The notes under the pieces: model-generated
Told to the model about the DNA's origin: nothing
Seen by the model: the letters and a program-made list of their open reading frames with translations, nothing else
Database searches by the model: none
Source: Psychrosphaera saromensis
Lineage (GTDB): Bacteria > Pseudomonadota > Gammaproteobacteria > Enterobacterales > Alteromonadaceae
DNA: 64,000 bases
NCBI RefSeq assembly: GCF_002954545.1
Contig: NZ_MSCH01000003.1
Coordinates: 1,266,824 to 1,330,823, forward strand
Direction: 5' to 3'
Program-made: the position numbers and the translations under genes
Part shown: positions 1-64,000 of the stretch, piece after piece
Position numbering within the stretch: the first letter of the stretch is position 1
How the letters are laid out: the number at the start of each line of letters is the position of its first letter

Positions 1-2300
1 TCTTTAAAGCGGATAAAGACAACAAAGGCGGTGACTTTTTATATATTCAAGGTCACGTATCTCCAGGGATTTATTCTCGTGCATTTGTTGAAGGCCGTTT
101 AACTGAAGAACAGTTAGATAACTTCCGTCAAGAATCTGATTCTGACGGTTTATCGTCTTACCCTCATCCTAAATTGATGCCTGATTTTTGGCAGTTCCCA
201 ACAGTATCTATGGGCTTAGGTCCAATTGCTGCAATTTACCAAGCTCGTTTCTTAAAATACTTAACAGACCGTGGTATTAAAGACTGTTCAGATCAACGCG
301 TATATTGCTTTATGGGCGATGGCGAGTGTGATGAGCCAGAATCATTAGGTGCAATTGGTTTAGCAGCACGTGAAGGTTTAGATAACTTAACCTTCATTAT
401 CAACTGTAACTTACAACGTCTTGACGGTCCAGTTCGTGGTAATGGCAGCATTATTCAAGAGCTTGAAGGCACATTCCGTGGCGCAGGCTGGGAAGTAATT
501 AAAGTTATTTGGGGCTCTTACTGGGATCCATTAATTTCACGTGACAAAGATGGCAAGTTATTAGAGATCATGGAAAGCACTGTAGACGGTGAATACCAGA
601 ACTATAAAGCCAAAGGTGGCAAGTTCACTCGTGATAACTTCTTTGGTAAAACACCTGAAACTGCAGCTATGGTTGCTAACATGTCAGACGATGACATTTG
701 GCGTTTAAACCGTGGTGGTCATGATCCAGTTAAAGTTTATGCTGCATACGAACGTGCTAAAAATACTAAAGGCCGCCCACAAGTTATCTTAGCTAAGACT
801 GTTAAAGGTTACGGCATGGGTGACGCTGGTGAAGGTAAGAACATTGCTCACGGTGTTAAAAAGATGGACTTGGATGCACTAAAAGCATACCGCGACCGTC
901 ATAATCTACAAATTTCTGATGAAGATTTACCAAGCGTACCGTATGTAACTTTCCCTGAGGGAAGTGAAGAATACAACTACATGCATGGTCGTCGTGAAGC
1001 ATTAGGTGGTTATTTACCAGCTCGTCGTCGTAACTCAGACGTAGAAATGGAAATGCCAGACCTGAAAGCATTTGAAGCAATCACTAAAGGTTCTAATGGT
1101 CGTGAAATATCTACCACTATGGCGTTTGGTCGTATTTTATCTGCGGTTATCAAAGATAAGAAAATTGGTAAACGTATTGTTCCTATCATCCCTGATGAAG
1201 CGCGTACATTTGGTCTTGAAGGTTTATTCCGTCAAGTGGGGATTTATGCTCACGGTGGCCAAAAATATACACCTCAAGATGCTGACCAAGTAGCTTATTA
1301 TCGTGAAGATACTAAAGGTCAAGTTTTACAAGAAGGTATTAACGAACTAGGTGCGATGTCTGATTGGCTTGCTGCGGCAACGTCATACTCAAACAACAAC
1401 GAACCTATGATCCCATTCTACATCTACTACTCAATGTTTGGTTTCCAACGTGTAGGTGACATGGTTTGGGCTGCTGGTGACTCACAAGCTCGTGGTTTCC
1501 TAGTCGGTGGTACTGCAGGTCGTACAACGCTTAATGGTGAAGGTTTACAACACCAAGATGGTCATTCACATTCTCATTTTGGTACGGTACCAAACTGTGT
1601 AACGTATGACCCAACGTATGGTTATGAACTTGCGGTAATCGTACAAGACGGCATGCGTCGTATGTACGGTGACAATGAAAACGTATTCTATTACCTAACC
1701 GTAATGAACGAAAACTACGTTCAACCTGCAATACCAGAAGGCGTTGAAGAGGGCATCATCAGAGGTATTTATAAACTTGATGAAGTAAAAGCCAAAAAAG
1801 GTAAAGCGAACGTACGTCTTCTAGGTTCAGGTACTATTTTATTACAAGTACGTAAAGCGGCTGAAATATTAGCTGAAAAATATGGTGTATCTGCTGAAGT
1901 ATTCAGTACTCCATCGTTTAACGAACTTGCTCGTGAAGGCCAAGATGTTGATCGTTTCAACATGTTAAACCCTGAAGCGCCAGTACAAAAAGCCTATGTA
2001 ACTGAGTTGTTAGAACAAGGTTCAGGCCCTGTTATCGCAGCAACGGATTACATTAAGAGCTATGCCGATCAAATTCGTGCGTATGTTCCAGCGCCTTACC
2101 GTGTACTTGGTACAGATGGTTTTGGTCGTTCAGACAGCCGTGAAAATTTACGTCGTCACTTTGAAGTTGACCATAACTACGTAGTTATTGCTGCTCTTAG
2201 CGAGTTAGCACGTAGCGGTGATATAAAAGCATCTGTCGTTACTCAAGCAATTGCCGATTTAGGTATTGATGCTGAGAAACTTAACCCACTTTACGCATAA
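1..2300 (+). CDS. aceE: Pyruvate dehydrogenase E1 component, 5'-partial
   Basis: This is the thiamine-diphosphate-dependent decarboxylase of the pyruvate dehydrogenase complex, which acetylates the lipoyl arms of AceF. The frame is open from base 3, so about 765 codons are visible and roughly 120 N-terminal residues lie outside the window (family length about 885-890). The TPP/Mg motif begins at GDGECDEPE and ends at INCN about 30 residues later. A TTG at 174 is internal, because the upstream codons encode conserved AceE sequence (FLYIQGHVSPGIYSRAF). aceF follows after 24 bp, so the two are co-transcribed. The homodimeric-type E1 is normal for Gammaproteobacteria. Confidence 0.97.
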   Translation, partial: FKADKDNKGGDFLYIQGHVSPGIYSRAFVEGRLTEEQLDNFRQESDSDGLSSYPHPKLMPDFWQFPTVSMGLGPIAAIYQARFLKYLTDRGIKDCSDQRVYCFMGDGECDEPESLGAIGLAAREGLDNLTFIINCNLQRLDGPVRGNGSIIQELEGTFRGAGWEVIKVIWGSYWDPLISRDKDGKLLEIMESTVDGEYQNYKAKGGKFTRDNFFGKTPETAAMVANMSDDDIWRLNRGGHDPVKVYAAYERAKNTKGRPQVILAKTVKGYGMGDAGEGKNIAHGVKKMDLDALKAYRDRHNLQISDEDLPSVPYVTFPEGSEEYNYMHGRREALGGYLPARRRNSDVEMEMPDLKAFEAITKGSNGREISTTMAFGRILSAVIKDKKIGKRIVPIIPDEARTFGLEGLFRQVGIYAHGGQKYTPQDADQVAYYREDTKGQVLQEGINELGAMSDWLAAATSYSNNNEPMIPFYIYYSMFGFQRVGDMVWAAGDSQARGFLVGGTAGRTTLNGEGLQHQDGHSHSHFGTVPNCVTYDPTYGYELAVIVQDGMRRMYGDNENVFYYLTVMNENYVQPAIPEGVEEGIIRGIYKLDEVKAKKGKANVRLLGSGTILLQVRKAAEILAEKYGVSAEVFSTPSFNELAREGQDVDRFNMLNPEAPVQKAYVTELLEQGSGPVIAATDYIKSYADQIRAYVPAPYRVLGTDGFGRSDSRENLRRHFEVDHNYVVIAALSELARSGDIKASVVTQAIADLGIDAEKLNPLYA

Positions 2301-2324
2301 TCAGCGGTTTAGGAGAATAACAAG

Positions 2325-4304
2325 ATGGCTGAATTAAAAGACATCCTAGTCCCAGACGTTGGCGGCGACGAAGTAGAAGTAATTGAAGTTTGTGTTGCCG
2401 TAGGCGATACAATTTCGGAAGAAGATTCTATTGTCACAGTTGAAAGTGATAAAGCATCTATGGATATTCCAGCACCTTTCTCTGGCACAGTTAAAGAAAT
2501 TAAAGTTGCCTTGGGCGACAAGATTTCTGAAGGCAGTTTATTAATTGTGATTGAGGCCGCAGGTTTAGCTACTGAAGCTGCTCCTGTTGTTGAAAGCGCT
2601 CCAGTAGCAGCTCCTGCACCAGTTGCAGAAGCTAAAGTTGAGGCGGCTCCAGCTGCAGCAACTACGGGTGCCGTATCAACTATCGAAGTGACAGTGCCAG
2701 ATATTGGTACTGACGACGAAGTTGATATTATCGACATTTTAGTTGCTGTTGGTGATTCTGTTTCTAAAGAAGATGGTTTAATCACCTTAGAAACTGATAA
2801 AGCAACGATGGATGTTCCATGTCCAGAAGACGGTGTTGTTAAAGAAATTAAAGTAGCTGTTGGTGGCAAAGTTGGACAAGGTTCACTTGTTTTATTACTT
2901 GAAACTGGCGCAGCGCAAGCTGATGCTCCAGTTGCAAGTGCAGCGCCTGCACCAGCGGTTGAAGCTGCTCCTGCAGCGGCTCCAGCTCCAGTAGCGGCAG
3001 CTGCAACATCAGAAGTTAAAGATGTTGAAGTTCCAGATATTGGCACTGACGATGAAGTTGATGTTATTGATATTCTCGTTGCGGTTGGCGACACGGTTGA
3101 AGCTGAACAAGGTTTGATCACATTAGAAACTGACAAAGCAACCATGGACGTTCCGGCACCATTTGCTGGTGTTATCAAATCGTTAAAGATTGAGAATGGC
3201 GGCAAAGTTTCAACAGGTTCTATTATTGCAACAATTGAGACTGTATCTAGTGCTCCTGTAGCCGCAGCTACCGCTCCGGAACCAGTTGCAGCTCCGGTTG
3301 TTTCAGCACCTGCGAAAAAAGCACCACCGGTTGTGCAAGCTCATCCATCACAAGCTGGTGGCTCTGCATCAGGTAAGAATATTCACGCGACTCCGTCAGT
3401 AAGACGTTTAGCAAGTGAGTTTGGCGTAGATTTAAACAAAGTTACTGGTTCTGGTCGTAAAGGTCGTATTTTAGCGGAAGATGTTAAATCGTTTGTTAAA
3501 TATGAATTGTCACGCCCTAAAGCAACTGCTAACTCTAGTGTTGCAGCTGGTGAAGGTGGTTTACAAGTTCTTGCTCAACCTAAAGTAGATTTCTCTAAAT
3601 TTGGTGAAGTTGAAGAAGTACCGTTAACTCGTATTCAAAAGATCTCTGGTCCAAACCTTCATCGTAACTGGGTAACGATTCCACATGTTACACAATTTGA
3701 TGAAGCTGATATCACGTCTTTAGAAGTGTTCCGTAAAGAGCAAAATGCGACGTTAGCTAAGCAAAAATCAGATCTTAAGATCACGCCATTAGTTTTCATT
3801 ATGAAAGCTGCGGCATCTGCTCTTGCAGCTTACCCACAATTTAGTTCGTCTTTAAGCTTAGATGGTGAAAGCCTGATAATGAAGAAGTATATCCACATAG
3901 GTATCGCAGTCGACACGCCAAATGGCCTTGTTGTTCCTGTTGTACGTGATGTTGATAAAAAAGGCGTTAACGAAATTTCACGTGAGTTGATGGAAATATC
4001 TAAAAAAGCTCGTGATGGAAAATTAACAGCAAGAGACATGCAAGGTGGTTGTTTCACTATCTCGAGTCTTGGTGGTATCGGCGGAACCGCGTTTACCCCT
4101 ATTGTTAATTCACCAGAAGTTGGTATTTTAGGTGTGTCTAAATCAGAAATGAAACCTAAATGGAACGGTTCTGATTTTGAACCTAAACTGATGTTACCAC
4201 TGTCATTGTCATACGATCACAGAGTAATCGACGGCGCATTAGCGGCTCGCTTTACTGTGCATTTGGCAAGTGTGTTATCAGATATACGTAAACTGGTTTT
4301 ATAA
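2325..4304 (+). CDS. aceF: Dihydrolipoamide acetyltransferase (PDH E2), three lipoyl domains
   Basis: This is the core of the pyruvate dehydrogenase complex and transfers acetyl groups from lipoyl-lysine to CoA. Three N-terminal lipoyl domains are visible, with lipoylated lysines near residues 43 (ESDKASMD), 159 and 271 (both ETDKATMD). Ala/Pro/Val-rich linkers separate them. A peripheral-subunit-binding domain ([19 protein letters not shown]) and the catalytic domain with SYDHRVIDG near the C-terminus follow. At 659 aa it is slightly longer than the E. coli protein (about 630 aa). An AGGAGA site precedes the ATG. A strong terminator follows the gene, so lpdA has at least partly separate transcription. 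Confidence 0.97.
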
Positions 4305-4334
4305 GGTTGTTTATAAAACTTTTATAAAATCATA

Positions 4335-4370
4335 AGAAAGTCTTGCAGTTGCAGGACTTTCTATTTTTTG
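4335..4370 (+). terminator. Intrinsic terminator after aceF
   Basis: Inverted arms of 13 bases (agaaagtcttgca / tgcaggactttct) with one G-T wobble meet around a very short loop and are followed by a T-rich tail. It separates aceEF from lpdA. Confidence 0.85.
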
Positions 4371-4396
4371 AGTGATAAACTCAACAAAATTTCGAG

Positions 4397-4452
4397 CAAA
4401 CGAATATTCGTTTGTTTACCTTATTAGAAATGGAATGAAAGGCCTTCATTCC
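4397..4452 (+). promoter_or_regulatory. Two palindromes in the aceF-lpdA gap
   Basis: A perfect 18-bp palindrome (caaacgaatattcgtttg, 4397-4414) is followed by a 21-bp inverted repeat (arms ggaatgaa / ttcattcc, 4432-4452) that ends 29 bp before the lpdA ATG. The first looks like a dimeric regulator operator; the second could be a leader hairpin. Neither matches the PdhR consensus I know. Confidence 0.45.
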
Positions 4453-4481
4453 GTCACCATACAAGTGAATAGAGGTTAATT

Positions 4482-5906
4482 ATGAGCAACGATATCAAAA
4501 CTCAAGTTGTGGTTCTTGGTGCTGGTCCGGGTGGTTACTCTGCTGCATACCGTGCAGCTGATTTAGGGTTAGACGTAGTATTAGTTGAGAAGCGCGCAAC
4601 ATTAGGCGGCGTTTGTCTAAATGTTGGTTGTATCCCATCTAAAGCATTATTACATGTAGCAAAAGTTATTGATGATGCAAAAGATATGGCATCTCACGGT
4701 GTAACATTTGGTGCACCAAAAATTGATCTTGATAAGATCCGCTCTTGGAAAGATAGCGTTGTTGCACAACTAACTAACGGTTTAGACGGAATGTCTAAAA
4801 TGCGTAAAGTTAAAGTTGTTAACGGTTTCGGTAAATTTACTGGTAGCAACACGCTAGTAGTAAATGGCGCTGATGGCGATACAACAATTACCTTTGATAA
4901 TGCAATTATTGCAGCGGGTTCTGAACCGGTAAATCTTCCATTTATTCCTGAAGATGACCGTGTAATTGACTCAACTGGTGCATTAGAACTTAAAGATATT
5001 CCTGGTGAAATGTTAGTACTAGGTGGTGGTATCATCGGTCTTGAGATGGGAACTGTTTATGCTGCATTAGGATCTAAAGTTTCTGTTGTTGAATTCTTAG
5101 ACCAACTTGTACCTGCTGCTGACAAAGACCTTGTGCAAGTTTATTCTAAATACAATAAAGACCGTTTCAACATTATGTTATCAACGAAAGTTGTAGCCGT
5201 TGAAGCTAAAAAAGACGGTTTATATGTCACGTTTGAAGGTAAAAAAGCACCTGCTGAACCTGTACGTTATGACAAAATATTAGTTGCAGTTGGTCGTAAG
5301 CCAAACGGTAACTTAATGGACGCAACTAAAGCGGGCGTTACTGTTGATGAACGTGGTTTCATTAATGTTGATAATCAATTACGTACTAACGTAAATCACA
5401 TTTTTGCAATCGGTGATGTTGTTGGTCAACCTATGTTGGCTCATAAAGCAGTTCATGAAGCACATGTTGCGGCTGAAGTTATCTCTGGTCAAAAACACTT
5501 CTTTGAACCTCAAGCTATTCCTTCTATTGCCTACACTGATCCAGAAATGGCTTGGGTTGGTATTACTGAAAAAGAAGCAAAAGAACAAGGCTTAAAAGTT
5601 GAGTCTGCTAAGTTCCCTTGGGCAGCTTCTGGCCGTGCAATTGCTTCTGCTCGTACTGAAGGTTTCACAAAGTTAATCTTTGATAAAGAAACGCACCGTA
5701 TCTTAGGTGGCGCTATTGTAGGTATCAATGCTGGTGAGATGCTAGGTGAAATCGGTTTAGCTATTGAGATGGGCGCTGATGCGGAAGATATCGCATTAAC
5801 TATCCATGCTCACCCAACGCTTAACGAGTCAATTGGTCTTGCTGCAGAAATGTATGAAGGTTCAATTACGGATTTACCAAATCCTAAAGCGAAAAAGAAA
5901 AAGTAA
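4482..5906 (+). CDS. lpdA: Dihydrolipoamide dehydrogenase (E3)
   Basis: This FAD enzyme reoxidises dihydrolipoyl groups of the pyruvate and 2-oxoglutarate dehydrogenase complexes and of glycine cleavage, producing NADH. The N-terminal FAD motif is VVLGAGPGGYSAA. The redox disulfide is in GGVCLNVGCIPSK, the NAD motif is LGGGIIGLEMG, and the catalytic His-Glu is in HAHPTLNE. Its 474 aa match the family length. It has its own leader, with an aceF terminator and two palindromes upstream, which fits regulation partly independent of aceEF because E3 is shared between complexes. Confidence 0.98.
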   Translation: MSNDIKTQVVVLGAGPGGYSAAYRAADLGLDVVLVEKRATLGGVCLNVGCIPSKALLHVAKVIDDAKDMASHGVTFGAPKIDLDKIRSWKDSVVAQLTNGLDGMSKMRKVKVVNGFGKFTGSNTLVVNGADGDTTITFDNAIIAAGSEPVNLPFIPEDDRVIDSTGALELKDIPGEMLVLGGGIIGLEMGTVYAALGSKVSVVEFLDQLVPAADKDLVQVYSKYNKDRFNIMLSTKVVAVEAKKDGLYVTFEGKKAPAEPVRYDKILVAVGRKPNGNLMDATKAGVTVDERGFINVDNQLRTNVNHIFAIGDVVGQPMLAHKAVHEAHVAAEVISGQKHFFEPQAIPSIAYTDPEMAWVGITEKEAKEQGLKVESAKFPWAASGRAIASARTEGFTKLIFDKETHRILGGAIVGINAGEMLGEIGLAIEMGADAEDIALTIHAHPTLNESIGLAAEMYEGSITDLPNPKAKKKK

Positions 5907-5975
5907 TTTTTCTTATTTGAATTGAATTAAAGGGATTACATCTTTGTACCTTTGATATTAATTCATCCTTGAATT

Positions 5976-6006
5976 AAAAAATGCCGACGTTATGTCGGCA
6001 TTTTTG
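5976..6006 (+). terminator. Intrinsic terminator after lpdA (copy 1 of 2)
   Basis: The stem atgccgac / gtcggcat has a loop of gttat, an A-run before it and a T-run after it. An identical sequence occurs at 6726-6756, on the other side of the next gene. Confidence 0.9.
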
Positions 6007-6091
6007 TGTCTGCTTTATTTATAACGTTTTTAAAAAAAATAAAGTAAACTGCATTCATCGCTATTATTCACAATCATTAAAGGAATTACCT

Positions 6092-6697
6092 GTGAAATCA
6101 ATAACTAAAACTTTAGTCATATCTTTGTATTTAACATCAACCTTAGCTCAAGCTGAGGTTGAGTCTTGGTATACATTCTGGGGAGCCGGAGTATCAAACA
6201 TTTCATATTCAGGCGACCGAGGTACTGAAATTGAAATATTAAGCCAAGAAGATGCCAGTGTAGGTGGTACACATTTAAATGCATTTGGTTTTTATTTTCC
6301 AATCGATAACAATAGTATATATGGCTTTGTTGCACACGGTGCTACATCAACTTTCACGGCAGATAGTTTGTATATTGAAGACATCACTTATAACGACACC
6401 ATGTTGGCTTTCAGCTATATGAATTTTTATGGTAGTGAAATTGGTGACGGTCTGTTTTATCGCACGGATATCGGTTATAGCGAGGCAAGTAGAACGGTTT
6501 CTTATGCAAAAAACGACTTTGGTACAAGTGAAAGTGAGTATGAATTTGGTAGCGGAATGTCAGTTCTTTTAGGTGCTGGTTATGGTATTCCAGTATCAGA
6601 AGAGAGCAGAGTATTAATATTGCTTGAATATAGAAATGCATTTATAGCTGACAATGAGATGCAAAGCATCGGGGTCACTGTTAATGGGTTATGGTAA
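6092..6697 (+). CDS. Small outer-membrane beta-barrel protein, function unknown
   Basis: I do not recognise the family. The chosen start is GTG at 6092, preceded by AAAGGAATTACCT; the open frame upstream to 5981 runs into the lpdA terminator and cannot be translated from there. The product is 201 aa. It has a signal peptide (MKSITKTLVISLYLTSTLAQA), then alternating polar/hydrophobic strands rich in Gly, Tyr and Ser, and ends in an aromatic residue (NGLW), as expected for a BAM-inserted barrel. There are no cysteines in the mature part. It is monocistronic, between two identical terminators. A porin-like or OmpW-like accessory role is only a guess. Confidence 0.7.
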   Translation: MKSITKTLVISLYLTSTLAQAEVESWYTFWGAGVSNISYSGDRGTEIEILSQEDASVGGTHLNAFGFYFPIDNNSIYGFVAHGATSTFTADSLYIEDITYNDTMLAFSYMNFYGSEIGDGLFYRTDIGYSEASRTVSYAKNDFGTSESEYEFGSGMSVLLGAGYGIPVSEESRVLILLEYRNAFIADNEMQSIGVTVNGLW

Positions 6698-6725
6698 CCT
6701 CAAACAACAGTAAAAACACAGATCT

Positions 6726-6756
6726 ATAAAATGCCGACGTTATGTCGGCATTTTTG
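6726..6756 (+). terminator. Intrinsic terminator (copy 2 of 2)
   Basis: It is the same hairpin as at 5976-6006 (atgccgac, gttat, gtcggcat, T-run), here downstream of the barrel gene. Confidence 0.9.
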
Positions 6757-6901
6757 TTTGTTTAGGTTAAATATTCACCTACACCTGAATTATCTTCATC
6801 CGATAATAGGCATGTTAGAAATCTGTTGCTATGATTGAACTAAGTCTAAGGAGAGTAGTCTACAAAGTATTACAGTTGTGCGATTAAAATTAATGCAAAA
6901 A

Positions 6902-6930
6902 TTGTAAGATCCTTTGAGTCTAGGTAGAAT
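6902..6930 (+). promoter_or_regulatory. Likely sigma-70 promoter of csrA
   Basis: TTGTAA (6902-6907), 17 bp, then TAGAAT (6925-6930) lie about 75 bp upstream of csrA. The rest of the 308-bp gap from 6698 holds only the copy-2 terminator. A 16-codon ORF (6953-7003) reads through the csrA ribosome-binding site, but nothing shows that it is translated. Confidence 0.5.
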
Positions 6931-7005
6931 GTTTACTTCGACTTAGTCGGAAATGGAGCTTTTTATTAAGCTAATTATAAGCAAATGGCATAAAAGGAGC
7001 TAATA

Positions 7006-7197
7006 ATGCTTATACTAACTCGTCGTGTTGGTGAAACGTTAATGGTCGGTGATGAAGTTACAGTTACAGTTTTAGGTGTAAAGGGCAACCAAGTAAGAAT
7101 TGGTGTTAATGCTCCTAAAGAAGTAGCAGTTCATCGTGAAGAGATATACATGCGAATTCAAGCGGAGAAGGGCGGTCAACCCTCTGAAGCTGAATAG
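7006..7197 (+). CDS. csrA: Carbon storage regulator CsrA
   Basis: CsrA is a dimeric RNA-binding protein that binds GGA motifs in mRNA leaders and controls central carbon flow, motility and biofilm formation. The 63-aa product begins [18 protein letters not shown] and contains the conserved [16 protein letters not shown] segment, so it is a full-length canonical member. Its own ribosome-binding site (AAAAGGAGC) contains a GGA, which is compatible with autoregulation. The following tRNA-Ser and tRNA-Arg block is a common gammaproteobacterial neighbourhood. Confidence 0.98.
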
Positions 7198-7201
7198 CGA
7201 T

Positions 7202-7227
7202 AAACCGGCGTTAAGCCGGTTTTTTTA
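7202..7227 (+). terminator. Intrinsic terminator of csrA
   Basis: The stem aaaccggc / gccggttt with loop gttaa is followed by a T-run. Confidence 0.9.
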
Positions 7228-7330
7228 TTTTTAAGATCTATGAATTTAAGCCACAATGTTACAAATATTAAACGATAACGTGATAATTGTTCATTTTCAA
7301 AGCAATCAACAATTTAATTAACAATTTCAT

Positions 7331-7358
7331 TTGACATATTTTCTTAGATCATTACTAT
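7331..7358 (+). promoter_or_regulatory. Strong promoter of the tRNA-Ser/tRNA-Arg operon
   Basis: A perfect -35 TTGACA (7331-7336), 16 bp, and TACTAT (7353-7358) lie just upstream of the tRNA-Ser 5' end at 7375. Confidence 0.7.
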
Positions 7359-7374
7359 ACGCACCACATTGAGT

Positions 7375-7469
<95 letters not shown>

Positions 7470-7490
7470 CAATGTTTTTGTGATTAAAGT

Positions 7491-7567
7491 GCGCTCGTAG
7501 CTCAGCTGGATAGAGTACTTGGCTACGAACCAGGCGGTCGGAGGTTCGAATCCTCCCGAGCGCACCA
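7491..7567 (+). tRNA. argV: tRNA-Arg(ACG), copy 1
   Basis: The acceptor arms GCGCTCG / CGAGCGC pair, the anticodon loop is CTACGAA (anticodon ACG) and CCA is encoded. The adenosine at position 34 should be edited to inosine by TadA. Confidence 0.97.
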
Positions 7568-7593
7568 TCATCACAGAAAAGAAGACTTATTGT

Positions 7594-7670
7594 GCGCTCG
7601 TAGCTCAGCTGGATAGAGTACTTGGCTACGAACCAGGCGGTCGGAGGTTCGAATCCTCCCGAGCGCACCA
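7594..7670 (+). tRNA. argV: tRNA-Arg(ACG), copy 2
   Basis: It is identical to the preceding tRNA-Arg and separated from it by 26 bp, a recent tandem duplication in one operon. Confidence 0.97.
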
Positions 7671-7799
7671 TATCTTTTCTTTTAATCTTCAGTAACAAAT
7701 CCAATCTAAATAAAATCTTATTCAATACATCCAAAAATACCAATATCTAACATTTATTCTTTTATCTTCAATTACTTATTATTTTTCTAAATAACTATT

Positions 7800-7841
7800 C
7801 AAATTAAATTATTATTTATTCAAATTAAATTATTATTTATT
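7800..7841. repeat. Two tandem 21-bp AT-rich repeats
   Basis: Two exact copies of a 21-bp unit (beginning caaattaaattattattta) lie head to tail. Nothing else is obvious in the 7671-8046 gap apart from generally AT-rich sequence that should contain the oad promoter. Confidence 0.8.
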
Positions 7842-8046
7842 CAATATTAATCTACCCTGATAAGTAGGTGTTTAGCGGTAAATTTAACCTGTTACTGTGA
7901 AAATTTCCTTTCAATTAGAATCAATATTGTGTTACTTAAGAGCTAATACTCTAAGTTTGATCTGCATCTCTGAATAAAATAATAAAAACAGTCGCTCTCA
8001 AACGATGTATCAATCAACATAAATAATAAACCGGGTAGTGAAACTT

Positions 8047-8292
8047 ATGAATGTATCAGAGCTGTTAGCTGAAGCTGGCATACTTATGTTGGTAGGGATG
8101 GTAGTTGTATTTCTATTCTTATCAATGCTAATTGTTGCTATCAAACTTTTAACAAAGTTTGCTGAAGCGTATCCAGATCCAATAAAGCCTAAACGCAACG
8201 AAATTAAACCTATAAGTTCTAGTAAGACTTCGCCACAGGTGATTGCAGCAATTACTGCCGCCGTAAAACAATATAAAGCGCGAAATAAATAG
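8047..8292 (+). CDS. oadG: Oxaloacetate decarboxylase gamma subunit
   Basis: This is the small membrane subunit of the Na+-translocating oxaloacetate decarboxylase, which helps assemble the complex. The 81-aa product has one N-terminal transmembrane helix ([20 protein letters not shown]) and a charged, Pro-containing cytoplasmic tail, as in OadG. ATG 8047 is preferred to GTG 8038 because a weak GGGTAG motif sits 8 nt before it. It is the first gene of the oadGAB operon, and its TAG stop overlaps the oadA ribosome-binding site. Confidence 0.85.
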
Positions 8293-8302
8293 AGGAATGA
8301 AC

Positions 8303-10084
8303 ATGAAAAAGCCATTGTTACTTACTGAGTTGGTGTTGCGTGATGCACATCAATCTTTACTTGCAACCAGAATGCGTTTGGAAGATATGCTACCAATTGC
8401 AGGTAAATTAGATCAGGTTGGCTTTTGGTCAATGGAATCTTGGGGCGGCGCTACGTTCGACTCTTGTATTCGATACCTTGGTGAAGATCCGTGGGAACGT
8501 ATTCGAGCTTTAAAGCAAGCAATGCCAAACACAAAACAGCAAATGTTATTACGTGGCCAAAACTTATTAGGTTACCGCCATTATGCTGATGATGTAGTTA
8601 GAAAATTTGTTGAGCGCGCTCACACTAACGGCGTAGATATATTTAGAATTTTTGATGCGATGAATGACATCAGAAATCTAGAAACTGCCGTTAAATCAGC
8701 CGTTGATGTAGGTGCTCACGCACAAGGTACAATTTCATATACCGTTAGCCCAGTTCACAACTTACAAACTTGGGTAGACATGGCCAAAAAATTAGAAGAC
8801 ATGGGTTGTCACTCTATTTGTATTAAAGACATGGCGGGTTTATTAAGACCTTATGAATGTGAAGAACTAATTACAACGTTAAAATCGACAATTGATTTAC
8901 CAATTGCAATGCAATGTCATGCAACCACTGGCTTATCTACGGCAACGTATCAAAAAGCGATTGACTCAGGTATCGACATGCTGGACTCAGCTATCTCTTC
9001 AATGAGTATGACGTACGGCCACAGTCCAACAGAAACTATGGTAGCCATTGTTGAAGGAACAGATAGAGATACAGGTTTAGATTTAGTGTTATTAGCTGAA
9101 ATTGCCGCTTACTTCAGAGAAGTAAGAAAGAAATATGCAAAATTTGAAGGCAGCTTAAAAGGGGTTGATTCACGTATTTTATTAGCTCAAGTACCTGGCG
9201 GCATGTTAACAAACATGGAAAGCCAACTTCGTGAGCAGGGCGCTGAAGATAGAATGGATGAGGTGCTAAAAGAAATACCTAAAGTTCGTAAAGACTTAGG
9301 GCAAATTCCTTTAGTAACACCAACATCACAAATTGTTGGCACTCAAGCGGTATTAAACGTATTGACGGGTGAACGTTATAAGTCGATTACCAAAGAAACA
9401 GCTGGCGTATTAAAAGGTGAGTACGGTGCGACAGCAGCACCTGTAGACGCTGAATTACAAGCTAGAGTGTTAGATGGTGCTGAAGCTATTACGTGTCGTC
9501 CTGCGGATAACATTGAAGATGAGTTAGTTAAATTAACTGACGAGTTAGATGTGCTTGCCTCAGAAAAGGGCCTTATCCTTGCTGATGAAAAAATTGACGA
9601 TGTACTAACTTATGCTCTTTTCCCACAAATAGGCCTTAAGTTTTTAGAAAATCGTAATAATCCTGCCGCATTTGAGCCTGTTCCAACGGGTGAAATTGAC
9701 ACACCTAAACAAACAAAATCAACATCTAATGATGATGCACCAGAAGCATATAGTGTTTCTGTTGATGGCAAAGTATATGAAGTTGTTGTAGCTCCAACTG
9801 GCGAATTAACCAGTGTTGTACATGGCGCTCAAAAAGATGAAGCGCATACTCAACATACAACGGTAAATGCGGGTGAAACACTGAATGCACCGTTAGCCGG
9901 TAATATATTTAAAATCTTAGTGTCTCCAGGTAGTGTTGTGGAAGATGGTGATGTTGTGATCATTATGGAAGCCATGAAAATGGAAACGGAAGTACGCGCA
10001 GCGTCTTCTGGCACAATTGCTTCTATAAATATTAAAGAAGGCGACGCAGTTACGACTGGCGATGTCTTGCTTACACTAGGATAG
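8303..10084 (+). CDS. oadA: Oxaloacetate decarboxylase alpha subunit, biotinylated
   Basis: This is the carboxyltransferase subunit that moves the carboxyl group from oxaloacetate to biotin. The N-terminal TIM barrel starts [21 protein letters not shown]-terminal biotin-carrier domain has the biotinylation motif EAMKMET, with the lysine codon at 9977-9979. Total length is 593 aa. The in-frame ATG at 8297 overlaps the AGAGG ribosome-binding site, so ATG 8303 is the better start. It lies between oadG and oadB in the usual gamma-alpha-beta order. Confidence 0.96.
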
Positions 10085-10088
10085 AAAA

Positions 10089-11219
10089 ATGGAAGGTTTA
10101 CAAACGCTTTGGGAATCAACAGCCCTAGCACACTTTGAATTCGGCCAAATCATAATGATGGCGGTTGGGTTACTTTTACTATTTTTAGCAATAGCAAAAG
10201 GCTTTGAACCACTTTTATTATTGCCTATTGGTTTTGGCGCTATTTTAGCGAATATCCCATTAGCCGGTTTTAATGATGAAGGCGGATTGCTTTATTACAT
10301 TTACCACGTAGGTATTGAAACGGGTGTATTCCCATTATTAATATTTATGGGAGTTGGCGCTATGACAGACTTTAGCGCGCTAATTGCAAATCCTAAAATG
10401 TTGTTATTAGGTGCTGCCGCCCAGTTTGGTATTTTTGCGACCTTATTTGGCGCTATCTTGTTAAATCTAATTCCAGGTTTTGATTTTAGCTTACAAGACG
10501 CATCGGCTATTGCCATCATTGGTGGTGCCGACGGGCCCACCGCTATATTCTTAGCATCCAAGCTAGCGCCTGATTTATTAGGTGCTATTGCCGTTGCTGC
10601 ATACTCATACATGGCTTTGGTTCCAATTATTCAACCGCCAATCATGAAAGCGTTAACTACAGTAGATGAACGTAAGATAAAAATGGAGCAACTACGCGTT
10701 GTTAGTAAAAAGGAAAAAATGATCTTTCCTCTTGCTGTACTTTTCTTATCGGCGATGTTATTGCCGGCTGCTGCACCATTAGTGGGGATGTTCTGCTTAG
10801 GTAACTTAATGAAAGAATCTGGTGTGGTTGATAGATTAAGTAACACAGCCCAAAATGAACTCATTAATATTGTTACCATCTTTTTAGGATTAGCCGTTGG
10901 TTCAAAACTAAGTGCAGAGAAGTTTTTAACTCTAGAAACGCTAGGTATTTTAGGTTTAGGAGCTATCGCATTTAGTATCGGTACCGCAGCGGGTGTCTTA
11001 ATGGCTAAATTAATGTCTAAATTTAGTAAACAGCCAATTAATCCATTATTAGGTGCAGCAGGCGTATCTGCGGTTCCAATGGCAGCTCGAGTCGTGAATA
11101 AGGTTGGCCTAGAAGCCAATCCTCATAACTTCTTGTTAATGCACGCAATGGGACCAAATGTAGCAGGGGTTTTAGGCTCAGCTGTAGCAGCAGGTATCTT
11201 GTTAGCTTTAGTTGGTTAA
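10089..11219 (+). CDS. oadB: Oxaloacetate decarboxylase beta subunit, Na+ pump
   Basis: This integral membrane subunit decarboxylates carboxybiotin and exports Na+. The 376-aa product is almost entirely hydrophobic and carries the conserved region [20 protein letters not shown], with the Asp proposed to bind Na+, plus a conserved C-terminal [11 protein letters not shown]. The start is 4 bp after the oadA stop, so it is the last gene of the operon. A marine Na+ pump fits the other Na+-driven carrier in the window (PutP). Confidence 0.96.
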
Positions 11220-11232
11220 AGTGTAAGATAAG

Positions 11233-11270
11233 CCAAGTTGGTTAAGTGTTAACTTAGTCAGCTTGGTTTA
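11233..11270 (+). terminator. Hairpin terminator after oadB
   Basis: A 15-bp stem with three G-T wobbles and a gtta loop (11233-11266) is followed by only a short T stretch, so termination may be imperfect. Confidence 0.6.
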
Positions 11271-11312
11271 AAAAATGAGTAATAAAATATCGTAATAAAT
11301 CGATATTCTAGA

Positions 11313-11341
11313 TTGTTGAATTTGTGTGCGTTTGGTATACT
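11313..11341 (+). promoter_or_regulatory. Putative pyrG promoter
   Basis: TTGTTG (11313-11318), 17 bp, and TATACT (11336-11341) lie about 125 bp upstream of pyrG. The long leader could host control by CTP levels, but I see no clear element. Confidence 0.45.
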
Positions 11342-11382
11342 TTCATCCCATCCTGACCACACATCCAAAAACAAATAATTAA

Positions 11383-13098
<1,716 letters not shown>

Positions 13099-13117
13099 AA
13101 CTATAAATAATAAATAA

Positions 13118-13146
13118 AACGCAGCCTTAAGCTGCGTTCTTTTTGA
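13118..13146 (+). terminator. Terminator between pyrG and eno
   Basis: The stem aacgcagc / gctgcgtt with loop cttaa and a T-run ends 14 bp before the eno start. No room is left for an eno promoter after it, so eno must depend on readthrough or on a promoter inside pyrG. Confidence 0.85.
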
Positions 13147-13150
13147 ATAA

Positions 13151-14452
<1,302 letters not shown>

Positions 14453-14460
14453 CTGCTTGC

Positions 14461-14499
14461 CCAATAAAAGGAGTGCAATTTGCACTCCTTTTTTATTGG
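14461..14499. terminator. Terminator after eno
   Basis: ccaataaaaggagtgca pairs with tgcactccttttttattgg, an unusually long, nearly perfect stem with A- and T-runs that could act in both directions. Confidence 0.9.
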
Positions 14500-14530
14500 G
14501 GACTTAATAATATAACGCTATAGTTAATCT

Positions 14531-15181
14531 ATGACTGACTCACGTAACCAACGCTTTTTATGGCAACAAAGAACCGGACAGCAAATATTTGCTGAGCTAT
14601 CTAACGCCTTATATGAAAGAGAGTTAACACGTTTGTCACAAGACAGTGAACTTAACGCTGAGTTATTAAAGAAACGTCTCGGCTCCATGTCTTTTTATAT
14701 AAAAAAAGCCGCAGAGCATATTAGTGAATTATACACACCGTTAGATTTAGACAGCCAAAATGGTTCTTGGATCAGCGCCCAGTCAGTAAAACCTCATTCA
14801 TTAAAAATCCAACAAGATAAAACCGAATCGTTTTATACCGAACACGCAAAAATGGCGCTCGTCATCCCTATTTCTGTAAGTCATTATGGAATAGAACAGA
14901 TCGTGTTAGACACAATTGATGAAATAGACTTAGAAAATGGTCAGGTACATTGTAATGAACATGGCTGGTTTAAATTAAGCGGGCATCAAAACGTAGACTC
15001 TAACATTTACTATAAGCTGTTGTTAAAACCCAACAAAGCAATCATGTCAGCGGCGTGTTGCGGTCATCAATGGTTAAATCAACGCAGAACATCACCAAGA
15101 TTATTATCCCTGCGAGAAATGCTCCTAGCTAGTCGGATCAATTGGCAACATTTTTCTAAATTACTTACCTTAAAAAAATAA
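14531..15181 (+). CDS. Conserved-looking protein of unknown function
   Basis: I do not recognise this 216-aa product. It begins MTDSRNQRFLWQQRTGQQIF and has a helical, charged N-terminal third. A hydrophobic patch follows (MALVIPISVSHYGI), then a CCGH motif near residue 176 and a basic C-terminus. No signal peptide or membrane helix is visible, so it is probably cytoplasmic. It sits alone between the eno terminator and ftsB, with codon use like its neighbours, so it is a real native gene and not recently acquired. Confidence 0.75.
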   Translation: MTDSRNQRFLWQQRTGQQIFAELSNALYERELTRLSQDSELNAELLKKRLGSMSFYIKKAAEHISELYTPLDLDSQNGSWISAQSVKPHSLKIQQDKTESFYTEHAKMALVIPISVSHYGIEQIVLDTIDEIDLENGQVHCNEHGWFKLSGHQNVDSNIYYKLLLKPNKAIMSAACCGHQWLNQRRTSPRLLSLREMLLASRINWQHFSKLLTLKK

Positions 15182-15264
15182 CCACTAAAACCGTATCTAT
15201 ACCTTTCAATCTGGCTGTATCCTTTGCATAATACAGAATCGAATCAGTTAAAAGTGATAACTCT

Positions 15265-15552
15265 GTGCGAATTGTTAATTTTATTTTAATCGTAGTATTT
15301 TTATTAATCCAATACCGTTTCTGGTTTGGACATAACGGCCTGCAATTTTATAGCGCTAATCGTACGGAAGTAACCAAACTTAAGTCTGGTAATGACGAAT
15401 TATTAAAACGTAATGAGTTGTTAGACGCGGACGTAAAAGATCTAAAAGTGGGTCTTGAAGGTATAGAAGAAAGAGCAAGGAACGAACTCGGTATGATCCG
15501 AGAAAACGAAACTTTCTTTCGTTTAGTGCCTAGCAACAAAGAGAAAAAATAA
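15265..15552 (+). CDS. ftsB: Cell division protein FtsB
   Basis: This is the divisome subunit that pairs with FtsL and FtsQ in the inner membrane. The 95-aa product has an N-terminal transmembrane helix (residues about 3-20). A periplasmic coiled coil is rich in Lys/Glu/Leu (LKSGNDELLKRNELLDADVKD), followed by the conserved ARNELGMIRENETFF segment. The start is GTG at 15265. It abuts ispD with no gap, the standard ftsB-ispD-ispF order. Confidence 0.95.
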   Translation: MRIVNFILIVVFLLIQYRFWFGHNGLQFYSANRTEVTKLKSGNDELLKRNELLDADVKDLKVGLEGIEERARNELGMIRENETFFRLVPSNKEKK

Positions 15553-16272
15553 ATGGCGTTGGCCCAAACTTTCTCAGTCGTTATTCCCGCATCTGGAATT
15601 GGTAAACGCATGCAAGCCAATATGGCAAAGCAATATTTACCATTAATGAATAAAACCGTCCTTGAACATACCATCCATTGTTTTTTAGATATGCCACAGG
15701 TTGACGAAGTCGTGGTCGCAATCGCAGAACATGACGAACAGTTCGCAACGTTAGAACTAGCCAAACACCCTAAAATCCATACGGTATTAGGTGGTAAAGA
15801 ACGCGCTAATTCAGTGTTTAATGCGTTGGATTATTTACGTAATAAAAATGGTTCATGGGTTATGGTGCACGACGCAGCAAGGCCATGTTTAGAGCAAAAA
15901 GATATTCTGAATTTAGCCCGCGAATGTTTTACTAATAATCATGCGGGCATTTTAGCAACTCAAGTACGAGACACCATGAAGCGTACAATTAGCAATTCAA
16001 ATTTAATAAACAAAACAGAAGACCGTGAAAACTTATGGCATGCCTTAACACCGCAGTGCTGTGATGTTAAGCAATTGCATAAAGCACTTTCAGAACAAAT
16101 CTCGAGTGACGGTGTAATTAATCCGGCGATTACCGATGAGGCATCAGCATTAGAATTAGCTGGTTTTCCCGTTGCAATCGTTGCAGGCAGTGGCAAAAAT
16201 ATTAAAATTACCCAGCCCGAAGATCTTGAGTTAGCTGAGTATTATATAAAGAGTAAAATTAATGAGTTTTAA
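15553..16272 (+). CDS. ispD: 2-C-methyl-D-erythritol 4-phosphate cytidylyltransferase
   Basis: This is the third enzyme of the MEP isoprenoid pathway, coupling MEP to CTP. The nucleotide-binding N-terminus is [21 protein letters not shown], and the conserved VHDAARPC motif is present. The 239-aa length is typical. Its end overlaps the ispF start by 11 bp, so translation is probably coupled. Confidence 0.97.
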
Positions 16273-16741
16273 AATCGGTTTTGGTTACGACGTTCACAAA
16301 TTTGGCGAAGAAGGCCCAATAACATTAGCGGGCGTGAAAGTGCCTTATACCCAAGGTTTTATCGCGCACTCAGATGGTGATGTGGCAATCCATGCTTTAT
16401 GCGACGCCATATTAGGTGCACTTGCACTGGGCGATATAGGTAAGCATTTTCCTGATACATCGGATCAATACGAAAATATAGACAGCCGCATATTGCTACG
16501 TCATGTAGTTAACCTAGCGCAGCAACATGGTTTTAAGCTTGGTAACTGTGATTTAACCATAGTGGCACAAGCTCCAAAAATGGCTCCTCATATTGAACTA
16601 ATGAGAAGTACATTAGCCGAAGATTTAAACGCAGAATTAGGCCAAGTTTCAGTAAAAGCCACCACCACTGAGAAACTTGGATTTGAAGGCCGAAAAGAAG
16701 GGATCTCTGTGCATGCAGTTGTCTTAATGGAATCAGTATAA
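16262..16741 (+). CDS. ispF: 2-C-methyl-D-erythritol 2,4-cyclodiphosphate synthase
   Basis: It cyclises CDP-ME 2-phosphate in the MEP pathway. It shows the metal-binding GYDVHKF near the N-terminus, the [18 protein letters not shown] motif and the C-terminal [16 protein letters not shown] signature. The 159-aa length is standard. It overlaps ispD upstream and shares one base with truD downstream. Confidence 0.98.
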
Positions 16742-17859
16742 TGACAGAGCAAACTTCACCGACAGCAGTATCTAAAGAAGAAACAACATCTTTACCAAGT
16801 GAGCAAACAAAAACGCCCGCTGAATTTTTCAAAGATTGGTCCTTTGAACATTGGGCCTATTTACATGGCAAACCAAAAGCCAGCGCTAAATTTAAAACCA
16901 TTCCTGAAGATTTTGTTGTCACCGAAAATTTAGGTTTTGAATTAACCGGTAGTGGCGAAAACGTATTTTTATTAATAGAAAAAACAGAGCTTAATACACA
17001 CCAAGTATGTGAATATTTAGCTAAGTTTTTTGGTCGCCGTTTACGAGATATAGGTTATGCCGGACTAAAAGATAAACAGTCGATATCGCGTCAATGGTTC
17101 TCAATACAAATGAACATAACTCAAAACATTGACCTTACTAAACTTGGTACTGAGAATATTCGTTTGATTGAGCATTCTCGCCATATTAAAAAGTTAAAAA
17201 TAGGTGCGTTAAAGTCTAATCACTTCGACATCCTTTTGAAGGATATAACCGATGTTATCGACACAATTGGCCGTTTAGAACAAATTAAAACGCAAGGTGT
17301 CCCTAATTACTTTGGTCTGCAACGATTTGGCTTTAAAGGTAATAACCTGAACTGGGCTGACAGAATGTCGGCTGGTGAAGATATTAAGAACCGAAAGATC
17401 AAAGGCTTTGCCTTATCAGCTAGCCGTTCTTATATCTTCAATGAAGTGGTCAATGAACGTTTAAAACAAAAGCTTTTTGATAAAGCGCTGAACGGTGATG
17501 TGTTTATTCTAACTGGCTCCAACTCGTATTTCAGCCAAGATGTTGATGATAAAATCACTCAACGTTTACAAGAAAATGATATTCAGGTTTCAGCTCCTTT
17601 ATTTGGTAAAGGTGAATTTGAAACCAAAGGGCAAGTGTTAGAGCTAGAAACTCAAGTGGCAGGTCAACATGCAAACTGGCAGAAAATGTTAGTGGACAAT
17701 GGACTAAAACAAGAAAGACGCAGCATCTTATTAAACCCTGATAATTTAACTTGGTTGGTAAAGGGCAATGATCTGCTAGTAAGTTTTGACTTACCTACAG
17801 GCTGCTTTGCCACTTCCATTTTACGTGAATGTGTTGATTTTATTCAGGAGTATTCATGA
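16741..17859 (+). CDS. truD: tRNA pseudouridine(13) synthase TruD
   Basis: It makes pseudouridine 13 in tRNA-Glu. Visible motifs include FKTIPEDFVV, the catalytic-Asp region GYAGLKDKQSIS, and NYFGLQRFG. At 372 aa it is slightly longer than E. coli TruD (about 349) because of an N-terminal extension rich in Ser, Thr and Glu. It overlaps the stop of ispF and, by ATGA, the start of surE. Confidence 0.95.
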   Translation: MTEQTSPTAVSKEETTSLPSEQTKTPAEFFKDWSFEHWAYLHGKPKASAKFKTIPEDFVVTENLGFELTGSGENVFLLIEKTELNTHQVCEYLAKFFGRRLRDIGYAGLKDKQSISRQWFSIQMNITQNIDLTKLGTENIRLIEHSRHIKKLKIGALKSNHFDILLKDITDVIDTIGRLEQIKTQGVPNYFGLQRFGFKGNNLNWADRMSAGEDIKNRKIKGFALSASRSYIFNEVVNERLKQKLFDKALNGDVFILTGSNSYFSQDVDDKITQRLQENDIQVSAPLFGKGEFETKGQVLELETQVAGQHANWQKMLVDNGLKQERRSILLNPDNLTWLVKGNDLLVSFDLPTGCFATSILRECVDFIQEYS

Positions 17860-18611
17860 ATATATTAGTCAGCAATGACGATGGTGTTTTTGCTCCTGGT
17901 TTAGATGCTTTATACCAAGAGCTATCTAAATTAGGCAAAGTTACCGTTGTTGCTCCTGATAGAAACCACAGTGGCGCAAGTAGCTCACTGACGTTAATTA
18001 ATCCATTAAGAGTACAGCAACACGCCAACGGTTTTTATAGTGTAAATGGTACACCAACCGACTGTGTGCATTTAGCCATTAGCCAGTTAATGGATGAGGC
18101 GCCAGATATTGTAGTCGCTGGCGTAAATCATGGCGCTAATTTAGGTGATGATACTTTTTATAGTGGCACCGTTGCCGCAGCAGCGGAAGGTCGTCATTTA
18201 GGCTTACCAGCCGTTGCTATGTCATTAGCCAGTCATGATGATGCAAACCTAGTTTGTGCTGCTAAGGTAGCAAAGCAAGTGGTGGAAAATTTAATAGCTC
18301 ATCCAATACCGTCGGATCAAATATTAAATGTAAATGTTCCAGACGTTAGTTTTGAGCAACTCCAAGGTTTTAAAGTTACGCGTTTAGGCTCTCGTCATAA
18401 AGCAGAATTAATGCAAAAACAGCAAGATCCTTGGGGACGAGATATTTATTGGTATGGCAAATTAGGGCAAGAACTTGATGCAACGCAAGGGACTGACTTT
18501 CATGCAATTAATAACAATAAAGTGTCAATAACGCCATTAAAGATAGATATGACTGCATTTGAAAGTATAGAAAATGTGTCGGATTGGGCAGAAAAGTTGA
18601 AAAGTAATTAG
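17856..18611 (+). CDS. surE: 5'/3'-nucleotidase SurE
   Basis: This metal-dependent survival phosphatase acts on nucleoside monophosphates and short polyphosphates. The N-terminal motif ILVSNDDGVFAPG supplies the metal-binding Asp pair; PDRNHSGASSSLT and SGTVAAA are also typical. The 251-aa length is normal. It is translationally coupled to truD and followed by pcm, the classic stationary-phase survival order leading to rpoS. Confidence 0.97.
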   Translation: MNILVSNDDGVFAPGLDALYQELSKLGKVTVVAPDRNHSGASSSLTLINPLRVQQHANGFYSVNGTPTDCVHLAISQLMDEAPDIVVAGVNHGANLGDDTFYSGTVAAAAEGRHLGLPAVAMSLASHDDANLVCAAKVAKQVVENLIAHPIPSDQILNVNVPDVSFEQLQGFKVTRLGSRHKAELMQKQQDPWGRDIYWYGKLGQELDATQGTDFHAINNNKVSITPLKIDMTAFESIENVSDWAEKLKSN

Positions 18612-18612
18612 T

Positions 18613-19248
18613 ATGAATCAATTTGCAAACAGTGGTGACAAATTAGCGCAACAACTTAAGTCGTTGGGCATTAGCAATCAAAAAGTATTAGACGCTATTT
18701 CTAGCGTGCCGAGACATTTATTTGTTGATCAAATATTGGCGCATAAAGCTTATGAAAATACAGCTTTACCAATAGGCCAAGGGCAAACTATTTCACAGCC
18801 TTATATTGTTGGCAAGATGACACAAATGTTAGTTGAGCATGGTGTAACTACAGACGTATTAGAAATTGGCACAGGCTCTGGTTACCAAGCTGCTATTCTT
18901 GGTCGTGTATTTGACAAAGTCAGCTCAGTGGAACGTATACGCCAGTTACAATTTAATGCTAAGCGTAAACTACAACAGTTGGATATTTACAACGTACAAA
19001 TGAAACACGGTGATGGTTGGCAAGGTTGGCATTCTAAAGCACCATTTCAAGCTATTATCGTGACAGCGGCACCAACTTCAATACCAGAGCAGCTAAAGCT
19101 ACAGTTAGCAGATGGTGGATTAATGGTATTGCCTGTTGGTGGTGAAACACAGACCTTAGTTACGGTAGTTCGCCAAGGCGATGACTTTATTGAAAAGCAC
19201 TGGGAGTCGGTTAAATTCGTACCTCTAGTATCTGGAGATACCTTGTAA
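18613..19248 (+). CDS. pcm: Protein-L-isoaspartate O-methyltransferase
   Basis: It repairs isoaspartyl residues in aged proteins using SAM. The SAM-binding motif VLEIGTGSGYQAAIL and the upstream region GQGQTISQPYIVGKMTQ are clear. The 211-aa length matches the family. It lies 1 bp after surE and shares a base with the next gene. Confidence 0.97.
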   Translation: MNQFANSGDKLAQQLKSLGISNQKVLDAISSVPRHLFVDQILAHKAYENTALPIGQGQTISQPYIVGKMTQMLVEHGVTTDVLEIGTGSGYQAAILGRVFDKVSSVERIRQLQFNAKRKLQQLDIYNVQMKHGDGWQGWHSKAPFQAIIVTAAPTSIPEQLKLQLADGGLMVLPVGGETQTLVTVVRQGDDFIEKHWESVKFVPLVSGDTL

Positions 19249-19832
19249 TGAAAATATTTACTTCCTTATACGATGCTTGTCTACGTTGGGCTAAACATAA
19301 GTACGCCAGTGTTTACCTTGCTGTGCTGACATTTTCTGAGTCAATATTTTTCCCAATACCGCCAGATGTTATGTTGGCGCCTATGGTATTAGCTCGACCA
19401 CATAAAGCGTGGTGGTTAGCCAGTTTAACCAGTATTAGTTCAATATTAGGTGGCGTAGTTGGTTACTTATTAGGGGCATATTTATATGAGCCGGTTGTAT
19501 TGCCATTTATAGAACTGATGGGATATCAGGCTAAGTTTGCAACAATTACCCAGTACTTTGTTGATTATGGTGTTTGGATTGTGTTTTTAGCAGGTTTTAC
19601 ACCAATTCCATTTAAAATTTTTACAGTCAGTGCCGGCATGTTGTCGATGGCATTTTTACCTTTTCTGTTCGCATCAGCCGTTGGTCGTTCAATGCGATTC
19701 TTCCTAGTTGCTGGAATTTTGTATTGGGGCGGTGAAAAGATGGAACACAAAATACGTCAGTACGTAGATATAATTGGTTGGGTTGTTATCGCCTTAATTG
19801 TACTTTTGATCGGATATAAACAAGTTAGTTAA
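19248..19832 (+). CDS. yqaA: YqaA/DedA-family inner-membrane protein
   Basis: This 194-aa polytopic protein of the SNARE-associated/DedA superfamily has members linked to membrane lipid flipping and envelope homeostasis. The conserved FSESIFFPIPPDVMLAPM segment, the re-entrant-type FTPIPFKIFTVSAG segment and four to five hydrophobic stretches are visible. It is inserted between pcm and nlpD, a position seen in other Alteromonadales and Vibrionales. The exact substrate is unknown. Confidence 0.8.
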   Translation: MKIFTSLYDACLRWAKHKYASVYLAVLTFSESIFFPIPPDVMLAPMVLARPHKAWWLASLTSISSILGGVVGYLLGAYLYEPVVLPFIELMGYQAKFATITQYFVDYGVWIVFLAGFTPIPFKIFTVSAGMLSMAFLPFLFASAVGRSMRFFLVAGILYWGGEKMEHKIRQYVDIIGWVVIALIVLLIGYKQVS

Positions 19833-19835
19833 CGT

Positions 19836-20666
19836 ATGAAATATTATTTAGTTGTCATCATTATTTTTGTATTTTTATTGTCTGGGTGTAACTCACGAAA
19901 ATCCCCTGCACCTATTGTACAAATAAATAATGCCATTGCTGTCTACGATGATTCAGATAAAGGAACATTAACCAGTTCTGAATATAAAGTGCAACCTGGA
20001 GAGACGTTATATGCCATCGCATGGCAAGCGGGGATAGACTTCCGCCGTCTTGCTAGACTAAATAATATACCTGAACCGTACCAAATATTCCCTGGCCAAG
20101 TTATTTCCTTACAGGCCAGTAAAGACAAAGTCTCAGGCGATAATGATGCTAAAAAACAGGTAGTTACCAATGTAGTAACAAATACAATAAATAATAAAAA
20201 AACTATTGCAAATGAAAATTCAGTGAGTTACGGTAAAAAACAGCAAGGTCAGAAACAAATAATAATTAAACAAAAAGACCTTTTTCCTTCGAAGGTGCGC
20301 AAGTGGCGTTACCCGAGTCAAGGAAACATAATCGAACAGTACTCAACCAAGAAAAATGGTAATAAGGGTCTCGATTTTGGTGGTAAGGCGGGTGATCCAA
20401 TTATTGCTGCAGCAGACGGCAAAGTGGTTTACTCTGGTAGTGCGCTTAGAGGTTACGGAAATTTAGTTATTGTTAAACACAATGACGATTATTTGAGTGC
20501 TTATGCCCATAACCGGTCTATTAATGTCAAAGAACAGGACTGGGTTAAGGCTGGGCAAGTAATTGCAGAGATGGGTGATTCTGGTACGGATTCAGTGAAG
20601 TTACACTTCGAGATCCGGCATCGTGGTCGTTCAGTAAATCCTCTCAAATACTTACCTAGGAGATAA
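19836..20666 (+). CDS. nlpD: Murein hydrolase activator NlpD
   Basis: This outer-membrane lipoprotein activates septal amidases (AmiC in E. coli). It has a lipobox (LLSGC, Cys near residue 18), a LysM domain (residues about 52-95, YKVQPGETLYAIAW), a basic, low-complexity linker, and a C-terminal M23/LytM domain (LDFGGKAGDPIIAAADGKVVY, HFEIRHRGRSVNPLKYL). The degenerate M23 site suggests an activator and not an enzyme, as in the family. In related species a major rpoS promoter lies inside nlpD. Confidence 0.95.
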   Translation: MKYYLVVIIIFVFLLSGCNSRKSPAPIVQINNAIAVYDDSDKGTLTSSEYKVQPGETLYAIAWQAGIDFRRLARLNNIPEPYQIFPGQVISLQASKDKVSGDNDAKKQVVTNVVTNTINNKKTIANENSVSYGKKQQGQKQIIIKQKDLFPSKVRKWRYPSQGNIIEQYSTKKNGNKGLDFGGKAGDPIIAAADGKVVYSGSALRGYGNLVIVKHNDDYLSAYAHNRSINVKEQDWVKAGQVIAEMGDSGTDSVKLHFEIRHRGRSVNPLKYLPRR

Positions 20667-20729
20667 GGACTCATCGTTAAACTAAGTGAACTATTAAGCA
20701 AGCCTTAATAGCTCCTAAAGGAGTTACAC

Positions 20730-21734
20730 ATGAGTCAAGACATAATTGTAGAGATCACACTAGATGCTGAAGATATTGATAATGAAATCAATGCTGCAGT
20801 TGAAAAAGAAATCGTAAAAGCCTCAAAAAAGAAAGCCAAGCCGGCATCTTCTGTTGCTAAATCTGAAGCTATTGCTAGCGCAGAGCAACCAAAAAGCCTA
20901 GATGCAACTCAAATTTACTTAAGTGAAATCGGATTCTCTCCACTGCTTTCAGCAGAAGAAGAAGTATTCTTTTCGCGCAAATCATTAAAAGGCTGTGAAG
21001 CTTCTCGTAAGAGAATGATTGAAAGTAATTTACGTTTGGTTGTCAAAATAGCCCGTCGTTATAATAATCGTGGATTAGCTTTATTAGACTTAATCGAAGA
21101 AGGAAACCTAGGTTTAATTCGTGCGGTTGAGAAGTTCGATCCAGAACGTGGCTTTAGATTTTCTACTTATGCAACATGGTGGATACGTCAAACAATTGAA
21201 CGTGCCATTATGAATCAGACTCGCACAATCCGTTTACCAATTCATGTAGTAAAAGAACTTAATGTTTATTTACGTACCGCACGTGAACTAGCTCAAATAT
21301 TAGATCATGAACCAACGGCAGAAGACATAGCTGCAAAGCTAGACAAGCCAGTTGAAGACGTGTCTAAGATGTTACGTCTTAATGAAAAAATTAGCTCAGT
21401 AGATACACCAATCGGTGGCGACTCAGACAAAGTATTACTAGACATTATTGCTGATAATGTTGGTAAAAGTCCTGAGAAAAAAATCACTGACGACGACATT
21501 AGTAGCAATATCGTTCATTGGTTAGAGCAACTTAACCCTAAACAAAGAGAAGTGTTGGCGCGTAGATTCGGCCTACTAGGTTATGAACCTTCTACTCTAG
21601 AAAATGTGGGAGCTGAAATAGGCTTAACTCGTGAACGAGTTCGTCAAATCCAAGTTGAATCTCTACGTCGACTAAAAGACATGGCAACACAAGAAGGCCT
21701 AAGCATGGCTTCTTTATTTGCTGTAGAAGCCTAG
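20730..21734 (+). CDS. rpoS: RNA polymerase sigma factor RpoS
   Basis: This is the stationary-phase and general-stress sigma factor. The 334-aa product has the region 2 core ([40 protein letters not shown]), an [18 protein letters not shown] segment, region 3, and the region 4 HTH ([21 protein letters not shown]). The N-terminus carries a Lys/Ala-rich stretch after an acidic start. It has an AAAGGAG site 63 bp after nlpD. The surE-pcm-nlpD-rpoS order makes the assignment firm. Confidence 0.97.
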
Positions 21735-21770
21735 TTAACTAATAGTCAATAAAGTATCCCAACCTTACGA

Positions 21771-21794
21771 AGCCCGCGTTTAGCGGGTTTTTTA
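21771..21794 (+). terminator. Intrinsic terminator of rpoS
   Basis: The stem agcccgc / gcgggtt with loop gttta is followed by a T-run. Confidence 0.88.
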
Positions 21795-21809
21795 TTGATT
21801 GGAAAAGCA

Positions 21810-21890
21810 GCTTTAGGGTTTGAAGGCTTGAGGGCTATAAGGCTGTAAGAATGGCTGCGCCACAAGCTTTAAGCTGTAAGTTAAAAGCAA
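21810..21890. repeat. Degenerate heptad-like simple repeat
   Basis: The sequence repeats variants of gctgtaag, gcttgagg and gctttaag. The same kind of short degenerate repeat occurs at 28590-28640 and 42300-42330. Confidence 0.5.
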
Positions 21891-21926
21891 ATTATAAGAG
21901 CTCTGATTTTATATTTGGCATAAACC

Positions 21927-22382
21927 TTACTTTTTATTAATCTTCGCTGAAAAATACTCAAAGTCTTGGCCTTCTTTTGATTGAAAACAAGAGCCTGATC
22001 TTTTGATTAATCCTGCCATATTAACTTCCCCCGTTTTCATAATTTGAAACGCTGTGTATTCTGAGAAGCAGGTTTCTAGTTCTGTATGATTATTTTCAAC
22101 AAAGACGATATAACCTCCATTTATAAATTTAGTATTTACAATTGAAGTATGAGGGTGGGTGACTATCCGACACTTTTTAACAGCATTCACAGAAGTGTGA
22201 AAAGGACTCTGTACCGAGCTCTTGCCAGATTTATTTGTAATATGTATGTTACAGCTCTCATCTAAGTTAATAGCAGTGTCAAACACTGAGAAGCTATCTG
22301 ATGTACTTGCGCTCACATAGCCAGATAAACTGATAAAAACAAAAATGCTTATTAATTTAATAGCTTTAATTTTCAAGATCAC
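21927..22382 (-). CDS. Secreted protein of unknown function
   Basis: I do not recognise this 151-aa product. It has a signal peptide (ISIFVFISLSGYVSA) and a mature part with four to five Cys residues (ESCNIHI, KKCRIV, LETCFSE, SGSCFQS), so disulfides are likely in the periplasm or outside. The start is uncertain: GTG 22382 and TTG 22376 both follow AGGA. It converges on rpoS and is read alone, with no operon partner. Confidence 0.65.
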   Translation of the reverse strand: MILKIKAIKLISIFVFISLSGYVSASTSDSFSVFDTAINLDESCNIHITNKSGKSSVQSPFHTSVNAVKKCRIVTHPHTSIVNTKFINGGYIVFVENNHTELETCFSEYTAFQIMKTGEVNMAGLIKRSGSCFQSKEGQDFEYFSAKINKK

Positions 22383-22469
22383 TAATTCCTAAAGTCATAT
22401 TGTTAACACCTAAATCATATCTTTATATGGTTTTAATATCCCAACAATCAGAGTGCACTACAAGCAATA

Positions 22470-22511
22470 AAAAAAGCCGATGACATGTTAAGTGTCATCG
22501 GCTTTTTTAGT
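22470..22511 (-). terminator. Terminator of putP
   Basis: A perfect stem of about 15 bp (aaaaagccgatgaca / tgtcatcggcttttt) has A- and T-runs on its two sides. It lies downstream of putP and could also insulate the neighbouring gene. Confidence 0.85.
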
Positions 22512-22578
22512 ATTAGCTCACGGTTAATTACATGCTTGTTTAATTCACCGTATTTTTAGAATATGGCTAGAGCAGAGT

Positions 22579-24066
22579 TTATTTGAACTCTTGTTCAACT
22601 TCGTCAAACAGCTCTAACACTTCTTGTTCTTGTTGTGGGTTCATTATCGTTACAACGTAAATAGCGATAGATGAACAAATAAAGCCTGGGACTATTTCAT
22701 ACATCCAGCTGCTTAATGATTGTCCGTCAATAGTGAATGGTGCATAAATCCAGATAAGAACCGTAACCGCACCAATAATCATACCTGCGGTAGCAGCTTG
22801 TTTAGTCATTTTATTCCAGAAAAGACTAAAGATAATAAGTGGACCAAACGCCGCACCAAAACCTGCCCAAGCGTTACTTACTAAGCTTAATACTGAGCTG
22901 TCTCTGTCTAGCGCTAATATCCCAGCGACAACAGACACTAACAATACAGATAAACGACCAACCATTACCAATTCTTTATCTGACGCATCGCGCTTCACAA
23001 ACGTCTTGTAAAAGTCGTCAGTTAAAGAGCTTGATGACACAAGAAGTTGTGAACTTATGGTACTCATAATCGCAGCCAATATAGCAGCTAGTAAAAAGCC
23101 AGTTATTAAAGGATGGAATAATACATTTGAGAAAACCAAGAAAATAGTTTCTGGGTCTATTTCACCAAGATCAAACTTATTCACATAAGCTACACCAGTA
23201 AAACCAACGGCTAGTGCGCCAACTAACGCAACAAACATCCAACCCATACCAATATTACGCATTGTCGGCATGTCTTTAACTGAACGTAATGCCATGAATC
23301 TAACAATAATATGAGGCTGACCAAAGTAACCTAAGCCCCAAGCCATGCTAGATACAATTGCAATTAAACTGAGTCCTTCAAACCAATCAAAGTAGGTTGG
23401 GTTGACCGCGCTAATGATAGATGTCATTTCAGATAAACCGTCAAACTGAGTAAAGGCAATAGCAGGAACCAGAATTACGGCGACAAACATGATGCAGCCT
23501 TGTACAAAGTCAGTAAGGCTTACCGCTAAGAATCCACCAAACATGGTATAGGCCACAACAACGGCGGCGGTAACAATAAGACCAACAGAATAATCTAAGC
23601 CAAATGAGGTTTCAAATAATTTACCGCCAGCAACTAAGCCAGAAGAAGTATACAAAGTGAAGAAGATAATAATAACAGTGGAGGCAATTAAACGAAGGGT
23701 TAAAGTTTGGTCATTAAAACGTTTAGCAAAATAATCTGGAACGGTGAGGGCATCTTTGGCTTTTTCGGTAAAGACTCTAAGTCTTGGCGCCACCACTAAA
23801 TAGTTAACTAACGCACCAAGGAATAATCCAAAAGCAATCCAACTACTGCTTAAGCCGGAAACAAACATCGCGCCGGGCAATCCCATCAAGATCCAACCAC
23901 TCATGTCAGAAGCACCTGCCGACAAGGCTGCAACTGCTGGAGGTAATGAGCGTCCGCCAAGCATGTAACCAGATAAGTCAGAAGTGGATTTGCGATAAGC
24001 GTATAAACCTATCGCTAACATAGCTATAAAATACAGGCCGAGAGTGATGTAAGTAGAATAATGCAT
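22579..24066 (-). CDS. putP: Sodium/proline symporter PutP
   Basis: This Na+-driven proline uptake carrier belongs to the SSS family. The 495-aa product has about 13 hydrophobic helices. The Na+-site region MLGGRSLPPAVAALSAGASD is followed by MSGWILMGLPG, and SSQLLVSSSSLTDD lies in the later half, as in PutP. The C-terminus is acidic. A GAGGA site precedes the ATG. putA is not in the window, so proline catabolism is encoded elsewhere. Confidence 0.95.
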   Translation of the reverse strand: MHYSTYITLGLYFIAMLAIGLYAYRKSTSDLSGYMLGGRSLPPAVAALSAGASDMSGWILMGLPGAMFVSGLSSSWIAFGLFLGALVNYLVVAPRLRVFTEKAKDALTVPDYFAKRFNDQTLTLRLIASTVIIIFFTLYTSSGLVAGGKLFETSFGLDYSVGLIVTAAVVVAYTMFGGFLAVSLTDFVQGCIMFVAVILVPAIAFTQFDGLSEMTSIISAVNPTYFDWFEGLSLIAIVSSMAWGLGYFGQPHIIVRFMALRSVKDMPTMRNIGMGWMFVALVGALAVGFTGVAYVNKFDLGEIDPETIFLVFSNVLFHPLITGFLLAAILAAIMSTISSQLLVSSSSLTDDFYKTFVKRDASDKELVMVGRLSVLLVSVVAGILALDRDSSVLSLVSNAWAGFGAAFGPLIIFSLFWNKMTKQAATAGMIIGAVTVLIWIYAPFTIDGQSLSSWMYEIVPGFICSSIAIYVVTIMNPQQEQEVLELFDEVEQEFK

Positions 24067-24146
24067 AAAAGTCCTCGTTGTTTATTTTCCACCAAGGGTA
24101 TCACAGTCACAAATATTCTACAGGTCTGCACTGTAATTTGATTTTA

Positions 24147-26750
24147 TTAACTTTTTAGTTTGTTTTTTAACTCACTGATTAATTGCCATGCTTGTCTTGG
24201 TGATAACTCGTCTAAGTCAGTATTGTTTAGAATATCAGTAATATCCGACTGACTGGTACCAACCAATGACATTTGCTGGTTTGCTTCAACCTCTGGCACT
24301 TGTTGTGGTGCTGGCAGTGTATTTGACTCTAAGTGATGCAATTTGTTTTTGGCAAAGGCTAATACTTCGTTTGGTAAGCCAGCTAATTTAGCCACTTGAA
24401 TACCAAAGCTTTTACTTGCCGCGCCATCATGTACTGAATGCATAAATACAATATCATCACCGTGTTCATGCGCATCCAAGTGCACATTAACTACGCCTGG
24501 TTGAGTATCGGCAAATTCAGTTAGTTCAAAGTAATGGGTGGCGAATAAGGTAAGGGCATTTATCTTAGTGGATAAATAGTGGGCACTGGCCCAAGCCAGG
24601 CTAAGACCATCGTAAGTGCTGGTGCCTCGGCCTATTTCATCCATTAACACTAAACTGTTTTGTGATGCGTTATGCATGATGTTGGCCGTTTCTGTCATTT
24701 CTACCATAAAGGTAGAGCGACCAGAGGCTAAGTCGTCCGACGCGCCAATACGGGTAAAGATACGGTCTATCTCGCCGATTTGAGCTGATTCCGCCGGCAC
24801 AAAACAACCAATGTTAGCCATTAACGTAATAAGTGCAATTTGACGCATGAAGGTTGATTTACCGCCCATATTCGGGCCTGTAATAACCGCTAACTTACGA
24901 TCTGAATGTAAATGCACCGGATTAGCAATAAACGGTGTTTGCATTACCTGCTCAACCACAGGATGACGACCCGCTTCAATTTTAACAACTCGTCCTGCTA
25001 CTAATTCAGGTTTATTGTAATTTAGCGTTTCAGCACGTTCGGCAAAGTTGGTTAATACGTCAACTTGCGCAATAGCATCTGCGGTAATTTGCAGTTCTTC
25101 AATAACATCGACAAGTTGGTCCAGCACGGATTCGTATAAACGCTTTTCCAATGCCAGTGCTTTGCTTTGGCTAGACAACACTTTTTCTTCGTGTTTTTTT
25201 AACTCTGGAATAATGTAACGTTCGTTATTTTTTAATGTTTGGCGTCTTACGTATTCTGCCGGAACTCGCTCAGAATAGGCTTTGCTTATGTCGATATAAA
25301 AACCGTGTACCTTATTAAAGCCAACTTTCAGCGTGTTAATGCCAGTGCGTTCTCTTTCCGATATTTCTAGCTTGTCGATAAAGCTAGTGGCACCTGCACT
25401 TAACTCGCGCCATTCATCTAATTCTGCATTATATCCTGGGGCGATAACGCCACCGTCTCTTATTAATACCGGAGGACTTTCAATAATCGCACTTTCCAAT
25501 AACGCTAATATCTCTGGATATAATTGGATTTGATTGTTTAACGACTTAAGACGAACCGCCTGGTTATTATCTAATTCTTGTTTCAGGCTCGGCAGTACTC
25601 TAAATGCATTACGCAAACGCGCTAAATCACGTGGGCGGGCAGAGCGCAGCGCTAAGCGAGCAACTATGCGCTCAATATCACCAATTTGTTTAAGTGGGTC
25701 TTGGATTAAGGTGTCATTACCAAGGGTTAATATGTCTTGTACTGCGTCTAATCTGGCGTTTACTTCTAATTGATTGCGTCTTGGTAAATGTATCCAACGT
25801 TTTAGTAAACGACTGCCCATCGCGGTTGCCGTTTTATCTAACACTTGCGCTAACGTATTGTCTGTACCGCCAGAAAGGTTTTGCGTGAGCTCTAAGTTAC
25901 GACGTGTTGCCGAGTCTAAAATAATAGTTGAGTCGATAGACTCCAACGTAATAGAACGAATATGCGGCAGGGCAGTTCTTTGCGTGTCACGTACATACTG
26001 CATTAAGCAGCCTGCTGCACAAATAGCCACAGGCGCTTTGGTAATACCAAAACCTTGTAAGTCTTTGGTTTGAAATTGTTGTACTAAAACACGCTCACAG
26101 GTTTCTAAGTCATATTCCCAAACAGGACGACGACGTACACCTTTAAAGCCATTTAACACCTGCATCTGCGAAAAGTCTTCTGGATATAAAATTTCGGCAG
26201 GTTGTAAACGAGTTAAGGTTGCAGACAAGTCAGCAAGTTGTTCAAACTGATTGATAAGAAAACGGCCACTGTTGATATCTAAATAAGCAACACCGTAAGT
26301 CTCAGCAGAATTAGCTCTAGGTTTATTGGCGAATACAGCACAAATTAAATTGTCGAAACGTTCGTTAAGTAAATTTTCGTCACTAACAGTACCAGGCGTT
26401 ACTATGCGAACCACTTTTCTGTCGACAGGGCCTTTGCTGGTGGCAGGGTCGCCAACTTGCTCACAAATAGCAACGGACTCACCTAGTTGTACTAATTTAG
26501 CCAAATAGTTATCAACGGCATGATAAGGCACGCCAGCCATTGGAATTGGTTCGCCCGCCGATGCACCGCGTTTAGTAAGCGAAATATCTAACAGTTCAGA
26601 CGCTCGTCTAGCATCGTCATAAAACAATTCGTAGAAATCACCCATCCTATAAAACAGCAAAATATCTTTATGATCTTTTTTCATGTTTAAGAACTGTTGC
26701 ATCATAGGTGTGTGGCTAGCGATATTTTCTGGACTGAATAAGTTTGACAT
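24147..26750 (-). CDS. mutS: DNA mismatch repair protein MutS
   Basis: It recognises mismatches and recruits MutL. The 867-aa product has the N-terminal mismatch-binding motif [15 protein letters not shown], with the Phe-x-Glu wedge. The connector and lever domains follow, then a C-terminal ATPase with Walker [10 protein letters not shown] and [17 protein letters not shown]. The extreme C-terminus contains the [14 protein letters not shown] tetramer segment. It is divergent from pncC-recA, the usual gammaproteobacterial layout. Confidence 0.98.
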
Positions 26751-26836
26751 TTGGCTTAATGAAATTTGTGACTAATGTTGTATATTGTCACAGATCAGCG
26801 GCATAGTGTCTCGTAAAAAGTATAAGGAATCTGGAA

Positions 26837-27349
26837 TTGATTGAAATTGAATCGTTAAGTAAACAACTGGGAACCGCTTTACTAAATAAAGGTTGGACAG
26901 TAACCACCGCAGAATCTTGTACTGGAGGCGGCGTTAGCCAAGCGATAACTGCGATTGCAGGCAGTTCTAGTTACTTTGATTGTGCTTTTATAACCTACAG
27001 TAATGATGCAAAACATAAGTTGGTTAATGTGCAGCAAGCAACGTTAGACAAATATGGGGCTGTGTCGGAGCAAACGGTTATTGAAATGGCGCAAGGTGCA
27101 GCAAACATTGCCAATGCCCAAGTAGGTATTTCAGTTAGTGGTGTTGCAGGTCCTGGTGGTGGTTCAAAAGATAAACCTGTAGGCACTGTTTGGATTGCTG
27201 TTTTTATACAGTACCTACTGGATGAAAAGATAATAAAACACAGTAAAACTCAACTTTTTTGTTTTGACGGTGATAGAAATGACGTAAGAGAGTCTACCGT
27301 GAAAGCCTCATTAAATATGGCTGTTGAGAGTATTTTGGAAATTAAATAA
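26837..27349 (+). CDS. pncC: Nicotinamide-nucleotide amidohydrolase PncC (CinA C-terminal type)
   Basis: It deamidates NMN to nicotinate mononucleotide in the NAD salvage cycle. The 170-aa single-domain protein has the catalytic TAESCTGGGVSQAIT region and GVAGPGGGSKDKPVGTVWIA. The start is probably TTG 26837, with AAGGA 8 nt upstream; no ATG fits the conserved N-terminus. It lies between mutS and recA, as in many relatives. Confidence 0.93.
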   Translation: MIEIESLSKQLGTALLNKGWTVTTAESCTGGGVSQAITAIAGSSSYFDCAFITYSNDAKHKLVNVQQATLDKYGAVSEQTVIEMAQGAANIANAQVGISVSGVAGPGGGSKDKPVGTVWIAVFIQYLLDEKIIKHSKTQLFCFDGDRNDVRESTVKASLNMAVESILEIK

Positions 27350-27368
27350 AAATAATAATAAATTTTTA

Positions 27369-27396
27369 TTGATACTGTTTAATTATACAGTATACT
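27369..27396 (+). promoter_or_regulatory. recA promoter with embedded LexA box
   Basis: TTGATA (27369-27374), 16 bp, and TATACT (27391-27396) form the promoter. The LexA operator TACTGT-N8-ACAGTA (27373-27392) fits CTGT-N8-ACAG exactly and covers the spacer, so LexA would block RNA polymerase. Confidence 0.9.
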
Positions 27397-27458
27397 TTGT
27401 CGCATAGTTAAGTTGAAACATCATCAACAAATACAACAAGTCATGTTCGGAGACAGTA

Positions 27459-28493
27459 ATGGACGCAAATAAAGAAAAAGCATTAGGCGCAGCACTACAA
27501 CAAATTGAAAGACAATTTGGTAAAGGCTCAATTATGAAATTGGGTGACAGTAATGCTTTAGATATTGAATCTATATCTACAGGTTCATTAGGCTTAGATA
27601 TCGCGTTAGGCATAGGCGGTTTACCTTGTGGACGTGTTGTTGAAATTTACGGTCCAGAATCATCAGGTAAAACAACATTAACATTACAAGTTATTGCTGA
27701 AGCTCAAAAAGCCGGTAAAACTTGTGCCTTCGTTGATGCTGAACATGCATTAGACCCAATTTATGCGTCTGCGTTAGGTGTTAACGTTGACGAGTTATTA
27801 GTTTCTCAACCAGATACTGGTGAGCAAGCTCTAGAAATTACAGATATGTTAGTTCGCTCTGGCGCAGTTGATGTATTGGTTGTCGATTCGGTAGCTGCAT
27901 TAGTTCCAAAGGCTGAAATTGAAGGCGACATGGGCGACTCGCACATGGGTCTACAAGCACGTCTTATGTCACAAGCGTTACGTAAATTAACGGGTAACAT
28001 TAAGCGTTCAAATACTTTATGTATCTTCATTAACCAAATTCGTATGAAAATTGGTGTTATGTTTGGTAACCCAGAAACAACAACAGGTGGTAATGCACTT
28101 AAGTTCTATGCTTCTGTTCGTTTAGATATCCGTCGTATCGGTTCTGTTAAAGAAGGCGATGAGGTTATTGGTAACGAGACCCGAGTTAAAGTTGTTAAAA
28201 ATAAAGTTGCTCCACCATTTAAACAAACTGAATTTATCATCATGTATGGTAAAGGTATTTCTAAAGAAGGTGAGTTAATTGACCTTGGTGTTAAGCATGG
28301 CGTAGTTGATAAAGCTGGTGCTTGGTATGCTTACAACGGTGATAAAGTTGGTCAAGGTAAAGCAAACTGTATTAAATACTTGAAAGAGAATGTGGCAATA
28401 GCCGAAGAAATTGAAAAGAAACTTCGTGATATGTTGTTATTAAAAGCAACAATCAAAGAAGATGATCTTCTCCCTGAAGATGGTGAAGCATAA
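27459..28493 (+). CDS. recA: Recombinase RecA
   Basis: It catalyses DNA strand exchange and triggers LexA self-cleavage. The 344-aa product has Walker [10 protein letters not shown], Walker [10 protein letters not shown], and the L2 region [20 protein letters not shown]. The C-terminus is acidic ([11 protein letters not shown]). Its promoter carries a LexA box. No recX follows; the gene ends in its own terminator and converges with gltD. Confidence 0.99.
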
Positions 28494-28546
28494 GATACTT
28501 GCTTGATGCAGATGATTTCTCAGGATTAAAACTTAGTTAATAATAG

Positions 28547-28576
28547 AAAGCCGCTTAAGTAAGCGGCTTTTTTGTT
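28547..28576 (+). terminator. Intrinsic terminator of recA
   Basis: The stem aaagccgctt / aagcggcttt with loop aagt is followed by a T-run. Confidence 0.9.
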
Positions 28577-28589
28577 ATCTAGGCTTAAA

Positions 28590-28640
28590 TGAGAAACTTG
28601 AGCCTCGCAACTCGCAACTCGAACCTCGAATCTCGCAGCT
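28590..28640. repeat. Degenerate ctcgcaa/ctcgaac heptamer array
   Basis: About six successive 7-bp units (gcctcgc, aactcgc, aactcga, acctcga, atctcgc, agctaga) fill the gap between the recA terminator and gltD. Confidence 0.7.
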
Positions 28641-28647
28641 AGAACCC

Positions 28648-30069
<1,422 letters not shown>

Positions 30070-33000
30070 CTACATTGCCTGAACACGTAGCTCTGCAGAA
30101 GAGCGGTGACGGTGACCTAACAGTTCATTTACATCTGAAGTTTTAGGTTTAATAAGTTTGAATTTTGGTAACCATTGTTCGAATTCAGCTAAGATCTGCC
30201 CTGAACGTTCACTTTGAGTTTCTTCAAAATGCTGGTTAATTAATCCACGTAGATTTTCAGCATGAATAGACATATTAATGTCTAGTGCTTCAATAAGCTC
30301 ATGATTCAATCTGTTTTTAAGGTGGTCGTTATAATCAAGGATATATGCAAAACCACCTGTCATACCTGCACCGAAGTTAACACCGATATCACCAAGGACA
30401 ACAATTTGTCCGCCTGTCATATATTCACAAGCATTGTCACCAACGCCTTCAACAACAGCAACGGCTCCAGAATTTCTTACGGCAAAACGTTCACCTGCAC
30501 AACCAGCCGCTAATAACCAACCGCCTGTTGCACCGTACAAACATGTATTACCCATAATAGCTGAACGATGACTAATATAACGCACACCTTTTGGAGGATG
30601 AATCGTTATCTTACCGCCTGCCATGCCTTTACCAACGTAATCATTTGCATCGCCAATTAAGTGAAGATAAACACCGCCTGCGTTCCAAACACCAAAGCTT
30701 TGACCGGCAACACCAGTACAATGAAGCGTGATTGGGTCTGTAGCCATACCTTGGTTTCCGTGAGCATCAGCCACTTCACCAGATAATGTTGCACCTACTG
30801 AACGGTCGGTATTACGGATATCGTAATAGAAATCGCCACCTGACTTACGGGCAACAACGTCTTTTGTATCAGCAACAATTTTCAGATTCAAATCACCATT
30901 GTCTAATGGTTCATTTTTCGCAACACAATAACTTGGATGTTCAGACTTAACGCCACTTGAAGCAAGTATGCCAGCAAGTTGCAGTTTGTTTTGTTTCTCT
31001 GTTTTACCAGCAATTATCTCAAGTAAATCTGTACGACCTACCAAATCTTCAAGCTTAGTAATGCCGATGGAGGCCATGATCTCTCTAACTTCTCTGGCAA
31101 CGCCAATGAAGTAGTTTTCAACCATCACAGGTAACCCAGCAAAGTAATCTCTACGTAGGTTTTCATCTTGAGTTGCAACACCTGTGGCACAGTTATTCAA
31201 ATGACATATACGTAGGAATTTACAACCTAAGGCAACCATAGGCCCTGTTCCAAAGCCAAAGCTTTCTGCACCTAAGATAGCGCCTTTGACTACGTCTAAA
31301 CCAGTTTTTAAACCGCCATCAACTTGCACTCTCACTTTATGACGTAAACCATTTTCAACAAGAGCCTGGTGAGTTTCGGCTAAGCCTAATTCCCACGGAC
31401 TACCCGCGTATTTAACCGACGATAAAGGACTCGCTGCGGTACCGCCGTCAAAACCAGAGATAGTGATTAAGTCAGCATTTGCTTTAGCAACACCAGTGGC
31501 AATAGTTCCAACACCAGGTTCAGATACTAATTTCACTGACACAAGGGCTTTTGGATTAACTTGTTTTAAGTCGAAAATAAGCTGAGCTAAATCTTCAATT
31601 GAATAAATATCGTGATGAGGTGGAGGTGATATTAATGTTACACCTTGTACTGAATAACGAAGTTTTGCGATTTCTGCAGAAACTTTATCACCCGGTAATT
31701 GACCACCTTCACCAGGTTTTGCGCCTTGGGCAATTTTAATCTGCAGCACTTCTGCATTACGTAAGTAATGAGGTGTTACACCAAATCGACCAGATGCAAT
31801 CTGTTTAATTTTAGAATTTTTATCTGTTCCAAAACGGCGAGGATCTTCACCACCTTCACCTGAGTTAGAACTGCCACCAAGCTTGTTCATTGCTTGCGCA
31901 AGTGCTTCGTGTGCTTCTGGACTTAATGCACCAATAGACATAGCGGCAGAGTCAAAGCGACGGAATAAGTGACTTGCATCATCCACTTCATCGATTGAAA
32001 TAGGCGTTTGTTTTTTCAGTTTCATCAAGTCTCTAAAATGAGCCGGACTACGGTCATTAACTAAGCTTGAGAATTTTTGATAATCGCTATAGTTACCAGA
32101 TTTAACAGCCGTTTGTAACGACTGAACTACGTCAGGGTTATAAGCGTGATATTCACCGCCATGAACGTATTTTAATAAACCACCGTGGGCAATACTCTTA
32201 CGTTTTAACCAAGCGTCTTTTCCGTTAAGGCATAACTCTTTATGGATATCTTTGAAACTTGCGCCTTCAACACGTGATGTGATGTTAGGGAAGCAAAGCG
32301 CCATAATATCTGAGTCTAAACCAACGGCTTCAAATAAGTTTGAACAACGGTAGCTAGCAATCGTCGATATGCCCATTTTAGACATGATCTTAAATAAGCC
32401 TTTCTTAATCCCTTTACGGTAATTAATTACAGCTTCTTTAACTGGAATATCTATGCTGCCATTTTCGACAAACTGCTCTACAGTTTCATACGCCATGTAT
32501 GGGTAGATAGCAGTTGCACCTAAACCTAATAAAACAGCAAAGTGATGTGAGTCTCTTACTGATGCAGTTTCAACAACAATATTCGCGTCACAACGTAAGT
32601 GTGTTAACACCAACGTATTTTGCACAGCACCAACTGCCATTGCCGCAGGAATAGGCACTAGACCTTTTTCTATTGAGCGGTCAGATAGTATTATTATTGC
32701 AGCGTTACGGTCTCTTGCCGCTTCTACGGCTGTCTGACACACAGATTCGATTGCTTCTTTTAAGCTTTTCTCTTCTGGGTTGTAAAGAATAGAGACAGTT
32801 TCAGTGTAGTAATGTTCTTCATCAAACTCTTTTAATTGGTCTAAGTCGGTATACATTAATACTGGTGATTCCAATAACACGCGATGTGCGTAACCAGAGG
32901 TCTCGTTGAATACGTTTTGTTCACGGCCGATACATGTTGCCAATGACATAACGTGATTTTCACGTAATGGGTCTATTGGTGGATTGGTTACCTGTGCAAA

Positions 33001-34557
33001 CAATTGACGGAAGTAATCATAAAAATTACGTTTTTGGCTAGACATAACCGCCATAGGTGCATCATCACCCATAGAGCCTGTCGCTTCTTGTCCGTCTTTG
33101 GCAAGCACTTTCATTACTTGTTCAATTTCTTCAAACGAGTAATTAAATAGCTTGTGATAAACCGCTTGAGTTTGGTCGTCAAACAGACGTTGGCCTATTT
33201 GTTCGCCTTCACATTCTTCAAATGGTTTTAATCGACAAATGTTTTTCTCTAACCATTCTTTATACGGATGACGACCTTTAAGATCGTTATCTATCTCGTT
33301 TGAGTGCCAAACTTTGCCAACATAGGTGTCAACTGCAAGCATTTGACCTGGACCAACACGACCTTGCTCAATAACTTCATCAGGTGTGTAATCCCAAATT
33401 CCAGACTCAGACGCTAAGGTCAGTATCTTGTCTTTAGTAATAGTGTAACGAGCAGGGCGCAGACCATTACGGTCTAAGTTACAAGCTACGTGACGACCAT
33501 TTGTCATTACGATACCAGCAGGGCCATCCCATGGTTCCATGTGCATAGAGTTAAATTCGTAGAACGATTTTAACTCAGCATCCATCGCTGGATGATTTTG
33601 ATACGCAGGCGGAACTAATAAACGCATAGAGCGGAATAAATCTAAACCACCGGCCAAAAATAGCTCAAGCATGTTATCTAACGAGCCTGAGTCACTGCCA
33701 GTTTTGCTAACAAATGGCGCTGCATCTTGTAAATCAGGAATTAGAGGTGAGCGGAATTTATATTCACGAGCTTGTGCCCACTGTCTGTTACCTTTAATCG
33801 TATTAATTTCACCGTTGTGAGCTAAAAATCTGAACGGTTGAGCTAAACGCCATTGTGGTGTTGTATTAGTAGAGAAGCGCTGATGGAATACGCAGATGGC
33901 GGTTTCCAATCTAATGTCAGCTAAATCCAAATAAAACCTTGGTAAATCTTTAGGCATGACTAAGCCTTTATAGATAGTTACCAAACAACTTAAACTCGGG
34001 ATGTAAAAATCCTCGTCGTCTTCAAGTTGTTTTTCTATTCTACGTCTAGCCATATATAAGCGACGTTCAAAATCTTTTTTACGCCAGCCAGATTGAGCAT
34101 TAACAAATACTTGCTCAATTTGCGGTAATGATGCTGCAGCTATTTCACCTAAAATATCAGGATTGGTTGGAACTACGCGCCAGCCAACAATTTCTAAGGT
34201 CTCTTGCTCAATTTCTTTTTCAATGATCTTTTTGGCTCTAGCCGCTTTAATCGGATCTTGGCTTAAGAATATGACACCAACGCCAAATTTCTTACCTAAA
34301 TGCCAGCCGCTTTCCTCAGCTACTGCTCGGAAAAACGCTTCAGGCTTTTGAATTAGTAAACCACAACCATCGCCGGTTTTACCGTCGGCAGAAATACCGC
34401 CACGATGTTGCATTCTATCTAAGCTAGTAATCGCAGTGCGCACTATCTTATGGCTAGGCTCACCTTCAAGATGAGAGATCAAACCAAAGCCGCAGTTCTC
34501 ACGAACATCTTGGCTGTTGTGCATTAATTGTATTTTTTTAGAACCAGTGTTATTCAA
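30070..34557 (-). CDS. gltB: Glutamate synthase large subunit
   Basis: It converts glutamine and 2-oxoglutarate to two glutamates. The N-terminal amidotransferase begins at CGFGLISHLEGE, whose Cys is exposed after propeptide removal. The FMN/synthase domain shows the glutamate-synthase signature GEGGEDPRRFG and iron-sulfur cysteines in CHLNNCATGVATQ. The C-terminal GXGXG beta-helix domain has repeated Gly-rich turns. The start is TTG 34557, since GAGGAGG lies 8 nt upstream; an open frame to 34584 runs through that site and is rejected. The product is about 1,495 aa. An ArgR-like box lies upstream. Confidence 0.96.
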   Translation of the reverse strand: MNNTGSKKIQLMHNSQDVRENCGFGLISHLEGEPSHKIVRTAITSLDRMQHRGGISADGKTGDGCGLLIQKPEAFFRAVAEESGWHLGKKFGVGVIFLSQDPIKAARAKKIIEKEIEQETLEIVGWRVVPTNPDILGEIAAASLPQIEQVFVNAQSGWRKKDFERRLYMARRRIEKQLEDDEDFYIPSLSCLVTIYKGLVMPKDLPRFYLDLADIRLETAICVFHQRFSTNTTPQWRLAQPFRFLAHNGEINTIKGNRQWAQAREYKFRSPLIPDLQDAAPFVSKTGSDSGSLDNMLELFLAGGLDLFRSMRLLVPPAYQNHPAMDAELKSFYEFNSMHMEPWDGPAGIVMTNGRHVACNLDRNGLRPARYTITKDKILTLASESGIWDYTPDEVIEQGRVGPGQMLAVDTYVGKVWHSNEIDNDLKGRHPYKEWLEKNICRLKPFEECEGEQIGQRLFDDQTQAVYHKLFNYSFEEIEQVMKVLAKDGQEATGSMGDDAPMAVMSSQKRNFYDYFRQLFAQVTNPPIDPLRENHVMSLATCIGREQNVFNETSGYAHRVLLESPVLMYTDLDQLKEFDEEHYYTETVSILYNPEEKSLKEAIESVCQTAVEAARDRNAAIIILSDRSIEKGLVPIPAAMAVGAVQNTLVLTHLRCDANIVVETASVRDSHHFAVLLGLGATAIYPYMAYETVEQFVENGSIDIPVKEAVINYRKGIKKGLFKIMSKMGISTIASYRCSNLFEAVGLDSDIMALCFPNITSRVEGASFKDIHKELCLNGKDAWLKRKSIAHGGLLKYVHGGEYHAYNPDVVQSLQTAVKSGNYSDYQKFSSLVNDRSPAHFRDLMKLKKQTPISIDEVDDASHLFRRFDSAAMSIGALSPEAHEALAQAMNKLGGSSNSGEGGEDPRRFGTDKNSKIKQIASGRFGVTPHYLRNAEVLQIKIAQGAKPGEGGQLPGDKVSAEIAKLRYSVQGVTLISPPPHHDIYSIEDLAQLIFDLKQVNPKALVSVKLVSEPGVGTIATGVAKANADLITISGFDGGTAASPLSSVKYAGSPWELGLAETHQALVENGLRHKVRVQVDGGLKTGLDVVKGAILGAESFGFGTGPMVALGCKFLRICHLNNCATGVATQDENLRRDYFAGLPVMVENYFIGVAREVREIMASIGITKLEDLVGRTDLLEIIAGKTEKQNKLQLAGILASSGVKSEHPSYCVAKNEPLDNGDLNLKIVADTKDVVARKSGGDFYYDIRNTDRSVGATLSGEVADAHGNQGMATDPITLHCTGVAGQSFGVWNAGGVYLHLIGDANDYVGKGMAGGKITIHPPKGVRYISHRSAIMGNTCLYGATGGWLLAAGCAGERFAVRNSGAVAVVEGVGDNACEYMTGGQIVVLGDIGVNFGAGMTGGFAYILDYNDHLKNRLNHELIEALDINMSIHAENLRGLINQHFEETQSERSGQILAEFEQWLPKFKLIKPKTSDVNELLGHRHRSSAELRVQAM

Positions 34558-34595
34558 GCTGGTATCCTCCTCTAAACCAAGCAACCATTTATAGG

Positions 34596-34657
34596 CGTTT
34601 TTTATCGCCTTTTATTATGTATTTCCAAACGCTTTTTTATCGTCTTTTATTAAGTAT
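34596..34657. repeat. Imperfect direct repeat in the gltB leader
   Basis: Two near-identical units of 27 and 28 bp (34596-34622 and 34630-34657), each of the form cg-T6-atcg-c/t-cttttatta-t/a-gtat, are separated by 7 bp in the gltB 5' region. Confidence 0.65.
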
Positions 34658-34680
34658 ATATGAAATATGGATGCAGTTAA

Positions 34681-34698
34681 TGTGAATATACATTCACA
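34681..34698 (-). promoter_or_regulatory. Putative ArgR box upstream of gltBD
   Basis: tgTGAATatacATTCAca fits the ARG-box consensus wnTGAATwwwwATTCAnw at every core position except one base of the central w4. It sits about 125 bp upstream of the gltB start. In E. coli, gltBDF is a known ArgR (and Lrp) target. Confidence 0.55.
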
Positions 34699-34889
34699 TA
34701 CGGGGTTTTTTTAAAATGCATTCGGCCGAACAACATAGCTAGATTTTTAAACTAGGTCAATACAAAATAGGTTAATTACTCTAGAGTAAATAGAAATTAA
34801 ATTTCAAAAAAAGGTATAAGAAGGGAGTTTTACGGGTATATGCTTGATTCTTGTGTAATTAAATTACAAGAAAATAATATCCAGACATA

Positions 34890-34913
34890 AAAAAACACCC
34901 CGTAGGGTGTTTG
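34890..34913 (-). terminator. Terminator of folE2
   Basis: Read on the minus strand, aaacaccc-tacg-gggtgttt is followed by a T-run. It ends folE2 transcription before the gltB promoter region. Confidence 0.85.
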
Positions 34914-34930
34914 AATATATATGTGTTCTT

Positions 34931-35851
34931 TTATTTTGAAGCGTAACCGTTTGCGATCCCTTTACTTGCAACGCTAACCGCGTCGTGAGCATGCAAAGAT
35001 TCGTAGTGATTCACTCGTAACCAGAAATCTTTATATCCTGAGATTGCATCAAGCGTATGTTTAATACGACGGCCTGCATCTTCACAGAACATTAAGTTTT
35101 GGCCGTTAAGTCTGGCAAACTCTTGTTCGTCTTCACGTTTAACTGCAGCTTGTACTGGAGTTTGTAATACATTTTCAATCGCATCAACTAAATCAACAAG
35201 AGGGAACTCAGTGATGTCATCAGCCAATTTAACTTTTACTTCTGCAATAGAACGTTGGCTATGCGGTGTCGCGACAATACCTTCGGTAGTGCCCAACCAC
35301 TGATGAATTTCTTCTGCGCTTACATCACCAGTAAATTTGTCATTAAATGCATTTTGAATTAATTGACGTGCTAGGGCTGCAGAACAAGGGCATGTAGAAG
35401 AATAAGGCACTTTCACTGCAAGTTCGATATCTAAAACGCCATTAGTTAAGTTGCCAGTAATAACCACAGGATATGCTTTCCACCCACGTTTACCACTGAT
35501 AAGCGACTTTCTACGCATGTGGTAATCAAATTCAAACTTAAGGTGAGCACTGTCACTTAAGTCTTCGTGGCTTTGAATAAAGTTAGTAAGTAGGTCAGTT
35601 AATGTCGCTTTGTTTAAACTACCTTCTACTGATAATTCATCCAACATTAAATACAAGCGAGACATATGAATGCCTTTCGCTTTTGGATCTTTTAAATTAA
35701 CAAATGCTTCAACTAAAGCAGACACCTGACGAGTTTCACCTTGCATCTCTACCATAATTGGCATTTCTATATTACTCATACCTACCCAGTCTAAAACACC
35801 CTCAGTTTGGGCTTGGGCTTGGTTTGCGATATCAGGCATTTTGGTTGTCAT
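34931..35851 (-). CDS. folE2: GTP cyclohydrolase FolE2 (type IB)
   Basis: This alternative GTP cyclohydrolase starts folate and queuosine-precursor synthesis. The 306-aa product has the conserved Cys motif [16 protein letters not shown], the GIHMSRLY segment, [14 protein letters not shown] and the acidic [12 protein letters not shown]. FolE2 is metal-promiscuous and often induced under zinc limitation through Zur; I could not find a convincing Zur box. A GGAGAATCC site precedes the ATG. It is monocistronic. Confidence 0.95.
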
Positions 35852-35990
35852 GGATTCTCCAATTTGACAATTAAGTCAGCATTAAATGCCCTCGTGTGTC
35901 AAAGAGAGGGCTGAAAAAATTCGTATTTGGTATTGTTATCATCTAGCCGAGATGTTGCCTCGTGGTCTGATTTCTAAATGACAGGGCGTG

Positions 35991-36061
35991 TTTATACCAT
36001 ATATTAAGCAGTAAATTAAGTCATTCAGGATAAATACCTGATTAATTTACTCGGGTATAAA
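35991..36061. repeat. Nested palindromic intergenic element
   Basis: Outer arms tttatacc (35991-35998) / ggtataaa (36054-36061) enclose agtaaattaa (36010-36019) / ttaatttact (36042-36051) and an apical cagg / cctg pair. This is a 71-bp REP- or MITE-like hairpin downstream of the sensor kinase gene. Confidence 0.7.
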
Positions 36062-36138
36062 AGGACACAAATATTTACACCTGTTGTGTGGGCTATTTGA
36101 AGGCGTAAATTTGTAACTGGCGTATAGAGCTTTACAGA

Positions 36139-37773
36139 CTAACTTTTCACGTAAACATTATTAACTGGGAATTCAATAATGAAATGGGCGCCATTTCCTA
36201 ACTCGCTTTCCACTTCTATACTGCCATTTAATGCTTGTGTTACTAAGTTATAAACTAAGTGCATGCCAAGGCCAGAACCGCCTTCACCGCGTTTGGTTGT
36301 GACAAATGGGTCAAAGATCTTTTGTTTAATTTTTTCTTCGATGCCTTTACCATTATCAGACACTTCAATCTTGCATCTGTTACGTTTCATGGTTACTGAT
36401 ATTTCAATTACGCCAGCTTCCATAGACTCAAAGCCATGAATTATAGAGTTCATGATTAAGTTGATGATTATCTGATTGATTGGTCCAGGTTTAGTGTTCG
36501 CTTCTAAGTCACCATCACAATTAACAACCACTTCATGTTTCGACTGTTTTAACGTTGGATGCAAAGACATGATGATTTCGTATAAAAGCTCTTTGAATTT
36601 TACTTTTCTAATTGTGTCTGCCGTTTGGTCTACGGCGACTTGTTTAAACGAGCTAATAAGATCCGCTGCTCGGCTTAAATTACGATAAATTATCTGAGTG
36701 TTTTCTTTGCTTTCATCCAAAAATTTAGCCAGCTTTTTGGCACTTAACGTTTGTGCTTCAAGTTCCTGCTTCATGTCGTCAATTCGGTCAGACATCATAG
36801 TTGATGCCGTAACACCTAAACCAATCGGCGTATTAACTTCATGGGCAACACCTGCAACCATTTGACCTAAGGACGCCATTTTTTCAGACTGAATAACTTG
36901 TGATTGGTACTGATGAACTTGCTCTAATGCGTCTAGTAATTCTTGATTAGAGTTTCTTAATGCTTGTGTGCGCATCACCACTTTTTCTTCTAGGTTTTGG
37001 TTTAACTCAGTGATCTCTTTTTCAGCTTCCGCATACTTATGAATTTGTTTGTATATTCTGGCTAACATCGCATTCACTGAGTTAGCTAATGGCACCATTT
37101 CGGTTAACTGTGGGCTACTAACTTGGGTATTAAAGTCTTTGTCGTAAGTCAGGTTTTTAATGTTTTTTATAAAAGTATTAATAGGGGAAAGGATGCGTCG
37201 GCTTAACATTAACGATGTAAAAAATGCAATTAGCGAAATTAGAACACCAGCGGCAATATTGTAATTAGCTAAGCTCAAAAAGTTGGCGTTGTAGCTAGGA
37301 AGTTGCATTCTTAAGTAGACAAAACCTATGTGTTCCGAGGTCGTTGGGTCTAATACTGGTAAACCATATTCCACTATATTGTCTGTGAATATGGCGTTAG
37401 ATAATTGTTTTATTTTTTCAAATTGAGGGGCAATCGGTGGAACACCTTGTTGGTTAAAACTGACAAAATATTCTAGTTTTTTAGTTTCGTCATCAACACG
37501 ATACACGTGGATATTACTGATCTCTTGGATTTTTTGTAATGTGGATAAAAAATCATTGAGGTCATTCCGTTGATTGGAAGATAAAGATAACTGGGAATTA
37601 AAAGAGACGATGTTAGCGATGGTTTTTATAAAACGGGTGGCGTCTTCTTTATTTTTTTCATTACTGTAGAGCGTGGTAGATATTATTGAGAACAATAACG
37701 ACACTAAACTTATAGAAACAAGTGCGGTCGTGATTAATGTTTTTAAAGATAGATTAGACTTAAACTTTGTCAC
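36139..37773 (-). CDS. Membrane-bound sensor histidine kinase, orphan
   Basis: The 544-aa product has two transmembrane helices (residues about 12-32 and 172-192) flanking a periplasmic sensing domain of about 140 residues. A HAMP-like segment and a coiled coil (about 250-290) follow, then the phosphoacceptor motif GVAHEVNTPIG. The HATPase domain has all boxes: N (NLIMNSIIHGFE), G1 (DNGKGI), F (FDPFVTTKR) and G2 (GGSGLGM). The H-box has Asn-Thr-Pro as in the HPK4-like class. No response regulator gene is adjacent, so the partner and signal are unknown. Confidence 0.9.
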   Translation of the reverse strand: MTKFKSNLSLKTLITTALVSISLVSLLFSIISTTLYSNEKNKEDATRFIKTIANIVSFNSQLSLSSNQRNDLNDFLSTLQKIQEISNIHVYRVDDETKKLEYFVSFNQQGVPPIAPQFEKIKQLSNAIFTDNIVEYGLPVLDPTTSEHIGFVYLRMQLPSYNANFLSLANYNIAAGVLISLIAFFTSLMLSRRILSPINTFIKNIKNLTYDKDFNTQVSSPQLTEMVPLANSVNAMLARIYKQIHKYAEAEKEITELNQNLEEKVVMRTQALRNSNQELLDALEQVHQYQSQVIQSEKMASLGQMVAGVAHEVNTPIGLGVTASTMMSDRIDDMKQELEAQTLSAKKLAKFLDESKENTQIIYRNLSRAADLISSFKQVAVDQTADTIRKVKFKELLYEIIMSLHPTLKQSKHEVVVNCDGDLEANTKPGPINQIIINLIMNSIIHGFESMEAGVIEISVTMKRNRCKIEVSDNGKGIEEKIKQKIFDPFVTTKRGEGGSGLGMHLVYNLVTQALNGSIEVESELGNGAHFIIEFPVNNVYVKS

Positions 37774-37880
37774 GCTTACTCTTCCTAAGTAATAACTGGG
37801 TCTGACGAGATACCTATTATTCTCTTTGAGTAATTAACTTAACCTGTGTTTGGTGGTTATGCAATAAATTCCCCGAAACA

Positions 37881-37977
37881 TCTCTAAATTACGCAGAAAA
37901 CATCACTGCGCTTTGCTTGTAATAAAGTTAACTTTTAAGAAGATTAACTTTATTACAGAGACTGTTTAATTTAGAGA
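37881..37977. repeat. Structured 97-bp element with three nested inverted repeats
   Basis: Outer arms tctctaaatta (37881-37891) / taatttagaga (37967-37977) enclose two hairpins: gcag / ctgc and taataaagttaa (37920-37931) / ttaactttatta (37944-37955). The layout resembles a three-way junction. It lies between rsmC and the kinase gene. Confidence 0.65.
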
Positions 37978-38008
37978 CGCTGGCTAATAAGGGGATTCTT
38001 AGTCTTAA

Positions 38009-39061
38009 CTAAGAAGAGCGGCCAGTGTAATAAATATTAAAGCGTTTGTTTTTATTTCTAATTTCAACGTATTTAAAATGTTGTTTAAACAGTTCTGGGT
38101 AAGGTAAAAATGCATTTGCTACCATCCAGAATTGATATTTACGCTTTAACATTTTTGGTGCGTGTTTAATAAGTTGCTCAGTGATCGTGTAATCCGTTTT
38201 TGTGCCCGTATGAAATGGCGGGTTAGTCACAATAAACTTAAAGAACTCACCAGAGCTTAAAACGGCAGACAATCCGTTAGATGGTTTTGCTTTGGCATCA
38301 ACATTATTGACTGCAAACGTTCTGTTACTACTTTCTACCGCTAATGCGTCAACATCAATGGCGGTCATAGAACAATCGTAACGTTTAGCTAGTGCAACAC
38401 TTATTACCCCACAGCCGCAACCAAAGTCTAAACCATGGCCTTTTACATCTGTGATTGTATTTAGTAGGAGTTGAGTACCATTGTCTAAACTGTTTGCGCT
38501 AAATACGCCTGGTAACGCAACAAGTTGCACGGTAACCGCTTGTTTTTCTATTTCTACCGTTACTTCCGACGTGCTAAACCAATCTTCCATTGTCTTAGTA
38601 CAAACGTGATTGTTAAAGGTGGCGGTAAACAACATGCAATGACGTGCGCCATCTAATTTAGCCGTGACATCGCAATAACTTTCTAATGCTTTATCACAAC
38701 TTTTTACTCCACCTTTTTTCTCACCAACAATGTATATGGTGGCGTCTTTATTTAAGTGTTTTGAGATCATCGACAAATAATAATCAAAACGCAATTTGGT
38801 TTTTGGGAAGTAAATAACCACAGCATCAAATTTTGTATTGTTAACTTGCTCTTCTTCTAACCAAGCACCAAACACAACATTATTTTTTTTATTAAGTTGG
38901 TGGGTGTCAACATACGGAGTGAAGCCAAACCAATTAATGTCGGAACGTTGAGCACTAAACTCAGCAATAGCATCGTCATTTAATAAATCTAATAACAACA
39001 CATTGCCCGCAGGTAAGTGATCAATATTACGTTCTACAACTTGGTTTTCTGCAAATAACAT
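38009..39061 (-). CDS. rsmC: 16S rRNA m2G1207 methyltransferase RsmC
   Basis: It methylates G1207 of 16S rRNA using SAM. The 350-aa product has a degenerate N-terminal methyltransferase-like half and a C-terminal catalytic half with the SAM motif GLDFGCGCGVISVALAK and the substrate-amine motif VTNPPFHTG. This two-domain layout is characteristic of RsmC. A 55-bp palindromic repeat lies between its start and trmB. Confidence 0.9.
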   Translation of the reverse strand: MLFAENQVVERNIDHLPAGNVLLLDLLNDDAIAEFSAQRSDINWFGFTPYVDTHQLNKKNNVVFGAWLEEEQVNNTKFDAVVIYFPKTKLRFDYYLSMISKHLNKDATIYIVGEKKGGVKSCDKALESYCDVTAKLDGARHCMLFTATFNNHVCTKTMEDWFSTSEVTVEIEKQAVTVQLVALPGVFSANSLDNGTQLLLNTITDVKGHGLDFGCGCGVISVALAKRYDCSMTAIDVDALAVESSNRTFAVNNVDAKAKPSNGLSAVLSSGEFFKFIVTNPPFHTGTKTDYTITEQLIKHAPKMLKRKYQFWMVANAFLPYPELFKQHFKYVEIRNKNKRFNIYYTGRSS

Positions 39062-39108
39062 ATTTACTCTTTATTTTTTTTGACTTGATTAGCGGAAGAG
39101 GAACAAAA

Positions 39109-39163
39109 GGGGTCAGAGTAAAATTAAATGAGTTTAATCATTATTTAATTTTACTCTGACCCC
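39109..39163. repeat. Perfect 21-bp inverted repeat, RAYT/REP-like element
   Basis: Arms of 21 bp beginning ggggtcagagtaaaatt (39109-39129) and their exact complement (39143-39163) flank a 13-bp loop. The ggggtcagagt motif is, from memory, typical of sequences near REP-associated (Y1) transposases. The element ends 7 bp before the trmB stop. Confidence 0.75.
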
Positions 39164-39170
39164 TATCAAA

Positions 39171-39896
39171 CTATTTAATGCGTTTAAACATAATATCCCA
39201 AACGCCATGACCTAAACGGTGACCACGTTGTTCAAATTTAGTTAATGGTCTGTGCTCTGGACGTTCAACAAAGTCACCATTGGTGGCGACATTTTCAAAA
39301 GACTCAGCAGCATTCATTACTTCTATCATGTGTTCAGCGTAATTTTCCCAGTCTGTTGCCATGTGGAATACGCCGCCCATTTTTAATTTAGTGCGTAACG
39401 ACTCAACAAAGGCAGGCTGTACGATGCGACGTTTATGATGGCGGGTTTTATGCCAAGGGTCTGGGAAAAACAATTGCACCGTATCTAAGCTTTCGTTAGG
39501 TATACAATCACCCAATATTTCAATTGCGTCGTGTTCATATAATTTTATGTTATTGATCTCAGCTTCACTGGCTGATGACAAACAAGCACCAACGCCTGGA
39601 GTATGTACTTCAATACCAATAAAGTTACTCTCAGGTGCATTTTTAGCCATCTCAACTAACGATGCGCCCATACCAAAACCAATTTCTAAGATAAGTTTGC
39701 CGTCGTTATTAAAAAGTTCAGCTGGATTAATAAGACCATTTTTGTGCTCTAGCCCCATAGTTGGCCAGTGTGCATCAAGAGAAGCTTGTTGACCTTTTGT
39801 TAGGCGACCTTCACGTTTTACAAAGCTTTTTATGGTACGAATGTACTTACCATCTGCTTTGGCTTCTTCAACGGATGTGTGTTTTTGTTCAGTCAT
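39171..39896 (-). CDS. trmB: tRNA (guanine-N7-)-methyltransferase
   Basis: It forms m7G46 in tRNA. Motifs include [18 protein letters not shown], the SAM site [17 protein letters not shown], the catalytic [15 protein letters not shown] and the C-terminal [17 protein letters not shown]. The start is ATG 39896: a TAGGTG site lies 9 nt upstream, and a GTG at 39908 overlaps that site. The product is 241 aa. It is oriented away from mutY, as in other Gammaproteobacteria. Confidence 0.95.
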
Positions 39897-40122
39897 TTTT
39901 ACGGTCACCTAAATAATTCAGTCTATTAACCGCGGCATTATCTTACACACTGCAGTTTGGCTCAAGCGCTTTATTTATCTAATGCAGAGAAGTTAAAGTA
40001 AAGACAAATAAAGCTGAGGCTGTGGATGATTGCACTTATTTACTCTAACTCAAGAAAGGATTTGTGTTGGGAGTCTGATATCATCGCAAAATACTATGGT
40101 TCACAGCGTGTAATTGGTTTAA

Positions 40123-41247
40123 ATGTCAGCAGTAAATAAACAACTTCCAACTTGGTTTTCAGACTCGGTGTTAACTTGGTACGACAATAACGGTAGAAAA
40201 CACTTACCGTGGCAGCAGGATGTTACGCCTTATAAAGTCTGGGTTTCCGAGATTATGTTGCAGCAAACGCAAGTAACAACGGTTATTCCATACTTTGAGC
40301 GTTTTATGAGTTTGTTTCCAACGGTGACCGATTTAGCCAATGCTAAACAAGATGATGTTTTACATTTGTGGACCGGCTTAGGTTATTACGCCAGAGCCAG
40401 AAATTTACATAAAAGCGCACAAATAATTGCGACTGAATACCAGGGACAATTCCCTACAGATTTTGAACAAGTTATCGCGTTACCGGGAATTGGCCGTTCA
40501 ACCGCTGGAGCTGTGTTGTCACTTTCTTTAGGGCAACATCATCCGATATTAGACGGTAATGTAAAACGTGTGTTAACTCGCTTTATGGCGGTAGAAGGTT
40601 GGCCGGGTATGAAAACCGTAGAAAACCAACTTTGGCAAATTGCAGAGCAGTTTTCACCAGTTAAACGTATCGATAACTTTAACCAGGTGATGATGGATTT
40701 GGGGGCAATCGTTTGCACTCGTTCAAAACCAAAGTGTGAGCAATGCCCAGTTAGCAGTAAATGTCAGGCACTAGCGTTAGAACGAACCACCGACTTCCCT
40801 TATTCCAAACCTAAAAAAGACAAACCAATTAAGTTTGTGTACATGTTGTTGTTAGTTGCGTCTAATAGCAAAAGCGGTGCCGCCAATAAAACAGGCAAAC
40901 AGGTTTATATGTACCAAAGACCACAAACGGGTATTTGGGGCGGGTTATATTCTTATCCTGAATTTGAAGAGCTATCTCAGCTAGAACAATATTTTCAACA
41001 GCAGTCATTACCTATGTCGGTAGATGAGTTAGATTTTAATGAAGACTTATTATTCCGTCACACGTTTAGCCATTACCATTTGGATATTCAGCCTGTTGTC
41101 GTGTCAGTAGCGTCTAAGCCTAATGTGATCAATGACAGTAGTGATATTTGGTATTCATTAGCCAATGAAGACGATGAAACATCTAAAATTGGTAAGTCTG
41201 CGGTAACAGAAAAGTTATTAAACGTATTGAAAGCTGGTGCTTATTAA
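40123..41247 (+). CDS. mutY: Adenine DNA glycosylase MutY
   Basis: It removes adenine mispaired with 8-oxoguanine. The HhH-GPD domain shows [20 protein letters not shown] with the catalytic Glu, and [15 protein letters not shown]. The iron-sulfur cluster ligands are [21 protein letters not shown]-terminal NUDT1-like domain recognises 8-oxoG. The 374-aa length is typical. It is followed by yggX, the conserved mutY-yggX pair. Confidence 0.97.
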
Positions 41248-41296
41248 AAATTTGATTACAATATTGGCAATTAAAATTAACAGAAGTTATTAAGTC

Positions 41297-41566
41297 ATGG
41301 CTAGAACGGTTTTTTGCGAATATTTAAAACAAGACGCTGAAGGATTAGATTTTCAATTGTATCCTGGCGATATCGGCACTCGTATTTACAATGGCATTTC
41401 AAAACAAGCTTGGGCTGAATGGCAAAAGAAGCAAGTTATGTTAATTAACGAACATAAATTGTCGATGTTAAAAGTTGAAGATCGCCAATTGTTAGAAGAT
41501 GCGATGGTTGGTTTCTTGTTTGAAGGTAAAGAAGTAACGGTTGAAGGTTACGTGCCAAAAGCATAA
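41297..41566 (+). CDS. yggX: Probable Fe(2+)-trafficking protein YggX
   Basis: This small protein is linked to iron-sulfur cluster protection and oxidative stress tolerance. The 89-aa product begins [19 protein letters not shown] and keeps the single conserved Cys7 and [18 protein letters not shown]. It is paired with mutY, as usual. Confidence 0.96.
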
Positions 41567-41595
41567 TCAGCGTTAACACAATTGTATTTTTATTT

Positions 41596-41620
41596 AGCCA
41601 GCTTATTAGCTGGCTTTTTA
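41596..41620 (+). terminator. Intrinsic terminator of mutY-yggX
   Basis: The stem agccagct / agctggct with loop tatt is followed by a T-run. Confidence 0.88.
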
Positions 41621-41888
41621 TTGTTTTAAATAAAATAGAAATGTTTGGCTGTTTTTCTATTGCACGCTTCGCACTTTTTTATTACTTAGTGCCTGGCATT
41701 GGAATGTACTTAAAGAAATTAACAAAATATCCACACTAAAGCCTATTTTCAGTCTCGTTGTTAAATTATTTAAAACATATAAGCATCACTTTTTGGGGCA
41801 ATTGTTCGATAGTTAACTGCTGTTTTTGGGCTAAATACGGCAAATAGTGTAAAAACTGTCCGTTCAGTGAAAATATATGAGAAATAGG

Positions 41889-41917
41889 TTGACTTGAAAA
41901 GCCAAAATCCGTTTAAT
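41889..41917 (+). promoter_or_regulatory. Likely stable-RNA promoter of tRNA-Phe/Thr
   Basis: TTGACT (41889-41894), 17 bp, and TTTAAT (41912-41917) are followed by a GC-rich discriminator (cacgccc), as at stringently controlled tRNA promoters. The mature tRNA starts about 110 bp after the predicted start site. I see nothing else in the 41621-42034 gap. Confidence 0.55.
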
Positions 41918-42034
41918 ACACGCCCTCAGCAAGGAGACTCTTGTTGAGTGGTACTGGTTAACACCTTTTGTAAGAAATTATAGAAAAGTTAACTGCACTA
42001 AAGCATTCATATTTACCAAGTATGACTGTCATGT

Positions 42035-42110
42035 GCCTCGATAGCTCAGTCGGTAGAGCAGAGGATTGAAAATCCTCGTGTCCCTGGTTCGATTCCGGGT
42101 CGAGGCACCA
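42035..42110 (+). tRNA. pheT: tRNA-Phe(GAA), copy 1
   Basis: The acceptor arms GCCTCGA / TCGAGGC pair, the anticodon GAA is in loop ttgaaaa, and CCA is encoded. The sequence equals the copies at 56063 and 56341. Confidence 0.97.
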
Positions 42111-42175
42111 TTTTTTACTAGCATTTCTTTTCAAGAAAACCGCTGCTAAAAAATGCTCTTGTATAGAGATTATGT

Positions 42176-42251
<76 letters not shown>

Positions 42252-42514
42252 TTTCTATATCAAAGCTTTCCTCAGTAATATAAAACCCAATAAAGCAAAA
42301 TCGAGCTCAAGCTCAAGCTCTATAAAGCAAAGCAAACCAACAAATACTTCCTAGCTTAAATTCTTAACCAAGATACAATTTTAATACAACGCTCATAACT
42401 ATTATTTCTCAGCTCTCAGCTTATAGGCTCATATCAATTGAACTTGATATTAAACAGCGCCCGATACTAATCAGGCACTATTTGTTATTTATGGTCGTTA
42501 GCTATTTTTGTTAC

Positions 42515-43342
42515 TTATTTTGGAGTAGTTAACTGCTCAGATAAATGTTGTTTCATAAATCTATTTGCGCGCCATATATCCGCTAAGTGTTCACCCGTTG
42601 CTGGAAGAATGTGTGCGTATGGAAATGGGCCAAATTCTGGCGTAATAGTGAAACTGTTATCTTGACGAGCTGCCGCGTTATCAACAACCGCTTGCCATAA
42701 CTGGGTATGATTTATTAAATGTGCCTGCCAACGTTCATCTTCTGGATTAGTAACTTGCGGGCCTTCTTCAAAACCAACTCTGCCATGTATGTGATACACA
42801 GACTTAAATAGTTTATTCAGTCGCTCAATTTGATCAGATAAGTCTGACTCGTGTACTACCATCCAATGACTAATATCTAAATTAAGTTTTAACTCCGGCA
42901 ACACATCTATAATTTGTTCAGTGCCAAAAGTACTAAAGGTCGGTCTAAACCTGTGTGTTTCATGGGTGATAGTTACGTTATGCTTTTGCTCTAACTCAAG
43001 TGCCGCTTCAAATAAAACTAGATTGTCTTTTAGGCTAAAAATATCTCGGCCTGTATGGCAATTGATTAAAGTGGGAGAAAACTCTAACGCTTGCTCTACT
43101 TGTTTGGTCAGGCTTGCTAAATGTTGTTGTACATTTGCGCCGTCTGTCGCAATACCCGTTATTATATCTAAGCCAAATTCCGCGTGAGCTTTTAATGTGG
43201 TATCCACATCAATAGAGTAAAAAGGTAAAAACAACTCGGTTCCTTGGTAACCTTCATTGTTAATTACGTTCAAGTAATGGCTTAATTCACTCGGGTTTGT
43301 ACATTGCACTTCCCAAAGGGATTTATGAAAATTTAGCTTCAT
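42515..43342 (-). CDS. Sugar phosphate isomerase/epimerase-like TIM-barrel protein
   Basis: The 275-aa product belongs to the xylose-isomerase-like/AP-endonuclease-2 TIM-barrel superfamily. Likely metal-binding residues lie in VTITHETHR (Glu/His), LNLDISHWMVV (Asp/His), VYHIHGRVG (His) and FTITPEFGPFPY (Glu). Substrate is unknown; relatives isomerise or epimerise sugars and cyclitols. It is divergent from the dioxygenase gene across 190 bp. That gap holds a 7-4-7 inverted repeat (caatatt / aatattg, 43444-43461) that could be a shared operator. Confidence 0.8.
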   Translation of the reverse strand: MKLNFHKSLWEVQCTNPSELSHYLNVINNEGYQGTELFLPFYSIDVDTTLKAHAEFGLDIITGIATDGANVQQHLASLTKQVEQALEFSPTLINCHTGRDIFSLKDNLVLFEAALELEQKHNVTITHETHRFRPTFSTFGTEQIIDVLPELKLNLDISHWMVVHESDLSDQIERLNKLFKSVYHIHGRVGFEEGPQVTNPEDERWQAHLINHTQLWQAVVDNAAARQDNSFTITPEFGPFPYAHILPATGEHLADIWRANRFMKQHLSEQLTTPK

Positions 43343-43532
43343 TTTTATTCTCTACTGCGGGCACCTTAAAATATAAACGCAGAGTACCTTAGCTATTCGC
43401 TAAATTAATATTCCTATTTGGAAAGTCGTATATTCCATTTATTCAATATTAGAAAATATTGGTTCGGGCTATAGTCATTACCAAGAGTAAACAATATCTC
43501 TGAATTTAAACTCATCACTTAGGAATATTACA

Positions 43533-44372
43533 ATGTTGTCAGCTGAGCAAATTACACATTTCAATGAACAAGGTTACATTGTGTTGGACGAAATTATTCC
43601 TTTGGCTGATATCGACGCCATAAAACAACGTGCCAATACCCTTGTTGAGCAGTGGGCAGAAGATAGCCCAGATCATGTTTTTACCACAAATGACAATGAC
43701 CGCAGTGATGACTCATACTTTCTAGAGTCAGCAGAAAAGATACGATGCTTTTTTGAAGAAGAAGCATTTAATGACCAGGGCGAGTTAGTGCAAGAACGTT
43801 CTTTATGCATTAATAAAATTGGCCATGCATTACATGAGTTAGACCCTGTATTTAATGACTTTAGTCATAAGAAATTATTAGGTGAGCTGATATCAGATCT
43901 TGGTATGAAGACACCGCAAATTCGTCAGTCTATGTATATTTTTAAGCAGCCTAAAATTGGTGGCATTGTTAATTGGCACCAAGATGCGAGTTTCTTTTTT
44001 ACCACACCGCAAAGCGTGATCACTTTATGGTTTGCCGTTGAAGACGCGACTTTAGAAAATGGTTGTTTGTGGGTTGAGCCTGCAGGACATTTGGGGCCAC
44101 TAAGAGAACGTTTTAATTTACACGACCAACAAACCACTATGGTTAATTTAGACCCAATGCCATGGCCAACAGAAAAGTGCGGAGTATCGGTTGAAGTAAA
44201 AGCGGGAAGTTTAGTTATGTTCCAAGGGTTATTACCGCATTACAGCGCGCCTAATCGCTCGTCTAAGTCACGCCAAGCGTATACATTGCATGTTACTGAC
44301 GGTGAGTGTGAATATGCTCCTGAAAACTGGTTACAGACCACAGCACTACCGTTACGCGGTTTTGCTAAATAG
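43533..44372 (+). CDS. Phytanoyl-CoA dioxygenase-family (PHYHD1-like) 2-oxoglutarate oxygenase
   Basis: This 279-aa Fe(II)/2-oxoglutarate-dependent dioxygenase keeps the iron triad: His-x-Asp in NWHQDASFF (near residue 150) and a distal His in GLLPHYSAPN, with the 2-OG-binding Arg in SRQAYTLHV. From memory it resembles human PHYHD1 in several stretches (DKIRFFFE-like KIRCFFEEEAF, INKIGHALHELDPVF, QSMYIFKQP, WFAVEDATLENGCLW). The substrate is unknown. Its neighbours, a nucleoside transporter and a sugar-isomerase-like protein, suggest a small nucleoside or sugar-linked substrate. Confidence 0.88.
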   Translation: MLSAEQITHFNEQGYIVLDEIIPLADIDAIKQRANTLVEQWAEDSPDHVFTTNDNDRSDDSYFLESAEKIRCFFEEEAFNDQGELVQERSLCINKIGHALHELDPVFNDFSHKKLLGELISDLGMKTPQIRQSMYIFKQPKIGGIVNWHQDASFFFTTPQSVITLWFAVEDATLENGCLWVEPAGHLGPLRERFNLHDQQTTMVNLDPMPWPTEKCGVSVEVKAGSLVMFQGLLPHYSAPNRSSKSRQAYTLHVTDGECEYAPENWLQTTALPLRGFAK

Positions 44373-44383
44373 TATTTATTCAG

Positions 44384-44412
44384 CGTCTCTTGTTTAAGAG
44401 ACGTTTTTTTTT
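44384..44412 (+). terminator. Terminator of the dioxygenase gene
   Basis: The stem cgtctctt / aagagacg with loop gttt is followed by a long T-run. Confidence 0.9.
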
Positions 44413-44442
44413 GCTCTTAAATTCAAATAATAAATGCATAAC

Positions 44443-45363
44443 CTAGTTAGTAAAAACACTTAATAATTGTTTACGTAACCAAGTATGGGCGTGGTTAGTT
44501 TCGCTACGTTGATGCCAAATAAGAGAATAAACAACGGGATCAGACTGACAAGGCATACTCAGTTTTACTAATTGATTAGATTTTAAAACCGAGTCAGCCC
44601 AGCTTGTCGTCGTAGTAAATACCAGATCTGAATGACTGCACAAGCTGGTTGCGGCATTAAAGTCTGGTACTTGTATGGCGACATTTCGTTGGAATCCTAA
44701 TTTAGATAAAGACTGATCAAACATAGGCATGCCAAGCTCATTATCTTTAACGTGGATATGTTTACTGGCTAAATAAGCCTGTTGATCCCAGTTAGTTTGT
44801 AGGATTGGATTTGTTTTTCGTACTAAACAAACCAGATCATCTCGATACAATTCTTCACTGTGAAGTTGGTTGTTTAAATTCGGTTTTTGGCCAGTGTCGT
44901 GCGGAATAATGACAAAATCTAGTCGACCTTGGTTTAACTGTTCAATGCTAATACTGTCTTTGAACCAAGTGTCTATTTGCATGTTAGGCGCTTCATCTAA
45001 CACTCGTTGCATGACTTTTGACAGGACAAATTCGAATGCGCTTTCTTGCATCGAAATTTTAAAACAGCCTTGATACTTTTTTAGGTCAAATTTAGACGGT
45101 GAAAAGATCTCGTTAATTGCACTTATTGCTATGTTTAATTTAGGTTCTAATTCTTGTGCTAACGGCGTTGGCATTAAACCGTGAGAAATACGGTGAAATA
45201 ACGGATCTGCGAATATATGTCTAAGCTGAGACAAGTTCTTACTGATAGTCGACTGACTTAAATTAAGCCGAACCGCAGACGATGATGCATTACGTTCTTG
45301 CAACAGAACTTGTAAGGTAACGAGTAAGTTAATATTAATGCGGGTTAATTGCGATATTTCCAT
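44443..45363 (-). CDS. LysR-family transcriptional regulator
   Basis: The 306-aa product has an N-terminal winged HTH (residues about 8-65; ASSSAVRLNLSQSTISKNLS) and a type 2 periplasmic-binding-like effector domain. It is transcribed divergently from the nucleoside transporter gene across 170 bp and converges on the dioxygenase gene, so it probably controls one or both. A 13-bp T-N11-A palindrome (ttca-ttat-tgaa type, 45419-45431) in the shared gap is a candidate operator. Confidence 0.9.
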   Translation of the reverse strand: MEISQLTRININLLVTLQVLLQERNASSSAVRLNLSQSTISKNLSQLRHIFADPLFHRISHGLMPTPLAQELEPKLNIAISAINEIFSPSKFDLKKYQGCFKISMQESAFEFVLSKVMQRVLDEAPNMQIDTWFKDSISIEQLNQGRLDFVIIPHDTGQKPNLNNQLHSEELYRDDLVCLVRKTNPILQTNWDQQAYLASKHIHVKDNELGMPMFDQSLSKLGFQRNVAIQVPDFNAATSLCSHSDLVFTTTTSWADSVLKSNQLVKLSMPCQSDPVVYSLIWHQRSETNHAHTWLRKQLLSVFTN

Positions 45364-45533
45364 ATTTTTGGCTTAAACATTCAGGTATTCAAATAAGGAA
45401 AATATATTCTACATACTATTCACTTATTGAACAATGGTGGTAAGGTTAGCCGCAAAATTAGGCTCACGCTAAAACTAACCGTTAAAAAATTACGCGTTAA
45501 CTAACGTTAAAAAAACGACAACAAACACAAAGA

Positions 45534-46790
45534 GTGAATATGAACGTAATAATGGGTTTTATTGGAATAATAACTTTAGTCGCTTTTGCTATATTGTTGT
45601 CGAGTAATAGGCGAGCAATAAATAAAAGAACGGTATTATTAGCATTCGCTATTCAAGCCAGTTTTGGCATATTTGTTCTCTATCTACCTGTGGGAAAAGA
45701 TATTTTACTGAGCATGGCCAATGGCGTTCAGTGGGTAATTAATAGCAGCCACGAGGGAATAAGCTTTTTGTTTGGTGGGTTAGTCAGCGATAAAATGGCT
45801 GAGCTATTTGGCGATGGCGGTTTTATTTTTGCGTTAAAAGTCTTGCCTGTGATCATCTTTTTCTCTTCTCTTATCGCCGTTTTATATTATTTAGGCATCA
45901 TGCAAAAGGTCATTGCAATCATAGGTGGCGCATTACAAAAGCTACTTAGAATAAGTAAACCTGAAGCTATGTCTGCAACGGCTAATATTTTTGTTGGATT
46001 AACTGAAGCTCCGCTGGTGGTTCGTCCGTTTATTGGACGTATGAGCGAATCTCAATTATTTGCCGTTATGGTTGGTGGAACCGCCTCAGTTGCGGGTTCT
46101 ATACTGGTTGGTTATGCCGCTTTGGGGATAGATTTAAAATACTTAATTGCTGGCTGTTTTATGGCCGCCCCTGGTGGCTTGTTAATGGCAAAACTCATCA
46201 TGCCTGAGCAAGGAACACCAATAGAGTCAGTTGAAAGTATTGATGAACTTGACGAAGAAAAACCGGTAAATATTATCGATGCCGCAGCTGGTGGAGCAGC
46301 GGTTGGGATCAAGCTGGCGATAAATGTAGGTGGTATGTTGTTGGCATTTTTAGGCTTAATTGCCTTGTTAAATGGCATAGTTATGGGCATCGCAAGTTTA
46401 TTAGGGTTTGACGGTGTAACCATTGAACTCTTGTTAGGTTATATGTTTTCGCCAATTGCTTTTCTTATTGGTGTGCCGTGGGATGAAGCCTTACAAGCTG
46501 GCAGCTTTATTGGCCAGAAGTTTATGGTGAATGAATTCATCGCTTACAGTAACTTTGTCGATATTAAAGATACGTTAACGGAGCATACACAAGTTATTAT
46601 CACGTTTGCATTATGTGGTTTTGCTAACTTAGCCTCTATTGCGATATTAGTTGGGGGCTTAGGTGCTTTAGCTCCAAATCGCCGACATGACATAGCAAGG
46701 TTAGGGTTTAAAGCGGTTGTTGCGGGTACATTATCTAACTTAATGAGTGCCACTCTAGCGGGTATCTTTATCAGCTTAGCTGCTTATTAG
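45534..46790 (+). CDS. nupC: CNT-family nucleoside transporter (NupC-like)
   Basis: This concentrative nucleoside transporter uses a proton or Na+ gradient. The 418-aa product has about ten hydrophobic segments and the CNT hallmarks: IFVGLTEAPLVVRPFIGRMSESQLFAVM, GGTASVAGSILVGYAALGI, and FTLCGFANLASIAI-type FALCGFANLASIAI near the C-terminus. It is controlled probably by the divergent LysR protein. It is separate from any visible phosphorylase or kinase, so what happens to the imported nucleoside must involve genes elsewhere or the neighbouring dioxygenase and isomerase-like protein. Confidence 0.92.
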   Translation: MNMNVIMGFIGIITLVAFAILLSSNRRAINKRTVLLAFAIQASFGIFVLYLPVGKDILLSMANGVQWVINSSHEGISFLFGGLVSDKMAELFGDGGFIFALKVLPVIIFFSSLIAVLYYLGIMQKVIAIIGGALQKLLRISKPEAMSATANIFVGLTEAPLVVRPFIGRMSESQLFAVMVGGTASVAGSILVGYAALGIDLKYLIAGCFMAAPGGLLMAKLIMPEQGTPIESVESIDELDEEKPVNIIDAAAGGAAVGIKLAINVGGMLLAFLGLIALLNGIVMGIASLLGFDGVTIELLLGYMFSPIAFLIGVPWDEALQAGSFIGQKFMVNEFIAYSNFVDIKDTLTEHTQVIITFALCGFANLASIAILVGGLGALAPNRRHDIARLGFKAVVAGTLSNLMSATLAGIFISLAAY

Positions 46791-46850
46791 GCGAGATTAA
46801 TCACTTAGCTTATTAGCCGCTTAGCCGATTAAACCAAGCTGGCGATTAAA

Positions 46851-46920
46851 ATATTTGGCTTATATGTTTTGCCTGTTTGTAATAAACCGCATGAACATAA
46901 AGCCAAATATCGACAATAAA
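46851..46920. repeat. Long hairpin between convergent genes
   Basis: atatttggctt (46851-46861) pairs with aagccaaatat (46910-46920), and the stem continues tatgtt / aacata after a one-base bulge. It may be a bidirectional terminator or a REP-like element. Confidence 0.65.
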
Positions 46921-46947
46921 CTATTTTAAAACCCGTGTTTCAGCCGT

Positions 46948-48153
46948 TTAGTTATCAACTGCAATCGTCACAATTTGCGGATTGTTACTTAGTGTTTTAT
47001 GCACCGGGCATTTATCTGCAATTTCCATTATTCGAGCTCTTTGCTCGCTGGTTAGCTCACCAATTAACTGAACCTTACGAATTAATGACTCCATCTTTTG
47101 TTCATGTGCGTCGGTGTTACCAGCATCTTGGATATAATCACGTTCATGCGATAAAGATACTTCTACATGTTCAAGTGGGATTTTTTTATGGCTAGCATAC
47201 ATCCTAATTGTCATTGCAGTACAAGCACCTAACGCGGCTAACAAATGCTCGTAAGGATCGGGGCCTGAGTTTTGTCCGCCAATTGCGGTTGGCTCGTCGG
47301 CATACCAGTGATGGTTGTCGGTGAATACTTGCTGCTGAAATTTATGGTCAAGCTCGGCTACCATTACATGTCCTTTACTAACGCTTGGACTCTCAACGCT
47401 AGGGGCTGGAATATATCGGCTAGCCCAACCAGAAATCATTTGCGCTACGTATTCGCTGTCGGCTGATTTTGATAAAAGGTGATCCGCAGTATCTAAACTA
47501 ACAAAGCTTTTTGGGTGTTTGGCCGCTTTGTAAATCTTCTCCGCATCGGAAACCTCTACCGTTAAATCAACAGGCGAATGCATAACCAACAATGCTTTGT
47601 TTAGATGCTTTATATGCTCAGTTGTTTGACTGCGTAAATCATCCAAAAACTGTTTTTTAATGGTGAATTCACGAGTGCCTAAATTAACTTTTGCATGGCC
47701 GTCACTTTCAATAGTGTCTAAATGAGCATGAAAATTGTGTATAACATGGCTTGCTTCATAGGGCGCTCCAATAGTCACAACGGCTTTTACTTTTGGTAAT
47801 TGTGCCGCCATAGCTAAAACCGCAGCTCCGCCAAGACTGTGGCCAATTAATAATTGTGGGGCTTCATAATTTTGCTCAAGAAAACTAGCTGCAGCAAGTA
47901 AGTCTTCGGTATTAGACGAAAAGTTAGTATTGGCAAAGTCACCGTCACTGTTGCCAAGACCTGTAAAATCAAAACGGAAAACAGCAAAGCCATGCTGAAC
48001 TAAAAAACGACTTATGCGGGAGGCGGCGGCGACATCTTTGCCGCATGTAAAACAATGGGCAAATAACACATAAGCTCGTATTTTTTGATCTGGTGTTTCA
48101 AGTAAACCTGCAAGGTTTTGTCCTTGGCTAGGGAATTCTACTTTTGTTCTCAT
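46948..48153 (-). CDS. Bifunctional alpha/beta hydrolase-OsmC fusion
   Basis: The 401-aa protein fuses an N-terminal alpha/beta hydrolase (residues about 1-250; nucleophile motif [18 protein letters not shown], and a His in DTADHLL) to a C-terminal OsmC domain. The OsmC domain keeps both redox cysteines ([13 protein letters not shown] and KCPVHKTL). OsmC proteins reduce organic hydroperoxides. The fusion is widespread but its substrate is not established. It lies 16 bp downstream of the DsbA-like gene, so the two may form one redox operon. Confidence 0.92.
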
Positions 48154-48169
48154 TGTTATTCCTTGGTTT

Positions 48170-48754
48170 TTAATAATAGCTTTGTAGTAAAGGGTCTATC
48201 AGCGACTGCCATTGAGCTAAGCTCGACTTATGATCAACAGATACATCATCTGCATTGTTAATAAACAATGTAGGCGTTGCCCAAACCGCTTTGGTTGCGG
48301 CATAACGAATTGGCGTACGCGCTTTAATATATATGTCGTTATCTTGCATTCGTTTAATAAAGTCTTCGCGGTCTACGTTGGCATGCTCTTGGGCAAAGTC
48401 AGCAACTAACTGAATTAGGTCGTTGTGAGTTTTGTTTAAAAAGACGCCATTATAAAATTGCGCTTGGCGGTCATATAAAAAGGATGCAAAGTCATAAAAT
48501 TTGTTGGCATCATTCTGTGCTAACGCAAACAACCCTAAACTCATATCCCAAGCTTGTCTATGGTTGCTTAGTGTTATCAAGTGGCATCTTAAGCTCACCG
48601 ATTGATTTTGATAGTGCTTTGATACTTCAAGTAATGTCGGCCAGATAGCCAGTGAGTGAGGGCATTGAATATCAATAAAAGCATCTATAGTGACGACTGC
48701 TGCAGGATCTCCAAGAAGAAAACCACTTACACGATGGGGAATAGGTATAGCCAT
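48170..48754 (-). CDS. DsbA-like thioredoxin-fold protein with a single active-site Cys
   Basis: The 194-aa product has the thioredoxin-fold DsbA topology. The active-site loop is IQCPHS, where the canonical CxxC has become CPHS, so a dithiol mechanism is not possible. The cis-proline region reads [11 protein letters not shown]. No signal peptide is visible, suggesting a cytoplasmic location. Relatives include FrnE-like and glutathione-transferase kappa-like proteins. It is coupled to the hydrolase-OsmC gene, suggesting thiol or peroxide metabolism. Confidence 0.75.
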
Positions 48755-48852
48755 ATAAAACTGCTCTCCAAAATAACGTAAAAAAATAGCTCAAAACATG
48801 AGTATAGTTGAATATAAACTGTTTTATATTCATTGAGTTAAGTTTTATGTAT

Positions 48853-49659
48853 TTATACTGAGCAACATTTACACTGCGGGTCTTGGTTGATAGTAAATCG
48901 TTTGAATTCCATTCCCCATGCATCAAATAATGTGAGTGTATTGAGGTTGTTGGTTTTATTTAATATTAACCTTAATGTTTCGGTCGCTTGTAAGCTGCCC
49001 AATACACCAAGCAAGGGACTAAAAACCCCAGAGGTAGCGCAATTTAGGTTATTAGTAGCACCAGCTGGAAATAGACATTGATAACAAGGATTCGCATTGG
49101 GCGCGTTAGATGACTGCGATTTTGGCGAAGAGCGCGAAGTAAAGTCAAAGCTGATCAGCTGGCCCTGGCCTTGTATAGCAGAGGCTGAAACTAATTTTAT
49201 TTTACTCTCAACCGCAGTGGCATTGATGAAATGTCGGGTGCTGGCATTGTCAGTACAATCCAAAACAATGTCAGTGTTATCAAATAAATCAGATAGATTA
49301 ATATCGAAAACCGATTGTTTGATTGCCTTAATGTCAATTAAGGGATTTAAACTTTTCAGCCGATATTTGGCAACATCTACCTTAGCTTTCCCTATATCTT
49401 GCACTGTATAAAGTACTTGTCGTTGCAAGTTACTGGTTTCGATAACGTCATGATCAATTAAGGTGATATGGCCAACACCAGATGCCGCTAAATATTGACT
49501 GGCAGTACAGCCTAAACCACCCATTCCGATGATCACGACCTTTGCTTTGGTGAAGGCGAGTTGTCCAGCTTCGCCAATGTGATCCGCCATTATATGACGG
49601 TTATAACGCATGAATTGCCCGTCTGTTAATTCAGAGCTTGTTAGCTGAGAGCTTGCCAT
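48853..49659 (-). CDS. thiF: ThiS adenylyltransferase ThiF
   Basis: It adenylates the C-terminal Gly of ThiS to allow sulfur transfer. The 268-aa E1-like protein has the ATP motif VVIGMGGLGCTASQYLAASG and the RQVLY loop. Zinc cysteines occur in NPCYQCLFP and QCKCC at the C-terminus. It is the last gene of the thi operon, 1 bp after thiDE. Confidence 0.93.
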   Translation of the reverse strand: MASSQLTSSELTDGQFMRYNRHIMADHIGEAGQLAFTKAKVVIIGMGGLGCTASQYLAASGVGHITLIDHDVIETSNLQRQVLYTVQDIGKAKVDVAKYRLKSLNPLIDIKAIKQSVFDINLSDLFDNTDIVLDCTDNASTRHFINATAVESKIKLVSASAIQGQGQLISFDFTSRSSPKSQSSNAPNANPCYQCLFPAGATNNLNCATSGVFSPLLGVLGSLQATETLRLILNKTNNLNTLTLFDAWGMEFKRFTINQDPQCKCCSV

Positions 49660-49660
49660 A

Positions 49661-51319
49661 TCAATTTCTGCTTATTCGTTGTTGAAGTAGCTGTTGTTGT
49701 TGAAATAGATGTTGCTGTTGAAGGATCTGTTGGAATTCTTGCACCGCACACTCTGGATCATCGGCTTCTGTAATTGCAGTTACCACAGCAATAGAACCTG
49801 CATTGGTTGCCAAAACCGATGGTGCTTTTTCGAGCGTAATACCACCAATAGCAACCATAGGAATGGTCGGATTTAACTTAACTAAATGCGCTAGCGTGTC
49901 AACGCCTTGAATTTGCCCTGTCATGTCTTTGGTTTTGGTTGGAAATATAGCACCAACCGCAAGGTAAGAGGGCTTGTATTGCTTGATTTTTAATAGCTCA
50001 TAATGCCCGTGTGTACTTATGCCTAAGCGCACACCCGCTTTTTTAATGGCGCTGAGATCGGCGGTTTGAATATCTTCTTGGCCTAAATGTATGCCGTAGG
50101 CTTTATGTTTAATGGCGAGTTGCCAGTAGTCATTAATAAATAGCTTTGCTTTATATTGTTTACCAAGAGCTATGGCCTGTTGGATAGCAAGTTCTAGCTC
50201 ATCACCTGTGAGTTTTTTCTCACGGTATTGAATAGTGCTAACGCCAGTTTTTAATAGCCTTTCTAGCCAAGCAATAGAGTCCACTACTGGGTATAAGCCA
50301 AGCTTGTCGGTTTCCACAGACGCAAAGTCTGAACAAAAGCCTTGATGCTGTTCTTGTTTCTGATCTTCTTTAGAAGCAGTCCAGCCTATTGACTCAGCAA
50401 GCTTGGAGCCTGCCACTAATACTTCTGGGTAATCGTTTATGTCGTTTGGCCATGCACCTTGACAGACAGCTCCTTTAAATAGAGCCCTATTATCACCTAG
50501 CTGCTTCGATATTTTTAACCCCTGATTGATATAAGCTTTGGCAATTACAAACGCATCTTTTAAGGCATAACCGAGTGCCAATAATGCAGCTAACGCAGAG
50601 GCAAAAGTACAGCCTGTGCCGTGACTGTTTTGCGTATTTATTCTGTCGCTGCTTAACCAATATTCTTGTTTGCCGTCAGTACAAAAATCTATGCTTTTAT
50701 TCTCAGCTATTTCAATATGTCCACCTTTGATAATGGTTGCCCCAACACCTAAAGCTAATATTTTTTCTGCCGCTGTAGTTAAGCAATCCCAAGAAAAGGC
50801 AAATACGCCAGTGAGTTTTTGTACTTCTTTGCCATTGGGAGTCAGTAGGTCAACTAAAGGCAATAGCTTTTCTTTGATAGTAGGCAAAATGTCATCTTCA
50901 GTTAAGTTACCGCCGCTTGATGCTACCGCCACTGGGTCGTAAACAATAAAGGGTTTGATTACCCAATTGTTTTTAAATCTAGTTATCTGTTGTGCAATTA
51001 ACTCTACTTGTTGCTTATTAGCTAACAAGCCTATTTTGATAACGCTTGCGGGCTTTTCCTGCTCTAATGCGTTTATTTGCGACAAGATCACGTCTTGTGA
51101 CATGGCATTTATCTGTTCTACACCAAAGCTATTTTGTGCGGTAACGGCGGTGATCACAGAGCAAACCTCTAAGCCTATAACTGAAGAGGTGCTAACAAAT
51201 AGCCCTAGGTTGTGCATGGTTTTGGTGTCAGCCTGAATGCCTGCACCGCCAGTGCAATCGCTACCAGCAATCGTCCAAACAGTGGCTTTGTCATTTTTGT
51301 ATTGGGTTAATTGACTCAT
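49661..51319 (-). CDS. thiDE: Fused HMP-phosphate kinase / thiamine-phosphate synthase
   Basis: The 552-aa protein joins ThiD (residues about 12-270; IAGSDCTGGAGIQADTKTM and SHGTGCTFASALAA) to ThiE (about 315-535; STIQYREKK, LFINDYWQLA, VGAIFPTKTKDM, MVAIGGITLE). It therefore makes HMP-PP and couples it to the thiazole phosphate. The C-terminus ends in a Gln-rich tail (QQQHLFQQQQLLQQR) encoded by a ttg-rich repeat. Such ThiDE fusions occur in several bacteria. Confidence 0.93.
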   Translation of the reverse strand: MSQLTQYKNDKATVWTIAGSDCTGGAGIQADTKTMHNLGLFVSTSSVIGLEVCSVITAVTAQNSFGVEQINAMSQDVILSQINALEQEKPASVIKIGLLANKQQVELIAQQITRFKNNWVIKPFIVYDPVAVASSGGNLTEDDILPTIKEKLLPLVDLLTPNGKEVQKLTGVFAFSWDCLTTAAEKILALGVGATIIKGGHIEIAENKSIDFCTDGKQEYWLSSDRINTQNSHGTGCTFASALAALLALGYALKDAFVIAKAYINQGLKISKQLGDNRALFKGAVCQGAWPNDINDYPEVLVAGSKLAESIGWTASKEDQKQEQHQGFCSDFASVETDKLGLYPVVDSIAWLERLLKTGVSTIQYREKKLTGDELELAIQQAIALGKQYKAKLFINDYWQLAIKHKAYGIHLGQEDIQTADLSAIKKAGVRLGISTHGHYELLKIKQYKPSYLAVGAIFPTKTKDMTGQIQGVDTLAHLVKLNPTIPMVAIGGITLEKAPSVLATNAGSIAVVTAITEADDPECAVQEFQQILQQQHLFQQQQLLQQRISRN

Positions 51320-51331
51320 GCTCCGCTCCTG

Positions 51332-52126
51332 CTAATTTTGATGCCAAAAAGGCGTATCTAATGTTGGTGTGCTTGGGTGGGCGGTTTGTCTTTGTTGCAT
51401 TAAACCCGCTTGATAAGCTTGCTCGCCAGAGGTGAGGGCATTAGCAAATGCACTGGCCATTAACACTGGATTATCCGCTAGCGCCACAGCACTATTTAGC
51501 AAAATACCGTCGTAGCCCATTTCCATTGCCAAGCAAGCGTCGGACGGTTTTCCAATGCCAGCGTCTAAAATTAGCGTGGCTTTTGGTAGTCGTTGTCTTA
51601 TGGTTTCTAGATTGTATGGATTCATTAAACCTTTGCCGGTTCCAATAGGCGAAGCCCACGGCATAATAACTTCGCAGCCTAAATCGTATAAACGTTGGCA
51701 TAACACTAAGTCGTCGGTGCAATAAGGTAATACGTTAAAGCCATCTTTTATTAACATCTCGGTGGCTTTTAACAGTTCAAATGGGTCGGGCTGTAAATTG
51801 TAATCATCGCCAATGACTTCCAACTTCAACCATGAGGTTTGAAATAATTCACGACTCATTTGCGCCAAGGTAAAGGCTTCTTTAGCGGTTTTACAGCCGG
51901 CAGTATTCGGTAGTAAAAATCCGTTGGTTTGCTTCACTATATCTTGGATATATTGCCAAATTTGTTGTCCGGATTGTTCTTGTGGATTCTGTCGTTTTAA
52001 CGACAAAGTCACCACTTGCGAACCACTGGCTAAAATCGCTTGTTTCATAATATCTGGCGACGGATACAAGGCCGTTCCAATTAATAATCGGCTGTTAAGT
52101 TTTTCACCGTAAATGCTCAAACTCAT
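51332..52126 (-). CDS. thiG: Thiazole synthase ThiG
   Basis: It assembles the thiazole ring from deoxyxylulose phosphate, dehydroglycine and ThiS thiocarboxylate. The 264-aa TIM barrel has the Schiff-base region [21 protein letters not shown], and [18 protein letters not shown]. It lies 2 bp after thiS. Dehydroglycine should come from ThiO, encoded in the same operon. Confidence 0.95.
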
Positions 52127-52128
52127 GG

Positions 52129-52371
52129 TTAACCTCCGTGAATTGGAAATAAAACGTCAATAGAATCACCATCTTTTAATAACCTGTTGGCGTATTGGCT
52201 TTTATTGACAAAGTCACTGTTAAGGGCAACGGCAAAACTCATTTCTTGCTGCTTTTGTGACAAATATTGTTGTAACGCGTCGGCTACGGTTGTGTCTTTT
52301 ACCTTGCCATTTTCTTCGGTACTAGCGCCATTTTCTAGATTTAGCGGTTCACCGTTTATATGTATTTTCAT
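52129..52371 (-). CDS. thiS: Sulfur carrier protein ThiS
   Basis: This ubiquitin-like carrier of 80 aa ends in the required Gly-Gly (FPIHGG). It is longer than the usual 66 aa because of an insertion after residue 15 ([14 protein letters not shown]) between the first strands. Its ATG overlaps the thiO stop by ATGA. Confidence 0.92.
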
Positions 52372-53522
52372 ATTTGTGCTCCAGTTCCAGTCTTTTCATT
52401 TTGCTTCAGCTGTAGCTCGGACGACTTGTCTAGGGCTAAGACAGCTAACTCAACTTGTTCCAGTACAACGGGTGAAATTAAAAAACCATGACGATACAAA
52501 CCATTCACCTGAATCAAGCGGCCATCAACTAAAACTTGTGGTTGGTTATCACTAAACGCAGGTCTTAATTGGCTAATGTGCTCACGAATATTAGCTTCTG
52601 CAAAACCAGCATTTACACTGTAAGCGGCACTGAGTAATTCCATTGCAGAACGTACTGTCATTGGCGATAAGTCGTCACTTTCTATTTCCGTAGCGCCTAC
52701 CACGTAAACATGATTGGGTTTAGGGGCGATATAAAGCTGATACCTTGGATGCATTAATCTGACAGGCCGAGTTAAATTCACCTCAGGTGCAAACAAGTGA
52801 AACAACTCGCCTCTTACGGCTCGTAAATCGGTAAGTGCCATGCTTTTCTCAGTAAAGTGCTGATCACTTTGTAGATTAGAGTGCTGAGCCGGATCAGTTC
52901 TGGCACCAACGCCTCGACAATCAATAACTAAATCAAAGGTATGAACTTGCTCATTCACGGTTAACTGGCAATGACCTGGCTGGTTATTTATTTGAGTAAC
53001 CTTAGCGCCGGCAAACCAATTTACCTGTTCAAGCTCCAGCTGTTTTTGTAGGGCTGTTAATAACATGCGGTTATCAATTTGCCCTTCGTCGGGTAAAAAC
53101 AAACCTTGGCTAAAGTTATGGGCCAGTTCAGGCTCTAACTCAGTAAGTTGCTGTCTATTTAATGATTGAGCAGTATGTTGGGGATAACGTCTACTAAGGT
53201 GTTGAGCAAAACGTTGGTAGTCACCTTTGTCTTGCTCATGACTGACCATGATAGCGCCTTGTTGTTGAAAATAGACTTTGTCTTCTAACGTGGCTAATAA
53301 CTCAGGCCACTTTTTAAGCGCGCTAAAGCCCATTGCAACTATGTTAGGTTCGCAGCTCATAGACTCACCCAGCGGAGTTAATAATCCCCCAGCGGCATAA
53401 GCTGCACTTTGCCTGGCTTGTTTGCTGTCCTTATCAAACAGGCTCACCTGATAGCCTTGTCTTGTTAAAGACAAAGCACTCAAGCGACCTATTAACCCCG
53501 CACCAACAACGGCTATTTTCAT
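52368..53522 (-). CDS. thiO: Glycine oxidase ThiO
   Basis: This FAD-dependent oxidase converts glycine to the imine used by ThiG, replacing the radical-SAM tyrosine lyase ThiH used by E. coli. The 384-aa product begins MKIAVVGAGLIGRLSALSL (FAD motif) and has a C-terminal FRHGFLI-like segment (YRHGFLISPVV). ThiO needs oxygen, so thiamine synthesis here is tied to aerobic life. Confidence 0.92.
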   Translation of the reverse strand: MKIAVVGAGLIGRLSALSLTRQGYQVSLFDKDSKQARQSAAYAAGGLLTPLGESMSCEPNIVAMGFSALKKWPELLATLEDKVYFQQQGAIMVSHEQDKGDYQRFAQHLSRRYPQHTAQSLNRQQLTELEPELAHNFSQGLFLPDEGQIDNRMLLTALQKQLELEQVNWFAGAKVTQINNQPGHCQLTVNEQVHTFDLVIDCRGVGARTDPAQHSNLQSDQHFTEKSMALTDLRAVRGELFHLFAPEVNLTRPVRLMHPRYQLYIAPKPNHVYVVGATEIESDDLSPMTVRSAMELLSAAYSVNAGFAEANIREHISQLRPAFSDNQPQVLVDGRLIQVNGLYRHGFLISPVVLEQVELAVLALDKSSELQLKQNEKTGTGAQI

Positions 53523-53622
53523 AATAGTTTTATCCCCAGCTCTGTTAACAAAGTGCTACTTATAAAAGCTATTCATTACGCTTATTTATAAAAGCTTCAC
53601 TTCCTAAAGTTCTAATCAATAG

Positions 53623-55707
<2,085 letters not shown>

Positions 55708-55756
55708 CTACTAAAGATCACGCTGTGCGAGCTTTAATAAGATTGGTGTTTATTCC

Positions 55757-55855
55757 CTTGTTTCCTTCGCAGATATTAGTCTGAATCAGGTTCTACGGAT
55801 CCCGCTTTCGCGATCTCAGCCATTACAAAAATGTAGATGGCACTCCGACAAGTCG
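55757..55855 (-). ncRNA. TPP riboswitch (THI element)
   Basis: Read on the minus strand, it shows ggagtgcc, the conserved ggctgagatc-gcgaaagc-gggatcc core, gaacctgat, and the closing ctgcgaaggaaacaag. It sits directly after the promoter and about 130 bp before thiC, so TPP should shut off the operon. Confidence 0.95.
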
Positions 55856-55860
55856 AGCCG

Positions 55861-55889
55861 ATACTATGCTATTGAATTTTACAGTGCAA
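55861..55889 (-). promoter_or_regulatory. Promoter of the thi operon
   Basis: On the minus strand, TTGCAC (55889-55884), 17 bp, and TAGTAT (55866-55861) put the transcription start within a few bases of the riboswitch P1 helix. Confidence 0.7.
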
Positions 55890-56062
55890 GTTCTTCGCGC
55901 AAAATATAAAAAATTAGGGAATGTAAGAAAAGAGCATTTAAAATGCCGTTAGGTTTAAGTGTTTGTTTGATTATCGAGCAAGCAGTCAAAGTAAGTTAGG
56001 TATTTGCAAAATTTCATTTGCTATCTGCCCTGATATTATTTATCCTCCCTGCCGTTAAATTG

Positions 56063-56138
56063 GCCTCGATAGCTCAGTCGGTAGAGCAGAGGATTGAAAA
56101 TCCTCGTGTCCCTGGTTCGATTCCGGGTCGAGGCACCA
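56063..56138 (+). tRNA. pheT: tRNA-Phe(GAA), copy 2
   Basis: The sequence is identical to copy 1, with CCA encoded. It is first in a Phe-Thr-Phe operon. In the gap from 55890 I see no gene. Confidence 0.97.
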
Positions 56139-56197
56139 TTTACTTTCCAACGGTAAATAGTGTGTCAATTTAATGATGTTCTTGTAAAAGATCATGT

Positions 56198-56273
<76 letters not shown>

Positions 56274-56340
56274 TTTCTTTTATAGAATGCAAAGTGTTAA
56301 AAATGCATGTCTAAAGCATAAGATACAAAGCACATAATGT

Positions 56341-56416
56341 GCCTCGATAGCTCAGTCGGTAGAGCAGAGGATTGAAAATCCTCGTGTCCCTGGTTCGATT
56401 CCGGGTCGAGGCACCA
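56341..56416 (+). tRNA. pheT: tRNA-Phe(GAA), copy 3, island attachment site
   Basis: It is an intact tRNA-Phe. Its last 18 bases (ttccgggtcgaggcacca) are repeated at 57722-57739, so it is the integration target of the neighbouring decayed element. Confidence 0.97.
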
Positions 56417-56740
56417 TCTTATTCCCCTTAATATAATTTCTCTTTAGTTAAACACAGCATTAAATAATCCTGTGATTTATTAGTCGATCGTTGTTTTCGA
56501 AAGGGAATAAGATTGTGTCTCAACACAATCGAACGCTCGCTTCGCGAGGTTCGATGACTCCGTACATCCATGTACTTCGCCCTACGGGCCAGCCTTCGGC
56601 TGTTGATGAATGTTCCCGACATTCATGCTCCGGGTCAGGCACCATCTTAATATTCCCCATGTTTTATAATTAAATTCAAATTTTATATATTCTGAATACT
56701 TTTCGTATGCCTATCGTTTGCACAATATGCCGTGGGGAAT
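56399..56740. repeat. Direct repeat, left copy (tRNA 3' end plus flank)
   Basis: It begins in the tRNA-Phe T-arm and continues for about 342 bp. It is repeated with high identity at 57722-58063, at a constant offset of 1,323 bp where I compared it. It contains a short IR (atcttattccc 56416-56426 / gggaataagat 56503-56513), a hairpin-rich segment and a second, degraded tRNA-like tail near 56630. Confidence 0.85.
56529..56626. repeat. Hairpin-rich repeat, copy A
   Basis: Four consecutive hairpins occur: tcgaac-g-ctcgc / gcgag-gttcga, gtacat / atgtac, cagcc / ggctg, and atgaatgt / acattcat. Copies B and C are at 57852 and 58087. Confidence 0.8.
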
Positions 56741-56899
56741 CAAAGTTTGTTCAGGGTAAGCCGCACCTGTTTCATCAATAACCCAGTCAGTATCTATTCC
56801 AAAGAACAAGTCATATAGGTAATCAAACGGATCTGACGTACTACTTGAGTGAGCTTGGCTTGTCACTAATAGCATTAATAATATTATTATTTTTTTCAT
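56711..56899 (-). CDS. Small secreted protein, possibly 3'-truncated
   Basis: This 62-aa ORF has a clear signal peptide (MKKIIILLMLLVTSQAHS) and an AAGGA ribosome-binding site 6 nt before the ATG. The mature part (about 44 aa, acidic, aromatic-rich) is unrecognised. Its last ten or so codons lie in the duplicated repeat, so the original C-terminus may have been lost. It is divergent from the barrel gene across 59 bp. Confidence 0.5.
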   Translation of the reverse strand: MKKIIILLMLLVTSQAHSSSTSDPFDYLYDLFFGIDTDWVIDETGAAYPEQTLIPHGILCKR

Positions 56900-56958
56900 T
56901 TAATTTCCTTTTAATTGTGTTTAATATGTATCTTAAATTGATATGGATTAAAATTATT

Positions 56959-57429
56959 ATGTTTAATAAGATTGATACATTGCTTTTTTTTATATTAGGT
57001 ATTTCTGCTTTTCCCACTTTTTCGAGCAATAAGTCTATCCCTATAGAAGTTGGTATAGGGGTTGAGTATGGTGGAGCGGGTAGTCAAATATTTCTTCCAG
57101 CAAGTAATCAGAAATTTAACTCATATGTTACGGTAGGTGTTGTTAGTGCGTTTAGTGAAAATGAAAACACATTCATTGTTAGTGGTGTAGGCGTAAATTT
57201 TCGACTAAATCGACAATCAACCTGGGGATTGTATTCAGGAATTCTGGGAACAGAATCTCACTTTAATATTAATGATGAATCATTAATAGAACGACAAAAA
57301 GTAAGTCTTTATGGCTTATCTGTTAACTATAAGCATAAAATTTTAAAATCAAATTTTTATCTTGGGGCAAGCTATAATATTTATTCAGAAGGTACATACC
57401 CTATGATAACATTTTCATACAAGTATTGA
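56959..57429 (+). CDS. Small outer-membrane beta-barrel protein, unknown
   Basis: I do not recognise the family. ATG 56959 gives 156 aa: a signal peptide (FFILGISAFPTFS), then Gly-rich alternating strands (GIGVEYGGAGSQIF, SGVGVNFRL, FYLGASYNIYS) and a C-terminal aromatic (SYKY) typical of barrels. Upstream in-frame starts to 56845 lack a ribosome-binding site and overlap the divergent gene. It is island cargo. Confidence 0.6.
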   Translation: MFNKIDTLLFFILGISAFPTFSSNKSIPIEVGIGVEYGGAGSQIFLPASNQKFNSYVTVGVVSAFSENENTFIVSGVGVNFRLNRQSTWGLYSGILGTESHFNINDESLIERQKVSLYGLSVNYKHKILKSNFYLGASYNIYSEGTYPMITFSYKY

Positions 57430-57475
57430 TCTTCGGTTTTTATAGCGATGTTCCTCTAAGTTAGTATTTTTACTA

Positions 57476-57723
57476 TCAATCATTAAACCGATCGATCACA
57501 GCTTTCATTTTCTCAGCAACTTGAGTTTGTTCAAGGTGAGCATAGCGCATTGTTGTACCAATATTTGAGTGACCTAAAACGTGTGCAGTTTCTTTTAGAT
57601 TAAAGCTGTTTTGAACTAATCGACTGGCACAAGTATGACGAAAATCATGTACTCTGAAGTCATCAATACCAGCATTAGCAATAGCTCTACGAATTGAAAT
57701 AGTAACTTGTTCCAGACAAATTT
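57476..57723 (-). pseudogene. Tyrosine recombinase (phage integrase), C-terminal remnant
   Basis: The reading frame encodes about 80 residues ending at TGA 57478-57476. It includes the catalytic HDFRHTCASRL box and LGHSNIGTTMRYAHL, with the nucleophile Tyr. The N-terminal two thirds, including the first catalytic Arg, are missing; the frame runs straight into the duplicated tRNA-Phe tail. It cannot be active alone, but proves the origin of the flanking repeats. Confidence 0.9.
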
Positions 57724-58063
57724 CCGGGTCGAGGCACCATCTTATTCCCCTTAATATAATTTCTCTTTAGTTAAACACCGCATTAAATAATCCTGTAATT
57801 TATTAGTCGATCGTTGTTTTCGAAAGGGAATAAGATTGTGACTCAACATAATCGAACGCTCGCTTCGCGAGGTTCGATGACTCCGTACATCCATGTACTT
57901 CGCCCTACGGGCCAGCTAAAGCTGTTGATGAATGTTCCAGACATTTATGCTCCGAGTACGAGGCACCATCTTAATATTCCCATTCTTATATTATTAAATT
58001 CAAATCTTATATATTCTGAATACTTTTCGCATGCTTATCGTTCGCATCATATGGCGTGGGGAA
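57722..58063. repeat. Direct repeat, right copy
   Basis: It is the second copy of the 56399-56740 sequence, starting with the 18-bp tRNA-Phe 3' end (57722-57739), with scattered substitutions and small changes at the internal tRNA-like tail (57950-57969). Confidence 0.85.
57852..57949. repeat. Hairpin-rich repeat, copy B
   Basis: The layout is the same as copy A, but the third hairpin is cagc-taaa-gctg in place of cagcc-ttc-ggctg: sequence differs while pairing is kept. Confidence 0.8.
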
Positions 58064-58086
58064 TAATAAGATAGTTTCACTACACA

Positions 58087-58378
58087 TCGAACGCTCTCTG
58101 CGCTCGGTTAGATTATGAAATACATCCATGTATATGTTGTTACGCTTGTTTATTTGCGCATTCAGTAGGAATTAAAAATTGTTTAGGCGAGATAGATTGT
58201 GTAGGCATAGTTGTTCTACGTCAAATCAATTTAGCGAAGCATAAACTATTTTTAAACCTATCGCAGACATGACAAAACATGTTTTGGCTTGCTGATTGTG
58301 TAAATAAACAAGTGGAACAACATCAAGCCCTACGGGCCAGCTAAAGCTGTTGATGAATGTTCCAGACATTCATGCTCC
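58087..58378. repeat. Hairpin-rich repeat, copy C, interrupted
   Basis: The first two hairpins (58087-58132) and the last two (58328-58378) match copies A and B. About 190 bp of unrelated AT-rich sequence separates them, probably an insertion. Nothing coding is visible in 58064-58541. Confidence 0.65.
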
Positions 58379-58541
58379 TGGTATGAATGCTGAGTCGTTG
58401 GGTTTTAAGTTAATTCAAAGAATATTTTTTATTTTTCTAGTAATTTTATACGCTTATAAAATTATTTATTACCCGCCTTGTTTTTATATAAATGTGGATT
58501 ATATTCAATAATACCTTACGTTCCTTTTATCGGAATTTATT

Positions 58542-59786
58542 ATGTCGCTATTTAGAAAGGAAGCTGTAGCCCAACAAAGTGAACGCCTAACGGGCGCGAT
58601 TATTCTGGCTCAGCCATTATCAATAAAGTTAACGGTAGCCACACTTGTCGCCATTGCTGCTGCAATTGTGTTATTTATTTTTACTGCTGAGTATTCTAGA
58701 AAAGAAACAGTTCGTGGCTTTTTAGTCCCAAGCAAAGGTGTAGTTAAAAGCGTAGCAACACAAGGTGGTGTGGTTGATAAACTTTGGGTGAAAGAGGGTG
58801 ATAAAGTAATAAAAGGCCAACCGCTTGTTAGTATTATTATTCAAAAGAAAAACGCCACAGGAATTGATTTAAGTGACCAGCTTATTGAGCAAATTGAACA
58901 TCAAACGTTAATGCTTGTTGATGAAATAAGCCAACACAACACACTCCAATTACAAGAAGTTAAACATTTAAAACAACGTTATTTAGCATTGAAAAATGAA
59001 CAAGGTGCATTAACAAATCAGTTAACTTTAGCGGATGAAAAGTTAATCTTATTGTTGGCACAACAAGATCATTTTAATACGTTAAGTAAAAATGGTCACC
59101 TCTCCAAGTTTGAAAAAGACACTCAAGAGCAAGAGTTACTAGCCGCAAAACAAGAAAAACAAAATATTAATCGTTTGTTGATACAACAACAAAATGAACT
59201 CACTCAAGTTAGTTTTAATATTGAAAATATTCCTCAGCAATATGCCCTTAAAATCAATAGTCTGAAACGCCAACAAAGCGAATTTTCTAGCCAAATAGCA
59301 CAAATATCTAACGGCCATAAATATACGATTACCGCGAGCCAAGGCGGAGTCGTGTCTGGCATCCAAGTTTTTGAGGGAGAAAACTTAACCCAGGCAAAAT
59401 CTATATTGCATATTCTGCCAGAAGATTCAGAACTGATTGCAGAACTGCTATTGCCAACTCGTTCAGCTGGATTTATTGAGGAAGGGAATAACACTCGGTT
59501 ACGTTTTGATGCCTTCCCATATCAACGCTTCGGTTTTATCCAAAGCCAAATTGTACAAATAGATCAAACATTGATCACACCAAATGAAAGACAAATGCCT
59601 ATTGCACTACAAGAGCCAGTTTATAGATTAAGAGCTAAGTTGAATCAACAGCAAATCCAAGCGTTTGGCAAAGCGTTCGACTTAAAAAGCGGGATGTTAT
59701 TTGACGCAGACATCATGCTTGAGCAACGCACATTAATAGAATGGTTACTAGAACCCATATACAGCTTAAAAGGCCGTGTCGATTAA
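58542..59786 (+). CDS. HlyD-family membrane fusion protein of the microcin exporter (CvaA-like)
   Basis: This periplasmic adaptor should bridge the inner-membrane ABC exporter to TolC. The 414-aa product has a short cytoplasmic N-terminus and one transmembrane helix (residues about 28-50). A half lipoyl motif (GGVVDKLWVKEGDKVIKGQPL) is followed by a long coiled coil (about 110-245, rich in Gln/Leu/Lys), the second lipoyl half (SQGGVVSGIQVFEGENL) and a beta-barrel C-terminus. It has the size and layout of CvaA of the colicin V system. It is the first gene of the locus. Confidence 0.92.
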   Translation: MSLFRKEAVAQQSERLTGAIILAQPLSIKLTVATLVAIAAAIVLFIFTAEYSRKETVRGFLVPSKGVVKSVATQGGVVDKLWVKEGDKVIKGQPLVSIIIQKKNATGIDLSDQLIEQIEHQTLMLVDEISQHNTLQLQEVKHLKQRYLALKNEQGALTNQLTLADEKLILLLAQQDHFNTLSKNGHLSKFEKDTQEQELLAAKQEKQNINRLLIQQQNELTQVSFNIENIPQQYALKINSLKRQQSEFSSQIAQISNGHKYTITASQGGVVSGIQVFEGENLTQAKSILHILPEDSELIAELLLPTRSAGFIEEGNNTRLRFDAFPYQRFGFIQSQIVQIDQTLITPNERQMPIALQEPVYRLRAKLNQQQIQAFGKAFDLKSGMLFDADIMLEQRTLIEWLLEPIYSLKGRVD

Positions 59787-59864
59787 TGCTATGGCTAAAC
59801 TAAAATGGGTGTTTGGTAATAAATAGCGATAAGAATTTAAAAGAATTTTCTAACTAAGGACTTT

Positions 59865-60034
59865 CTAATCAGAAGATTAGTGTTAATAACTAGACCTTAA
59901 TGGAAAATAGGGCGGCTAGCTTTAGTCAACTTTGAACAGAACAACTAAAGCCAGCCAAATTAACCGCTAACTTAAATAATTTAAGTTAGCTAATTAACAA
60001 TCCGACAACATCTTAATGGTAAGAGAACGTCGGA
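59865..60034 (+). promoter_or_regulatory. Hairpin-rich leader upstream of the microcin gene
   Basis: Four inverted repeats follow each other. They are ctaatc / gattag (59865-59880); a 13-bp stem with one mismatch (59914-59926 / 59944-59956); a perfect 12-1-12 palindrome (59966-59990); and tccgac / gtcgga enclosing tctta / taaga (60001-60034). The last ends just before the GGAG ribosome-binding site. Confidence 0.6.
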
Positions 60035-60051
60035 AACATGGAGTATATATT

Positions 60052-60321
60052 ATGCGTGAATTAAACGTAAATGAAATTGAACAAGTTAATGGTGGTGTTA
60101 TACCTGGTGCTATTATAGGTGCGATTGCTGGTGGTGCTAATGAGGCTGCATCTGGAGGTAGTACCGGTGATATCGTTGGTGCGGTCATGATGGGGGCTAT
60201 AGCAGGTGCTACTGGTGGCTTAGCTAGTGCTGCTTTCAAAGCAGGACAAAAATTTGCTGGGGCTTTATTGGGTACAACTTCAGTATATTCAACCGTCCTT
60301 CCATCACTAACTAAGTCTTGA
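60052..60321 (+). CDS. Class II microcin precursor with double-glycine leader
   Basis: The 89-aa product has the leader MRELNVNEIEQVNGG, ending in Gly-Gly at residues 14-15. This closely follows the colicin V-type leader pattern MR-x-L-x-x-NE-x-x-x-V-x-GG. Cleavage gives a predicted 74-aa mature peptide that is rich in Gly and Ala, hydrophobic, without Cys, and has several G-x-x-x-G spacings (AIAGGANEAASGG, GAIAGATGG). It ends in SLTKS. It should insert in target inner membranes. ATG 60052 follows GGAG; an open frame back to 60016 overlaps the leader hairpin and is rejected. I do not recognise the mature sequence, so it looks new. Confidence 0.88.
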   Translation: MRELNVNEIEQVNGGVIPGAIIGAIAGGANEAASGGSTGDIVGAVMMGAIAGATGGLASAAFKAGQKFAGALLGTTSVYSTVLPSLTKS

Positions 60322-60354
60322 TAATAAATAACATGCAGAAGCTTTAAATTAATG

Positions 60355-60388
60355 TGCAAAGAGTACTTAGATACTCTTTGCATTTTTC
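60355..60388 (+). terminator. Terminator directly after the microcin gene
   Basis: The perfect stem tgcaaagagta / tactctttgca with loop cttaga is followed by a T-run. It would allow a short, abundant microcin mRNA with limited readthrough into the genes behind it. Confidence 0.9.
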
Positions 60389-60407
60389 GAAACTATGAAG
60401 GCATACA

Positions 60408-60731
60408 ATGAAAAAAGTACTTATTAGATACTGTTCTATTTATCAAGACTGGAACGATGACAACATAGAAAAATGGAATAGCCAAAGACAGAGTGGAATG
60501 TTTAAGTTCATATTAATTGAAGGTGTCATTAAATGGGGGGTAACAGCAGCATTTTTATTTATTTCGCTTAAGCTGGTAATGAATGATGTAGGTAAAATGG
60601 AGATTATGAGAATTTGTTTTATATGGTTAGTTGCATCACTCGTATATGGCTACGTATATTGGGTAGGTACAACGGCATCATATGAAAATTATGTAGCCAA
60701 TAATAAAAAAACTCACGATGCTAGAGTCTAG
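60408..60731 (+). CDS. Small membrane protein, candidate microcin immunity protein
   Basis: I do not recognise this 107-aa product. It has two predicted transmembrane helices (about residues 38-57 and 68-88), a charged N-terminus with several Trp (YQDWNDDNIEKWNSQRQSG) and a hydrophilic tail. Size, topology and position right after the microcin gene match immunity proteins of class II microcins such as Cvi. Assignment is by context only. Confidence 0.6.
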   Translation: MKKVLIRYCSIYQDWNDDNIEKWNSQRQSGMFKFILIEGVIKWGVTAAFLFISLKLVMNDVGKMEIMRICFIWLVASLVYGYVYWVGTTASYENYVANNKKTHDARV

Positions 60732-60749
60732 TATTTGGGAGAATAATCT

Positions 60750-60899
60750 ATGCAACAATTAGACTTGAAAGTAGGTTCTGTAGTATTAAACTTTTGTTTA
60801 ACATTCCTACTTTGCCAAACATTTTTAAGTGTTATTTACGGTTACGAAATTGATCTGTTCAATTTACTTTTATTAATACTACTAGGGCCTCTTATATAA
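60750..60899 (+). CDS. Tiny membrane protein, 49 aa, unknown
   Basis: The ATG at 60750 has a GGGAG site 8 nt upstream. The product is nearly all hydrophobic, with two possible helices (SVVLNFCLTFLLCQTFLSVI and NLLLLILLGPLI). It could be a second immunity or accessory peptide, or the N-terminal remnant of a longer gene. Nothing similar is known to me. Confidence 0.45.
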   Translation: MQQLDLKVGSVVLNFCLTFLLCQTFLSVIYGYEIDLFNLLLLILLGPLI

Positions 60900-60971
60900 T
60901 TATTTACGTGAAAGTAAAAAGGTATTATCAATTAAATATTTTGTATTACCGCCTATTTTAGGATTGTGCTT

Positions 60972-61088
60972 ATGGATCGCTTTATATTTATAGCTGGAGT
61001 GCTCTTAGCAAGACTCATTAAGGTTAATTTAAAAGAAGATATTGACTTGGAAAGGGTAAATTCATATCTCACTAATTCACTGGCGTAA
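60972..61088 (+). CDS. Tiny ORF, 38 aa, unknown
   Basis: The ATG at 60972 has AGGA 8 nt upstream. The product MDRFIFIAGVLLARLIKVNL continues with an acidic tail. It has one short hydrophobic segment. It may be an accessory peptide of the locus or simply a chance ORF. Confidence 0.35.
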   Translation: MDRFIFIAGVLLARLIKVNLKEDIDLERVNSYLTNSLA

Positions 61089-61097
61089 GTCGTAATT

Positions 61098-61130
61098 TTA
61101 ATCCTTTAAGTTGAAGGCTTAAAGGATTAA
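61098..61130 (+). promoter_or_regulatory. Hairpin that occludes the exporter ribosome-binding site
   Basis: Perfect 13-bp arms ttaatcctttaag (61098-61110) and cttaaaggattaa (61118-61130) have a 7-nt loop. The right arm contains the AAAGGA site for ATG 61135. In mRNA this would hide the site and limit translation of the exporter. Confidence 0.7.
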
Positions 61131-61134
61131 GAGC

Positions 61135-63291
61135 ATGGAGGGTACAACAATCGACAACTCAATCTTAAACTTCTCATCTTTAAAATCAGTATCTTTGATC
61201 CTGCAAGCCGAAGTTGCTGAATGTGGTTTAGCTTCTATGGCGATGGTGGCGAGTTTTTATGGCCACCAACTTGATATGCCTGCCATGCGGAAGCGTTTTT
61301 CTGCCAACTTAAAAGGCATGAACTTACAGCAATTAATTGATGTGGGTGACAGTCTTGGTTTAGCAAGCCGTGCATTACAATGCCCGATAGATGACGTGCA
61401 TAAATTAGCAACGCCATGCATTTTACATTGGGATATGAATCACTTTGTGGTGCTAACTAAAGTCTCTGGTAAAGGCAGTAAATCTACTTTTTCTATTAAT
61501 GATCCCGCCGTCGGTAAACGTACCTTAACCTTTGACGAATTTGGTAAACATTTTACTGGTATTTGTTTGGAATTAACCCCTACTAATAAATTTGAAGTAA
61601 AACAAGAACAAGCTCGGATGAAGTTTACCCAGTTGTGGAGTTCAATGTCTGGATTAAAATCTGGACTGGTTAAGCTGGTATCTTTGTCTTTGGTATTACA
61701 ACTTTTTGCACTGATGTCGCCATATTATATGCAGTGGGTGGTGGATGAGGTATTAGTTAGTTTTGATGAACCCTTGTTAACTGTGTTGGCTATGGGCTTT
61801 GGCTTAATTGTTATTATTTCCACTATAACCAACGCAGTACGTAGTTGGCTTATTCTGCGTTTATCCAGCGTGCTTAATATGCAAATGGGTGTGAATTTAC
61901 TCAGGCATTTATTGCGCCTGCCAATGAATTATTTTGAGTCTCGGCATGTGGGAGATATTATTTCTCGTTTTGGATCCCTTGCGCAAATCCGTGAACGGAT
62001 TACTACTGGTTTTGTGGAGACCTTAGTAGATGGTGTGATGTCTATTACGGTATTAATTATGATGGCGTTATATTCATTAAAGTTGACTGCTATTGTTTTA
62101 GGGGCAATAACTTTATATACAATAGTGCGTTTAGTTTTGTACCGTCCTTTGCACCAGGCAACAGAGGAGATGATCCAAAGCTCAGCCAAAGAGCAATCTA
62201 GTTTTTTAGAAAATATCCGTGGCATGCAAACCATTAAGTTGTTTGGTAATGAATCTCAACGACAAGGTATTTGGCAAAACCGTTATGCAGAAGTGATAAA
62301 TTCTGAAATTAGACTTGGCCGACTAAACATAAGTTTTGAGTCTTTTAACAAACTGTTATTTGGTCTAGAGAATGTATTTGTTATTTATTTTGCTGCACAG
62401 ATGGTGATGGTTAATAGCTTAACCGTTGGTATGGTATTGGCGTTTATTGCTTATAAAGGTCAGCTAACGCAACGTTTTGCTAATTTAATTGAGCAAATTA
62501 TTCAGTTTAAAATGATGCGTTTACACCTTGACCGCATTTCCGATATTGCGCTCACTAATCAAGAGGCTAATAGAGAAGGGAAAGGCGATGGTAATGGAAG
62601 TCTACAACTTTCAACTGGTTCTTCAAAAGGAGCGCTAACGTTAGAAAATATATGTTTTGCTTATAGTGATGAAGATGCATCCATTTTAAACAATGTTAAC
62701 TTGTCATTAAACGCAGGTGATTCTATTGCGATTACTGGCCCATCTGGTGCGGGTAAAACAACGCTAATGAAAATTATGCTTGGGCTATTACAACCAACAT
62801 CTGGCAGGGTATTGCTCGATGGTAAAGACATTACTCACATTGGCTTAAAAAATTACCGTAAACAGATAGCTGCCGTTATGCAGGACGATACATTATTGGC
62901 GGGGTCCATTGCTGACAATATTAGCTTTTTTGATACTCAACCTGATTTTGCAAAAATAGAGCAGAGTGCTCAGTTAGCGTCTATTCATGATGATATTGGT
63001 AAAATGACAATGGGATATAACTCTTTGGTGGGTGACATGGGCTCTAACCTTTCAGGTGGACAACTTCAGCGCGTTTTACTCGCCAGAGCTTTATATCAAT
63101 CACCAAGTATTTTATATATGGATGAAGCGACAAGCCATTTAGACACAGATAATGAAGCTAAAATTAGTGAGCAAATCCAGCACTTATCAATGACGCGTAT
63201 TATGATTGCACACAGGAAAGAAACGATTAATATGGCCAATAAAGTTTATCAGTTACTTGATGGCCAGTTGACCGAACTCAATAAGCTTTAA
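61135..63291 (+). CDS. C39-peptidase ABC exporter of the microcin (CvaB-like)
   Basis: This inner-membrane transporter removes the double-glycine leader and exports the peptide. Its 718 aa comprise three parts. The first is an N-terminal C39 peptidase (residues 20-145) with oxyanion Gln24, catalytic Cys30 (AECGLAS), His103 (NHFVVL) and Asp123 (NDPA). The second is a six-helix membrane domain (about 175-450). The third is an ATPase with Walker A GPSGAGKTT (535-543), signature LSGGQLQRV (639-647), Walker B ILYMDE (659-664) and H-loop His693. All catalytic residues are intact, so the export machine looks functional. Confidence 0.95.
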   Translation: MEGTTIDNSILNFSSLKSVSLILQAEVAECGLASMAMVASFYGHQLDMPAMRKRFSANLKGMNLQQLIDVGDSLGLASRALQCPIDDVHKLATPCILHWDMNHFVVLTKVSGKGSKSTFSINDPAVGKRTLTFDEFGKHFTGICLELTPTNKFEVKQEQARMKFTQLWSSMSGLKSGLVKLVSLSLVLQLFALMSPYYMQWVVDEVLVSFDEPLLTVLAMGFGLIVIISTITNAVRSWLILRLSSVLNMQMGVNLLRHLLRLPMNYFESRHVGDIISRFGSLAQIRERITTGFVETLVDGVMSITVLIMMALYSLKLTAIVLGAITLYTIVRLVLYRPLHQATEEMIQSSAKEQSSFLENIRGMQTIKLFGNESQRQGIWQNRYAEVINSEIRLGRLNISFESFNKLLFGLENVFVIYFAAQMVMVNSLTVGMVLAFIAYKGQLTQRFANLIEQIIQFKMMRLHLDRISDIALTNQEANREGKGDGNGSLQLSTGSSKGALTLENICFAYSDEDASILNNVNLSLNAGDSIAITGPSGAGKTTLMKIMLGLLQPTSGRVLLDGKDITHIGLKNYRKQIAAVMQDDTLLAGSIADNISFFDTQPDFAKIEQSAQLASIHDDIGKMTMGYNSLVGDMGSNLSGGQLQRVLLARALYQSPSILYMDEATSHLDTDNEAKISEQIQHLSMTRIMIAHRKETINMANKVYQLLDGQLTELNKL

Positions 63292-63341
63292 TTGAATAAG
63301 TTTTAAACTAAAAAAGAAATAATCTAAAAAGGAAATAAATT

Positions 63342-64000
63342 ATGGATAACTTGAATCAAGAAAAGGACGTGTTTTCACTTTCAGGATCTTTATTATGGTG
63401 CTTTACATTAACTGTTGGGCTTTAGATCATAATTAGTTTTGTATTTACAGTCGGTTTGAGTATAAATGGTGTTGCTTCTGATGATATAGAAGCACAGTTT
63501 TTAAAGCCAGATATCATGTTTTATACGTCCTTAATTGCAATGCTCTTATCTATTCCTTTAGTAAAATCTGCTTCCAAACAAGTTACTTATACTCACTTAG
63601 CTAGCTTTATAAAAATGATGCCAATTAAAAAAACAGACGTTAATAAAGCCAATTTGTAATTGGCTTTGTGTATTACCTTTTTAAATATTTAACCGTTAAG
63701 TTATTAGGTATTGGAACCCCGCAATACATGTTGGATGTAAAATCACAGGTTAGTACTAATTGGGATTTAATTTTACTTGTTATAGCTGTTTGTATTATTG
63801 CGCCGATTGTTGAAGAGGTGATTTTTAGAGGTGTTATTTTTTCAAGACTTCAAAACAGTAGAGTTGGTTCACCTGATGCTATTGTCTACACTAGTATTTT
63901 TTTTTGTATTTTACATGTACATTATGAGTTAATTATCATGAGATATACACTTTTGATAGGAGTGATGTTGGGCTTTATTAGTTTGAAAACCAGCAATATT
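63342..64000 (+). pseudogene. CPBP-family intramembrane protease, disrupted, 3'-partial
   Basis: The frame starts at ATG 63342 (MDNLNQEKDVFSLSGSLLW), meets TAG at 63423-63425, stays open to TAA 63657, and then shifts by one base. The second part (from about 63647) carries the CPBP motifs APIVEEVIFRG (Glu-Glu-x-x-x-Arg) and FFCILHVHYE (Phe-x-x-x-His), running off the window. CPBP proteins (Abi/CAAX protease family) often give bacteriocin self-immunity. With one nonsense codon and one frameshift it is probably inactive, unless these are sequence errors. Confidence 0.75.

Follow-up and report, generated by a model that had tools for sequence, protein, structure and literature searches.

We propose that a gene array of Psychrosphaera saromensis is quite probably a class II microcin locus of a cassette type: an export part is held constant, the core peptide and a membrane protein that likely confers immunity have likely been exchanged and stacked by recombination, and control may be by an antisense RNA. 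Judging from the sequence, the constant part would comprise a HlyD adaptor, a structured 5' element, a 15-residue leader and a C39 ABC exporter, and is predicted to cleave and export any peptide fused to that leader. The features are listed in Table 1 for the window, by which we mean the whole 64,000-nucleotide stretch of DNA that was analysed. The original prediction described a complete system with a HlyD adaptor, a precursor, small membrane ORFs and a C39 exporter. All of these parts are present where it had placed them, but they form a single unit, the first of three that are stacked. Beyond the window end, the contig carries three further precursors and two further HlyD genes, together with a second exporter and fragments of exporter genes. 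The further HlyD copies (L013 11854-13092 and 14570-15808) are 95-96% identical to that of unit 1, and the second exporter copy (C6:1337743-1339869) is 95% identical to the first. All four precursors of the P. saromensis genome carry an identical leader, and their cores are unrelated.

Table 1. Features of the microcin locus in the window
Feature	Coordinates	Strand	Description
HlyD-family periplasmic adaptor, unit 1 of 3	58542..59786	+	414 aa; Pfam HlyD_3
Three-hairpin structured element, ~140 nt	59901..60054 (R2 model); 59911..60054 (R1 model)	- (R2); + (R1)	on +, read as 5' region of the precursor mRNA
Predicted antisense RNA	~60035 down to ~59895 (estimated)	-	hairpin h1 near 59914-59957, short U-rich tail
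Precursor	60052-60321	+	89 aa, Gly-Gly signal
Leader	60052..60096	+	15 residues, MRELNVNEIEQVNGG, Gly-Gly at end
Core, predicted antibacterial payload	60097..60318	+	74 residues; homologous cores in genomes G163 and G066
Predicted cognate immunity protein	60408..60731	+	107 aa, two predicted TM segments; linkage, hydropathy
Frame-broken copy of 81-aa membrane protein	60750..61088 (ORFs 60750-60899, 60966-61088)	+	
C39 peptidase ABC exporter, unit 1	61135..63291	+	718 aa
CPBP (Rce1-like) protease gene 3' of exporter	63343..64000, continues past window end	+	Pfam PF02517

The adaptor matches Pfam HlyD_3 with 49.5 bits against a cut-off of 22.2, which supplies the MFP component, and the exporter matches Pfam Peptidase_C39 (E 4.5e-29) as well as ABC_membrane and ABC_tran. 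The intact catalytic and ATPase residues first noted in the exporter are borne out by the positions of its motifs (Cys30, His103 and Asp123 of the C39 domain; Walker A GPSGAGKT at 535, LSGGQ at 639 and the Walker B region at 659) and by alignment of the Cys, His and Asp with the solved bacteriocin exporter 8vp3/4ry2, the nearest solved relatives. Matches to the TolC family (PF02321) above cut-off occur in eight stretches of four open frames of the P. saromensis genome, unlinked to the locus. The last ORF of the CPBP gene behind the exporter scores 64.9 bits with PF02517, and stops break all three frames of this gene on a three-frame reading; in such loci, CPBP genes are candidates for immunity.

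An alternative in-frame start of the precursor at 60016 would give a 101-aa product; we prefer the start at 60052 because a GGAG and the conserved leader fit it. Assuming cleavage after Gly-Gly, the core has an average mass of 6752.7 Da, and its 15 Gly, 16 Ala and absence of Cys agree with the Gly/Ala-rich, Cys-free mature peptide of 74 residues described initially. When the precursor was checked against class II microcin profiles, as had been suggested, it stayed below the cut-off of Pfam MccV PF17508 (11.7 bits, E 0.39, cut-off 27), Pfam Bacteriocin_IIc PF10439 (11.0 bits, cut-off 27.1) and the NCBIfam lactobin A/cerein 7B model TIGR03949 (16.5 bits, cut-off 21.5). With all Pfam and NCBIfam scores below cut-off, filing the precursor in a known sequence family was ruled out. 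The exporter likewise scores 501 bits, below the cut-off of 853.3, with the NHLP bacteriocin exporter model TIGR03796 (NCBIfam). The locus has a Gly-Gly leader and a C39 exporter in common with the NHLP and lactobin A/cerein 7B groups and falls below the thresholds of both; some relatives are labelled 'lactobin A/cerein 7B family' in their source records. A protein search with the whole precursor returned 22 proteins, all with the leader in common and none with a convincing relative of the core; core homologues surfaced through searches with the leader and the element.

Class IIa microcins have disulfides and class IIb microcins a Gly/Ser-rich C-terminus; the core has neither Cys, unlike the former, nor such a C-terminus, unlike the latter. 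The available part of one report gives class II microcins five components, namely a Gly-Gly precursor, a C39 exporter (PCAT), a HlyD/MFP protein, TolC and an immunity protein (PMC9746304, Cole et al. 2022). Four of the five were found here (precursor, C39 exporter, MFP and TolC family); the precursor signal ends in Gly-Gly, one of the two endings (GG/GA) expected, and the core lies below 10 kDa. The fifth, the immunity protein, is predicted by linkage. These features are common to the MccV/ColV systems, from which the locus differs in having its precursor between HlyD and exporter, an identical leader over unrelated cores, a structured element and stacked units. The class II assignment of the original prediction thus stands for the component parts and fails at the family profiles: by its parts and predicted logic the locus is class II microcin-like, and the cassette form and the putative RNA element are new. 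The original prediction mentioned neither the one leader in front of unrelated cores nor the Gly-Gly boundary nor the structured element.

The constancy of the leader extends well beyond this genome. The exact 15 residues occur in 62 of the 119 proteins returned by a leader-profile search, whose query was built from such leaders and therefore favours this one. Together with the window core, these 62 proteins fall into 43 core clusters, and relatives with such loci include Colwellia, Thalassotalea, Pseudoalteromonas and others. Between the P. saromensis copies, DNA homology stops at the end of the leader. We compared 265 precursor pairs, not independent of one another, whose homology reaches at least 100 nt upstream. 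The alignment ends 40-50 nt after the ATG in 228 of these pairs (the leader ends at 45); 13 more end at 51-57, 10 before 35 and 14 beyond 57. Among the 40 pairs with at least 80% identity (80-98%), 35 end at 44-54 and five near-identical pairs run through. The clearest case is that of two L032 precursors, which are 98% identical over 313 nt and then continue into unrelated cores. Because the shared DNA mostly ends where the payload begins, we propose that the payload and its putative immunity gene are probably exchanged together, as one cassette. On the 3' side, no sharp limit was found where the exporter gene starts: in 706 of 860 pairs, the alignment begins over 40 nt into that gene. Detached exporter 5' ends lie beside cassettes in L013 and L015, and detached HlyD 3' ends in L032, L075 and L168 (three).

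The gene directly behind the core bears on what the cassette contains. In two genomes, G163 and G066, a core 44% and 41% identical to the window core has a homologue of the 107-aa ORF directly behind it (39% and 47%); in a third genome, G055, the core match is partial (44 aa) and no homologue of this ORF is present. The ORF is thus tied to the core in two of the three other genomes that were retrieved on account of a matching core, and since the two recur side by side, we predict that it encodes the immunity protein. Further downstream, ORF 60750-60899 matches, at 96%, the beginning of an 81-aa ORF that is intact in a relative (L015:10553) and whose later part would fall in the stretch containing 60966-61088. 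We predict that this region is the remnant of an immunity-like gene; a role as a second working immunity gene was dropped because the frame is broken. Across loci, 10 of 14 pairs with a common core family also have a common downstream ORF, compared with 33 of the remaining 932 pairs, 24 of those 33 through the CPBP family. Three of the ten linked pairs are near-identical loci or lie on one contig (L024/L025, L051/L052, L064/L068), and in L071/L091 the common downstream ORF is itself a Gly-Gly peptide; with these set aside, six of the ten are clean. From these comparisons, related cores tend to co-travel with related downstream membrane genes, across genera.

Both the boundary and the linkage weigh on the suggestion that diversifying selection, acting on rapid point mutations within a single locus, made the cores differ without any cassette exchange. 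Purifying selection on the leader and 5' element could by itself yield a boundary between conserved and variable sequence, and four of the 14 core-sharing locus pairs have no common downstream ORF. We nevertheless regard this as quite improbable, as flanks that are 90-98% identical lie beside cores of unequal length with no detected similarity (the P. saromensis copies and L032), core families recur with different leaders and exporters and the same downstream gene, and the HlyD 3' and exporter 5' ends are found detached. The function of the exchanged peptides is a separate matter. They could be signals or matrix/biofilm factors, with the downstream membrane proteins acting as receptors or chaperones; their antibacterial role is a prediction, some cores are short and polar (the L013 precursors at 16079 and 16403), and Gly-Gly peptides enable biofilm development in a cyanobacterium, according to the part of that report available (PMC4997328). 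Highly variable cores inherited together with small membrane or CPBP proteins match the logic of bacteriocins and immunity, and make such a role unlikely. So do the adjacent core pairs common to L025/L032 and to L021/L023, since two-peptide bacteriocins have paired adjacent cores.

The element upstream of the precursors is predicted to be structured on either strand, as 0 of 500 shuffles reached the observed covariation on all five measures in both the plus and the minus alignment. In the window, the minus-strand model R2 scores 138.2 bits and the plus-strand model R1 126 bits, with the R1 match ending at the ATG. Exactly four copies occur in the P. saromensis genome, one before each of its four precursors, and 36 of 83 precursors in the loci examined have a strong element. 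It ends at the start codon of the precursor in each of the 36 strong matches, in all 33 further loci that were read and in all 16 held-out matches of at least 41 bits; within the family, it is found at E<=0.001 in 42 of 395 genomes. Rfam release 15 has no match at the element at E<=1 (window positions 55000-64000), and a single sub-threshold match in loci L065, L021 and L029 (RAGATH-8, 18.7 versus 86.7 bits, L029 4700-4912). The h1 loop motif AACTTTAGCG, allowing at most two mismatches, is present in 28 of 80 upstream regions, where 3.3 would be expected; these include four Shewanella loci with different stems.

That the element gives rise to an antisense RNA is the least certain part of our proposal. 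Three features point to such an RNA, namely the fold energies, an asymmetry in the wobbles and U-rich tails. The minus strand folds lower in the window (MFE -50.4 versus -39.3), in 33 of 36 elements, and in the alignment folds (-33.7 versus -23.5 kcal/mol for A3; -17.3 versus -7.1 for A2). Mismatches in the plus structure are mainly A.C (41, against 20 G.U), and as these are wobbles on the minus strand, the latter is favoured. Behind h1 on the minus strand, TTTT follows in 24 of 36 elements and AAAA in one; the U-run of the window element is only TTTT, some bases away. In 23 of 36 elements, an extended -10-like TGNTA(T/C)(A/G)CT adjoins the ATG on the minus strand. A sigma-70 promoter scan found no excess (8 sites versus 11.0 in shuffles). 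A terminator scan found five sites against 1.4 expected; one of these is h2 of the minus strand and none is h1, whose loop exceeds the length that the scan accepts. At conserved residues, codon identity at leader codons 2-8 is 0.82, versus 0.61 for codons 9-15 and 0.47 for HlyD, whose best 7-codon window reaches 0.65; the leader values come from 20 loci and those of HlyD from 17. This extra nucleotide constraint fits an overlapping promoter, and start-site effects as well.

It is also possible that the element is a sense-strand cis-regulatory 5' UTR, such as an mRNA stabiliser or translation switch, with no antisense RNA. We give this reading real weight while rather doubting it. The constant end at the ATG, the covariation of the plus strand, the position of h3 just 5' of the ribosome site and a plus-strand fold z of -5.74 in the window all accord with it, and held-out model scores give the minus strand no advantage: with R2, which is 11 positions longer than R1, 8 of 16 held-out elements score higher and 8 lower, so that choosing the strand by covariance model score was given up. 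The lower minus-strand folds, the A.C mismatches and the U-rich run adjoining h1 on the minus strand speak against it and weaken the sense strand as the sole reading. Finally, the palindromes prompted us to consider an integron-like attC site, which was judged on position and wobble pattern. Hairpins acting in single-stranded DNA as a recombination site for cassette capture would suit the tandem copies of L029, L026 and the L013 precursor at 16403, where the element flanks the segment that was exchanged. They are very improbable, given that breakpoints lie at the Gly-Gly codon, 3' of the element with none inside it, that wobble-type changes are tolerated more on one strand, and that P. saromensis has element copies at precursors only.

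In the mechanism that we propose, the C39 domain would cleave the precursor after Gly-Gly, the core would leave through HlyD and TolC, and the membrane-active peptide would kill related bacteria, with the 107-aa protein providing immunity. Cassettes would be exchanged by homologous recombination, the leader and 5' region serving as the left arm. Less certainly, an antisense RNA of ~140 nt would start beside the ribosome site, end at hairpin h1 and restrain translation of the precursor in cis and, because the P. saromensis element copies are ~90% alike, across all cassettes. It is conceivable, if short of probable, that this is a polymorphic microcin system, with the invariant leader and antisense RNA as a portable head, payload-plus-immunity cassettes that bacteria of the order swap, and all stacked precursors silenced at once, so that several microcins would be banked behind one switch.

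Several known systems share parts of this design. In polymorphic toxins (CDI, Rhs), a constant delivery part carries a variable toxin tip with its immunity gene, orphan modules are displaced, and contact-dependent inhibition loci bank arrays of orphan toxins. Those toxins are large proteins; in the present locus the payload is joined to a constant part of 15 residues, the leader, whose removal is predicted. Type I toxin-antitoxin systems have antisense RNAs such as Sok and IstR, and the likeness would lie in the putative antisense RNA that faces the 5' part of a gene for a small, presumably membrane-active peptide; for the present peptide, we predict export and a protein as immunity factor. 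The mcbABCI cluster of Moraxella catarrhalis has four genes, with secretion genes, the Gly-Gly peptide McbC and the small immunity protein McbI, as far as the available part of its report describes (PMC2761928). Its tested McbC is an exception to the original statement that class II microcins come almost only from Enterobacteriaceae (PMC2761928). By description, it resembles the present locus as a Gram-negative system outside that family joining a Gly-Gly peptide to secretion genes; it has one peptide and one immunity gene, with killing and immunity tested there and predicted from sequence here. In the available parts of two reports, the blp locus of Streptococcus pneumoniae has a conserved Gly-Gly leader on Ala/Gly-rich mature peptides, a bacteriocin/immunity content that varies, immunity proteins of the CAAX (CPBP) type and recombination, all with observed or predicted counterparts here, and differs in being Gram-positive and controlled by the pheromone BlpC and two-component BlpHR, with no structured element mentioned in those parts (PMC4517551, PMC4739721). 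No BlpC/BlpHR-type genes were noticed on reading the ORF lists of our locus.

In the literature within our reach, which mostly excludes subscription papers, we recognised none treating the leader, the cassettes or the element in Alteromonadales. If our proposal is right, the export tag works as a universal socket, with a single leader carrying many unrelated peptides (43 core clusters under the exact leader). To our knowledge, control of bacteriocin precursors by a conserved antisense RNA would be new in this class. The Gly-Gly boundary makes microcin cassette exchange directly testable, and core-immunity pairs become readable by linkage. As one leader would carry many peptides, the leader and element may serve as search handles for many, mostly unnamed, bacteriocins of marine Gram-negative bacteria.

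The original prediction placed a HlyD-family adaptor, a microcin-like precursor, small membrane ORFs and a C39 exporter in this part of the window, and all of these parts are where it put them (table). The exporter's catalytic Cys30, His103 and Asp123 and its ATPase motifs are intact, as claimed, and the three catalytic residues align with those of the solved ABC-type bacteriocin transporter 8vp3/4ry2 (PCAT1). The small ORFs number three, and TolC-family proteins are encoded away from the locus. The peptide left after the Gly-Gly leader (the core, 6752.7 Da) is Gly/Ala-rich and carries seven GxxxG motifs. The proposed class II microcin profile does not recover the precursor: its best Pfam scores, 11.7 bits for MccV and 11.0 for Bacteriocin_IIc, fall below the cut-offs of 27 and 27.1, and NCBIfam TIGR03949 gives 16.5 bits (cut-off 21.5). 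The class II microcin parts list is the one found here (PMC9746304), and Moraxella McbC/McbI is a tested case in kind from outside Enterobacteriaceae (PMC2761928).

The claim of a complete system stands as to its parts, but the window (G000:C6:1266824-1330823 of a 3.64-Mb genome) holds merely the first unit of an array. The next 9 kb, within the own-genome locus L013, contain two further HlyD genes (95–96% protein identity), a second complete exporter (95% identical), additional precursors, exporter fragments and more small membrane ORFs. All four precursors of this genome have the identical 15-residue leader, whereas their cores show no mutual similarity at E<1e-5. In an uncultured Psychrosphaera of the same genus, the locus (L015) adjoins a stretch matching the window's three-tRNA cluster and encodes a different core.

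Features of the array and its surroundings (window coordinates unless marked L013; window coordinate = L013 coordinate + 53176)
Feature	Coordinates	Observation
thiC-like gene, 680-aa ORF	53623-55665	named by eye
TPP riboswitch	55745-55857 (-)	64.4 bits; upstream of thiC-like gene
Three-tRNA cluster	56063-56413	just 5' of array; outer two identical over 77 nt
340-nt direct repeat	56399-56740, 57722-58064	92%; between tRNAs and HlyD
60-nt copies related to direct repeat	57902, 58327	
194-aa ORF	56845-57429	no Pfam/NCBIfam match at E<=1; by eye like a small outer-membrane barrel protein
HlyD adaptor	58542-59786	Pfam above cut-off
Precursor	60052-60321	first 15 residues MRELNVNEIEQVNGG
107-aa ORF	60408-60731	two predicted TM segments
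Start of frame-broken ORF	60750-60899	
C39 ABC exporter	61135-63291	Pfam above cut-off
CPBP protease gene behind exporter 1	63343-64067	past window end; stops in all three frames
Three additional precursors	L013 13357, 16079, 16403	
Exporter 5'-end-like fragment	L013 13868-13962	87-88% DNA identity
CPBP protease, 257 aa, unit 3	L013 16586-17359	open
Exporter 5'-end-like fragment	L013 17390-17451	77% DNA identity

At least 568 of 588 pattern stretches encode a relative, and we compared the best 80 exporter loci, from named genomes. Requiring a leader that ends in Gly-Gly and agrees at 8 or more of its 15 residues, we recognised 83 precursors in these loci and L013, 81 of them on the exporter's strand; L014, which repeats L013, was left out, and L051 and L052, which come from opposite ends of a single contig, carry an identical set of three precursors. 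All-versus-all DNA comparison around the leader yielded 735 pairs in register, 265 of them with homology extending 100 nt or more 5' of the ATG. In these long pairs, which are not independent, homology ends 40–50 nt past the ATG in 228 (the leader ends at 45), at 51–57 nt in 13, before 35 in 10 and beyond 57 in 14. Where identity is at least 80% (n=40), 35 pairs end at 44–54 nt and the other five are near-identical loci. Within L032, two precursors are 98% alike over 313 nt, after which their cores are unrelated. Cores this dissimilar next to flanks this close are more than purifying selection acting on the leader would produce by itself, and replacement of cores by exchange is therefore, on these alignments, the better reading. 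No sharp 3' homology boundary was found in the locus pairs compared.

Pieces of flanking genes also lie detached within the loci. HlyD 3' ends precede precursors in L032 and L168 (three), with another in L075, and exporter 5' ends occur in L013 and L015; such ends are few, in 5 of 84 scanned loci once the split or contig-edge genes of L028, L066 and L087 are excluded. L168 (genome G055, 5500-8200) has four stacked Gly-Gly precursors, the HlyD pieces before three being 43–44 residues long. L166 (genome G066, 2600-8450) is an orphan cassette island: it holds several Gly-Gly precursors and immunity-like genes, while neither HlyD nor the exporter finds a match within the fetched 10 kb.

When the ORFs downstream of precursors were compared between loci, one was common to 10 of 14 pairs sharing a core family (absent in 4), versus 33 of 932 pairs with no common core, 24 of the 33 via the CPBP family. 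Fisher's test gives p 1.1e-11, on pairs that are not independent. Among the ten linked pairs, three are near-identical loci, and the ORF shared by L071/L091 is another Gly-Gly peptide. The six clean pairs are L019/L029, L021/L023, L025/L032, L026/L029, L029/L076 and L042/L053, two of which pair a locus whose precursor precedes the exporter with one whose precursor follows it. Core and putative immunity gene tend to travel together. A protein search with the 107-aa ORF returned only itself and one relative (P0024, 77%). By six-frame comparison, genome G163 has the core (44% over 72 aa) adjoining a 107-aa homologue (39% over 104 aa), in a locus with HlyD at 70% and exporter at 82%; G066 has the core (41% over 70) adjoining a homologue (47% over 92); in G055 the core is matched only in part, over 44 aa, and a 107-aa homologue is absent; and L091 has two weaker core matches (E 0.002 and 0.008). 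The second exporter is followed by an 80-aa ORF that shares 87.5% identity with the one behind L015's quite different core, and window 60750-60899 matches an intact L015 ORF at 96%; both are predicted to be left-over immunity genes.

Three loci on contigs titled Aquimarina, a genus of Bacteroidota, encode related exporters (L071, L091 and L092, 50–52%); their Gly-Gly peptides precede HlyD, and several end in Cys/His-rich tails. Either inter-phylum transfer or mixed binning could account for this.

Among these peptides the leader is the constant part; a profile of it built from 24 precursors (alignment A1) matched 119 proteins at E<=10. The leader is exact in 62, two of them this genome's own, a fraction biased upwards because the profile was built from exact-leader sequences and the candidates scored were those sharing most words. 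Together with the window core, the 62 form 43 core clusters. At the loose threshold of E<=0.1, the profile matches in 114 of 395 genomes of the family and 30 of 52 genera.

Upstream of the leader lies a structured element of three hairpins (h1–h3). On an alignment of 20 elements (A3), the sense structure pairs 88.9% of cells, against no more than 44.8% for slid structures, and 16 of its 29 pairs show changes on both sides; its covariation score is 0.293 against 0.143 ± 0.012 in shuffles, and none of 500 shuffles reached any of five measures. Rfam gave no match at the window element and, over three other loci, one sub-threshold match in all. Run over 83 sources, the plus-strand covariance model (R1) scored 41 bits or more at 36 distinct places, the 20 elements used for training and 16 more, every one of the 16 ending at a Gly-Gly precursor's ATG; a strong element thus stands before 36 of 83 precursors. 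It is missing from the second precursors in tandem pairs, and from most of the Shewanella and more distant loci. Weaker matches (20–30 bits), among which the palindromic h1 yields reverse matches, include some at further precursor starts in L021, L024, L025, L044 and L076, and two without a recognised precursor at L035 4135-4220 (27 bits) and L026 1665-1758 (23.5 bits). This genome has exactly four matches, one before each precursor. The family holds 64 at E<=0.001 in 42 of 395 genomes and 18 of 52 genera, several of these genomes being the same as the named loci; all 33 element loci read (29 from this search, four own) end at a precursor ATG. In Shewanella L041, L042, L044 and L076, a hairpin with a AACTTTAGCG-like loop and a different stem (stems by eye) lies upstream of precursors that sit behind the exporter.

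The window element folds to -50.4 kcal/mol on the minus strand versus -39.3 on the plus (z -6.48 versus -5.74), and the minus strand has the lower energy for 33 of 36 elements and for both folded alignments. Mismatches to the sense structure are A.C in 41 cases versus G.U in 20, the excess expected if the minus strand pairs through G.U wobbles. A minus structure of 37 pairs (A5), drawn after the minus fold had been seen, pairs 92.5% of cells, a value reached by none of 500 shuffles. After h1, the minus strand has TTTT in 24 of 36 elements versus AAAA in one, so that h1 and its U-rich stretch resemble an intrinsic terminator; in the window the U-run is just TTTT, some bases off the stem. In 23 of 36, the conserved spacer that separates the ribosome site from the ATG looks on the minus strand like an extended -10 box. 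Promoter and terminator scans supported neither a minus promoter nor h1 as a terminator, and held-out scores with the minus-strand model (R2) were higher than with R1 in eight cases and lower in eight. On balance we judge an antisense RNA more probable than not, and it is the mechanism of precursor control that we propose; it would be about 140 nt long, beginning beside the ribosome site and stopping at h1.

In its logic, the locus is closest to the pneumococcal blp region, which likewise has a conserved Gly-Gly leader, Ala/Gly-rich peptides, a variable bacteriocin/immunity region and CAAX immunity proteins (PMC4517551, PMC4739721). The literature searched, with partial coverage, yielded no publication on the leader, cassette boundary or element.

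A related exporter, 66% identical, is borne on a plasmid of Shewanella oneidensis MR-1 (NC_004349.1 38960-41050), a well-known strain and possible test host. Culturable carriers of such loci include Thalassotalea marina, Colwellia demingiae and Pseudoalteromonas distincta (L056, L016, L078). In this family, leader binding by the C39 domain, cleavage after Gly-Gly and exit via exporter, HlyD and TolC are established, and we infer the same steps here. We propose that the GxxxG core targets the membranes of related cells and that the 107-aa protein, with its two predicted TM segments, protects the producer. Fresh payloads would enter between the constant flanks, each core with its immunity gene as one cassette, and former ones would remain as stacked or broken units; the putative antisense RNA would keep the precursors silent until some signal lifts its effect.
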